From NCBI GenBank assembly GCA_937140905.1, contig CAKZQO010000264.1:1-42858 (forward strand): a stretch of 42,858 nt of DNA. Reading direction: 5' to 3'. Shown piece by piece: positions 1 through 42,858 of this stretch. The translations under genes and the position numbers were made by a program. The notes beneath the pieces were generated by a model, which saw only the letters and a list, made by a program, of their open reading frames with translations, made no database searches and was not told the DNA's origin. The stretch's first letter is position 1. The number at the start of each line of letters is the position of its first letter. This DNA is from an uncultured Spirochaeta sp. (GTDB taxonomy: Bacteria > Spirochaetota > Spirochaetia > DTKZ01).

Positions 1-889
1 GAGGGACGGTGAACTTCGACTGGGGAATGTCCCCGATCCCAATGATGGAAATGTCTTCGGGTACTCGTATCCCTTGTTCGGATAGATAGTGAATCACTCC
101 TATCGCGATGGCATCACTCCCACAGGCAATGGCCGTGATACCTTTTCCTTTGATATCGAGTTCCCGGGAACGATCGTACCCTTCCTGTTCGGTAAAGTCC
201 CCGTATAGGAAAAGGGATTCGTCGTAGGGGATTCCATTCTCTTCCAAAACCTCCCGGTACCCTTTGAAGTGTTCCCGGCTAGTAAGCACGGTTTCCATTC
301 CGCTGATCATCGCGATCCTCCGATGTCCTCGGTCGATTAGGTACTGGAGGATCATCTGGGCCGCTTTTTGGTAGTCGATGGTGATGAGGGGGAGATCGAG
401 GATCTGGGGCGCTAGCCCCACGATCCGGATTCCGTACTGATGGCTCCGGGCAACATACCTCTGCAGGATGGAACGATAGGAACGGACATCGATCCCTCCT
501 CCGGCAAGGATGACTCCCTTGACCTTGTGTCTCCAGAAGAGCTCCAAATAGTGGATCTCGTTTTCCACGTTCCGTTCGGTATTACATACGAAGCAGAGGA
601 ACCCCTTTTTCATGGCCTGTTCGGTCACGCCCTTCGCGATTTCTCCAAAGTACGGGTTGGCGATATCTCGGAGGATCAGTCCCAGGATGTTGTTGAAGCC
701 CTTCTTCAACATCTGGGCGGCACTGTCGGGGGAATAGTTCAGTTCTTTGATGGCCTTTTCGATTCGTTCCCGCAGTTCGCGAGAAACGGGATAGGAGGGG
801 TTGCTGATTACCCTGGAAACAGTGGAAACGGACGTGGAAGCGGCTTGAGCTACATCCCGAATGGATATTCTTTTTCCAGGGCGCTGCAC
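1..889 (-). CDS. LacI-family transcriptional regulator (partial, C-terminus off window)
   Basis: Read on the minus strand from a GTG at 889; no stop is reached before the window edge. About 296 codons are present, against roughly 330-340 in the family, so some 40 C-terminal residues are missing. The N-terminus has the LacI helix-turn-helix (SIRDVAQAA, then STVSRVI), followed by a periplasmic-binding-protein-like effector domain with the hinge-proximal LGLILRDIANPYF motif. It should bind a sugar-like effector and repress the divergent operon starting at 1066. GTG is chosen because the in-frame TTG upstream is the -35 hexamer of its own promoter. The start lies about 7 bases after the -10 box and has no Shine-Dalgarno sequence, so the mRNA is probably leaderless. 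An operator-like palindrome lies between its -35 and -10, which suggests autorepression. Confidence 0.9.
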   Translation of the reverse strand, partial: MQRPGKRISIRDVAQAASTSVSTVSRVISNPSYPVSRELRERIEKAIKELNYSPDSAAQMLKKGFNNILGLILRDIANPYFGEIAKGVTEQAMKKGFLCFVCNTERNVENEIHYLELFWRHKVKGVILAGGGIDVRSYRSILQRYVARSHQYGIRIVGLAPQILDLPLITIDYQKAAQMILQYLIDRGHRRIAMISGMETVLTSREHFKGYREVLEENGIPYDESLFLYGDFTEQEGYDRSRELDIKGKGITAIACGSDAIAIGVIHYLSEQGIRVPEDISIIGIGDIPQSKFTVP

Positions 890-896
890 AATCCGT

Positions 897-925
897 ATAC
901 TAGAGAACGTTTTATATTCTGTCAA
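897..925 (-). promoter_or_regulatory. Promoter of the LacI-family gene (predicted leaderless)
   Basis: On the minus strand TTGACA (920-925) and TAGTAT (897-902) are separated by exactly 17 bp. The predicted start is near 889-890, at or next to the GTG start codon. Confidence 0.7.
900..917. promoter_or_regulatory. LacI-type operator O1
   Basis: Minus-strand reading ATATAAAACGTTCTCTAG is an imperfect palindrome around a central CG, typical of LacI-family operators. It matches O2 (997-1014) at most positions and lies between the -35 and -10 boxes of the regulator's own promoter. Confidence 0.6.
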
Positions 926-960
926 GTAAATTTATCTTGCTATAAAAAGAATTATTTTTG

Positions 961-989
961 TTGACATAGGTAAAATGTGGGTTTATGAT
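961..989 (+). promoter_or_regulatory. Sigma-70 promoter of the first catabolic operon
   Basis: TTGACA (961-966) and TATGAT (984-989) with a 17-bp spacer form a near-consensus promoter. The start site is predicted near 996, directly in front of operator O2. This shows that the ATG at 985 lies inside the -10 box and cannot be the start of the downstream gene. Confidence 0.8.
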
Positions 990-996
990 AGAAAAA

Positions 997-1014
997 ATAG
1001 AAAACGATTTCTAT
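997..1014. promoter_or_regulatory. LacI-type operator O2
   Basis: ATAGAAAACGATTTCTAT is a palindrome with 8 of 9 half-site positions matching around a central CG. It begins at about +1 of the promoter at 961-989, a position where a bound LacI protein would block initiation. Confidence 0.7.
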
Positions 1015-1065
1015 ACTGCCCCCGTGGCACCTGCGGGAAAGGCTCGCAAAAGGAAGATCGATACG

Positions 1066-1959
1066 ATGGGAGATAGTCAAAAAAAAGTGGGAGTTCTGGG
1101 AACCGGTCTTGTGGGATCGGCCCTCACGGAAGTTCTCCTTGAGCAAGGGTATGAAGTGCATATCTGGAACCGAACAGAGGAAAAGATGACGCCTTTGAAG
1201 GAAAAGGGCGCGCGCGTGGAACCCTCCCCCAAAGCGGTGGCCAGTTCCTGTTCCACCCTTATCATCTCGGTCATGACTACCGATGTGGTGGTTTCTCTCT
1301 GTGAAGGGCCCGAGGGAGTGCTTTCCGCTTCCCCCTTGCCTCGATATATCCTCGACACTACCACAGGGGACCCCGAACAGACGATGGCCCTTGCCCTGCG
1401 ATTGCGGGAGCGGGGCATCCACTATTTGGATTCTCCCATCTCAGGTTCCAGTCGCCAGATACGGGCCCGGAAGGGTGTATTGATGGTAGGGGGAGAGGCT
1501 CTGGCTTTCGAACAGTGCAAGAGAGTGTTCCACGCGCTGGCGGAAAAGGTGTTTTATCTAGGGCCGGTAGGGAGTGGTTCCAAGGCGAAACTCGCCACGA
1601 ACCTGGTACTGGGGTTGAACCGGCTGGCCTTCGCAGAAGGATTGGCCTTTGCCCAATCCCTTGGTTTGGATCTACCTCGATTCTACGCTCTCATAAAAGA
1701 AACTCCGGCGTACTCAGTGGCCATGGATGTTAAGGGAGAAAAAATGCTTAAAGGAGATTTTTCCCCCGACGCGAAAGCGGAACAGCATTGGAAGGATCTG
1801 GGGATCATCCTGAAGTATGCGGAACAGGGAGGGGTCCAGCTTCCTCTGGGTAAGACCCACTATTCTCTTTTAGGAGAGATCATCCAGAGGGGCTGGGGGG
1901 AATTGGACAACTCGGTGGTCTTCAAATACCTGCAGGAGAGAAAGGGCGGAAAAGGGTGA
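1066..1959 (+). CDS. NAD-binding beta-hydroxyacid dehydrogenase (3-hydroxyisobutyrate dehydrogenase family)
   Basis: This 297-residue protein belongs to the 3-hydroxyisobutyrate / tartronate-semialdehyde reductase family, which oxidises beta-hydroxy acids with NAD(P). The Rossmann motif GVLGTGLVGSA is at the N-terminus. The family segment around SPISGS, a Gly-Gly motif (MVGGE) and the region of the catalytic lysine (GSKAKLATNL) follow in the usual order, and length is normal. The ATG at 1066 is chosen because it is preceded by an AAAGGAAG ribosome site and because the upstream in-frame ATG (985) lies in the promoter. It is the first gene of an operon with an isomerase, a TAXI-TRAP transporter and an SDR. 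That context points to breakdown of a sugar acid or related hydroxy acid. The exact substrate cannot be read from sequence. Confidence 0.85.
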   Translation: MGDSQKKVGVLGTGLVGSALTEVLLEQGYEVHIWNRTEEKMTPLKEKGARVEPSPKAVASSCSTLIISVMTTDVVVSLCEGPEGVLSASPLPRYILDTTTGDPEQTMALALRLRERGIHYLDSPISGSSRQIRARKGVLMVGGEALAFEQCKRVFHALAEKVFYLGPVGSGSKAKLATNLVLGLNRLAFAEGLAFAQSLGLDLPRFYALIKETPAYSVAMDVKGEKMLKGDFSPDAKAEQHWKDLGIILKYAEQGGVQLPLGKTHYSLLGEIIQRGWGELDNSVVFKYLQERKGGKG

Positions 1960-2822
1960 AATGGGCCTTCTGTAACGAGATCCTAAAGCCTCTTGGTTCT
2001 ATGCGCAACTGGATGGAGGGGCTTCCATTCCTTCGCTCTCTTGGCTACGAGGGGGTGGAGATCGCCCCCTTCACGTTTGGAGAGGACCCAGCCCAGGTGG
2101 AACCGGATGCGCTTCGAGGGGTTCGAAGGCGATTGGAAGAAGAGAATCTGCGATGCGTTGGGTTCCATTGGCTTTGGAGTACCCCTAGGGGCCTTAATGG
2201 ACTGCATCCAGATCCATCGATCCGGCGTAGAGCATGGGATACGTTGCGCGTCTTAGCCAGACAATGCGCGTTTTTAGGGGGGCAGTTCCTCGTGTTGGGA
2301 TCCGGTAAACAGCGATCCTTCGAGGGAATGTCGAGTCGGCAAGGGAAGGATCTTTTCCTGGAAGAAATGAATAAGCTCCTCCCTGTGCTGGAAGAGACGG
2401 GCGTCTCCCTTTTAATAGAACCCCTTCCAAAGTCAAGCACGAACTTTCTCAATGCCTTGGAAGAAGTGGTGGGTGTTCTAAAGGAAATCGATTCTCCTTT
2501 CCTGGGGACCCTCTTCGATTTTCACAATACGACCGATGAACTCTTGCCATGGGAAGACTTGGTACGACAGTATCGTCCTTGGATTCGGCACGTGCACTTC
2601 AACGGGATGGACGGAGGTCTACCTTCGGAGGCGGATCCAACGTACGCTTCTTTGTTCCGAGCTCTTAGAAAACTAGGGTACACAGGTTGGGTATCGGTGG
2701 AACTCTTTGGGAAGTTCGATGACCCCATAGGTCTCCTAACGCGGGCAAGAAATCTACTGGATGCCTATAATGGAGTAGGCTTCCTTGGGAATGAGCAAAG
2801 CAACGATAAGAACCCTTCGTAG
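1956..2822 (+). CDS. Sugar phosphate isomerase/epimerase-like TIM-barrel protein
   Basis: This 288-residue protein has the layout of the AP-endonuclease-2 / xylose-isomerase-like TIM-barrel family: YEGVEIAPF near the N-terminus, an LLIEPLP strand, a FDFHNT metal-site segment, a HVHFNGMDGG strand and a C-terminal GWVSVELF strand. These carry the Glu, Asp and His residues that normally hold the divalent metal. Family members isomerise or epimerise sugars and keto acids. The GTG start at 1956 overlaps the stop of the preceding gene in a GTGA arrangement, so the two are probably translationally coupled. No other start in this frame fits better. The substrate is presumably the compound brought in by the TAXI-TRAP system next to it. 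Confidence 0.8.
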   Translation: MKWAFCNEILKPLGSMRNWMEGLPFLRSLGYEGVEIAPFTFGEDPAQVEPDALRGVRRRLEEENLRCVGFHWLWSTPRGLNGLHPDPSIRRRAWDTLRVLARQCAFLGGQFLVLGSGKQRSFEGMSSRQGKDLFLEEMNKLLPVLEETGVSLLIEPLPKSSTNFLNALEEVVGVLKEIDSPFLGTLFDFHNTTDELLPWEDLVRQYRPWIRHVHFNGMDGGLPSEADPTYASLFRALRKLGYTGWVSVELFGKFDDPIGLLTRARNLLDAYNGVGFLGNEQSNDKNPS

Positions 2823-2867
2823 AAGGGCATGAGACTTCGAGAAGCATATGTGCAAGGAGGGATAGAT

Positions 2868-3965
2868 ATGAAGAAGTTCACGTCTATCGCGGCAATCAGT
2901 GTTCTGTTGTGTGTGTTGGTGGTGTTCGCGGGATGGGCCGGAGGCGCCAAGGAAGAAAAGAAGGCTCCGGCTCCTCAAGCTGCGCCTGCTGCTCCAGTCC
3001 CTGCTACTCAGGCGCCTACACCCGGACCCAAGCTTACCTCTCCGGTAACGATCCGTTTTGCCACCATGAGTCTGGGAACCAGTATGTACGTGTACGCCTC
3101 CACCATCACCCAGTTGGTGCAACCAGAGCTGCCCAAGGGATCGTCCTTCGACGTGCAGACCACCGGTGGTGGCGTGAGCGCTCCCTACCTCATTGCTCAG
3201 GGTAAGGCGGATCTGGCATTGGGGAACGCGGCGCCCTCGAAATGGGCAGTGGAAGGAATAGTACTAGGTAGGCCAAAGGCGGAAGGGGTAACCGCATTGG
3301 TAGGCGGGATGGATGCGCCCTATATCGTGATCATCTTTACCGACAAGTTCGTGAAGAAAACAGGGTTCTCCTCGGTGGCCGACATTGTCAAAGCGAAGTA
3401 CCCTGTGCGCGTGGCAGTGAAAACCGTCGGTGGATTGGGCGAGGTGGCATGTCGTCATGTGTTTGAGATCGCGGGAGCCACCTACAACGACATCAAGTCG
3501 TGGGGTGGTAGCGTGAGTCATGTGGCGCCTACCGAGATCGTAAGCATGTTACGGGACGATAAGGCGGACATCACGATCGATCACGTGCCCGAAGGGCAAG
3601 CGGCCATTACCGAGCTCACCATGACCACTACGGTACATTTCTTCGGGTTGACTCCCGCGGAACAGGACAAGATGGCACAACTAGGATGGGACAAGATCGT
3701 GATGCCCAAAGGCACCTGGAAGGGGCAGGATAAGGATCTGCTCACCATGAGCACGGGAATTTGTCTTCTAGCTTCCGCTTCCATGCCCGAAGAGGTAGCG
3801 TATCTCATCACCAAGAAGATCTGCGAGAACAAGAAAACCCTCGTGGACGCTCACGCGGCGATCTCGGTATTCGATCCGAAAACCGCGTGGATGCCGGCAA
3901 AGATCGGAGCTCCCTTACACCCCGGTGCCGCTCGCTATTATCGTGAAATGGGATACATGAAATAG
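2868..3965 (+). CDS. TAXI-family TRAP transporter solute-binding protein
   Basis: This 365-residue exported protein belongs to the TAXI (TRAP-associated extracytoplasmic immunogenic) receptor family. A Sec signal peptide covers about residues 1-25 and is followed by GGAKEE and an Ala/Pro-rich linker (to about residue 55). The binding domain starts with IRFATMSLGTSMYVYA and includes TTGGGVSAPYLIAQGKADLALGN-type family features. There is no lipobox cysteine. The ATG at 2868 is preceded by AAGGAGG at a spacing of 7, which is much better than the in-frame start at 2829. The fused permease 12 bases downstream is its partner. TAXI systems take up organic acids such as dicarboxylates. The ligand here is probably the substrate of the flanking dehydrogenases. 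Confidence 0.88.
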   Translation: MKKFTSIAAISVLLCVLVVFAGWAGGAKEEKKAPAPQAAPAAPVPATQAPTPGPKLTSPVTIRFATMSLGTSMYVYASTITQLVQPELPKGSSFDVQTTGGGVSAPYLIAQGKADLALGNAAPSKWAVEGIVLGRPKAEGVTALVGGMDAPYIVIIFTDKFVKKTGFSSVADIVKAKYPVRVAVKTVGGLGEVACRHVFEIAGATYNDIKSWGGSVSHVAPTEIVSMLRDDKADITIDHVPEGQAAITELTMTTTVHFFGLTPAEQDKMAQLGWDKIVMPKGTWKGQDKDLLTMSTGICLLASASMPEEVAYLITKKICENKKTLVDAHAAISVFDPKTAWMPAKIGAPLHPGAARYYREMGYMK

Positions 3966-3976
3966 GAAAGGTTTCT

Positions 3977-5812
3977 ATGAACAGACGGAAGATCCTCCTG
4001 ACAATTCTTGTCCTCTCTTGGCTCGGGTACCAGATGTACCTCGCGTTAGTGACCCCCCTTCACCCTCTGCTCCAGCAGCCGATCCATCTCGTGTTCGCCC
4101 TTCTCGTGGTGCTTTGGTTCTATCCAATCGGCAAGGGGTACCTGCGTATGTTGGATGTTCTCCTCGCGGTGATCCTACTGGGAGTGGGGTATTACTTCAT
4201 TCATGAAACCCAGCGTCTCCAGTTGAGGATACCGTACGTGGATTCCACCACGTCCCTCGATATCGTAATGATGCTCGTGGTCGTAGGAATCTTACTGGAA
4301 GCGGTTCGACGAGTGTTGGGGTACAACCTGCTGATCTTCATGCTCCTCTTCATTGCGTACGCGGCCTTCGGGAAGTACTTTCCCGGGTGGCTCAAGTTCG
4401 GGGGGATCGACCTGTCCAATTTCACAGAACTCATGATCATGGGCCCCGACGGGATCTTCGGGATTCCCCTCGGGGTGTCCGCCAACTATCTTTTCTATTT
4501 CATCCTGTTTGGGGCCTTCTTTTCTGAGCTTGGAGGCGGGAAACTCCTGATCGATCTAGGATTGAAACTGGCCAAGTCACAGTCGGGAGGTCCGGCCAAA
4601 GCGGCCGTTATCTCGAGCGGATTGATGGGGATGGTGAGCGGGAGCGCGGTGGCAAACGTCACCACTACGGGAGTGTTGACTATCCCGCTGATGAAGAAGG
4701 TGGGGTACAAACCAGAGCAAGCGGCCGCCATCGAGGCGGTGGCTTCCACGGGAGGACAGATCATGCCACCCATCATGGGGGTAGGGGCCTTTATCATGGC
4801 GGAAATGCTGGGAGTGAAGTACGCGAAAGTGGCTATCTCTGCGACGATCCCCGCGCTGATCTATTATATTTCCGCTTTCCTCTTGGTGGATTTCCTGGCC
4901 CGGAAGAAGCGCTTGCATCAGGAACAGGTGGAGTTCCAGGTGGACCCGATCCTTCCCCGCTTGTACCTCCTGATCCCCGCGGTGGTGGTGGTGTACTATA
5001 TCCTGGCAGGAGCGTCCCTAATGACCGCGGCGGTTCGGGGAACGGCCTTAGCCGTCCTGATCAACTTGGTTCGGAAAAAGGATCGACTTCCCCTCGAAGG
5101 ATACTTCAATTGTCTTTTGCAAGGCGTGAAACAGGCCGCGGTGATCGCGGTTCCCACCGCCGCAGCGGGGCTGATCATCGGCGTTGCCATTCAATCAGGC
5201 CTAGCTACCAAGACTTCCCATGTAATGGCTTCCGTGGGAGGGGGGAACCTCGCCCTCGCCCTCCTTATGTCCACTATTGGGAACATTATCCTGGGAATGG
5301 CGTTACCCACTGTGGCGGCCTATGTTGTTTCTGCGATCCTGTTCGTTCCTACCCTGATCAAACTAGGGGTTCTTCCATTGGCCGCCCATATGTTCGTATT
5401 CTACTTTGGAATCATCGCCCAGATTACTCCCCCGGTTTGTTTGGCCTCCTTTACCGCGGCGGGGATTGCCGGTTCAGATAGCTGGAAAACGGGGTGGACA
5501 GCCTTTTTATACGCCACGGTAGCCTTTCTGGTTCCCTTCGTGTTCGTCTACAAACCAGGCCTACTCCTAGTGGGAGACGCTCTTTCCATCGTGGAGGTCG
5601 TAGTGATCACTCTGGTTGGAACCTTCTTCCTAGTGGGAGCGGTTTCCGGGTTCCTGTTTCTCGAACTGCCCTCTATCTGGACTCGAATCCTGCTCTTCGT
5701 GGCTGCCGTGCTAGTGATTCTTCCTGAAGTGCTTTCCACGGTGGCAGGGGTCATTGTGGGAGGAAGTGTTAGCGTGATTCAGTACCTGCGATGGAAGCGG
5801 AACAGGGGGTAG
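3977..5812 (+). CDS. TRAP transporter fused permease (DctQM type)
   Basis: This 611-residue integral membrane protein combines the small 4-helix and large 12-helix TRAP permease parts in one chain, as is usual for TAXI systems. The first 130 residues hold the DctQ-like helices. The conserved DctM-type loops include SGLMGMVSGSAVANV and ASTGGQIMPPIMG, with a second copy near NIILGMALPTVAAY and FYFGIIAQITPP. It moves the solute delivered by the upstream receptor across the inner membrane, driven by an ion gradient. The gene follows the receptor gene by 11 bases with an AGGAAAGG ribosome site. Length is normal for fused permeases (600-700 residues). Confidence 0.92.
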   Translation: MNRRKILLTILVLSWLGYQMYLALVTPLHPLLQQPIHLVFALLVVLWFYPIGKGYLRMLDVLLAVILLGVGYYFIHETQRLQLRIPYVDSTTSLDIVMMLVVVGILLEAVRRVLGYNLLIFMLLFIAYAAFGKYFPGWLKFGGIDLSNFTELMIMGPDGIFGIPLGVSANYLFYFILFGAFFSELGGGKLLIDLGLKLAKSQSGGPAKAAVISSGLMGMVSGSAVANVTTTGVLTIPLMKKVGYKPEQAAAIEAVASTGGQIMPPIMGVGAFIMAEMLGVKYAKVAISATIPALIYYISAFLLVDFLARKKRLHQEQVEFQVDPILPRLYLLIPAVVVVYYILAGASLMTAAVRGTALAVLINLVRKKDRLPLEGYFNCLLQGVKQAAVIAVPTAAAGLIIGVAIQSGLATKTSHVMASVGGGNLALALLMSTIGNIILGMALPTVAAYVVSAILFVPTLIKLGVLPLAAHMFVFYFGIIAQITPPVCLASFTAAGIAGSDSWKTGWTAFLYATVAFLVPFVFVYKPGLLLVGDALSIVEVVVITLVGTFFLVGAVSGFLFLELPSIWTRILLFVAAVLVILPEVLSTVAGVIVGGSVSVIQYLRWKRNRG

Positions 5813-5860
5813 GTCTCTATGTCCCGAACGAAAAAGAGGCGGTTTTCATAGGGGAAACCC

Positions 5861-6607
5861 ATGGCAGAGACGGATGCTAAACGTATCGTCCTCACGGGCG
5901 CTTCCGGCGGAATCGGTCAAGCATGTCTAGAGGCCTTCGTAAGGCGAGGCTGTAAAGTGATCGCCGTAGACATGAACATAGAACCCCTCGAAGAGCTTTG
6001 GAGAAAACGAGGATGGGGAGAAGCGGTCCAAGTAGTCAGGACCGATCTAAGACTCGAATCCGACATCAACGAACTGGCCCAAAGCATAGGAAAAACCTGG
6101 GACTCCGTGGATGTTCTGGTGAACAACGCGGGTATCGTGAAGCGAACTCACACGAACGATACTTCCCTGGAAGAATGGAACGAAGTATTGGCCGTTAACT
6201 TGACGGGAACCTTTCTTATCACCAAAGCGCTGTATCCTTTCCTGCGACGATCGAAACGGGGGAGGATCGTGAACCTCTCCTCTCGGGCCGCGGGACGTCC
6301 CCACCTGAACGCCTCTCCCGCTTACGGAGCCACCAAAGCGGCCCTCATCTACTTAACTCGGCATTGGGCTGCCGAATGGGTTAAGGAGGGGATCTATTGC
6401 TTTGCCATCGCGCCAGGCCCCGTGCGGACCCCCATGTTTGATAGTCTAGATCCTATCCAACGGGAAAAAACGATTCGCGACCTTCCTCTTGGCCGGCTTG
6501 TGGAGCCCGAAGAGGTAGCGTCCCTCGTGCTCTACGCGGCGCTCGATTGCCCCGAAGTAATGACGGGTCAGACGTTCCACTGTAACGGTGCTACCTACTG
6601 GACGTAA
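5861..6607 (+). CDS. SDR-family NAD(P)-dependent oxidoreductase
   Basis: This 248-residue classical short-chain dehydrogenase has the cofactor motif TGASGGIG near residue 13, NNAGIV, the catalytic serine in NLSSRAA, the YGATK catalytic Tyr/Lys pair and PGPVRTPM. It interconverts an alcohol and a ketone using NAD(P). It is the last gene of the operon that begins at 1066, with a 48-bp gap after the permease and an AGGGGAAA ribosome site. Together with the beta-hydroxyacid dehydrogenase and epimerase it suggests oxidation then isomerisation of an imported hydroxy acid. Related SDRs include gluconate 5-dehydrogenase-like and 3-oxoacyl-ACP-reductase-like enzymes. The context favours a catabolic role. 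Confidence 0.87.
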   Translation: MAETDAKRIVLTGASGGIGQACLEAFVRRGCKVIAVDMNIEPLEELWRKRGWGEAVQVVRTDLRLESDINELAQSIGKTWDSVDVLVNNAGIVKRTHTNDTSLEEWNEVLAVNLTGTFLITKALYPFLRRSKRGRIVNLSSRAAGRPHLNASPAYGATKAALIYLTRHWAAEWVKEGIYCFAIAPGPVRTPMFDSLDPIQREKTIRDLPLGRLVEPEEVASLVLYAALDCPEVMTGQTFHCNGATYWT

Positions 6608-6678
6608 TTGAATCGCACTAAGTAGGTAAAATGGGAAAATATTTCTCATCCAAATGAAGAATTTTCCTAGTAATGGTG

Positions 6679-6688
6679 GTCGTACGAC
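6679..6688. promoter_or_regulatory. Perfect palindrome GTCGTACGAC, possible operator
   Basis: A 10-bp perfect palindrome lies in the 179-bp gap between the SDR gene and the sensor kinase. Its half-site GTCGTAC also occurs in the operator-like repeat at 30291-30317. Function is unproven. Confidence 0.3.
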
Positions 6689-6759
6689 GTGTGAGGTTCA
6701 AGAATGGGATGCCACGATAGCCTTTTCCCATCCATAAGCATGGAAAAAATCTTATATCT

Positions 6760-6780
6760 TGGCATCCTTTGTGCTATATT
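6760..6780 (+). promoter_or_regulatory. Sigma-54 (-24/-12) promoter overlapping an extended -10 box
   Basis: TGGCATCCTTTGTGCT (6760-6775) has GG and GC elements exactly 12 bp apart, matching the sigma-54 consensus TGGCAC-N5-TTGC with few mismatches. The same stretch also holds an extended -10, TGC then TATATT (6772-6780), for sigma-70. Both would start transcription at about 6786-6787, the sensor-kinase ATG. Confidence 0.5.
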
Positions 6781-6786
6781 TTCCAT

Positions 6787-8136
6787 ATGCGGCTCAAGCA
6801 GGTACGGGAAGAGGTGTTGTTCTACGCTATCACGATTGCCACGTTCATACTGCTGACCGTTCTATCCATATTGTTTCTCCATCGGGAACAAATGCATAAT
6901 CGGCAGATGTTGGAGATCGATACCATTCGATTGGCCTCGGATCTCATCGAAGTTCTCCGACAGCGATCTTTCCTAGAACCTTCAGATCTTCGTTCTGATA
7001 TCGTTGGATTCGGACTCTATGGGGTTAACGGGAAGGCTCTAAATCGGTTCGGAACAGCCCCCGAGGATCTACGTTCTTGGATCACGGACTCCGACATGAA
7101 TAGAGGACGGGTGAATCGGGTGGAGTTCAAGGGAAACAGGCTGGTGATTGTTCGGACTCTAGGCGTTTCCCCCATGGGCAGAGAGCAGATGCGTAACATG
7201 ATGCGGGGAAGGATGAAAGACACCATGATGCCCTTTCCTATGGAACCCGTTCCTCCCCTAGGGAGGGTCGTGTACCTGGAGATAGACATCCGGGAATGGC
7301 AGATGTCTCAACGACTCATCCAGTATGGGTTCTATCTGGTTCCTCTACTCCTAGTCCTTATCTTTATCGGAACTACTATTCTTTATAGAAAGAACCTTGC
7401 GTATCGGAAGAATGAATTGCGGAATCGAGAGCTTGTGCAACTAGGGGAGGCGGCCAGAACCCTTGCCCATGAAATTAAGAACCCTCTCGGAGCCATCCGC
7501 ATTCAAACAGCTACCTTGCAAAAGGTATTGCCAGCTCCGTATCATCGGAACCTCCAGGTAATCACGGAAGAGGTAGATCGCCTACGGCTTCTGGTGGACA
7601 AAGTGGGGGAGTTCCTCAAGAATCCTATTGGAGAGCCAGAACCAGTGGAGGTGAACACCATGATCCAGGATCTCCTGCCTCGATTCCCCATTCCGATATC
7701 CTTTTTCCCCAAAACCACCGGTCCTTTACAGGTGTGGATTGACAGGAATCGGTTCCGCACGGTACTGGAAAATATCCTTCGAAACTCAGTGGAGAGCCTT
7801 CCCTCGTCGGGCGAAAGAACGGCGGAGAATGGTCCGGCCTCAGAACCAGACCGCAATGAAGTGATCGTTGAAACGAACCAGAAGATGGATCGAGTGGAGA
7901 TTCGAGTGCTGGACCGGGGTTCAGGACTGCCTATAGGAGCAGAGGATAGGATCTTCGAACCGTTCTTTACGACAAAACCCACGGGTTCGGGGATCGGGTT
8001 GGCTATTTCGAAACGGTTTGTGGAGGCCGCGGGAGGGACGTTGGACGTGCTTCCCCGTTCGGGTGGAGGAACGGAAGCGAGGATCCTTCTTCCCAAATAT
8101 CGAGAGGTAGAACATGCGGATTCTAGTGATCGATGA
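6787..8136 (+). CDS. Two-component sensor histidine kinase
   Basis: This 449-residue membrane kinase has one transmembrane helix at about residues 10-32, an extracytoplasmic sensor region (33-178) and a second helix at about 179-200. The phosphoacceptor motif LAHEIKNP follows with His228. The ATPase domain has N-box (ENILRNSVESL), G1 (DRGSGLP), F-box (FEPFFTTK) and G2 (GSGIGLAI) elements. No HAMP domain is recognisable. The sensor loop at residues 129-153 is rich in methionine, which might bind a soft metal such as copper; this is an inference. An in-frame TTG at 6769 is possible, but neither start has a Shine-Dalgarno sequence. The ATG at 6787 coincides with the predicted transcription start. 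The partner response regulator gene overlaps its 3' end by 23 bases. Confidence 0.9.
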   Translation: MRLKQVREEVLFYAITIATFILLTVLSILFLHREQMHNRQMLEIDTIRLASDLIEVLRQRSFLEPSDLRSDIVGFGLYGVNGKALNRFGTAPEDLRSWITDSDMNRGRVNRVEFKGNRLVIVRTLGVSPMGREQMRNMMRGRMKDTMMPFPMEPVPPLGRVVYLEIDIREWQMSQRLIQYGFYLVPLLLVLIFIGTTILYRKNLAYRKNELRNRELVQLGEAARTLAHEIKNPLGAIRIQTATLQKVLPAPYHRNLQVITEEVDRLRLLVDKVGEFLKNPIGEPEPVEVNTMIQDLLPRFPIPISFFPKTTGPLQVWIDRNRFRTVLENILRNSVESLPSSGERTAENGPASEPDRNEVIVETNQKMDRVEIRVLDRGSGLPIGAEDRIFEPFFTTKPTGSGIGLAISKRFVEAAGGTLDVLPRSGGGTEARILLPKYREVEHADSSDR

Positions 8137-9493
8137 CGAGAAAAACCTTCGGGAGTCTATAGTCGAGTACCTTTCCCTGGAAGAGATCGAAGCAGTGCCT
8201 GCCGCCTCAGGAGAGGAAGGTCAGACCCTTTTACAGAAAGAAGTGTTCGATGCGGTTGTATTGGACCTCAAGATGCCAGGAATGTCTGGGATCGATCTTC
8301 TTCAGTGGATTCGGGCCTCGGGACCAGAAGTGCCTGTGATCATGATGTCCGCCTTTGGTGAAGTACAGGACGCGGTGAACGCGATGAAACTGGGAGCAAG
8401 GGACTATCTGGTGAAACCCTTCGATCCAGCGGAGCTAGTCCTACGGTTGAAACGGATCGAGGAAGAACAGTCCCTCCGTAGAAAAGTACTTGCCCGGGGG
8501 GAGGGAGAAGGTTGGGTTGGAGAAAGTCCGTCCATCCTGCAGATCCGGAAATTGGTGGAAAAGGTGGCTCCCACCCAATCCACCATTCTAATCACGGGGG
8601 AAAGCGGAACCGGCAAGGAAGTGTTGGCCCGCGAGATCCACAGACTCTCCACGCGGAAAAACGGTCCCTTCGTGCCGGTTAACTTGGGAGGGATCCCCGA
8701 TACCCTGGTAGAGAGCGAGCTTTTTGGGTACGAACGGGGAGCTTTTACCGGGGCCGATCGCCGGAAGGAAGGGATGTTCGAGATCGCTTCTTCGGGAACT
8801 CTATTTCTCGACGAGATCGGAGATATGCCCATCCATCTCCAGGTGAAACTTCTTCGGGCTATCCAGGAACGCAAGATCCAACGCTTAGGAGGAACTGGTT
8901 TCATTCCCATCGATGTGCGGATCATCGCGGCCACCAACCGGGATTTGGAAGGGAAGGTGAGAGAAGGGACCTTTCGGGAGGATCTATTCTATCGACTGAA
9001 TGTGATTCGTATCCACCTGCCTCCTCTTCGGGAACGTCCCGAGGACATTCCCCTATTAGCAGTACATTTTCTGGAGAAGGTAGTAAGGAATATCGGCGTT
9101 CGGCCGAAACGACTTTCATCGGAAGCTCTGGAAGCATTGAAGCAGTACAGTTTCCCCGGGAATATCCGGGAACTAGAGAATATGATTGAGAGGGCTTGTA
9201 TCCTTGCCGAAGGGGATACAATTCTTCCCAAGGATCTAGGAATCCTTGCGATCCCTCCGGGAGGGATAGGCGGTGATCGTAGCTCTCCTTCTCCGGTTCA
9301 AGCTACAGAGAAACCAGAGAACACAGAACCAAATCCTCGCGAAAAGACTCTTAATGTGAAAGACCTGGAACGGGAGGCGATTTTAGAAGCCCTGCGAAAG
9401 AACCAGGGGAACCGAACCCGGGCCGCCAGGGAACTCGGGTTCACCCGACGGACTCTACTGAACAAGATCAAAGAGTATGGAATCAAGGCGTAG
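8114..9493 (+). CDS. NtrC-family sigma-54-dependent response regulator
   Basis: This 459-residue protein has three classic parts. The receiver domain (about 1-120) carries DDE at the acidic pocket, the phosphorylated Asp in VVLDLKMPG and the KPF lysine. The AAA+ sigma-54 activation domain (about 130-370) has Walker A GESGTGKE, the sigma-54 contact loop GAFTGA and Walker B LFLDEIGDM. A Fis-type helix-turn-helix (NRTRAARELG, then RRTLLNKIKEYGI) ends the protein. It should activate sigma-54 promoters after phosphorylation by the upstream kinase. Such a promoter is present in front of the kinase gene (6760-6775), so the pair may be autoregulated. No other clear -24/-12 site was found by eye in this window, so other targets probably lie elsewhere. 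Confidence 0.93.
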   Translation: MRILVIDDEKNLRESIVEYLSLEEIEAVPAASGEEGQTLLQKEVFDAVVLDLKMPGMSGIDLLQWIRASGPEVPVIMMSAFGEVQDAVNAMKLGARDYLVKPFDPAELVLRLKRIEEEQSLRRKVLARGEGEGWVGESPSILQIRKLVEKVAPTQSTILITGESGTGKEVLAREIHRLSTRKNGPFVPVNLGGIPDTLVESELFGYERGAFTGADRRKEGMFEIASSGTLFLDEIGDMPIHLQVKLLRAIQERKIQRLGGTGFIPIDVRIIAATNRDLEGKVREGTFREDLFYRLNVIRIHLPPLRERPEDIPLLAVHFLEKVVRNIGVRPKRLSSEALEALKQYSFPGNIRELENMIERACILAEGDTILPKDLGILAIPPGGIGGDRSSPSPVQATEKPENTEPNPREKTLNVKDLEREAILEALRKNQGNRTRAARELGFTRRTLLNKIKEYGIKA

Positions 9494-9529
9494 GGGAACG
9501 GTCATCATTATGAACTCAATATACGCCCC

Positions 9530-9558
9530 TTGCCTACCCGTGTCGCAGTGCCTATAAT
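9530..9558 (+). promoter_or_regulatory. Promoter of the aminotransferase gene
   Basis: TTGCCT (9530-9535) and TATAAT (9553-9558) are separated by 17 bp. The start is predicted near 9565, giving a leader of about 38 bases with a GGGGG ribosome site at 9591-9595. Confidence 0.6.
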
Positions 9559-9602
9559 CGGCAACCAGTTCAGTACCTTTACAATCCACAGGGGGTTTGA
9601 CC

Positions 9603-10814
9603 ATGAGATTCGATACGTACCTCGCTTCTCGTACATCCCGGATGGGAGCTAGTGCCATACGTGAAATACTGAAAGTGGTCTCTGCCCCTGGAATGGTATC
9701 TTTAGCTGGAGGAATACCCGCAAAAGAAAGTTTCCCCATGGACATCATGGAGGAACTCTTTTCCCGAGTGATTCGTAGGTATGGTTCTAATGCTTTCCAG
9801 TATGACCTTACCGAAGGGTTTCCACCCTTACGGGAAGCGTTGGTACCCTTCCTTGCCGAACGGGGGATACAGGCAGAAGCGAAGCAGATTCTAGTTACCA
9901 CCGGTTCCCAAGGAGTTTTAGATGGGGTGGCAAAGATCCTCGTCTCGCCCGGTGAGGGAATCGCTGTGGAAGCTCCCACCTATTTAGGAGCTATCCAGGC
10001 CTTCAATCCCTACGAACCCCGGTATGTTCGATTAGAAACAGACGAAGAAGGGGTAGTGCCCGAATCCCTCGATGAGGTGCTGGCAACCCAACGGGTCAAG
10101 TTCGTGTACTTGGTTCCTACCTTCCAAAACCCAACGGGAAAGACTCTATCCCTTCCACGTCGGAAACGGGTAGCGGAAATCATTCAAAAACGGAACGCCC
10201 TTTTGGTGGAAGATGATCCCTATAGTATGTTGAGGTATCGGGGGGAGCCTCTTCCTCCCATCTACACTTTCGCACCCGAGAACACTCTATACATCAGTAC
10301 TTTATCTAAAGTATTTGCTCCTGGTCTTCGGATCGGCTTCTTTCTGGCTCCTCCTCCGCTGGATCGCTGGCTGGTACTGGCCAAACAGGGGGTGGATCTT
10401 CACACTAGCACGTTGAATCAGGCCCTTGCGGCCGAATATATTAGCGGGGGATATTTAGCGAAACAGGTACCAAGGATCGTATCCCTCTATGCTCCGAGGC
10501 AGCAGGCAATGCTGAGTGCCATGGAGAAATACTTCCCTTCCTCTTTTACCTGGACCAAACCAGAGGGGGGGATGTTCATCTGGGCAGAAGGCCCGAAAGA
10601 CCTGGACCTGGAACAGGTCTACTACCAAGCCATCGAACGGAAGGTAGCCTACGTACCAGGCAAGTTCTTTTTTACCGAACTTGGGGAAGGGATTTCCACC
10701 ATGCGGTTGAATTTTACCTGTTCAGATGCCCCGACCCTAGAGAAAGCCATCCGTACGTTGGGGGAAGTATTGGCTGAAGTTGCCGCTCCAAATCGGAAAG
10801 TCCATGCTCTTTGA
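9603..10814 (+). CDS. PLP-dependent aminotransferase, class I/II (2-aminoadipate aminotransferase / LysN-like)
   Basis: This 403-residue fold-type I aminotransferase resembles the LysN / 2-aminoadipate and MocR-C-terminal group. Visible features are SLAGGIPAKESFP near the start, YDLTEGFPPLREAL, VTTGSQGVLD at the cofactor phosphate region, FQNPTGKT, EDDPYSMLRY, the PLP lysine in STLSKVFAPGLRIG and a C-terminal MRLNFTC with the substrate-carboxylate Arg. It transfers amino groups between amino acids and 2-oxo acids. The ATG at 9603 is favoured over an in-frame TTG two codons earlier because of ribosome-site spacing. It lacks the N-terminal helix-turn-helix that MocR regulators carry, so it is an enzyme. 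The following DedA gene overlaps its end by 11 bases. The precise substrate is not determinable. Confidence 0.9.
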   Translation: MRFDTYLASRTSRMGASAIREILKVVSAPGMVSLAGGIPAKESFPMDIMEELFSRVIRRYGSNAFQYDLTEGFPPLREALVPFLAERGIQAEAKQILVTTGSQGVLDGVAKILVSPGEGIAVEAPTYLGAIQAFNPYEPRYVRLETDEEGVVPESLDEVLATQRVKFVYLVPTFQNPTGKTLSLPRRKRVAEIIQKRNALLVEDDPYSMLRYRGEPLPPIYTFAPENTLYISTLSKVFAPGLRIGFFLAPPPLDRWLVLAKQGVDLHTSTLNQALAAEYISGGYLAKQVPRIVSLYAPRQQAMLSAMEKYFPSSFTWTKPEGGMFIWAEGPKDLDLEQVYYQAIERKVAYVPGKFFFTELGEGISTMRLNFTCSDAPTLEKAIRTLGEVLAEVAAPNRKVHAL

Positions 10815-11439
10815 TCTTTTTAGCGGACTTGTAAACTACTACCTCGATCATATCGGGTATGGGATGGTGGTTCTCCTCATGACCATCGAGAGTTCCTTCA
10901 TCCCTTTCCCTTCAGAGATCGTCATTCCTCCCGCGGCTTGGCGGGCCGCAGAGGGTGATCTGCATCTTGTGGGAGTGATACTCGCGGGTATCGTGGGGAG
11001 CATTCTAGGAGCTTTAATCAACTATGTTCTAGCTGCGAGTTTGGGACGTACCCTCCTCTACCGGTTTGCGGAAACCAAAGCCGCTCGATTCCTATTGATC
11101 GATCGCAAGGCAGTTGAACGAGCAGAGGAGTTCTTTCGGAAATACGGGAATATTTCTACTTTTATAGGTCGTCTAATCCCTTCGGTTCGACAACTCATTT
11201 CTCTCCCTGCTGGGCTGGTGCGGATGGACCTGCGCTCCTTCCTCCTTTTCACCACCCTTGGTTCTGGGATATGGAACGTGATCCTAGCCCTATTGGGGTA
11301 TTACTTGTACGGTCAAAAGGAACGATTGGAACTATACTATCGGGAGATTTCCATTGTGTTTCTAGGATTGGGGGTATTGTTCTTTGGGTATCTTGTGTGG
11401 AAGGTATTTGGGAAGAATGCGAAGGGAAAAAAAGGATAG
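10804..11439 (+). CDS. DedA-family membrane protein
   Basis: This 211-residue polytopic membrane protein belongs to the DedA/SNARE-associated family, thought to act as lipid scramblases or flippases that recycle lipid carriers and maintain membrane integrity. The family signature is present: ESSFIPFPSEIVIPPAAW in the first re-entrant region, then FFRKYGNISTFIGRLIPSVRQLISLPAGL with the conserved arginine and prolines. Four to five hydrophobic segments are seen. The ATG at 10804 lies inside the end of the aminotransferase gene, with a weak GGAAAG site. An upstream in-frame TTG (10780) is less likely. Overlap implies co-transcription, but no functional link to the aminotransferase is evident. 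Confidence 0.87.
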   Translation: MLFDLFSGLVNYYLDHIGYGMVVLLMTIESSFIPFPSEIVIPPAAWRAAEGDLHLVGVILAGIVGSILGALINYVLAASLGRTLLYRFAETKAARFLLIDRKAVERAEEFFRKYGNISTFIGRLIPSVRQLISLPAGLVRMDLRSFLLFTTLGSGIWNVILALLGYYLYGQKERLELYYREISIVFLGLGVLFFGYLVWKVFGKNAKGKKG

Positions 11440-11538
11440 TAATCGAACACCTCTTGCTAAAGAACGAATAGCTTTAGTATAGTGCCCCCATATTGTTTCA
11501 TATTGAGAAATCCTAGTTTGAATTGTAAGGAGTCGGGG

Positions 11539-12564
11539 GTGGAAGGATCGATTCGAAGGGTGCAACCGGGAGAATTGAAACAGCTCACGGTCAGACGGCT
11601 TCAAGAAGCAGGGGTTCCCTTAGAGGACGCTCGGATCGTGGCCGAGGTACTGGTTTACGCCGACCTACGAGGAGTCCATTCCCATGGGGTGTTGCGGGTG
11701 GAGCACTATGTGAACCGCATCCGGAGGGGAGGGATCAACCTGCGGCCACAGTATGAACTACGGTGGCTCAAGCCCTCGGTGGGACTCCTGGACGCGCAGG
11801 GAGGGTTGGGACACGTATCCACCCAGATAGCCACAGAGGCGGCGATTGACAAAGCCCGGACAGACGGGATCGCCCTTGTGGGCATCAAAAATAACAGTCA
11901 CTGTGGGGCCCTCGCCTATTATATTCAAATGGCCCTCCGCGCTCGAATGGCGAGCATCTCCTGCGTGCATACCGATATCCGGATGGTACCCTATGGGGCG
12001 GCTAAGCCTTATCTCGGGACGAATCCCTTCGCCTTTGGATTTCCAGGAACTCGGGATTCCATACTCCTTGACATGGCAACCAGTGAGATCGCTTGGGGGA
12101 AAATTCTCACCGCCCGGGAAAAAGGTCTCCCATTGCAGGAAGGCTTGGCCGTGGACAAGGATGGTCATCCTACCACCGATCCCTTTCAAGCGGAATACCT
12201 GACGCCCTTTGGGGGTCCCAAGGGGTATGGAATCGCGGTGATGGTAGAGGCATTGACGGGACTTCTGATCGGTGGCGTGTTCGGTCCACACCTGAACAGG
12301 ATGTACGAAGACCTAGATTCCTACCGTGATCTTTCCAACTTTATCCTTGTGATCAATCCGGCGGTATTCGATCCAGCGGGTGGTTTTCTGGATCGGACCC
12401 AGCGGATGATCGATGAAGTGCGCGCTCTTCCGCCTGCTAGGGGGATCGAAAAAGTGATGGTTCCCGGCGATATCGAAGCCCGTACTCAAGAGAGGTACGA
12501 GCGGGAGGGGATTCCAATTCCAGAAGCGGTGTACCGATACCTGTCAGGGAGTCCCGCCCAATAA
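11539..12564 (+). CDS. Malate/L-lactate dehydrogenase family oxidoreductase (Ldh2)
   Basis: This 341-residue protein belongs to the NAD(P)-dependent Ldh2/MDH2/ureidoglycolate dehydrogenase family, distinct from classical Rossmann lactate dehydrogenases. Visible markers are DLRGVHSHGVLRVEHYV near the N-terminus, GIKNNSHCGALAYY, TNPFAFGFPG, LLDMATSEIAWGK and FGGPKGYGIAVMVEALTGLL. The enzyme oxidises 2-hydroxy acids such as malate, lactate, 2,3-diketogulonate or ureidoglycolate. The GTG at 11539 is chosen because AAGGAG at 11527-11532 precedes it and because the family begins near this point. A longer GTG-initiated reading from 11482 adds residues unlike the family. A weak promoter (TTGCTA 11454, TATAGT 11478) lies just upstream. 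A shared terminator separates it from the convergent hydrogenase operon. Confidence 0.88.
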   Translation: MEGSIRRVQPGELKQLTVRRLQEAGVPLEDARIVAEVLVYADLRGVHSHGVLRVEHYVNRIRRGGINLRPQYELRWLKPSVGLLDAQGGLGHVSTQIATEAAIDKARTDGIALVGIKNNSHCGALAYYIQMALRARMASISCVHTDIRMVPYGAAKPYLGTNPFAFGFPGTRDSILLDMATSEIAWGKILTAREKGLPLQEGLAVDKDGHPTTDPFQAEYLTPFGGPKGYGIAVMVEALTGLLIGGVFGPHLNRMYEDLDSYRDLSNFILVINPAVFDPAGGFLDRTQRMIDEVRALPPARGIEKVMVPGDIEARTQERYEREGIPIPEAVYRYLSGSPAQ

Positions 12565-12625
12565 GTTAGCGTGATCACATGATAACGGCAATCTTCTACC
12601 ATGAAGGCGGATGGAGGGTAGAGTA

Positions 12626-12661
12626 GAAAAAAAAGCCGGCCGGTTTCCCGACACGGCTTTT
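12626..12661. terminator. Bidirectional rho-independent terminator
   Basis: AAAAGCCG (12631-12638) and CGGCTTTT (12654-12661) pair around a 15-base loop. A-rich sequence on the left and T-rich sequence on the right let it serve both the plus-strand dehydrogenase and the minus-strand hydA. Confidence 0.75.
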
Positions 12662-12723
12662 AAATCTCGAATGAACGAAGACAAGATCATCGCCTCCGTT
12701 TCCCATAGTACTATTCCTTATAG

Positions 12724-14565
12724 TCAATACACCCCCCGTTCCGTGTAGTGAGTGTGCAACAGCTCATGGGACACATGGCTCAAGGGCTCTTTCAGGAACT
12801 CTTTGTACAGTTGCTGGATAGCGGGGTTCTCGTGAGACTTCCGGATTCCTTTCCTAGAGTCCTCCCGGTAGATCGATTCGGCCCGTTTTTTTCGTATTTC
12901 GGTGTTCGTTGGGATGGGTTGACCACCTCCTCCCAAACATCCACCGGGGCATGTCATGATCTCGATAAAGGCGTACGGGGATTCTCCTTTCTCGATCTGT
13001 TCCAAGAGAACTCGGGCGTTCTTAAGGGTATGGGCCACTGCCACTTTCAGTTTCGTCCCATTGAGATCCACTTCGGCACTTTTAATACCATCCAATCCTC
13101 GCACCGCTTCGAAGTCTACCGAAGGTAAATGCTTCTTGGTTACCACTTCGTATGCCGTTCGGAGAGCTGCTTCCATCACCCCACCCGTGGCGCCGAATAT
13201 TACTGCAGCGCCTGTGGACCTACCCAACGGATCGTCGAACTCTTCTTCCTCCAGAGCATCGAACTTGATGGACGCTTGTTTCAGCATTCGGGCTAGTTCC
13301 CGGGTGGTGAGGGCGTAATCCACATCGTAGAACTTGTCTTTTTCTAGAAGGTTTAACCGAGCCTGCCAGTAGTGGAAGGCTCCCATCATCTCGGGGCGTT
13401 TGGCTTCGTACTTCTTTGCCGTGCAGGGCATGATGGAGACTACTACCATGTCCCGGGGATCGATTCCCATTTTTTCCGCGTAGTAGGTTTTTGCTACCGC
13501 CCCAAACATCTGCTGGGGGGACTTACAGGTAGACACATGGTCGAGGGACTTGGGATAGAAGTGTTCGATGAACTTGATCCAGCCGGGGGAACAGGAGGTG
13601 ATCATGGGAAGTTTCCCGCCTGTAGTCAACCGTTGGATCAGTTCGTGCCCTTCCTCCATGATGGTGAGGTCGGCGGTAAACTGGGTATCGAAGACCTTGG
13701 AAAACCCCAATCGTCTTAGGGCTGCCACCATCTTTCCCGTAACCAAAGCTCCCCATTCCATCCCCATCGCTTCTCCCAGACCTACCCGGATGGCGGGAGC
13801 CGTCTGTACCACCACTACTTTCTTGGGATCCTGGAGGGCTTTCCAAACCTCACCGGTATGATCCTTTTCCACGATGGCTGCGGTAGGGCAGACTAGGGCG
13901 CACTGACCGCAGTTAGTGCACGCTACGTTTCCTAACCCCTTGAAGAAAAAGGTGGCGACCTGACTCTTGGATCCTCGACCCATGATATCGATAACGTTCA
14001 CTCCCTGTATCTCAGAGCAGACCGCTACGCAGCGGCCACATAGGATGCATTTGTTCGGATCCCGGACTAACGCTTCCGAGGTTGTGTCCAAAGAGAGCGG
14101 CCTTTTCCGGGTCTGTGCGAACCGAATACTCTCGATTCCAAGGAGAGATGCGATACTCTGGAGCTCACAGTTTTGGTTCCTTAGGCAGGAAAGACAATCC
14201 TTCGGGTGGTTGGCTAAGAGGAGTTCCACGTTGGTGCGTCGGGCTGTAAGCACCCGAGGAGAGGCAAGATGAATATCCATACCATCCGTTACCTTGGTGA
14301 CGCAGGAGCGGAGAAGCGATTTCGCTCCTTTTACCTCCACTACGCACACGCCGCAAGAAGCATTCGAGCAGACTTCGGGAAGATGGCAGAGGGTAGGGAT
14401 CGAGTATCCGAGGGCGGAGACTGCTTCTAGGATCGTTTTTCCTTTGGGGACAGTGTAGGATTTCCCATTCACTGTGATGGAACACGTAGCGGCTCCCTTC
14501 GTAGTACTCGGCGCTACCGTTCCGGTTACCGGGCCTTCTTGTTTTTTCAGGGTTGTCTGTTCCAT
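12724..14565 (-). CDS. hydA: [FeFe] hydrogenase catalytic subunit HydA, NAD(P)-linked multimeric type
   Basis: This 613-residue catalytic subunit has an N-terminal plant-type [2Fe-2S] domain (Cys60, 71, 74, 88), a His-Cys3 cluster motif (His120, Cys124, 127, 133) and two [4Fe-4S] ferredoxin motifs (Cys173-183 and Cys216-226). The H-cluster domain carries L1 TSCSPGW (323-329), L2 MPCTAKKYE (389-397) and L3 with Cys539 and Cys543 in TCPGGC. It makes or consumes H2 in the cytoplasm. L1 differs from the textbook TSCCPGW by a serine at the second cysteine position. The ATG at 14565 has a GGAGG site; a longer TTG-started reading to 14655 lies within hydB. Only 4 bases separate it from hydB. The trimer is the electron-bifurcating type, coupling NADH and ferredoxin. 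Confidence 0.95.
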   Translation of the reverse strand: MEQTTLKKQEGPVTGTVAPSTTKGAATCSITVNGKSYTVPKGKTILEAVSALGYSIPTLCHLPEVCSNASCGVCVVEVKGAKSLLRSCVTKVTDGMDIHLASPRVLTARRTNVELLLANHPKDCLSCLRNQNCELQSIASLLGIESIRFAQTRKRPLSLDTTSEALVRDPNKCILCGRCVAVCSEIQGVNVIDIMGRGSKSQVATFFFKGLGNVACTNCGQCALVCPTAAIVEKDHTGEVWKALQDPKKVVVVQTAPAIRVGLGEAMGMEWGALVTGKMVAALRRLGFSKVFDTQFTADLTIMEEGHELIQRLTTGGKLPMITSCSPGWIKFIEHFYPKSLDHVSTCKSPQQMFGAVAKTYYAEKMGIDPRDMVVVSIMPCTAKKYEAKRPEMMGAFHYWQARLNLLEKDKFYDVDYALTTRELARMLKQASIKFDALEEEEFDDPLGRSTGAAVIFGATGGVMEAALRTAYEVVTKKHLPSVDFEAVRGLDGIKSAEVDLNGTKLKVAVAHTLKNARVLLEQIEKGESPYAFIEIMTCPGGCLGGGGQPIPTNTEIRKKRAESIYREDSRKGIRKSHENPAIQQLYKEFLKEPLSHVSHELLHTHYTERGVY

Positions 14566-14569
14566 TTCT

Positions 14570-17500
14570 TTACCTCCTCTCCATCGTGACGGAGCGAACA
14601 TCGCATCGTAGGCACCGTTCAGCTTCCAATCGGGCTTGCTCTCCCGAATACCCAAGGTTTATTTCCATGAAGTTGCTGATCCGCTCCGAAGGAGGAATCT
14701 CCTTGGGGCGGTTCTGGGGGATCGATTCAGGATTGAACGGCACCTCATCCTTGTAGAGGAACTTCACGAAGAGGCGATGGAATCGTTTTTCTTTCATCAG
14801 GTACGTATCGATCGATTCTGCGGCCTTTTTGGCCAACCCCATGGCTTCAGCAGCCGTAGCAGGTCCTGTGACCGCGTCCCCTCCTGCAAACATGTGGGAG
14901 GGCCCTGCGTTCAAGGTGATGGGATCTGCCTTCACTGTGCCGTCCTTGTTCACCTTCACCCCATAGGCTTTGAGGAACTCGGAATCTACCGTTTCTCCCA
15001 CGGCGATCACTACCGTGTCACAGGGAACAATTTTCTTTTTTCCCGTGGGAACCGGCTTTCTTCTACCCGAAGCATCCACATCCCCTAGTTCCATCTTTTC
15101 GATTTCTAGACCCGTTACATGACCCTTTTCTCCCAGGATCCGTTTGGGTGCGGAGAGGTAGAGGAACTCGATTCCTTCTTCCTCAGCCCCCTTCAATTCT
15201 TGCGGGTTGGCGGGTAGAGCGTCCCGGTCTCTGCGATACACGATGGTAACTTTGGAACCCAACCGGAGGGCTGTGCGGGCCACATCGATCGCCACATTTC
15301 CGCCTCCAATGATCACCACGTTTTTACCGAAATTTTTAACCTTCCCTAAGGCGAACTTTTCCAGGAGTTCATATCCGGGATGCACCCCTTTCAGATCCTT
15401 ACCAGGAATATCGAGGTCCATGTCTTTCCCCGCTCCAACAGCAATGAACACGGCGTCCGAGTTTTCGTCGATCTCTTCCAGTGGGAGGTCCTTTCCTACC
15501 CGAGTGTTCATCCGGAACTTTACGCCAAGTTTTTTTAGTAGGGAGATTTCCTTGTCCAACACATCCTTGGGGAGTCGATAATCGGGGATCCCGTATCGCA
15601 TGATCCCTCCGGCCTTGGGGTGATCGTCGTACACAGTTACCTCATGCCCTAAACGGACTAAATAGAAGGCTGCTGTAAGTCCTGCGGGTCCTCCACCAAT
15701 AATCGCAATCCGTTTGCCTGTCTTGGGCAGTTTCTCTTTCAATAGCTTTGCGTAGATGTCCCGTTCCTTCCCCATTTTATAGATCGTATCGGCTAGGTAA
15801 CGATGGATTTCCCCCTGATGGACTGGTTCGTCGATCGTATCCCGGCGGCAACGCATCTGACAGTGGAAATGGCAGATTCGACCTACGGTTCCGGGCAGCG
15901 GATTGTCCCTCAAAGTCAACTCGAACGCTTCTTCGATTCTTCCCTCTTTTAGAAGCTGCAGGTACCCCGGTATGTTCATGTGGAGGGGACAGCTATTCTC
16001 GCAGAGGGCAAGGAAGAGGTTTTCACAGATCCCTGCGTCGCACCTCTTGGCATGAATATGAGCCAGGTATTCATCGCGGAAGTAATTCAGGGTGGTTAGG
16101 ATGGGATTGGCGCTTGTTTGACCCAACCCGCAGAGGCTGGAATCTTTGATGACCTTGGCTAACTCTTCCAGTTTTACCAAGTCCTCCTCCCTTCCTTCCC
16201 CACGGGTAATGCGGGTAAGGATCTCTTGCGCCTGAGACAACCCTTCCCGGCAGGGAGTACACTTGCCGCAGGATTCGGAGGTGGTGAACTCGACAAAATA
16301 CCGGGCTGTGTCCACCATGCAGTTGTCGCTATCTAGAACTACCATTCCCCCCGAACCCATGATGGCGCCCAGAGAATTGAGGGACTCGTAATCCACTGTT
16401 GAATTGAAGAGGGTGGCGGGAATGCACCCTCCCGAAGGCCCTCCTGTCTGTACGGCCCGGATCTTTTTCTTTTTTCCCGCTCCTTCTCCCATGGTGTACA
16501 CGATTTGTTCCAAGGGAGTTCCCAGGGGTAGTTCTACAAGGCCAGTGTTCTTTACTTTACCTACCAGGGAAAACACTTTGGTTCCCGGGCTTCCGGTCGT
16601 GCCAATGGAGGAGAACCACTCGGCCCCCTTGGCAAGGATAGCGGGAACGTTGCATAGGGTTTCTACGTTGTTGATGGTAGTAGGTTTCCCATTGTATCCC
16701 TTCTGAGCAGGAAAGGGGGGTCTAGGAACTGGCCTTCCAGACTTTCCTTCAGCAGAGGCTATGAGGGCTGTTTCTTCTCCACAGACAAAAGCTCCCGCTC
16801 CCTCTACTAGTTCGATATCGAACCCAAATCCAGAACCCAAAATATCTGGTCCTAGTACACCGTACGTTCGAGCCTGTTCGATGGCGATACGGAGTCGCTC
16901 TACCGCCAGGGGGTATTCTGCCCGTACGTAAATGAATCCTGTGTGCGCACCCATCGCATACGCCCCGATGATCATCCCTTCGATCAGCGCATGGGGATCG
17001 CTTTCGATTTCGTTCCGGTTCATGTAAGCACCCGGATCCCCTTCATCTGCATTACAGACCATGTATTTCTCGGGAGAGTTTTCCTGTCTCATCAGCTCCC
17101 ACTTTTTCCCGGTTGGGAACCCGGCACCCCCACGACCTCGGAGACCAGAGTCTTTGATTTCCTGTATGATACGGGCGGGAGTTAATTGGAATAAAGCTTT
17201 TTCCAAGGAGGAGTATCCTCCAATGGCAAGGTACTCCTCGATATCGGTGGGATCGATTAAACCAGCATCCCGGAGAACCACCTTCTGTTGCCCTTTGAAA
17301 AATGAAACTTCGTTCCACCGGGGAGTGCCTGGGAACCCGGTGCCGAATTGGATTTTCGACGTGAGGAAATCCCACTCTTCGATCTTGCACAAGGCTCTTT
17401 TTCGCAGAAACCCTTCATCCCCTTGCTGGACGGCTTTCAGGATTTTAGGCGCTTCCTTCTTCTCTACCCGATGGAGAATGAGGAGGGGTTTCCCCGGAAG

Positions 17501-17743
17501 GTATACGTTTACCAAAGGCTCTGCAGAACAGTATCCGAAACAACCTGTTTTCTTTAATCGAACGGGTTTGGAACCATTGGTTCGAATCGCTTGTTCAAGA
17601 ACGGCGAATAACTCGTCTGCGCCATTTCCGATTCCACAGGTTCCATATCCGATGGCGATGTAGGCAGTATCGGGAAGTATTTTCTTTCGGGCACTAGATC
17701 GAATCGCTTCTAAGGTCGACTGGACAGTAGTGGAGTTACTCAT
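14570..17743 (-). CDS. hydB: HydB-type NADH/FMN subunit fused to a GltD-like NADPH/FAD module
   Basis: This 1057-residue fusion begins with a thioredoxin-like [2Fe-2S] region (about 1-110; Cys36, 68, 72). The NuoF-like FMN/NADH domain follows (GRGGAGFPTGKKW at 202-214, NADEGDPGAYMNR at 231-243), with [4Fe-4S] ligands Cys492, 495, 498 and 538. In place of the usual short C-terminal ferredoxin extension there is a glutamate-synthase small-subunit-like half (about 565-1057). It has cysteines at 568-585 and 624-632, an FAD motif IIGGGPAGLTAA (681-692), an NADPH-type motif IIGGGNVAIDVA (811-822) and FAGGDAVTGPATAAEAMG (952-969). Ordinary HydB is about 600 residues. The fusion may link H2, ferredoxin, NADH and NADPH, as separate GltD-like subunits do in Stn-type transhydrogenases. 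The role is inferred, the architecture is seen. Its start overlaps hydC by 8 bases. Confidence 0.93.
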   Translation of the reverse strand: MSNSTTVQSTLEAIRSSARKKILPDTAYIAIGYGTCGIGNGADELFAVLEQAIRTNGSKPVRLKKTGCFGYCSAEPLVNVYLPGKPLLILHRVEKKEAPKILKAVQQGDEGFLRKRALCKIEEWDFLTSKIQFGTGFPGTPRWNEVSFFKGQQKVVLRDAGLIDPTDIEEYLAIGGYSSLEKALFQLTPARIIQEIKDSGLRGRGGAGFPTGKKWELMRQENSPEKYMVCNADEGDPGAYMNRNEIESDPHALIEGMIIGAYAMGAHTGFIYVRAEYPLAVERLRIAIEQARTYGVLGPDILGSGFGFDIELVEGAGAFVCGEETALIASAEGKSGRPVPRPPFPAQKGYNGKPTTINNVETLCNVPAILAKGAEWFSSIGTTGSPGTKVFSLVGKVKNTGLVELPLGTPLEQIVYTMGEGAGKKKKIRAVQTGGPSGGCIPATLFNSTVDYESLNSLGAIMGSGGMVVLDSDNCMVDTARYFVEFTTSESCGKCTPCREGLSQAQEILTRITRGEGREEDLVKLEELAKVIKDSSLCGLGQTSANPILTTLNYFRDEYLAHIHAKRCDAGICENLFLALCENSCPLHMNIPGYLQLLKEGRIEEAFELTLRDNPLPGTVGRICHFHCQMRCRRDTIDEPVHQGEIHRYLADTIYKMGKERDIYAKLLKEKLPKTGKRIAIIGGGPAGLTAAFYLVRLGHEVTVYDDHPKAGGIMRYGIPDYRLPKDVLDKEISLLKKLGVKFRMNTRVGKDLPLEEIDENSDAVFIAVGAGKDMDLDIPGKDLKGVHPGYELLEKFALGKVKNFGKNVVIIGGGNVAIDVARTALRLGSKVTIVYRRDRDALPANPQELKGAEEEGIEFLYLSAPKRILGEKGHVTGLEIEKMELGDVDASGRRKPVPTGKKKIVPCDTVVIAVGETVDSEFLKAYGVKVNKDGTVKADPITLNAGPSHMFAGGDAVTGPATAAEAMGLAKKAAESIDTYLMKEKRFHRLFVKFLYKDEVPFNPESIPQNRPKEIPPSERISNFMEINLGYSGEQARLEAERCLRCDVRSVTMERR

Positions 17744-18260
17744 GTTTCTTCCCCCCTTTGGCCAGTTTTTCGATAATCCCCTTCAGACGGGCACTGGTCA
17801 TCCGGCTGTAGATGACCCCGTCGATGGATACTACCGGCGCTAAGGCGCATTGACCAAAACACGCGACGGTTTTGATCGTGAACTTCTTGTCTTTCGTGGT
17901 GAAGGTATTTTCTCCACTTTCTAGAAAAGCGGAACAATCTAGCAGGCAAGATAAATCTTCCAGAAGAACTCTAGACCCCCGGGTATGGCACGCAGTACCC
18001 CTGCAGACAAGGATGATATGCTCTCCCTGGGGCTGCAGGTTGAAAAAGGAGTAGAACGTTGTCAGGCTGTAGATGCGCGACAGGGGTGTACCTGTGTGCT
18101 TGGCAATGAGTTGTAAAGTTTCTTCAGGCAGATACTTGTGTGGATTCGATTCCTGGACGGTTTCCAGGATCCCCAGCAAAGCACCCGGCTTGCCTTGGAA
18201 GCGGTTGATGATTTCGAGGATCTGCTGTTCCGAAACTGCCGGCATCACGGATGTGTTCAT
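17736..18260 (-). CDS. hydC: HydC, NuoE-like [2Fe-2S] subunit of the hydrogenase
   Basis: This 174-residue protein is a NuoE-type thioredoxin-like ferredoxin. The helical N-terminal part includes LPEETLQLIAKHTGTPLSRIYSLTTFYSFF. The C-terminal half has the four [2Fe-2S] ligands as CRGTAC and CFGQC. It passes electrons between the flavin subunit HydB and other clusters of the complex. The ATG at 18260 is preceded by AGGAGGTCC; a longer frame to 18320 has no ribosome site. It is the promoter-proximal gene of hydC-hydB-hydA. The order and overlaps indicate one transcript under the promoter at 18344-18372. Confidence 0.94.
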   Translation of the reverse strand: MNTSVMPAVSEQQILEIINRFQGKPGALLGILETVQESNPHKYLPEETLQLIAKHTGTPLSRIYSLTTFYSFFNLQPQGEHIILVCRGTACHTRGSRVLLEDLSCLLDCSAFLESGENTFTTKDKKFTIKTVACFGQCALAPVVSIDGVIYSRMTSARLKGIIEKLAKGGKKHE

Positions 18261-18343
18261 AGGACCTCCATGTACGGCTAAGTCTTCGTTGTTGAATCCC
18301 TCGGTTGTGGTACACGGCAACGATTTATTTTGTATCTATATGC

Positions 18344-18372
18344 ATTCTATGTCTAGTTTTTTATTTTGTGAA
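18344..18372 (-). promoter_or_regulatory. Promoter of hydCBA
   Basis: On the minus strand TTCACA (18367-18372) and TAGAAT (18344-18349) are separated by 17 bp. The start is predicted near 18337, leaving a leader of about 75 bases before hydC. Confidence 0.6.
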
Positions 18373-18426
18373 GATCTTTTTTTATTATATGTGAATTATT
18401 TTATATTCTATGTGATAATTATCTCT
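18366..18426. promoter_or_regulatory. Three direct TGTGA boxes upstream of hydCBA
   Basis: TGTGA occurs at 18367, 18390 and 18411 in the same orientation, spaced 23 and 21 bp (about two helical turns). The first overlaps the hyd -35. The last continues as TGTGATAATTATCTC, similar to a CRP/FNR-family site. Binding by such a regulator is inferred. The surrounding 18320-18440 is strongly AT-rich and has no gene. Confidence 0.45.
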
Positions 18427-18491
18427 TATTAATATGTTTTTAAACGAAAAAGTGAAAAAGAATACAAGTGTTGGGCTGCTTCCCTTTCCCC

Positions 18492-18521
18492 TTGTTTTTC
18501 ACCCTCTTGTCTTTCTATAAT
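18492..18521 (+). promoter_or_regulatory. Promoter of the tandem ABC ATPase (predicted leaderless)
   Basis: TTGTTT (18492-18497) and a perfect TATAAT (18516-18521) are 18 bp apart. The start falls near 18528, only 2 bases before the ATG at 18530, which has no Shine-Dalgarno sequence. Confidence 0.55.
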
Positions 18522-18529
18522 CTCCTGCA

Positions 18530-20182
18530 ATGTATTCCCATCCAGATATTCTCGTGCAGAGCATCCATTGCGATGTGTGGGCTAAAGATGCTTTTGGGCC
18601 TTCATCCTGGGGCCTTCCGTTTGGTCCTGAACCGGTGTTGAAAGACTTTTCCTGGACCTGGAAAACAGGAGAGGTGTGGGCTGTCCTGGGTTCCAACACG
18701 AGCGGGAAGGATACCCTTGCCTATGCCCTCGTGGGGCAGACAGTCGTTCGCCCCGGAAATGCGGAAGGTTCCTGGGTGAATAAATTTGTGGAGAATGGGA
18801 GGAAGGGGGTAGTCCTTTCCTTCGAAGAAGCGGAAAAGGTTTTGCGGTATTCTCTTCGCTTCGATGAAAGTGATTTCGTGGAAGGGGGACAGCATCCAGG
18901 CCTAACGGTGGAAAGATTCTTGGAAATTGAAACTTTTTACCGAAGGAGCGATCTTGCCCCTCTTTGGGATGAGCTTGGCTTAGAAGCTGTACGGAAACGA
19001 GGACTTAAATATCTTTCCACAGGTGAGCTCCGGAAGGTCCTCCTGTTCAAAGCCCTTCTGGAAGCTCCATCTCTCCTTGTTTGTGAGGATCTATTGGAGG
19101 GCTTGGATGCCCAGTCCCGGCATGAAGTGACTCAGTTCTTTCAAAGAATCACCACGGCTCAGGGGGTGTTACCTAAACAAATCTATGACGCTGGAGAGTC
19201 TTCTAAAAAGGACAGTTCTGGTACCGATCCATTACCGGCAGTCCTTTTTCTCTGCGATCGGGAAGATCAAATCCTTCCCTCGGTTACCCATGTCCTGCAG
19301 TTGAAGGATGGAAGGGTAGAGCACGTGAACAGGTGGGAAGGAAAGAGGGAGTACCAAAACCCACCATCTTTTTTCCCGTCTTTTTCGATCGACGGGCAGT
19401 TAACCAACCATAAGGGAGTTTTGGGCTCTGACAGGCGTCCGTTGAATGAGTCTTGTCTTATCCACATGCAGAAGGTCCGCGTGGCGTACGCGGATCGAGT
19501 GATATTCGACGGTTTGGATTTTGAATTGTATGCAGGAGAGCACTGCTTTATTCAGGGACCCAATGGATGCGGAAAATCCACCCTGGTAAAACTGATCACC
19601 GGAGATCACCCTCAGGGATGGATGAACGAGATCGTGGTGGCAGGAATTCCCCGTACGACGGGAGAACGGATGCAAGATATACGGATGCAGACGAGTCTGG
19701 TATCTCATGAACTGCACCGGTCCTTTCTTGCATTGGAGGATATTTCCATCCTCGAGGTAGTTCTTTCGGGATTTTTCGGAACGGTGGGACTCTACGAACC
19801 AGTGGGAGAGGAACGAGTAGAAGAAGCGCGAGAAGCACTTCGGTTATGTGGACTATCAGGGTATGGAAATAGACTATTTCGGGATCTCCCCTGGGGGATC
19901 CAACGATTGGCACTAGCGGCAAGGGCTTTCGTTCGTCGACCCCCCCTGATGATTCTAGACGAACCCTGCACTGGCCTGGACGAGGAGCATAGGAGGATTC
20001 TCTTGGCAACGCTAGAACGGGTTGCCGAAGAATCGAAACCCCTAGGCAGACCTACAATCCTTCTGGTTTCCCATGATCCAAAGGACCGTTTATCCTGCAT
20101 GAAGGTCCACCTTTTATTCCATCAGGATGGATATACCCGGAATGGGCAGCCCCGATACCGGTGGAAAGTTATCCGAGGGTAA
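18530..20182 (+). CDS. Tandem ABC ATPase, ModF-like, with one degenerate nucleotide site
   Basis: This 550-residue soluble protein has two ABC nucleotide-binding domains and no membrane segment, like ModF. Domain 1 has a Walker A altered to GSNTSGKD (Asp61 where Ser/Thr is usual), a good signature LSTGE and a Walker B read as LLVCEDLLEGLD, with Asp and Glu exchanged. Domain 2 has an intact Walker A (GPNGCGKST, about residue 343) and Walker B (LMILDEPCTGLD), but a decayed signature (LPWGIQR). In a head-to-tail pair one composite site is therefore complete and the other is lost. No permease is adjacent. ModF's role is poorly defined, and a regulatory or repair-type function is as possible as transport. 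It diverges from hydCBA. The ATG at 18530 fits the family start. Confidence 0.82.
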   Translation: MYSHPDILVQSIHCDVWAKDAFGPSSWGLPFGPEPVLKDFSWTWKTGEVWAVLGSNTSGKDTLAYALVGQTVVRPGNAEGSWVNKFVENGRKGVVLSFEEAEKVLRYSLRFDESDFVEGGQHPGLTVERFLEIETFYRRSDLAPLWDELGLEAVRKRGLKYLSTGELRKVLLFKALLEAPSLLVCEDLLEGLDAQSRHEVTQFFQRITTAQGVLPKQIYDAGESSKKDSSGTDPLPAVLFLCDREDQILPSVTHVLQLKDGRVEHVNRWEGKREYQNPPSFFPSFSIDGQLTNHKGVLGSDRRPLNESCLIHMQKVRVAYADRVIFDGLDFELYAGEHCFIQGPNGCGKSTLVKLITGDHPQGWMNEIVVAGIPRTTGERMQDIRMQTSLVSHELHRSFLALEDISILEVVLSGFFGTVGLYEPVGEERVEEAREALRLCGLSGYGNRLFRDLPWGIQRLALAARAFVRRPPLMILDEPCTGLDEEHRRILLATLERVAEESKPLGRPTILLVSHDPKDRLSCMKVHLLFHQDGYTRNGQPRYRWKVIRG

Positions 20183-20208
20183 ACGCTACGAAGCGCAATA
20201 GATGTTTC

Positions 20209-20227
20209 AAGGAAGGGATTCCTTTTT
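20209..20227 (+). terminator. Weak rho-independent terminator
   Basis: AAGGAA and TTCCTT pair around a 4-base loop and run into a short T tract. It lies 27 bases after the ABC ATPase stop. The rest of the 20183-20435 gap holds a repeated TTAAAGAAT (20261, 20320) and an operator-like site. Confidence 0.4.
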
Positions 20228-20402
20228 GTTTCAAACTTGCAACACGCTCTTTCATGGTTCTTAAAGAATCCAATTGGAACGATCAACTCATTTTTCTTGA
20301 ATGCCTAGTTCTTTATCTATTAAAGAATTGGATTTAATTTGCTAGAAAGATCCTTGAAGGAGCGATCGAAAGTTCTCCTGGTATGATCCTTGCATATAAA
20401 TA

Positions 20403-20420
20403 TGATAAAACGAAATCTAG
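20403..20420. promoter_or_regulatory. LacI-type operator O3
   Basis: TGATAAAACGAAATCTAG shares the AAAACG core and TCTA flank of O1 and O2 at the same spacing. It overlaps a TATGAT -10-like box (20401-20406) and lies just before the ribosome site of the aldolase gene. No strong -35 is seen. Confidence 0.45.
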
Positions 20421-20435
20421 GAAGGAGTATTTTCA

Positions 20436-21203
20436 ATGAAAAGTAATCTGAAAGAACGTCTTCGGAAGGGCGAAAACCTACTAGGTACCATGATCACCGT
20501 ATTCGAGAATCCCGAACTGGTGAAGATGTTGAAGGTCTGTGGATTCGATTTCTTCATCGTGGATTGCGAGCATGGATCCTTCGACTACAGTCAAGTAGCC
20601 CTCATGTTTGCCATGGCTAGGGAATGCGGGATTCCTCCTATGATCCGGATTCCCGAAGCGAGACGGGAGGTGGTGTTGAAGTCAATGGAGATGGGTGCGG
20701 CGGGGATCCTGTTGCCCCAGGTTGAATCTGTTCAACAGGCGAAGGACCTGATCATGTATTCCAAGTATGCACCCATGGGGAACCGGGGAGTGGCTCTTAT
20801 GCGCGCTCATACGGGCTGGGAAAAGACCCCTCCAGCTTCCGAATACATGGCCCAACAGAATGCGGATAGCATACTGATGGCCCAGATAGAATCTCCGGCG
20901 GGAGTGGCCATCGTGGATCAATTGGTTGCCTTGGATGGGATCGATGTGCTATTCGTAGGCCCCAACGATCTTACCCAGAGCCTGGGAATCTTGGGACAGA
21001 AGGAGCATCCAAAGTTCATCGAAGCGATGGACAAGATCATTACCGCAGCGAAACGAGCGGGAAAATTCTCGGGGATCCATCTAATGAGCACGGATGAACT
21101 GAAGCCCTGGATTGCAAAAGGAATGAGTTGTAACCTCTGGTCCAACGATGTGAATATGCTGATGAGCGCCGCTCGTGAGGGAATTGCCCAGCTAAGGAAA
21201 TAA
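20436..21203 (+). CDS. HpcH/HpaI-family class II aldolase
   Basis: This 255-residue protein belongs to the HpcH/HpaI aldolase/citrate lyase family, metal-dependent enzymes that cleave 2-keto-4-hydroxy acids to pyruvate plus an aldehyde. Visible features are VDCEHG (42-47), the metal-binding Glu in QIES (150-153) and VGPNDL (174-179), all in register. Length matches 2-keto-3-deoxy-L-rhamnonate aldolase and 4-hydroxy-2-oxoheptanedioate aldolase. It is the first gene of an operon with a 2-hydroxyacid dehydrogenase and a DctPQM TRAP transporter. A likely job is splitting a 2-keto-3-deoxy sugar acid made from the imported compound. The ribosome site AGGAAGGAG and the LacI-type operator O3 lie just upstream. 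Confidence 0.88.
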   Translation: MKSNLKERLRKGENLLGTMITVFENPELVKMLKVCGFDFFIVDCEHGSFDYSQVALMFAMARECGIPPMIRIPEARREVVLKSMEMGAAGILLPQVESVQQAKDLIMYSKYAPMGNRGVALMRAHTGWEKTPPASEYMAQQNADSILMAQIESPAGVAIVDQLVALDGIDVLFVGPNDLTQSLGILGQKEHPKFIEAMDKIITAAKRAGKFSGIHLMSTDELKPWIAKGMSCNLWSNDVNMLMSAAREGIAQLRK

Positions 21204-21215
21204 CGGAGAAATAAG

Positions 21216-22178
21216 ATGGGATACACAGTTTTAATACCGCAGGACATTGTGGAAGAAGGGAAAAAGTATCTTCGCGATCGGGGGTACACGATCAAGATGG
21301 GCTCGGGAGCTACGGTAGAAGCCATCAAGAAGGATGTGGTAGATTGCGATGCCATCCTGGCTCGCACAGCTCCCTTCCCCCGGGAGGTGATCGAGGCTGC
21401 CCCAAAACTAAAAGTGATCGGTAGACATGGGGTAGGGGTAGATAACATCGATGTTGAAGCCTGCACGGAAAAGGGAATCTGGGTTACCTACGCTCCAGAA
21501 TCCAACGCGAGTTCGGTTGCTGAATACACCATTGGGATGATCGTAGCCCTGGCAAGGAATTTCCTCCGGGGAGACAAGGCTACCCGTACCAATGATTGGG
21601 AGTTCCGAAACCGGGTGAAAGGCTCGGACTTAGCGGGAAAAACCTTGGGGGTGATTGGAGCGGGTCGGGTAGGGTCCTTGGTAGCGAAAAAGGCCCGATT
21701 TGGCTTGGATATGGAAATTCTTGCCTACGATCCCTACATAAAAGAAATCAAAGGGCTTCCCGAAGCAAAGCTCGTTACAGATTTGGAACATGTGTTCCGC
21801 ACAGCCGATTTTGTAACCTTACATTTACCCGCGACAAAGGAAACCCGAGGACTGATTGGAAAGAAATACTTCGACCTCATGAAACCTTCCGCGTACCTGA
21901 TCAATGCTGCTAGAGGGGACGTGGTGGTGGAGAAAGAGTTGTACGAAGCGCTGAAAACAGGCAAGATCGCGGGCGCGGGATTAGACGTGTTCGATCCAGA
22001 ACCTCCCAAACCAGACAATCCTCTCTTTACCCTTGAAAACGTAATTCTGAGCCCTCATAACGCGGCCTTGACAACCGAGTGTATGACCCGAATGGCTCTG
22101 CATGCTGCCATGGGAATCGACGACGTGTTATCTGGGCGCAGACCCAAGTGGCCGGTGAACGAACCTAAGAAAAGATAG
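21216..22178 (+). CDS. D-2-hydroxyacid dehydrogenase (phosphoglycerate dehydrogenase-like)
   Basis: This 320-residue NAD-dependent dehydrogenase has the 2-hydroxyacid dehydrogenase layout. GRHGVGVDNID and SVAEYTIG lie in the substrate domain, VIGAGRVGSLVAKKA in the Rossmann fold, and the catalytic Arg in INAARGDVVVE, Glu in FDPEPP and His in SPHNAA follow. It interconverts 2-hydroxy and 2-oxo acids. It has no ACT or other C-terminal domain, unlike long SerA enzymes, and its place between an aldolase and a TRAP transporter favours a catabolic hydroxyacid substrate over serine synthesis. It follows the aldolase gene by 12 bases. Confidence 0.88.
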   Translation: MGYTVLIPQDIVEEGKKYLRDRGYTIKMGSGATVEAIKKDVVDCDAILARTAPFPREVIEAAPKLKVIGRHGVGVDNIDVEACTEKGIWVTYAPESNASSVAEYTIGMIVALARNFLRGDKATRTNDWEFRNRVKGSDLAGKTLGVIGAGRVGSLVAKKARFGLDMEILAYDPYIKEIKGLPEAKLVTDLEHVFRTADFVTLHLPATKETRGLIGKKYFDLMKPSAYLINAARGDVVVEKELYEALKTGKIAGAGLDVFDPEPPKPDNPLFTLENVILSPHNAALTTECMTRMALHAAMGIDDVLSGRRPKWPVNEPKKR

Positions 22179-22182
22179 TCAT

Positions 22183-22199
22183 CCAGGTCGTTGACCTGG
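22183..22199 (+). other. Intercistronic hairpin
   Basis: CCAGGTC and GACCTGG form a perfect 7-bp stem with a GTT loop, 5 bases after the dehydrogenase stop. No T tract follows, so it is more likely an mRNA-stability or processing element than a terminator. Confidence 0.45.
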
Positions 22200-22230
22200 T
22201 GTTCAATTGTATGACAAGGGAGGTAGGGAC

Positions 22231-23247
22231 ATGAAAAAAGGATTGTTCTCCATCGTTCTAACTCTTTTAATTGCGGCTATGGCCATCGCCGGGGGTGCGA
22301 AAGAGGGGAGTGGGAAAGCAGAAGCACCGAAAACGTTCCAGATTTCAATATCCTATGGGGGTGCAGAAGGGGCGGAGGACGATATCTGCGCAAAAGAGTT
22401 CAAGAAACGAATCGAGGAAAAGTCGAAAGGCCGGGTAACGGTAAAGTTGTACGGAAACGAGCAACTGGGTAAGGAAGTAGATATCGTGAACCAGCTTCAG
22501 TTAGGTTCCGTGGACATGGCCATCATGGGTACTACGGTGCATGAACAAGCCGCTCCCGAATACAACATCTGGAGCGCCTACTACATTTTCAGGAGCGGAA
22601 AAGAGATCATGGCTGTGCTGGATGGCCCCATTGGGCAGAGAGTCCAAGAGGCAATGTTGAAGAACAAGGGGATCCGGATTGTTGGATATGGGCTCAGAGG
22701 ACCCCGACATCTTACTTCCAACCGTCCCATCAAAACAGCCGCGGACGTAAAGGGGTTGAAGATCCGTATACCCCTGCAACCGATCTACGTGGAGAGTTGG
22801 AAAGCATTGGGCGCATTCCCTCAAGCGATTGCTCTCGGTGGGCTGCATATGGCTCAAAAGCAAAGAATTGTGGAAGCCCAGGAGAATCCTCTATCCTTCA
22901 TCTATTCCCTTGCCTTCTATGAGGTGCAGAAGTATGTAAATCTCACCGGTCATCAGCGCGCTTTCTTTACCTATGTGCTGAGCGAAAAGACATTCCAGAG
23001 ATTCGATCCAGAGTTGCAGAAGCTTTTCCTTGAAGAAGGGAAATCGATCACCCGGTTTCACAACGATTTGCAGGATAGAAGTGAGGCCGATTATAGAAAA
23101 AAATTGGAAGATAAAGGAATGACTTTCATAGAGGTAGACCAACAATCCTTCCAAAATGCACTGAAGGATATTCCTGCCAAGTTTTCACAGAAATGGGTTC
23201 CCAATCTCTATGAGGATATCCTAAAAGAGATTTCTAAAACAAGATAA
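22231..23247 (+). CDS. TRAP transporter solute-binding protein, DctP family
   Basis: This 338-residue exported receptor captures an organic acid for the DctQ/DctM permease encoded next. A Sec signal peptide (about 1-20) ends in AIA followed by GGAKEG. DctP-family features are YGNEQLGKEVDIVNQLQLGSVDM, the arginine-bearing VKGLKIRIP segment that binds the solute carboxylate, and the VEAQENP motif. The ATG at 22231 has a GGGAGGT site and is preferred over an in-frame TTG at 22207. No lipobox cysteine is present. The gene is followed by an intra-operon terminator-like hairpin, which probably lets receptor mRNA exceed permease mRNA. Confidence 0.92.
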   Translation: MKKGLFSIVLTLLIAAMAIAGGAKEGSGKAEAPKTFQISISYGGAEGAEDDICAKEFKKRIEEKSKGRVTVKLYGNEQLGKEVDIVNQLQLGSVDMAIMGTTVHEQAAPEYNIWSAYYIFRSGKEIMAVLDGPIGQRVQEAMLKNKGIRIVGYGLRGPRHLTSNRPIKTAADVKGLKIRIPLQPIYVESWKALGAFPQAIALGGLHMAQKQRIVEAQENPLSFIYSLAFYEVQKYVNLTGHQRAFFTYVLSEKTFQRFDPELQKLFLEEGKSITRFHNDLQDRSEADYRKKLEDKGMTFIEVDQQSFQNALKDIPAKFSQKWVPNLYEDILKEISKTR

Positions 23248-23277
23248 ATTTGAGGTTGGAACTCTATAAAGGGAAAG

Positions 23278-23306
23278 AGCCGTTGCTGTTAAGCAACGGC
23301 TTCTTT
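23278..23306 (+). terminator. Intra-operon attenuator-type terminator after dctP
   Basis: AGCCGTTGCT and AGCAACGGCT form a perfect 10-bp stem with a 4-base loop, followed by TCTTTAT. It sits between the receptor and small permease genes of the same transporter. Confidence 0.7.
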
Positions 23307-23344
23307 ATATCAAATCACGTATGAGGTGGGAGGTTGATTTTTTC

Positions 23345-23800
23345 ATGGAAGAGAAATTCGTACGGTTTCTTGAAAAGGTCTTGGGTGTCTTATTGGTAGT
23401 GATGGTCGTCCTTCTATTCCTCCAAGTGGTAACTAGATATATTTTTCGGGGCCATTTACTGTGGGCAGGAGAGATGGCGGTTTGGATCTTCGTATGGATT
23501 ACCTATCTAGGCTCGGTTGTCCTATACATCAAAAAGAAACATATCGTAGTGGATATTCTAAGTACGATTCTTCCGAAACGGATCAATCGTGTGATGGAAG
23601 GAGTATCATCCCTTCTTGTCGTTGCCTTCTTGCTATTGCTTTTCTATCACTCCATCCCTGTAGTAATTTCGTATTCGAAGCAACAGGCTACCTCCCTGGC
23701 AATATCCAAGTTGTTTCTTTTTTCTTCCCTTACGGTTTCGTGCGTCCTGATGCTTTTGTATTCCTTATATAAAACCTTTCACAAGGGAAGGAGAGGATAG
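23345..23800 (+). CDS. TRAP transporter small permease, DctQ family
   Basis: This 151-residue membrane protein has four hydrophobic segments. The DctQ features are the LWAGEMAVWIFVWITYLGS helix and the charged KKKHIVVDI stretch. DctQ joins DctM in the inner membrane and takes part in docking the loaded receptor. The ATG at 23345 is preceded by GGGAGGT (spacing about 10), while the in-frame ATG at 23321 has no ribosome site. dctM follows after 1 base. Confidence 0.88.
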   Translation: MEEKFVRFLEKVLGVLLVVMVVLLFLQVVTRYIFRGHLLWAGEMAVWIFVWITYLGSVVLYIKKKHIVVDILSTILPKRINRVMEGVSSLLVVAFLLLLFYHSIPVVISYSKQQATSLAISKLFLFSSLTVSCVLMLLYSLYKTFHKGRRG

Positions 23801-23801
23801 T

Positions 23802-25082
23802 ATGTTAGCTATCGTTCTATTGGTCATGCTGATCGGTTTCTTGCTAGGGATTCCCGTTGCCTTTTCTCTGGGGATGGCCGCGCTATCCTATTTCCTACTA
23901 GATCCCGTTTTACCTTTAGTGAATATTCCCTTAAGGTTCGTTACCGGAACAGAATCGTATGAGTTGATGGCTATACCTCTCTATATGCTAGCAGGCAATA
24001 TCATGAACTCGACTGGAATCACGGATAAAATCTTTCGTTTCACCCGAACCCTAGTGGGGCATTTTACCGGAGGTACGGCCCATGTGAATATTTTAGCTAG
24101 CCTCATCTTTTCAGGGATGTCGGGATCGGCGTTGGCGGATGTAGGAGGATTGGGGAAGATAGAAATCAAGGCAATGGTAGACGAAGGGTACGATAAGGAG
24201 TTCAGCGCAGCGGTAACGGCCGCATCTGCCACCATTGGTCCGATTTTCCCTCCCAGTATTCCCATGGTGTTGATAGGGGGGGTAGCGGGAATTTCGATCG
24301 GTAAGCTCTTTGTGGGAGGTATCATTCCCGGAATACTGCTAGCGGTATACATGATGGTAGTAGTGTATTTCCTTTCTAAGAAACGGAATTACCCCCGTTC
24401 GAAGCGTTCTTCTCTCTCTGAGATCGCACACGAGTTTGTACGAGCCTTTCCCGCATTGACAACCCCAATCGTAATTCTGGGAGGAATCCTAGGAGGAATA
24501 TTCACACCTACAGAAGCAGGTGTCATTGCAGTTGTATACGCGTTATTTATTGGAATCGTGATCTATAAAGAAACGAAACTAGAAGAGCTATTCGACATGT
24601 TCATCGCAACGGCAAAAGACACGGCTAATATCATGATCATTGTCGGTGCCGCGTATGCACTGGCATGGGTATTCTCAAGGGAACAAGTAGGATTGCTTCT
24701 CACCCAAGCGATCACGAACCTTTCGACGAATCCTACTATCGTGATGATCCTGATCATTATTGGATTTCTCATTGCAGGGTGCTTCATGAATCCCTCGGCG
24801 AATATCATTATCTTTATTCCTATGCTAATGCCATTGGTGAAGAGTGTGGGGATCGATCTAGTGCTTTTCGGAGTAGTCTCTACCCTCACGCTGATGATTG
24901 GACTTATGACGCCTCCTGTTGGGTTGAGTATGTTCATTATCTGCGAGATCGCGCAAATCACGACAGCTCAGTTCATGAAAGGAATGGGGTGGTTCTTCGT
25001 TGCGCTATTGGCAGTAGTAGTCACAATGCTCATCATCCCTTCCACCGTTACATGGCTACCCAGAGTATTAATTGGTGGATAA
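23802..25082 (+). CDS. TRAP transporter large permease, DctM family
   Basis: This 426-residue protein has the usual DctM length and about 12 membrane helices. Conserved loops are ANIFSGMSGSALAD-like (LIFSGMSGSALADVGG), ATIGPIFPPSIPMVLIG and the symmetry-related GLMTPPVGLSMFI near the C-terminus. It forms the ion-coupled translocation path for the solute supplied by the receptor at 22231. A URO-D-like gene follows by 34 bases with its own strong ribosome site, so co-transcription is likely. Confidence 0.93.
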   Translation: MLAIVLLVMLIGFLLGIPVAFSLGMAALSYFLLDPVLPLVNIPLRFVTGTESYELMAIPLYMLAGNIMNSTGITDKIFRFTRTLVGHFTGGTAHVNILASLIFSGMSGSALADVGGLGKIEIKAMVDEGYDKEFSAAVTAASATIGPIFPPSIPMVLIGGVAGISIGKLFVGGIIPGILLAVYMMVVVYFLSKKRNYPRSKRSSLSEIAHEFVRAFPALTTPIVILGGILGGIFTPTEAGVIAVVYALFIGIVIYKETKLEELFDMFIATAKDTANIMIIVGAAYALAWVFSREQVGLLLTQAITNLSTNPTIVMILIIIGFLIAGCFMNPSANIIIFIPMLMPLVKSVGIDLVLFGVVSTLTLMIGLMTPPVGLSMFIICEIAQITTAQFMKGMGWFFVALLAVVVTMLIIPSTVTWLPRVLIGG

Positions 25083-25116
25083 TTGAATAACTTGAATGTT
25101 TTTTGGGAGGTGTCCT

Positions 25117-26250
25117 ATGACAGGGTTCGAGCGGGTATGGGAAGCGCTGTCACATAGAGAGCCAGATCGAGTTCCTACGGGAGAGAATCAGGTAAACGGC
25201 AAACTCACTCAAGAAATTCTAGGTCGACCTACCTACTATTCTACCGGCTGGGAGGAACTCCAAGCTCTGTGGCATGGGAAGCGGGATGAAGTCGTGAAAG
25301 ACTATGGACGAACCATAGTGGAATTGGCAAAGGTTTTGGAATGGGATTATGTTCGGGTTCCCTTCGTTCCCAAGAAGAAAGAATATAAGGTGCCCAAGAT
25401 GACGGGGCCTTACTCTTGGATCGACGAGAGTGGAAAAGAGATTCGATTCAACCCGGAGGCCGGGAATATCCTCGAGCAAGCGTCCTTTCCCCTGGATATG
25501 ACGGTAGAAGACCTTCCAGATCCGGATTCACCCTTCGAAGTGGACTCTTCCCAACTGGATGCTCTTCGGTATGTGGTAAAGGAATTAAAGGGTACGTGTT
25601 TCATCGTGGGGCGAGCACCCTTTGATGGAACTTTCCCCTGGCAACAAACAGTGGGTATGGAAGAGTTCCTAGTGCGGATGATCACAGACCCAAAGTTCGT
25701 GGAAAAAGCTATTGATCTTTATGTTACTCGTAACATCAAAATTCTAGAAGCGTTTCTCGAGGCAGGGGCAGACGCGGTGATGACCACGGATGATTACTGT
25801 GACAATCGGGGGCCCATTATGGGGGTTGAGCTATTTCGAAAGTACATTGTCCCCGGCATCCGAAGGCAGGTGGAAGCGGTGCATAGAAAAGGGGGTATTT
25901 TCATTAAACACACGGACGGATACCTGTGGGACATCTTGGACGACTTGATAGACTGTGGAATCGATGCTTGGAATGGAATCCAAACGAATATTGGAATGGA
26001 TCTGGGAAAGCTGAAACAGAGGTATGGAACTCGGCTTTGTTTCTTCGGGGGAGTGAACTGCGATACTCTGATCGAAGGGACTCCGGAGCAGGTACGGCAG
26101 GAAGTGCGGGATGCAATCCACGGCGCAGCCAGGGGGGGTGGGCTGGTCGTTACGACGAGTAATGTGCTTCAGCCTGGAGTAAAACTGGAAAATTATCTTG
26201 CGATGCGACAAGCGGTCCGTGAATACGGCATATACCCCATACGGTTGTAG
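25117..26250 (+). CDS. Uroporphyrinogen decarboxylase-like protein (URO-D superfamily)
   Basis: This 377-residue TIM-barrel protein has the URO-D/methyltransferase fold. Markers are SHREPDRVPTGE near the start, the FDGTFPWQQTVGMEEFL segment, ADAVMTTDDYCDNRGPIMG, KHTDGYLWDILDDLID, a FFGGVNCDTLIEGTPEQV strand and GLVVTTSNVLQPGV. True HemE has a different N-terminal signature. In corrinoid methyltransferases of the superfamily the His is followed by a zinc-binding Cys (HxC); here the motif reads HTD. No corrinoid protein is encoded nearby. It closes a TRAP/aldolase operon, so its substrate is probably a sugar-acid-derived compound. The reaction is unknown. The ATG at 25117 has GGGAGGT in front. 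Confidence 0.82.
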   Translation: MTGFERVWEALSHREPDRVPTGENQVNGKLTQEILGRPTYYSTGWEELQALWHGKRDEVVKDYGRTIVELAKVLEWDYVRVPFVPKKKEYKVPKMTGPYSWIDESGKEIRFNPEAGNILEQASFPLDMTVEDLPDPDSPFEVDSSQLDALRYVVKELKGTCFIVGRAPFDGTFPWQQTVGMEEFLVRMITDPKFVEKAIDLYVTRNIKILEAFLEAGADAVMTTDDYCDNRGPIMGVELFRKYIVPGIRRQVEAVHRKGGIFIKHTDGYLWDILDDLIDCGIDAWNGIQTNIGMDLGKLKQRYGTRLCFFGGVNCDTLIEGTPEQVRQEVRDAIHGAARGGGLVVTTSNVLQPGVKLENYLAMRQAVREYGIYPIRL

Positions 26251-26299
26251 ATAAGGCGTAAATACTGTTCTTTTTTTCACAGAACAGGAGCTGAACTAC

Positions 26300-26328
26300 T
26301 TGATTCAGTTTTCTATTTTTTGTATATT
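26300..26328 (+). promoter_or_regulatory. Promoter of the lipoprotein gene
   Basis: TTGATT (26300-26305) and TATATT (26323-26328) are 17 bp apart in an AT-rich gap. The start is predicted near 26335. Confidence 0.5.
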
Positions 26329-26345
26329 GAGCTAAACATCATGAA

Positions 26346-26378
26346 ATATAAGTCTCTTTTTCTCGGATAGACTTATAT
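26346..26378 (+). other. 10-bp inverted repeat in the lipoprotein leader
   Basis: ATATAAGTCT (26346-26355) and AGACTTATAT (26369-26378) are perfectly complementary with a 13-base loop. The hairpin would lie in the mRNA leader, 18 bases before the ribosome site, and could stabilise the mRNA or be an operator. Confidence 0.5.
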
Positions 26379-26405
26379 AAATATTTCTTTTTCAGAGGAG
26401 GAGTT

Positions 26406-26966
26406 ATGAAGTATTTCAAAGTAATCCTTGCAGCCCTTGCAGTGGTAGCGCTATTGGTTGCCTGTGGGCCCAAGCTACCTCAGGCGGAGGTAGATGCAGC
26501 GACGAAGGCTTTCGAAGAAGCGAAAGCAGCGAAAGCTGAGGCCTATGCTCCGAACGAATACAAGGCCGCTTCAGACGCTTACAACAAGCTTCAGGACAAC
26601 CTTAAGGCCAAGGATTATGGGAAGACCAAGGATCTGGCAGATGCTTTGCTAAATGCTTCCAATAAAGCGAAGGAAGCCGCAAAAGCAAGCATGGAGGCGG
26701 CAAAAGCGGGTGTAGCAAAACTCGCTGATGAAATCACCGCTCTTCTTCCGGATGTGAAAGTCCAACTTGGGAAAGCCGAAAAAGCTGGCGCACGGGCAAA
26801 AATCGATGTGAAGCCGATCAAGGAACTGGTAAACTCGGTGGAAAAAACAGTATCCGACGCCAAAGCTTCCAGCGATTACCTTGACGCGAAGAACAAACTA
26901 ACTACGCTGAAGGAAGATCTGGAAAAGGCACAGAAAGCTCTGAATGACGCGGGGTACAAGAAATAA
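26406..26966 (+). CDS. Ala/Lys-rich helical lipoprotein (DUF4398-like)
   Basis: This 186-residue protein has a lipoprotein signal peptide with lipobox LVAC (Cys about residue 20). The mature part is almost entirely helical and very rich in Ala, Lys and Glu, with heptad-like repeats of AKAAK and EAAKA, as in a coiled coil. It resembles DUF4398-type periplasmic lipoproteins common in spirochaetes. A structural role at the outer membrane or periplasm is plausible but unproven. It is the only protein in the window with a clear lipobox. It is a single-gene unit with its own promoter, a strong GAGGAGGAG ribosome site and a strong terminator, which suggests abundant expression. Confidence 0.8.
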   Translation: MKYFKVILAALAVVALLVACGPKLPQAEVDAATKAFEEAKAAKAEAYAPNEYKAASDAYNKLQDNLKAKDYGKTKDLADALLNASNKAKEAAKASMEAAKAGVAKLADEITALLPDVKVQLGKAEKAGARAKIDVKPIKELVNSVEKTVSDAKASSDYLDAKNKLTTLKEDLEKAQKALNDAGYKK

Positions 26967-27000
26967 CCTTTATTCAAAGGTAACTAAACCGCACGTGAGA

Positions 27001-27027
27001 ACCGCCCTTACAAAGGGCGGTTTTTTT
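27001..27027 (+). terminator. Strong rho-independent terminator
   Basis: ACCGCCCTT and AAGGGCGGT form a 9-bp GC-rich stem with a 3-base loop, followed by a run of seven T. Confidence 0.93.
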
Positions 27028-27080
27028 ATTTTGTTCCTGTAGATGGGATTCGAGAAGGATACACGAGATCACGATTTTCG

Positions 27081-27109
27081 TTGACTTTTCTGAAGATATA
27101 TCAGAGAAT
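27081..27109 (+). promoter_or_regulatory. Promoter of the symporter operon
   Basis: TTGACT (27081-27086) and GAGAAT (27104-27109) have a 17-bp spacer. An 8-bp palindrome GATATATC lies within the spacer. Confidence 0.45.
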
Positions 27110-27144
27110 TTATCAAAAAATATACTCTATGAGGAGGTTCAACC

Positions 27145-27387
27145 ATGGGGCTTGTGTTGTTCCCAAAAGGGTGGTCATCCAAACAAAAGAAGAGCGCCAT
27201 CTTCTGGGTTCTCTTCTTTACCGTCGTGTTTCTTGCGAACATTTGGCCGTTGTATCTTGTAGCTAATAGTGCGACGCCTTTTGTTCTCGGTATGCCGTTC
27301 TCCATGTTTTGGATCATCCTATGGATCGTCATCGGATTCATTGGATTGTTGGTAATGTATCGTTCTGAATACGGAGAGAAAAAATGA
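27145..27387 (+). CDS. Small membrane subunit of a sodium:solute symporter (DUF3311/DUF997-like)
   Basis: This 80-residue protein has two hydrophobic helices and a conserved-looking PFVLGMPFSMFWIILW segment, as seen in small proteins encoded directly before SSS-family symporters, such as MctB or YhdT. These are thought to help assembly or activity of the large subunit. It overlaps the symporter start by 4 bases (ATGA), implying coupled translation. The ATG at 27145 is preceded by GAGGAGGT. Family assignment between DUF3311 and DUF997 is uncertain. Confidence 0.75.
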   Translation: MGLVLFPKGWSSKQKKSAIFWVLFFTVVFLANIWPLYLVANSATPFVLGMPFSMFWIILWIVIGFIGLLVMYRSEYGEKK

Positions 27388-28856
27388 ATGCTGTAGTTTC
27401 CGTGCTTTTGGTCGTTGTTGCATATTTGATAGTGATTTTGATAACCGGAATTCAGGCGGGCAGGCACAAAGAGAATTCAATCCAGGAGTATGTAGCAGCT
27501 AGCCGAACACTGAATTTCTTTGTCATGTATTTCCTTATGGGAGGTGCGATTTTCAGCGCCTTCGCTTTCTTGGGCGGTCCAGGGTGGGCTTACTCCCGGG
27601 GAGCGGCCTCATACTACATACTTGCCTACTGCGCAATGGGGCTCCTGCCTTGGCTTATCTGGGGTCCGCGAGCCTATCGGTTAGGGAAAAAGTACGGGTA
27701 TGTGACACAGGCCGAGCTCGTTGCAGACCGCTTTCAGTCAAAAACATTGTCCGCTCTCATGGCAGTCGTGAGTATCCTCGCCTTCATTCAGTACATCGCT
27801 CTTCAATTGAAGGGAATGGCGTATGTGCTGAACGTCACTACCGGTGGGTATGTCCCCTTCTGGTTGGGAGCCCTGCTGTCCTATGGAGTTGTCTTGATCT
27901 ATGTTTTGACCAGCGGCGTGCGCGGGGTAGCATGGACGAATGTGGTCCAAGCCATCATGATGATCGTGATGGCCTGGGGATTGGGCCTGTATCTTCCTTT
28001 CAAACTTCATGGCGGTATCGGCCCCATGTTCGAGAAGATCTACGCGAGTATGCCCAAGCATCTTGTCGTAGGGCCTCCGGGTATCTCATGGGCTGCTTTT
28101 AGTTCTGCAATTGCCGTCTCCGTTTTAGGCTTCACCATGTGGCCCCATTTGTTCATGAAGGCTTACGTTACCGATTCGGAGAAGACTCTCAAACAGACAG
28201 TCGCCTTCTACCCAACCTTTGCCATCATTATGGTGCCGGTATTGTTCATTGGGTTCGCCGGAATTGGAGTGGTTCCCAAGGAAAGCCTTAAATCGGCGGA
28301 CGAAATTCTTCCTACCATGATTATGAAAATGCAACTTTCTCCGATTCTATTGGGTTTCTTTGCGGCAGCGACCCTTGCGGCAGCCATGTCCTCCGCCGAC
28401 ACGATCACACATGGAGCCGCTTCGGTATACACGATGGACTTTCATAAGAAGCTTTTCAATCCTCATCTGGATGACAAAAAGGCAGTGTTTGTTACCCGAA
28501 TTGCTGTTCTTATCTTCACCAGTGTCGCCTATTATATTGCCGTGTTTGGAGCACAATCTCTAGTCGCGTTGCTGCTGGGTGCCTATGGATCCATTGTCCA
28601 GTTCCTTCCTCTCGTGTTTGCTACCTTCTTCTGGCCGCGGGCAACGAAGCAGGGGGCTATTGCGGGTCTCGTGGTTGGGGTGGTGGTAAATACCTACTTC
28701 CAGATCTTCGCGAAGCCCTTGTTCGACATCCATGCGGGTATTTGGGGGTTGTTGGTGAATATCATAGTGTTTGTTTTAGTAAGCTACATAACCCCTGCGC
28801 AACCGGATGAGCATGTGAACCGGTTTACCTACGGGTCCATGGAAAAGATCGATTGA
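27384..28856 (+). CDS. Sodium:solute symporter (SSS family)
   Basis: This 490-residue protein has about 13 transmembrane segments. SSS-family features are the N-terminal EYVAASRTLNFFVMYFLMGGAIFSAFAFLGGPGWAY-like region (sodium-site helix 1, broken near GG), YVTQAELVADRF, the helix with ATLAAAMSSADTITHGAAS that carries the sodium-binding serines, and a C-terminal FWPRATKQGAIAGLVVGV. It imports a small organic solute with sodium. Related systems take up pantothenate, proline or monocarboxylates. The M20 amidohydrolase 57 bases downstream suggests an N-acyl amino acid or peptide-like substrate, but this is only context. Confidence 0.9.
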   Translation: MNAVVSVLLVVVAYLIVILITGIQAGRHKENSIQEYVAASRTLNFFVMYFLMGGAIFSAFAFLGGPGWAYSRGAASYYILAYCAMGLLPWLIWGPRAYRLGKKYGYVTQAELVADRFQSKTLSALMAVVSILAFIQYIALQLKGMAYVLNVTTGGYVPFWLGALLSYGVVLIYVLTSGVRGVAWTNVVQAIMMIVMAWGLGLYLPFKLHGGIGPMFEKIYASMPKHLVVGPPGISWAAFSSAIAVSVLGFTMWPHLFMKAYVTDSEKTLKQTVAFYPTFAIIMVPVLFIGFAGIGVVPKESLKSADEILPTMIMKMQLSPILLGFFAAATLAAAMSSADTITHGAASVYTMDFHKKLFNPHLDDKKAVFVTRIAVLIFTSVAYYIAVFGAQSLVALLLGAYGSIVQFLPLVFATFFWPRATKQGAIAGLVVGVVVNTYFQIFAKPLFDIHAGIWGLLVNIIVFVLVSYITPAQPDEHVNRFTYGSMEKID

Positions 28857-28913
28857 AGGTTCGAGTCGCTTAGGATACACTGCCATCATTACAACTCGTA
28901 ACGGGAAGGATAT

Positions 28914-30089
28914 ATGGATCTTAAGAAAGAAATTGCAGCATTGGAGAAAGATCTTGTCGAATGGCGACGAAAGTTTCACCGGATTCCAGAAATAGCCATG
29001 GAGGAGGAGAAGACAGCTTCTGCTATCGCGGATCAGTTGCGGCAATGGGGACTTTCCGTACATACCGGAGTGGGTAGAACAGGGGTTGTAGGAATTCTTC
29101 AAGGTGGGCAGGTGGGGAAAACCCTCGGTATCCGGGCAGACATCGATGCCCTTCCTGTTACGGAAGAAACGGGACTTTCTTTTTCTTCTTTACACCCCGG
29201 ACGTATGCACGCCTGTGGGCACGATGGTCATATTACCATCGCCTTAGGCACGGCCAAACTGCTTTCGAATATCCGAGACCAATTGAAAGGTACGGTAGTA
29301 TTCTTCTTTCAACCAGCGGAAGAAACTCTCAATGGTGCACAGGCGATGCTTTCCAGCGAGGTCGTGAAAAATTTAGAGTTAGATGCAGTGGTAGGTCTTC
29401 ACATCTGGCCTGATCTACCTCTAGGAAAGATCGCTGTACGGGGAGGCCCCGTGATGGCCGCAGTGGACCGGTTTAAAGCGAAGATCGTGGGAAAGGGGGG
29501 GCATGGGGCAATTCCTCAGAAGTCGGTGGATCCCATTGTAGTAGCATCCGAGGTGGTCCTCGCTCTGCAACGGATCGTGAGCCGGGAAATCGATCCCTTA
29601 AAACCTGCAGTCCTCACCGTAGGTCGTATCCAGGGAGGAACGACCTTCAACGTGATTCCTGATTGGGTGGAACTGGAAGGAACGGTACGCACCTTTGACC
29701 CGGATGTGCGTTCTCTCATTGCCCGGCGGATGGAGGAAATGATCAAAGGAATTACCTCTGGTTCTAAAGCTTCCTACCACCTAAATTACGAGTTTGGTAT
29801 TCCCGCGGTTAACAATGATGGAAAACTAGCCGGTTGGATTCAGGGTGTTTTAAAGAAGAGTCTAGGAGAGGACTCTGTAGTGATGGATTTCCCCCCTTCC
29901 ATGGGTGGGGAAGATTTTGCCCTGTTTCAGGAAAAAGCTCCCGGCGTCTATATGTTCCTTGGCACCAATAGCGAAGAGAACTCCGCGTATCCCATTCACC
30001 ACTCGAAGTACTCCATCGATGAGAGGGTTTTACCAATTGGGGTACAAGTGTTTTGCGAGATCGCTACGCAGTTTTTGGCCCAGATGTGA
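28914..30089 (+). CDS. M20-family amidohydrolase (N-acyl-L-amino acid / hippurate hydrolase type)
   Basis: This 391-residue metallopeptidase-fold enzyme cleaves N-acyl or N-aryl amino acids. Its motifs are WRRKFHRIPE near the start, GIRADIDALPVTEETG, the metal ligands in HACGHDGH, the catalytic Glu pair in QPAEETLNGAQAM, a second ligand region VGLHIWP and FPPSMGGEDFALF towards the C-terminus. Length is typical. It follows the symporter and is probably in the same transcript, with a GGAAGG ribosome site before the ATG. Known relatives include IAA-amino acid and N-acetyl-diaminopimelate hydrolases. The substrate is not determined. Confidence 0.9.
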   Translation: MDLKKEIAALEKDLVEWRRKFHRIPEIAMEEEKTASAIADQLRQWGLSVHTGVGRTGVVGILQGGQVGKTLGIRADIDALPVTEETGLSFSSLHPGRMHACGHDGHITIALGTAKLLSNIRDQLKGTVVFFFQPAEETLNGAQAMLSSEVVKNLELDAVVGLHIWPDLPLGKIAVRGGPVMAAVDRFKAKIVGKGGHGAIPQKSVDPIVVASEVVLALQRIVSREIDPLKPAVLTVGRIQGGTTFNVIPDWVELEGTVRTFDPDVRSLIARRMEEMIKGITSGSKASYHLNYEFGIPAVNNDGKLAGWIQGVLKKSLGEDSVVMDFPPSMGGEDFALFQEKAPGVYMFLGTNSEENSAYPIHHSKYSIDERVLPIGVQVFCEIATQFLAQM

Positions 30090-30209
30090 TGGGGCACATT
30101 CCCCAATTCGAGGATAACGGAACCTCCCCCGACCTGCTGTGGACAACTCCAGTACCCTGTTTGGGAGGGGAGGGCCTCAAGGAATGCTTGAGAATTACTT
30201 TTTGGGAGA

Positions 30210-30252
30210 ACTGCTTCCCTATCTGGAAGTTTAAGATACACTGCTTCCCTAT
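30210..30252. repeat. Direct repeat ACTGCTTCCCTAT, two copies 30 bp apart
   Basis: Exact 13-base copies start at 30210 and 30240. The second copy ends just before the -35 box of the operon promoter, so it could be an activator site. Confidence 0.6.
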
Positions 30253-30257
30253 TCAGC

Positions 30258-30286
30258 TTGACAGATTTAGACTCTCGGTTCATACT
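30258..30286 (+). promoter_or_regulatory. Promoter of the NagA-like operon
   Basis: TTGACA (30258-30263) and CATACT (30281-30286) have a 17-bp spacer. The start is predicted near 30293, at the left arm of the adjacent operator. Confidence 0.65.
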
Positions 30287-30290
30287 TTTT

Positions 30291-30317
30291 GTTATACGAC
30301 TTACGATGTCGTACAAC
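30291..30317. promoter_or_regulatory. Operator-like inverted repeat at the start site (probable FCD/GntR site)
   Basis: GTTATACGAC (30291-30300) and GTCGTACAAC (30308-30317) are complementary at 9 of 10 positions with a 7-bp spacer. It begins at the predicted transcription start. The operon encodes an FCD-type regulator, the obvious candidate to bind here. Confidence 0.6.
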
Positions 30318-30399
30318 CAGGGTTGGTTTTTTAGTTACCTAGTGGGCTAATAAAAGTCCTAGTGTATGACGTGAAGCGCTCCAAGGTGGGAGGTAACGG

Positions 30400-31557
30400 A
30401 TGGTGTATCGCGGTGTTTCTGTAGCGACAGGAAAAACCCTTGAAGTTCGAATAGAGCAGGGCCAAATCCATGAGGTTCGAGAAATCAAACCATCGAAGGA
30501 TTTACCTTATCTTTCGCCAGGGTTTTTTGACCTCCAGATCAACGGCCACCGAGGCATCGACTACAGTGGGGAAGATCTAACACCGGAAAAGGTACTGGAA
30601 GTCTGCCGTTCAGTAGCTAAAACTGGAACCACCCGCCATTTTGCTACCATTATTACTCGACCTAAGGAGCGTATCCTAGCCAATCTTCGAATCCTCACGG
30701 AAGCGAGAAACCGTTACTCCTTTGTGCGGGCCAGTATCCTGGGAGTGCATCTGGAAGGGCCTTTCATATCCGAAGAGGATGGCCCCCGGGGTGCCCATAA
30801 CCGGGAGTTTGTCCGGGATCCTGATATCGATGAGTTCGAGGAGTGGCAGGAAGCGGCCGAGGGAACCGTACGGCTCGTAACCCTAGCCCCCGAGCGGAAA
30901 GGGGCCATCCCTTTCATTCAGCATCTCCGAAAGAAGGGAGTAGTAGCGGCTATCGGGCATACGGGAGCCTCTGCGGAGGTGATCCAGGAAGCTATTCGGT
31001 CAGGGGCTTCCCTTTCGACTCATTTAGGGAATGGAAGCCACGCCCAGATCCCCCGTCTTCGGAACTATATCTGGGAACAACTGGCGGCGGATGAACTGTA
31101 CGCCAGCTTCATCTGCGACGGTTTTCACCTACCCCCTTCGGTGATGAAAGTCTTTTCCCGGGCAAAAGGGATAGAGCGGATCATCCTGGTGAGTGACGTG
31201 GCCTTCCTTGCGGGATTGAAGCCGGGCTTCTACAAATGGGGGCATCTCGATGTGGAGCTCCATCCGGATGGTCGGATCACCCAGGTGGGCACACCCTTCT
31301 TCGCGGGCGCGGGCCATCTGCTGGATCGGGGGATTGCCCAGTTCGTGAGGCACACGGACATGAGTCTATCGATGGCTATTCGAGCCTGTACGGTAAACCC
31401 CGCGAGACTTACAGCTATACCGGAATCTAACTTCAAATTGGAGGGTGGAACCCCCGCTCATCTAGTCCTATTCGACCATCGCGAGGGAGACGATACCCTT
31501 CGGATTCTCAAAGTGGTCGCGGAAGGGGAAGAGCTGGATGGAACTGAAAAGCCTTAA
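30400..31557 (+). CDS. NagA-like amidohydrolase (N-acetyl sugar-6-phosphate deacetylase family)
   Basis: This 385-residue protein belongs to the amidohydrolase superfamily and resembles N-acetylglucosamine-6-phosphate deacetylase. Expected metal and catalytic positions are kept: HLEGPFISEEDGPRGAH, AIGHTGAS, THLGNG and VSDVAFLAG (catalytic Asp), then FAGAGHLLDRG and the C-terminal VNPA and LEGGTPAHLVLFD. It departs from typical NagA after the metal-binding His: the usual THL.NAM reads THLGNGSHAQ. It may act on a different N-acetylated or lactonised sugar derivative. It is promoter-proximal in an operon with an FCD regulator, a TRAP transporter and a SIS-domain protein, and overlaps the regulator gene by 20 bases. 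Confidence 0.83.
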   Translation: MVYRGVSVATGKTLEVRIEQGQIHEVREIKPSKDLPYLSPGFFDLQINGHRGIDYSGEDLTPEKVLEVCRSVAKTGTTRHFATIITRPKERILANLRILTEARNRYSFVRASILGVHLEGPFISEEDGPRGAHNREFVRDPDIDEFEEWQEAAEGTVRLVTLAPERKGAIPFIQHLRKKGVVAAIGHTGASAEVIQEAIRSGASLSTHLGNGSHAQIPRLRNYIWEQLAADELYASFICDGFHLPPSVMKVFSRAKGIERIILVSDVAFLAGLKPGFYKWGHLDVELHPDGRITQVGTPFFAGAGHLLDRGIAQFVRHTDMSLSMAIRACTVNPARLTAIPESNFKLEGGTPAHLVLFDHREGDDTLRILKVVAEGEELDGTEKP

Positions 31558-32272
31558 GGATCAAAACCTCTATCAAGCGGCACAGGAACGAATCAAAGAG
31601 TATATCGTAGCCTCGGGTATGAAGGTGGGTGACCCGCTCCCAACCGAGATGGAGTTGGCAGAGAAACTCAACATCAGCCGAACCATCGTTCGGGAAGCGC
31701 TGAAGGGGCTTGAGGCTCTACAGATCATTGGGGTGAAACATGGAGTGGGACGGTTCCTAAAAAGTTTCAACTTGGAAGCGATCTTACAGAATCTTTCCTA
31801 CAGTATTGAAATGAACATGAAAGATTTTCGGGAAATCTTGGAAGTCCGAATCTGTCTGGAAGAAGCCTTCTTGGAGAGAGAGACCCCCCGATTTTCCATA
31901 TCGGATGTGGAAGAACTGGAAGGGATCCTCCATCAGTTGGAGGAAGCCGCTCAGACAGACAACAACGAGACCGAGTTGATAGAACTCCACACAGCCTTTC
32001 ATCTTCGATTGTACAAGAATGCCAATAATTCCTTACTCCTCAACCTGATCAGGATATTTTCTACCATTCAGAAAAACCTTACGTACCTCAAACGGTACCG
32101 AACATTGGATAAAAAGGCCTTTGTGGAGGATCATCGAAAGATTTTGGAGGCCCTTCGAAAAAGGGATGGAAAGCTGGCAAAGGAACGACTGTTAGAACAT
32201 TTCGCCGAGCCTCTCCATTGGGCTCGGCAGGAATACGGCGTCGTTGGCGTCGAACGCGAAAAGGTTCGTTAG
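31538..32272 (+). CDS. GntR-family transcriptional regulator, FCD (FadR) subfamily
   Basis: This 244-residue regulator has an N-terminal winged helix (ERIKEYIVASGMKVGDPLPT, then SRTIVREALKGLEALQIIGV) and an all-helical FCD ligand-binding domain with LEVRICLEEAFLE, ELHTAFHLRLYKNANN and EDHRKILEALRKRD. The metal-site Asp and His residues are visible in the last two segments. FCD regulators usually sense sugar acids or other carboxylates and repress the operon they lie in. It is embedded between the NagA-like gene and the TRAP receptor, and the inverted repeat at 30291-30317 is its probable operator. The ATG at 31538 has a GGAAGAG site. Confidence 0.92.
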   Translation: MELKSLKDQNLYQAAQERIKEYIVASGMKVGDPLPTEMELAEKLNISRTIVREALKGLEALQIIGVKHGVGRFLKSFNLEAILQNLSYSIEMNMKDFREILEVRICLEEAFLERETPRFSISDVEELEGILHQLEEAAQTDNNETELIELHTAFHLRLYKNANNSLLLNLIRIFSTIQKNLTYLKRYRTLDKKAFVEDHRKILEALRKRDGKLAKERLLEHFAEPLHWARQEYGVVGVEREKVR

Positions 32273-32288
32273 AAAACAGGAGGATAGC

Positions 32289-33278
32289 ATGAAACGCGCA
32301 GGGGTGATGGTACTGATCAGTATCGTGGTGGTATTCGGGCTTTTTGCTCGAGGTGCCCAGGAAAAGATGGTGCTCCGTCTGGGGCATATCCGGGACACGA
32401 ATCATCCTACCCATTTGGCGGCCATGAAGTTTAAGGAGTTGTTGGAAGGGGAATCCAAGGGAAGATTCGAGGTAAAGATCTATCCCAACAGTCAGTTGGG
32501 AGGTCCGAAAGAGATGTTTGCCCAGATGCAAACAGGGGATCTGGAAATGGTGTATGGGGGAATCAACACCTTCGCCTGGATCAAAGGGGGAGAAGCATTT
32601 GAAATTACTGCCATTCCCTTCCTATTCAATTCGTACGAACACATGCGTAAGTTCTTACTTTCCGATTATTGGAAACCGGTAATCCAGAAAGCGGAAGCTG
32701 CCACAGGCATCAAAATCGTGAACATCAATGGAGATACCGCGCCGCGGGGACTGACCACAAAGGACAGGGAAGTAAAAACAGCGGATGACTTCAAGGGTCT
32801 CAAGATCCGTACCGCTGCGAGTCCTACCGTGCTGAAGGCGATGCAAACCCTCGGCGCTCTGCCCCAGCAGATTCCTTTCAGCGAACTGTACATGGCGTTG
32901 AAAACGGGAGTGGTGGACGCGCAGGAGAACGGGGTCATCGTGGTGGCAACCGCGAGTCTGTATGAAGTACAGGGGTACTACATTAAAACCGATTACATCC
33001 GGGACATTGAAACTTTCTATATGCCGTTGAGTCTCTGGAACAAACTCTCGAAGGCTGATCAAGAAATGATCTTCAAGGCAACGGAAGTAGCTGGGAATTA
33101 CGAAACAGAGCTGACCCAGAAGCAACTGAAGGACGCGTACGACCTGGTAAGCAAAAAGATGAAGGTGATCGTTCCTGATCTAGCCTCTATCCAGAAGAAA
33201 TTGGAAGGAGCCTTCGATGAATACGAAGGGACCAAGTGGCCAGTAGGGGCACTGAAGAAAGTTCGGGAGATGCAGTAG
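32289..33278 (+). CDS. TRAP transporter solute-binding protein, DctP family
   Basis: This 329-residue exported receptor has a signal peptide of about 20 residues followed by RGAQEK. DctP features are KIYPNSQLGGPKEMFAQMQTGDLEM, the solute-carboxylate Arg in FKGLKIRTAASP, the ALPQQIPFSELYMALKTGVVDAQENG segment and a Trp-rich C-terminal half. The ATG at 32289 has ACAGGAGGA in front and is much better than an in-frame start at 32244. It is the binding partner of the permease genes at 33347 and 34636. A terminator-like hairpin follows directly, as after the other dctP gene in this window. Confidence 0.92.
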   Translation: MKRAGVMVLISIVVVFGLFARGAQEKMVLRLGHIRDTNHPTHLAAMKFKELLEGESKGRFEVKIYPNSQLGGPKEMFAQMQTGDLEMVYGGINTFAWIKGGEAFEITAIPFLFNSYEHMRKFLLSDYWKPVIQKAEAATGIKIVNINGDTAPRGLTTKDREVKTADDFKGLKIRTAASPTVLKAMQTLGALPQQIPFSELYMALKTGVVDAQENGVIVVATASLYEVQGYYIKTDYIRDIETFYMPLSLWNKLSKADQEMIFKATEVAGNYETELTQKQLKDAYDLVSKKMKVIVPDLASIQKKLEGAFDEYEGTKWPVGALKKVREMQ

Positions 33279-33286
33279 GGTTTTTG

Positions 33287-33315
33287 GGGGGCTAAGATTT
33301 ATCTGCCCCCTTTTT
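33287..33315 (+). terminator. Intra-operon attenuator-type terminator after dctP
   Basis: GGGGGC (33287-33292) and GCCCCC (33305-33310) pair around a 12-base loop and run into five T. It lies between the receptor and large permease genes. Confidence 0.75.
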
Positions 33316-33346
33316 GATCCTATATAGGAAAAACAAGGAATTCGTC

Positions 33347-34627
33347 ATGATCCTACTGTTATTTTTTCTTCTTTTTCTCTTCATAGGAATTGGGTTTAGT
33401 ATCTGGACCGCGATGGGGTTGAGTGGACTGATCTATATCCTGATCCAGGGTCAGGTTTCCCTCAAAGTGCTGGTCACCAATATGGTTACGGGGGTGGATT
33501 CGGCCACCCTCGTGGCTATTCCCTTCTTTATTTTAGCCGGGGAGTTGATGAACAAATCAGGAATCACGAAAAGAATCGCTGACTTTGCAGATTTCTTTGT
33601 GGGACGGTTCAAGGGAGGACTGGCCTACGTGGCGATCGTGGTAAACGTGATCATGGCAGGCATATCGGGTTCGGCCGTGGCCGACGCGAGCGCCGTGTCT
33701 TCGATCTTGCTGCCCGCCATGAAGGAAAAGGGGTATGACCTGCCTTTCGCGGCCGCGATAAACGCGTCCGCTGCTGTGATCGGTCCTATTTTTCCCCCCA
33801 GCATCCCTATGATCTTCATTGGGGTGATCAGTGGGATATCGATCGGTAAATTGTTCCTTGGTGGGGTGGTCCCCGGCTTGATGATGGGGGTATTCTTAGC
33901 CATCACCGTGTTCATTGTCAGTCGAAGGAAGAACTATCCCCTTTCCACGCGAACTTTTTCTTTTTCCGAGTTTCTGGGTTTACTTCGGGATACGATCCTC
34001 GCTATCATCTCGCCCCTCATCATCATCGCCGGGATCGTGTTCGGGATTGTGACTTTGGTAGAGGTTGCGGTTCTCGCGATCGTGTATATTCTCTTTATTT
34101 CCCTCTATTTGTATCGAAGCATTTCTTACAAGGAAATCCTCGAAGTCCTGGCGAAAACCGCTGTGTTTTCCACTTCCATCATGATTATCTTCGCCGTAGT
34201 GGGAGTGTTCCAGTACATTGTGGCATTGGAACAGTGGGGGGAGAAACTGAAACTCCTCATCGCTAGCTGGCATATGAGTAAATGGACCTTCTTACTCTTG
34301 GTAAACCTATTCTTTATCTTCATGGGGTGTATCCTGGACGCTATTCCCGTGATGCTGATCTTCTTTCCCGTGCTGCTTCCTACCGCCATTGGATTGGGGA
34401 TCGATCCTGCCCACTTTGGGGTAATCACCGTGTTGAACCTGATGATCGGACTCCTCACCCCACCCATTGGAGCGCTCCTATTCCTGGAAACGAAGATCGC
34501 GAACTTACCTTTCGCAGTACTAGTAAAAGCGGTAACCCCGTACACGCTAACCCTGTTCGTGGTGCTGTTCCTCTGCACCTATATCCCAGAGTTGGTCCTG
34601 TGGATTCCCAACCTGATCTTGAAATGA
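33347..34627 (+). CDS. TRAP transporter large permease, DctM family
   Basis: This 426-residue membrane protein has the same length as the other DctM in the window. Conserved loops are VIMAGISGSAVADASA, AVIGPIFPPSIPMIFIG, NLFFIFMGCILDAIP and GLLTPPIGALLFL. It forms the translocation pathway of the second DctP system. The ATG at 33347 with an AAGGAA site is preferred to an earlier in-frame TTG at 33314, which lies within the terminator. Here the large subunit precedes the small one, the reverse of the 23345-25082 order. Confidence 0.93.
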   Translation: MILLLFFLLFLFIGIGFSIWTAMGLSGLIYILIQGQVSLKVLVTNMVTGVDSATLVAIPFFILAGELMNKSGITKRIADFADFFVGRFKGGLAYVAIVVNVIMAGISGSAVADASAVSSILLPAMKEKGYDLPFAAAINASAAVIGPIFPPSIPMIFIGVISGISIGKLFLGGVVPGLMMGVFLAITVFIVSRRKNYPLSTRTFSFSEFLGLLRDTILAIISPLIIIAGIVFGIVTLVEVAVLAIVYILFISLYLYRSISYKEILEVLAKTAVFSTSIMIIFAVVGVFQYIVALEQWGEKLKLLIASWHMSKWTFLLLVNLFFIFMGCILDAIPVMLIFFPVLLPTAIGLGIDPAHFGVITVLNLMIGLLTPPIGALLFLETKIANLPFAVLVKAVTPYTLTLFVVLFLCTYIPELVLWIPNLILK

Positions 34628-34635
34628 GGTGAAGG

Positions 34636-35124
34636 ATGAGGTCACGAATCGATACGTATCTGATAGATGGGACTCAATGGTTTTCCGGGGTGTTGTTCCT
34701 AGTCCTTCTGGTCCTTAATGTGCTTCGAATTATGCTACGGTATTTCTTCGGAATTTCCTGGCTCTGGGTTCCAGACCTTTCCCGATTGCTTTTCATCTGG
34801 ATTGTGTTCCTCGGAAGTGCCTGTCTGTATGGAAAAGGGGAACACTTATTGATGGACTATTTCATTTCCAAACTAGAACCTAAGGTTGCCCGAAAGCTAC
34901 GGCGATTCGTTCTATTAGGAGAATGCGTTCTTTTCGTTGTTCTTATAGGGGTGGGGATCCAGATGACGATCGTCCGGATGGGGATTCCCTTCGATACCTG
35001 GGACCTGCCCACAGGATACGCGTATCTTTCGGTGCCGGTTTCAGGTGCGATTATGTTGTTCTTTTGCGTGGCGAACCTGGTAAAGGCACGCCTTATCGAA
35101 ATAGAACTAGATAAAACAATCTAA
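34636..35124 (+). CDS. TRAP transporter small permease, DctQ family
   Basis: This 162-residue protein has four membrane helices. The DctQ features are SWLWVPDLSRLLFIWIVFLGSACLYGKGEHLLMDYF and a C-terminal YAYLSVPVSGAIMLFF helix. It is the small membrane partner of the DctM encoded 8 bases upstream. The ATG at 34636 is preceded by AGGTGAAGG, a good ribosome site. Confidence 0.88.
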   Translation: MRSRIDTYLIDGTQWFSGVLFLVLLVLNVLRIMLRYFFGISWLWVPDLSRLLFIWIVFLGSACLYGKGEHLLMDYFISKLEPKVARKLRRFVLLGECVLFVVLIGVGIQMTIVRMGIPFDTWDLPTGYAYLSVPVSGAIMLFFCVANLVKARLIEIELDKTI

Positions 35125-35138
35125 AAGGAGAGAAGCTC

Positions 35139-35897
35139 ATGAATAAAGAACTGCAACAGTACAAGGATGCCATCTTCACTGGGATCGAACAGATCTCAGG
35201 CGAAGAGCCCGTGATCAAAGAAGCGGCCAAGGTTATGGCCAAGTCTATCGCGGAAGGGAACCTGATCCATGTGATCGGACCCGGCGGGCATTCCAATATG
35301 GCGGTTGAAGAAGTGCTCTGGCGGTCGGGAGGGCTCGTGCCCATTAACGCGATCCTCGACGCGGGAACGAACCTGATCCATGGAGCAAAGCGATCCAACT
35401 ACATCGAGCGGACTCCCGGATACGCGCCAAAGGTTCTGGACGCCTATGGAGTAGGGAAGAAACCAGGGGAAGTGATCGTGATCGTGAACGCGTACGGGAT
35501 CAACGCGATGTGTATTGACACGGCCCTGGAAGCGCGAAAGCGGAAGATGGTCTCTATCGGTATAACCTCCCGGGATTTTGCCGACCGGCTCCCCAAGGAC
35601 CATCCTTCCCGGCACCCTTCCGGAAAGAACCTGTACCAAGAGGTGGACTACTTTATAAATTGCCACCTTCCGTATGGGGATGCGGTAGTGGAGGTGGAAG
35701 GGTGTCCACAGAAAGTAGGTCCTACAGCTACTATCTGCAACGTGTTTGCCATCAATTTTTTAATGGTAGAGACGGTGAAAGCCCTCGTTTCCTTGGGAGT
35801 GAAGCCACCCGTTTGGATGAGCGCCAACCTTCCTGGCGGGGATGAAGCGAACCGAGCCTACGAGGAAAAGTACAGGCCGTTGATCAAGCACCTATGA
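35139..35897 (+). CDS. SIS-domain sugar isomerase-like protein
   Basis: This 252-residue protein has the sugar isomerase (SIS) fold that binds phosphosugars. Visible are the IHVIGPGGHSNMAVEEVLWRSGG strand-loop-helix at the phosphate site, VIVIVNAYGINAMCIDTALEARKRKMVSIGITS for the second strand pair, and a C-terminal helix after GPTATICNVFAINFLMVETV. It has no helix-turn-helix, so it is not an RpiR regulator. In this operon it may isomerise or de-aminate a phosphosugar released by the NagA-like enzyme, a division of labour like NagA/NagB. The true reaction is unknown. It follows dctQ by 14 bases with an AAAGGAGAG site. Confidence 0.83.
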   Translation: MNKELQQYKDAIFTGIEQISGEEPVIKEAAKVMAKSIAEGNLIHVIGPGGHSNMAVEEVLWRSGGLVPINAILDAGTNLIHGAKRSNYIERTPGYAPKVLDAYGVGKKPGEVIVIVNAYGINAMCIDTALEARKRKMVSIGITSRDFADRLPKDHPSRHPSGKNLYQEVDYFINCHLPYGDAVVEVEGCPQKVGPTATICNVFAINFLMVETVKALVSLGVKPPVWMSANLPGGDEANRAYEEKYRPLIKHL

Positions 35898-35919
35898 CAG
35901 AAAAGACTAGTTTCCCATT

Positions 35920-35947
35920 TGACAGAAATAAGATTTAGGCTTTTAAT
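35920..35947 (+). promoter_or_regulatory. Promoter of the sugar ABC transporter operon
   Basis: TTGACA (35920-35925) and TTTAAT (35942-35947) have a 16-bp spacer, which predicts a start near 35954 within the adjacent inverted repeat. Confidence 0.5.
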
Positions 35948-35970
35948 TAAATAACAAATACTGTTATTTA
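35948..35970. promoter_or_regulatory. Operator-like inverted repeat before the ABC operon
   Basis: TAAATAACA (35948-35956) and TGTTATTTA (35962-35970) are perfect 9-bp arms with a 5-bp spacer. The site covers the predicted start and ends just before the AAGGAGG ribosome site. The binding protein is unknown. Confidence 0.55.
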
Positions 35971-35986
35971 TTGAAGGAGGTTTTTT

Positions 35987-37309
35987 ATGAAAAGAACTCT
36001 GAAATGGACGGCGGTCATCACGATAGTCGTCCTACTGGTACCTTCTCTTGTCATGGCAGGAGGAGGAAAGGAAACGAAGACGGCGGGTCCGGTAAAGCTC
36101 AGCCTATGGGGCGGATTTCCTGAAATGGAAGCCTTCTATAAATATGCAGCGGAGGAATACAGGAAAAGTCATCCCAATGTTGAGTTCACCATCCTAACGC
36201 ATCCCCTTCGAGAATTTGAACAGAAGCTATCTGCCACGGTCCCTTCTAACACCGCAGCGGATATTATCGAGATCTCCATGTATGCAAATCAGAAGTTCAT
36301 CGAGGCAGGGTTGATCCCCGAACTGCCGGCTAAGGTGAAGGATTACTTCCTAGCCCCCAACCGATTCAGTGATTTTGTCAAGAAGAACAATACCTATAAG
36401 GATAAATTGTACGGATTGCCTATCTTCCAGGGAAGAACCGCCCTCTTTTGGAACAAGAAGATGTTCCAGGAAGCAGGCTTTTCTGGTCCTCCAAAGACCC
36501 TTACTGAAATGGCCCAATTCGCGAAGAAACTGGCAAAGTATGATGCGAATGGGAACCTTATTCGCAGTGGACACAGCCTCCGACTTTCTGGTCAAGGATC
36601 GGGTGTTGCCGAAAAGTTCTGGTTTGTTCTGTACCCAATGGGGGGATCAATTTTAGAAGAAAGCAAGGAAAAAGGGAAATATCACGCGGGATACAACAAC
36701 GATGCGGGTCGAAGAGCTCTGAAGTACTATATCGATGCCCTTTACGTGGATAAATGGGACAGTCATGCCATAAAACATGATGCGGACGCCTTTGAACTAG
36801 AACTCACCGCAATGTTTTTCCGGGAGTCTTGGGTGATCGGTGACATTGCAAAAAAAGCTCCAAATCTGAGTTACGATACAGCCCCTGTACCGGCAGACGT
36901 GCGCTGGGGTCGAATTACCAATCCCGTGAATCTATACGTAACCCGTAGCTGTAAAAATCCCGATGCTGCATGGGATTTTGCCATGTTCCTCAACGAGGAA
37001 AAGAATCTAGTGTGGCTATTGGACAATGTAGGCTGGCTACCGGTTCGACAAGATATCAACCTGGATTCCGTACTGGCGAAAAAGCCGCAGTTCAAAGCCT
37101 TTGTCATGAGCGATCCCAAGTACGAGGAATTCGGGTATACGGTGATTGCAGTGTTCGATGAAATCATGACAAAACTGGCTGAACGATTAGTAGCGGCCTA
37201 TCTGGACAAGTCTTTGGCGAACAATCCTTCTGGAATTGCCAAGGTAATCCAGGATGCCGCCAACGAGACGAACGAGATTCTAAAGAGAGCTAAACTGTAC
37301 GGAGAATAG
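35987..37309 (+). CDS. Carbohydrate ABC transporter substrate-binding protein (family 1)
   Basis: This 440-residue protein has a Sec signal peptide (about 1-24, ending VMA) followed by GGGKET. It belongs to the extracellular solute-binding protein family 1 (MalE/UgpB-like): LSLWGGFPEMEAFYKYA, YGLPIFQGRTALFWNKKMFQEAG and MFFRESWVIGD are typical positions, and the C-terminal lobe has VTRSCKNPDAAWDFAMFLN. It binds a sugar outside the membrane for the two permeases that follow. The start is set by AAGGAGG seven bases upstream. No ATPase gene follows, so a shared MsmK-type ATPase elsewhere is likely. Confidence 0.92.
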   Translation: MKRTLKWTAVITIVVLLVPSLVMAGGGKETKTAGPVKLSLWGGFPEMEAFYKYAAEEYRKSHPNVEFTILTHPLREFEQKLSATVPSNTAADIIEISMYANQKFIEAGLIPELPAKVKDYFLAPNRFSDFVKKNNTYKDKLYGLPIFQGRTALFWNKKMFQEAGFSGPPKTLTEMAQFAKKLAKYDANGNLIRSGHSLRLSGQGSGVAEKFWFVLYPMGGSILEESKEKGKYHAGYNNDAGRRALKYYIDALYVDKWDSHAIKHDADAFELELTAMFFRESWVIGDIAKKAPNLSYDTAPVPADVRWGRITNPVNLYVTRSCKNPDAAWDFAMFLNEEKNLVWLLDNVGWLPVRQDINLDSVLAKKPQFKAFVMSDPKYEEFGYTVIAVFDEIMTKLAERLVAAYLDKSLANNPSGIAKVIQDAANETNEILKRAKLYGE

Positions 37310-37316
37310 AGCTTCT

Positions 37317-38198
37317 ATGAACCGAATGGAACTCCAGAAACGGATCTTTGCCTACTCGGCAGTAATCCCGGTAGTACTGATCTTTGCTTTTCTACGCGTG
37401 GTTCCAATCTTCCAAAACTTCCTCTACAGTTTCTTCAACTCTACTGTGGTGGATCCTATGCAGGAGTTCATCGGTATTGAAAACTACAAAGAACTGTTCA
37501 AAGATAATCTTTTTCTTCTCTCTCTGAAAAATACTACTCTCTTTGCCCTATTCGTTACCGTGTTCAGCGTGGGGCTGGCATTGCTAGTGGCGGTGCTGCT
37601 GGCAACTAAAACTGCCTTAGGGGGTCTCTTTGAGACCCTCTATTTTCTTCCGGTGATTACACCGATGGTGCCAGTGGCTGTTGTGTGGAAGTGGATCTAT
37701 GATCCTACGTATGGGTTGTTGAATTATTGCTTATCTCTCTTTGGGATCAAGCCGCTGGGGTGGCTTGTATATCCAGATCTTGCCATTTGGGCTATCATCA
37801 TCATGAGTGTGTGGAAAGTAATCGGATACAACATGATCATTTTTCTAGTTGGGATCCGTGATATTCCCGATTCTTATATCGAGGCAGCCACAATCGACGG
37901 GGGAAACAAGTTCCAAGTATTCCGCTTCATCATTCTACCTCTCTTGAGGCCAATTCTCCTGTTCGTTACCATCATTTCTACCATAAACGCTTACAATGTG
38001 TTCACCCAAGTGTTCATCATGACTTCAGGTCCCCAGGGAGCGCCAGGAAATGCGGTTCGAACCCTCGTGTTCGACATCTATGAAAATGCCTTTCGGTACT
38101 TCAAAACAGGGTATGCTGCCTCGGAAGCGGTGGTCCTTTTCCTGATTGTCCTCCTGCTTACATTAGTCCAACTCCGTACAGGAGGGAAGGAAAGATGA
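37317..38198 (+). CDS. Sugar ABC transporter permease (MalF/UgpA type)
   Basis: This 293-residue membrane protein has six hydrophobic segments and the EAA loop that contacts the ATPase, seen as YIEAATIDGGNKFQVFRFIILP. The N-terminal region RVVPIFQNFLYSFFNS is typical of the MalF/UgpA group. It forms half of the sugar channel. It starts 7 bases after the binding-protein gene, and its stop overlaps the next permease start by 4 bases (ATGA). Confidence 0.92.
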   Translation: MNRMELQKRIFAYSAVIPVVLIFAFLRVVPIFQNFLYSFFNSTVVDPMQEFIGIENYKELFKDNLFLLSLKNTTLFALFVTVFSVGLALLVAVLLATKTALGGLFETLYFLPVITPMVPVAVVWKWIYDPTYGLLNYCLSLFGIKPLGWLVYPDLAIWAIIIMSVWKVIGYNMIIFLVGIRDIPDSYIEAATIDGGNKFQVFRFIILPLLRPILLFVTIISTINAYNVFTQVFIMTSGPQGAPGNAVRTLVFDIYENAFRYFKTGYAASEAVVLFLIVLLLTLVQLRTGGKER

Positions 38199-39022
38199 TA
38201 CGAAAGACTTTTTTCCTTGCCTTCAAATACCTGATCCTCTCCTTAGGGGCTTCAATCATGGTTCTTCCCTTCCTATGGATGGCTTCTACGGCAGTTAAGC
38301 CACCCACAGAGGTGTTGAGTTGGCCACCGGAGTTCCTGCCCCGACATATAACCTTGGAAAATTTTCATACCGTGTTTGCCACTGCTCCCTTCCTGCGATT
38401 TTTTTTCAATAGTGTGGCAATGGCCACCCTTTGTACCCTCAGTGTCCTTCTCACATCAGCCATCGCTGGGTACGTGTTTGCAAAGTTTCGATTTCCTGGA
38501 AGGAACGCTCTATTCATCCTCGTCCTAGCTACTGCAATGGTTCCGTTCGAGACCTATATGATACCGCTCTACATTTCCATGGTAAAACTATCGCTGGTAA
38601 ATACGTTTATTGGTCTTATAGCTCCGTACATTATCATGAGCTACGGGATTTTTTTCATGCGCCAGAACGTCCTGGCATCGATCCCCGATGAGATCATCGA
38701 CGCTTCCCGAATCGATGGAGCATCGGAATGGTCGATCTTTTTCAGGGTAATCTTTCCCATGCTGAAAGGAAGCGTAGGCGCTCTTTCGATCTTTGCCTTT
38801 ATGCAGACATGGGCGGCTTTCATCTGGCCTCTCATAATTACAAGTTCGCGGGAGCTCTGGACAATGGAGCTCGGTTTGGGAATGTTCCAGTATCGGTTTA
38901 CGGTTGATCTAGGCCCTATCAATGCCGGTTCCATGCTTTCCATTGTCCCTATACTAGGGGTCTTCCTGCTGATGAGGAGGCATATTATTAAGGGAATTAC
39001 TTTGACCGGATTGAAAGGGTAG
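38195..39022 (+). CDS. Sugar ABC transporter permease (MalG/UgpE type)
   Basis: This 275-residue protein has six membrane helices, the N-terminal MVLPFLWMASTAVKPPTEV motif and the EAA loop IIDASRIDGASEWSIFFRVIFP. It pairs with the MalF-type permease immediately upstream. Start is fixed by the ATGA overlap. The amidohydrolase-like pair follows 7 bases later, which places the whole set in one operon. Confidence 0.92.
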   Translation: MIRKTFFLAFKYLILSLGASIMVLPFLWMASTAVKPPTEVLSWPPEFLPRHITLENFHTVFATAPFLRFFFNSVAMATLCTLSVLLTSAIAGYVFAKFRFPGRNALFILVLATAMVPFETYMIPLYISMVKLSLVNTFIGLIAPYIIMSYGIFFMRQNVLASIPDEIIDASRIDGASEWSIFFRVIFPMLKGSVGALSIFAFMQTWAAFIWPLIITSSRELWTMELGLGMFQYRFTVDLGPINAGSMLSIVPILGVFLLMRRHIIKGITLTGLKG

Positions 39023-39029
39023 GCATTCC

Positions 39030-39764
39030 ATGTACCTGGTTGATTGTGATGTGGTGGCTGGATTTTGGCCAAAGAGCCGCATCCCCATGTCTCCAAAAGA
39101 AATAGGTGCACTTCTTTCAGGGAATGGTATAAAAGAAGCGTTCGTAGTTTCTGCCCGGGGGATCCTTTTTGATTACCAAAGAGGTAATGAGGAAACCTTG
39201 AAATGGGCAGAAGCGTCCAAGAACCTGGAATCCTTCGGAGTACGGTTTCATCCCGTTGGAACGATCGATCTACGGCGGTTTATCGGATACCGGGAGGAGA
39301 TCCATCAATATCACAGGGCGGGAGTTAGGTTGTGGAGGTTGTTCCCTGAACATCAAGGGTGGGACTTCGAACATCCAGGTTTTCGGAGAGTCGCCGATGC
39401 CATTGCAGAAGTGGGGGGCACTCTCTTTGTAAAAGGGAAAGCCGGTAGGATTCTTGCGGGACTAAAAGGGTGCCCGGTAAAGCTTTTAATTGGAACTCAC
39501 TTCTACGATGTCTCCGAGGTATTTGCCCTCTGGGAGGAAGGGCATAAGTTTACTCTTTCAATGGCCCAGTTCCATGGAGCGGGGACCCTTAGGTTTGTCG
39601 TAAACCAAGGGGGAAGAGGTAGGGTCGTATTCGGATCAGGGGCTCCCTTCTTCTCACCTTCAGCTGTAAAAGGAATATTAGAACAGTCAGACCTATCGGA
39701 GGAAGAAAAGCAGATCATTGCAAGCGAGACTCTCTGGAGTCTATTGGAGAAAGACGCATGGTGA
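39030..39764 (+). CDS. Amidohydrolase-like protein lacking metal ligands (probable pseudoenzyme)
   Basis: This 244-residue protein aligns along its length with its neighbour at 39758, including the pattern of strand ends, but the active-site residues are gone. The N-terminal DSHTH becomes VDCDV. The KVHP position reads RLWRLFP, LIHTF reads LFVKGK, GHMGG reads GTHFYD and FGTDATLFEP becomes FGSGAPFFSP. It is therefore unlikely to bind the usual zinc or manganese pair. A shared start/stop overlap with the intact paralogue suggests the two act together, perhaps as a heteromer in which this chain is structural or regulatory. It is not a broken gene: the frame is open and codon use looks normal. 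Confidence 0.72.
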   Translation: MYLVDCDVVAGFWPKSRIPMSPKEIGALLSGNGIKEAFVVSARGILFDYQRGNEETLKWAEASKNLESFGVRFHPVGTIDLRRFIGYREEIHQYHRAGVRLWRLFPEHQGWDFEHPGFRRVADAIAEVGGTLFVKGKAGRILAGLKGCPVKLLIGTHFYDVSEVFALWEEGHKFTLSMAQFHGAGTLRFVVNQGGRGRVVFGSGAPFFSPSAVKGILEQSDLSEEEKQIIASETLWSLLEKDAW

Positions 39765-40510
39765 TCGATTCGCACACCCATTACGGGCCCTGGTATTTCC
39801 CATTGGACCATCTGGATTGGGAGGGGTTCAAAAAGAGTCTTAATCGAGCAGGTATCGAGGGCGCTATCATTTCATCCAGTTCTGCTATCGTGTATGATTT
39901 TCGCGAAGGGAATGCCGAACTATCCCAGGTGCTGAAAGGAGAAAACAATATCTGGGGATATGTAACAGTAAACTTCAACTATCTAGAGGAGTCGCTGGAA
40001 GAGGTTGAAAGGTATTTACGGGATCCGCTCACCACGCGGTTTGTGGGAATCAAAGTTCATCCTTTATTGGCAGGGAAAAGTTTCGACTGCAAAGAAGCCG
40101 ATAGGATCGTGGAGCGTGCTATCCGGTACCAAACGCCTTTCTTGATCCATACCTTCAATTCTCCCATCGAATCTCCGAGGAATGTATTAAGAGTATCCAA
40201 AGAGTATCCGCAGGCCTTATTCATTCTGGGGCATATGGGAGGGTATGAGTGGGAAGTGGGGATCGAAGTAGCCAAGGAGCGACCCAACGTATACCTAGAA
40301 GTATGTAGTACCTGTACGGAACCCAGGAAATTGCGCCAAGCCGTTGATGCCGTTGGTCCACAGAGGGTGTTATTCGGAACGGATGCTACCCTCTTCGAAC
40401 CAGCTTATATGCGGATGGCTCTCGAAGACGCAGGGCTCACACAGGAAGAGATGAAATGGGTCTTGGGAGAATCTGCTAGAAGGCTCTTTCGACTCGATCG
40501 TTGGGATTGA
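39758..40510 (+). CDS. Amidohydrolase family protein (amidohydrolase_2 type), metal site intact
   Basis: This 250-residue TIM-barrel hydrolase or decarboxylase carries the expected ligands in DSHTHYG (4-10), GIKVHPLL, FLIHTFNS, ILGHMGGYEWE and VLFGTDATLFEP. Members of this family hydrolyse lactones or amides, or decarboxylate acids such as ACMSD substrates. The ATG at 39758 overlaps the stop of the preceding pseudo-paralogue by 7 bases. With the sugar ABC transporter, URO-D-like protein and epimerase-like gene around it, lactone hydrolysis in sugar-acid degradation is a reasonable guess. Confidence 0.85.
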   Translation: MVIDSHTHYGPWYFPLDHLDWEGFKKSLNRAGIEGAIISSSSAIVYDFREGNAELSQVLKGENNIWGYVTVNFNYLEESLEEVERYLRDPLTTRFVGIKVHPLLAGKSFDCKEADRIVERAIRYQTPFLIHTFNSPIESPRNVLRVSKEYPQALFILGHMGGYEWEVGIEVAKERPNVYLEVCSTCTEPRKLRQAVDAVGPQRVLFGTDATLFEPAYMRMALEDAGLTQEEMKWVLGESARRLFRLDRWD

Positions 40511-40521
40511 GGGAGTTGAAC

Positions 40522-41703
40522 ATGGAACGACCTGTCTATTCGGAACGTCTTACCATAGATACCTATGGTTTCCTTCCCGATTCGAGGGAATTCTGGAAGG
40601 AGTTCTGGCGGATCAATACTATATCCCTGTATGGGGGCGAACCGACAGGGCCGATAGATGCCCTTCCTGTTCGTCCGTCCTTCGATCGAAACAAGCCTCG
40701 CATTCCAGTACTGATCGAGTTGGGAGAAGACTGGATAATCCAAAAGATGGGAGTCTCTTACAAAAGGTACATTCAGGATGCAGATTTTCAACAAGAAATA
40801 AGAAGAGCCTGCGCAGTTCAGTTGAAGCAGGACCTCGAGTTCTACTTGAAACCCAAAGTAGATACCGCATCCTTATTACATGGTTCGATCTATGGGAACC
40901 CGATTTTGTACCCAGAAGATTCAACCCCTACCCTTGAGCCTATCCTTCATACTGCAGAGGACGTGAAAGCTCTTATCCACCGGATGGAAGAAACGGATCT
41001 TTCCTGTGCAGGACTTGTTGAGGAGTTTGTTCGTAGGTATAAGGAACTGGGCAAGCCGTATCGCTGGAGAATCCTCCACGATCCCACAGCAGTTCATGGA
41101 CCTGGAACGATTCTAGGCTTCCTCTTTGGGATCAGTGAGTTTCTTCTATTCCTCTACGATGAACCCGAGTTATCCGCAGCTTTAATAGATTTAGTAGCTC
41201 GTCTCACTGTTCGCTATTCAAGGATGATTCGTAACCTAACGCAAGCTCCGTTTACAGGAGTAGGAGTGTTTGATGATGTGGCAGGCCTTCTTTCTCCAGA
41301 ATTGTTCGAACGGTTTCTCCTACCCGCATACCATTACATCTACTCGGAGTTAGCCCCCGATCAGCAGGACGATCGATTCCTTCATAACGATGCAGCGGTG
41401 GGACACCTTTTGCCCTACTTCCGGGAGTTGGGAGTGAACGGGATCAATCCCGATCCGGACACTCCTCCATCCTATATTCGGAAGGAGTTGCCGCGGGCAA
41501 TCCTGTACGGTGCTGTTTCTCCCCTCTTGTTGAGGAACGGCTCTCCTGCCGAAGTGTTCCATGCAGCTAAACAGTGTATCGAGGAAGTAGGGATGGATGG
41601 AGGATTGGTGCTCACTACTGCGGGTAGTATCAATATGGGAACCCCTTATGAGAATCTTCTTGCCCTCTGCTATTCTTCCTATAGGTTTGGGAATTTCACC
41701 TGA
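40522..41703 (+). CDS. Uroporphyrinogen decarboxylase-like protein (second copy, divergent)
   Basis: This 393-residue protein has the URO-D fold and is only distantly similar to the one at 25117. Seen are SLYGGEPTGPIDALPV near the N-terminus, WRILHDPTAVHGPGTILGF in the middle, GVGVFDDVAGLLSPELFERF, FLHNDAAVGHLLPYFRELG, YGAVSPLLLRNGSPAEV and GGLVLTTAGSINMGTPYENLLAL. The His-containing motif reads HND, in line with HTD in the first copy rather than the HxC of methyltransferases. Start at 40522 is set by GAGGGAG. Function is unknown. Position between an amidohydrolase pair and an epimerase-like gene in a sugar operon suggests a carbohydrate-derived substrate. Confidence 0.8.
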   Translation: MERPVYSERLTIDTYGFLPDSREFWKEFWRINTISLYGGEPTGPIDALPVRPSFDRNKPRIPVLIELGEDWIIQKMGVSYKRYIQDADFQQEIRRACAVQLKQDLEFYLKPKVDTASLLHGSIYGNPILYPEDSTPTLEPILHTAEDVKALIHRMEETDLSCAGLVEEFVRRYKELGKPYRWRILHDPTAVHGPGTILGFLFGISEFLLFLYDEPELSAALIDLVARLTVRYSRMIRNLTQAPFTGVGVFDDVAGLLSPELFERFLLPAYHYIYSELAPDQQDDRFLHNDAAVGHLLPYFRELGVNGINPDPDTPPSYIRKELPRAILYGAVSPLLLRNGSPAEVFHAAKQCIEEVGMDGGLVLTTAGSINMGTPYENLLALCYSSYRFGNFT

Positions 41704-41729
41704 GTAGGAATGGAATAGAGGTTGGTTGC

Positions 41730-42858
41730 ATGCAATTCCGATATCCCCTTCTCCCATCCGTTCCAAAACAAGAAGATTTATTACATCTTACACCCTATGT
41801 GCACACCCTTATTCAAAAGGGCTTTACGGTTATCTTGGAGCGAACACAGGGGGATCCAACTTACCCCTGGTTGAACATGAAATTTAACCCGATCGATGGG
41901 AAAGAGTTTGCTGCAGATGACCCTGTTCGGGGAAAGGGAAGGGTGTATTCTTGGATTCAAGGCAGGGGACTAGAGGCTCTGGCCGAATACTACTGGTATG
42001 GTTTGCACTACGACCTCATCAAGAAAGACTCTCCTGAAGAGGCTCAACTCCTGAAAGTTATAAGGATGGTTTCTACTTCATTATGGAAATCCTGGAAGGA
42101 ACAGGGCGGCCATCTATACTTCACTATTCCATGGGTGGATAGAGAGGGGGACAGGGCAGGAACCCTTGAACAAAGACTGGTTCCTAAGGCAGAGGTCGAA
42201 TTGGGCAGTGTGCTTAATGAAGGAAGGGAACTTTATACCTATAGCGATGTTTTCTGTTCCAGGGGACTATATCTAGCAGCCATCGTCCTAGGAAACAAAA
42301 GGATGGTAGAAAAAGCTCGAAACTATTGCATCGATACTCTTGCGGCTGTATGGGAGGGTCGGATATACAACGACCAAATTTCCTTCGACCCGAGGAATCC
42401 GATTACTCCTATACCCGGCAGGGTTTCCCACGCTCCCTACATGTTGATGATTCCTACTGTATCCCATCTGTACCAGTTTGCTGAGAAAGAATCGAATCGA
42501 GATGATTGGTTCGAGGAAGGACTCCGGTTAATCCAGTATGTTCTGGAACATCACGCGAATTTACCAGAAAAAGATTCTACTCGCTTTTCTGATTTAGAAC
42601 CTTATGCTTTTCTAGAGTATGTGGATACTGAGGGAAACCCTTATATAACTCACCTCAATGGTGAGAATTACATACTTTGTGATCCCGGACACGCCTTGGA
42701 GTTTGTAGGAATCGCAATAACATTTTTACAAAATAAGCTGAAACGATCATCCATTCATAGTGATAGTTACACCAGATTAAAGGATACTTCAGCCATGAGC
42801 GATGCCCTTTTTCGAGTGTTCGAACAGAACTTTCGAATTGGGTTCCAGGAGGCCCTTG
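41730..42858 (+). CDS. N-acylglucosamine 2-epimerase-like protein (partial, 3' end off window)
   Basis: An open frame starts at ATG 41730 and runs without stop to the window end (376 codons). The text LCDPGHALEFVG, far into the protein, matches the PGHxxEW/F motif of the N-acylglucosamine 2-epimerase / cellobiose 2-epimerase alpha-alpha barrel family. An early GRGLEALAEYYWYG is also typical of the first barrel helices. Such enzymes epimerise or isomerise amino sugars or aldoses. Many His, Trp and Glu residues line the helices as expected. It follows the URO-D-like gene by 26 bases with a weak TAGAGGT ribosome site and is probably part of the same sugar operon. Confidence 0.72.
   Translation, partial: MQFRYPLLPSVPKQEDLLHLTPYVHTLIQKGFTVILERTQGDPTYPWLNMKFNPIDGKEFAADDPVRGKGRVYSWIQGRGLEALAEYYWYGLHYDLIKKDSPEEAQLLKVIRMVSTSLWKSWKEQGGHLYFTIPWVDREGDRAGTLEQRLVPKAEVELGSVLNEGRELYTYSDVFCSRGLYLAAIVLGNKRMVEKARNYCIDTLAAVWEGRIYNDQISFDPRNPITPIPGRVSHAPYMLMIPTVSHLYQFAEKESNRDDWFEEGLRLIQYVLEHHANLPEKDSTRFSDLEPYAFLEYVDTEGNPYITHLNGENYILCDPGHALEFVGIAITFLQNKLKRSSIHSDSYTRLKDTSAMSDALFRVFEQNFRIGFQEAL

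Follow-up and report, generated by a model that had tools for sequence, protein, structure and literature searches.

Why an amidohydrolase-like gene without metal ligands should be kept directly beside an intact paralogue is the question raised by two overlapping genes, here termed A and B, on a contig of 42,858 nucleotides from an uncultured Spirochaeta sp.; this whole stretch of DNA is referred to below as the window. A (39030..39764, + strand) encodes a putative pseudo-amidohydrolase subunit of 244 aa, an Amidohydro_2-like TIM barrel without the metal-ligand set, and B (39758..40510, + strand) encodes a 250-aa protein in which the HxH, K, H, H, and D residues are intact, suggesting that it is the catalytic Amidohydro_2 subunit. 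Both reading frames are open over these coordinates. They overlap by 7 bp (ATGGTGA, 39758..39764, + strand), so that translational coupling is likely, and a GGAG motif resembling a ribosome-binding site for B is located inside A (39746..39749, + strand), 8 nt 5′ of B's ATG.

The two proteins are homologous (21% identity over 229 residues, BLASTP E=3e-9) and have a GN motif in common. B has a complete ligand set (H6, H8, K99, H101, H131, H159, and D209), of which H6, H8, K99, H131, H159, and D209 are invariant among the type-1 relatives, and scores 84.8 bits on Pfam Amidohydro_2 (PF04909; gathering cut-off 26.4 bits, E=1.1e-23). At the positions of B's ligands, A carries D7, V9, R103, and F105, a non-His residue at the beta-5 position (K in alignments), T or G at beta-6, and G204 (FGSGA) at the position of the beta-8 Asp, leaving 0/5 metal ligands in the multiple alignment. 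The pairwise alignment of A and B sets A's H157 (GTHFY) against B's H159; larger alignments offset it by about two residues, so that it falls close to the beta-6 ligand column, at most two residues away, but not on it, and one such stray His is not a metal site. On these residues, B is the predicted catalytic member of the pair and A is not. The original prediction had described chains of matching length and layout, a 7-bp gene overlap, and an intact amidohydrolase preceded by a copy with every metal position replaced; this description was borne out.

No Pfam or NCBIfam model matched A, even at E≤1, and A is thus invisible to family annotation; among its relatives, 10 of 15 match PF04909 at E≤0.01. 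For B, no NCBIfam equivalog was found, and no named activity is claimed, as the only match, to FuconLaconase, is far below the cut-off (11.5 bits vs 400). Apart from A, the whole 3.57-Mb genome contains two Amidohydro_2 genes, namely B and one on another contig. With only three such genes genome-wide, A included, chance adjacency of A and B was ruled out.

The distribution of the pair was examined from both sides. A search with an A profile against 395 genomes of the window's Spirochaetota class (E≤1e-5) returned relatives in 31 of them, the weak matches including active enzymes. Close relatives occur in five named genomes, four from Spirochaetota and one from Chloroflexota, and the gene order substrate-binding protein-permease-permease-A-B is the same in the close relatives from both. 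The A and B genes overlap in all six type-1 loci; in the five loci related to the window's, they share 4 or 11 bp. The window's genus is represented by three further genomes, and A is absent from all of them, so that the locus has a patchy distribution and horizontal movement is probable. When every amidohydrolase domain in the fetched loci was classed as dead or active by its ligand residues, 59 distinct adjacent pairs were obtained from Spirochaetota and Chloroflexota, comprising 56 dead-then-active, one active-then-dead, and two active-active arrangements; for 19 of the 56 dead-then-active pairs, a single uninterrupted reading frame encodes both domains. Searches anchored on B gave the complementary picture. 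In the same 395 genomes, close B genes (defined as those scoring over 400 bits, the next match having 120 bits) numbered five, and A was located directly upstream in 5/5. Of the 30 best B matches in Chloroflexota, 26 have a dead neighbour, which is upstream in 21 cases (11 of them in one frame with B) and downstream in five; the four without one are weak matches (110-119 bits) from other subgroups. B without A is uncommon.

The pair extends beyond these lineages. Plasmid records contributed further cases: the actinomycete Nonomuraea gerenzanensis has two pairs, the clostridium Subdoligranulum variabile (Bacillota) has one, and a dead-active fusion is located beside an active-dead fusion in the haloarchaeon Halomontanus rarus. 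The two haloarchaeal genes adjoin one another (L131:5986-7611 and 7685-9373), and both are annotated only as "amidohydrolase family protein." A scan of viral contigs returned no relatives, and a plasmid search with the A protein of locus L029 as query returned no match. Some Chloroflexota carry several copies per genome. The reversed order, with the active domain first and the dead domain second, was observed in Chloroflexota (L148, L150, L154, L156, and L162) and in the Spirochaetota class (L020); the dead genes of these loci carry an SFRxxGG or NWRMRCH pattern, and those tested (L020, L148, and L154) occupy a separate branch beside the main A group. A dead subgroup marked by NSRCDRG or NLRCDRG (L055-L060 and L091-L094) has no adjacent active partner in the DNA examined, and for its six NSRCDRG loci from Chloroflexota (L055-L060), where no active B was seen, some contigs are short. 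About 2-3 kb from the dead domain, L091 and L093 carry another degenerate copy (HYRYPYG). In the fused proteins of L015 and L016, from one genus, the live C-terminal half itself has Asp in place of the beta-5 His.

Selection and phylogeny both indicate that A has long been maintained alongside B. Nei-Gojobori dN/dS ratios (omega) for close pairs with dS<1 were 0.06-0.26 for A and 0.03-0.11 for B, figures that for A come from relatives, dS being saturated in type-1 pairs, including the window's own lineage. Two more divergent pairs gave omega values of 0.27 and 0.33 for A and 0.24 and 0.30 for B, and A evolves somewhat faster than B. In a tree of 92 rows, one branch (97/98 support) separates the active domains from the A domains of every pair but two, and in a tree of 102 rows from which the ligand columns had been removed, 42 of 44 dead domains still grouped together (SH-aLRT 80), with the reversed-order dead domains as sister group to the other dead ones; in these trees the A/B-side rooting is not fixed and several deep branches are long. 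That the A domains group merely through their lost ligands is ruled out by the tree rebuilt without those columns. The two exceptions to the grouping of dead domains, L024 and L032, represent a separate ligand loss: they fall within a lineage of active-active pairs (L021 and L044), in which the first copy independently lost its ligands at these two loci. Distances among A domains track those among B domains (Mantel r=0.66, against a null maximum of 0.23 in 5000 shuffles), and A and B have the same nearest neighbour in 25/36 cases. A and B are co-inherited. The original prediction had regarded A as a maintained pseudoenzyme beside its active paralogue, suggestive of an obligate heteromer or an allosteric subunit, for which conserved tandem pairs and purifying selection on the first copy should be sought, and had named frequent absence of that copy from relatives carrying the second as the contrary outcome. 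Pairing, purifying selection in close relatives, and co-inheritance uphold A as a maintained partner, to which the natural fusions add a physical link, and A was rarely found missing beside B; an obligate or allosteric role for A may be considered.

Structure predictions point in the same direction. The AlphaFold2 model of window A is confident (pLDDT 94.6, pTM 0.92), and the PDB structures ranked highest for it by Foldseek are decarboxylases and hydrolases of the Amidohydro_2 type (E about 1e-10 to 1e-8). The two halves of a natural fusion, L088, have 28% and 35% identity with window A and window B, respectively, and the model of this fusion reached pLDDT 92.9 and pTM 0.91 over 510 residues covering both barrels; this pTM value by itself suggests that the two predicted barrels are held in a fixed relative orientation. 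Foldseek with the fused model returned single-barrel matches only, which is uninformative on the dimer. Among solved structures, the A profile matches PDB 3irs / 3k4w (BB4693) best (E=4.4e-17). With the fused profile, this entry aligns to the A half and not to the B half, and the printed alignment gives it FGTAYP at beta-8 instead of the Asp. This solved protein is uncharacterized; in its profile match and lost beta-8 Asp it resembles a dead amidohydrolase of the A kind.

Taken with the natural fusions, the confident two-barrel model of a fused relative makes it very probable that a complex would form. It is proposed, with a probability of about 0.83, that A and B are unlike subunits of one heteromeric amidohydrolase, encoded downstream of a sugar transporter, in which A is the non-metal subunit. 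B, with its complete metal-ligand set, would perform the chemistry. A would descend from an ancient duplication, with the metal site lost once in the main lineage, and would since have been kept as B's partner, as pairing, selection, and mirror trees suggest. Made from overlapping genes, or as one fused chain in many relatives, the two would assemble into a fixed heterodimer.

Both A and B fold like enzymes of the PF04909 family, among them CAC3332 (3cjp), gamma-resorcylate decarboxylase (2dvt/3s4t), 5-carboxyvanillate decarboxylase, and LigI-type lactonases. B matches this family with all ligands present, whereas A is without the metal site; moreover, the matched PDB entries are each described as a single molecule, in contrast to the unlike pair or fusion encoded here. 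A precedent for a residue reaching the active site from the other subunit is ACMSD, a relative that forms a homodimer (PDB 2hbv and 4ifk), has the Amidohydro_2 fold in common with A and B, and requires Arg239 from the neighbouring chain in its active site (PMC11650718). ACMSD consists of two identical active chains, whereas the neighbour here would be the dead paralogue. By this analogy, A would take the place of one half of an ACMSD-like homodimer and, in that place, would shape or gate B's active site; most simply, A probably replaces the second B copy of an ACMSD-type dimer. Dead amidohydrolase subunits and dead-live paralogue dimers are already known, from Pseudomonas aspartate transcarbamoylase (ATCase) and trypanosome AdoMetDC, respectively. 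The pseudo-dihydroorotase (pDHO) subunit of Pseudomonas class A2 ATCase has lost its zinc ligands and is needed for its partner's activity (PMC7053772). Like A, it is an amidohydrolase-fold subunit without metal ligands, but it belongs to another amidohydrolase subfamily, and its partner is the unrelated enzyme ATCase rather than an active paralogue. The trypanosome AdoMetDC-prozyme is a dead paralogue that forms a heterodimer with the live enzyme, whose activity depends on it (PMC6221367). This pairing of dead and live paralogues is comparable to A and B, although it concerns a eukaryote and another enzyme family. In the open-licence literature, beyond which most subscription papers lie, no description of paired PF04909 proteins was found, which is weak evidence of novelty.

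The residues that replace the metal site in A are themselves patterned. Of 72 distinct dead domains, 64 have Arg in place of the active-site Lys and 45 have Asn in place of the first His (Asp in window A), while Lys and His are both kept in all 88 active domains. Within the type-1 and fused clade, window A's D5, G11, G52, N53, R103, S203, and P206 are invariant or nearly so; of these, D5, R103, S203, and P206 are located at the mouth of the barrel. At the rest of the ligand positions, A subfamilies differ from one another (N, S, D, E, Q, or H; A, S, W, or V; D, P, S, or W). Judged from these residues, A's pocket, with Arg for Lys, may bind a carboxylate or sugar ligand. A broader proposal is offered only tentatively and could well prove wrong: that this is a widespread heteromeric family in which the remodelled pocket of the dead barrel accommodates a ligand or a portion of the substrate and, across the interface, controls or completes the live site.

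A conserved pocket of this kind, with its recurrent Arg, is also what would be expected of a binding site in a free-standing pseudoenzyme, such as a ligand sensor or operon regulator, that forms no stable complex with B and is linked to it by co-regulation only; that one A subgroup is not beside an active B accords with this as well. Such an arrangement is nevertheless unlikely, being at odds with the natural fusions, some of which are in separate parts of the tree, with the mirror trees, with the near-fixed order of overlapping genes, and with the pTM obtained for the fused relative. Somewhat less likely again is a catalytic A that works by a metal-independent route through Arg and other pocket residues, the pair then being sequential enzymes or, when fused, a two-step bifunctional enzyme. 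Strong purifying selection and the retention of D5, R103, S203, and P206 would fit such a role, but the remaining ligand positions vary widely among subfamilies, unlike those of a shared catalytic site, and A, instead of serving other pathways, almost always comes paired with a B.

That A is a decaying duplicate heading for loss is highly improbable, even though it evolves somewhat faster than B and often falls under family cut-offs. Frames are intact throughout, window A included, omega is well under 1, a single ancient origin is combined with co-inheritance, and A is almost never missing beside close relatives of B. For the family, a chance ORF or decayed duplicate was ruled out by the intact frames, omega, and co-inheritance. 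Heteromeric A and B thus remain the preferred reading: since distantly related bacteria and an archaeon co-inherit dead-live twins, often as fusions, the dead copy A is most likely a working partner subunit, one identified by no annotation seen.

Dead-live enzyme pairs have usually been described lineage by lineage, and AdoMetDC and its prozyme are encoded by separate genes and are not known as a natural fusion. Here, an old dead barrel is carried beside a live partner in Spirochaetota and Chloroflexota, as well as in an actinomycete, a clostridium, and a haloarchaeon, and fusions occur on more than one branch. The family libraries that were searched either fail to recognise the dead half or do not indicate its presence, so that a fused protein is labelled plainly as an amidohydrolase. 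If the heteromeric reading is true, the live gene expressed alone cannot serve for assaying these enzymes, and the many natural pairs and fusions would form a ready series for probing the role of the pseudo-subunit.

The genomic context of the pair bears on its substrate. The same operon contains a sugar ABC transporter substrate-binding protein (35987..37309, + strand), a neighbour kept in L036-L040, and two permeases, the first (37317..38198, + strand) conserved with the pair and the second (38195..39022, + strand) directly upstream of A, as also in related loci. Directly downstream of B is a URO-D / MtaA-like protein (40522..41703, + strand; PF01208), with a MtaA/CmuA subfamily match below the cut-off; a URO-D-like gene is also found 3′ of the pair in L037. 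The sugar transporter and URO-D-like neighbour named in the original prediction are real, and the epimerase-like one stood in part: this ORF (41730..42857, + strand), cut by the window end, has no Pfam match of its own, and its assignment as GlcNAc 2-epimerase-like comes from a full-length relative (L038:7471-10170) that matches PF07221 (GlcNAc_2-epim). Upstream of the transporter are a SIS-domain sugar isomerase (35139..35897, + strand; PF13580, NF002805) and a NagA-like deacetylase (30400..31554, + strand; PF01979), which matches TIGR00221 nagA with E=2.9e-60 and 204 bits, under the cut-off of 225.65. In the loci of relatives, a PIG-L deacetylase and a glucosamine-6-phosphate isomerase family protein are nearby. 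Together, the NagA-like deacetylase, SIS isomerase, GlcNAc 2-epimerase-like protein, and these genes of relatives indicate amino sugars, and the neighbours suggest that the substrate is probably an amino-sugar or sugar-acid derivative imported by the adjoining ABC transporter. The window also contains two apparently complete TRAP transporter sets, at 22207-25079 (judged by eye) and at 32244-35124, the latter immediately preceding the sugar isomerase and ABC transporter. The start of an ORF at 25096-26247 resembles, by eye, URO-D-type proteins, suggesting a possible second member in the window.
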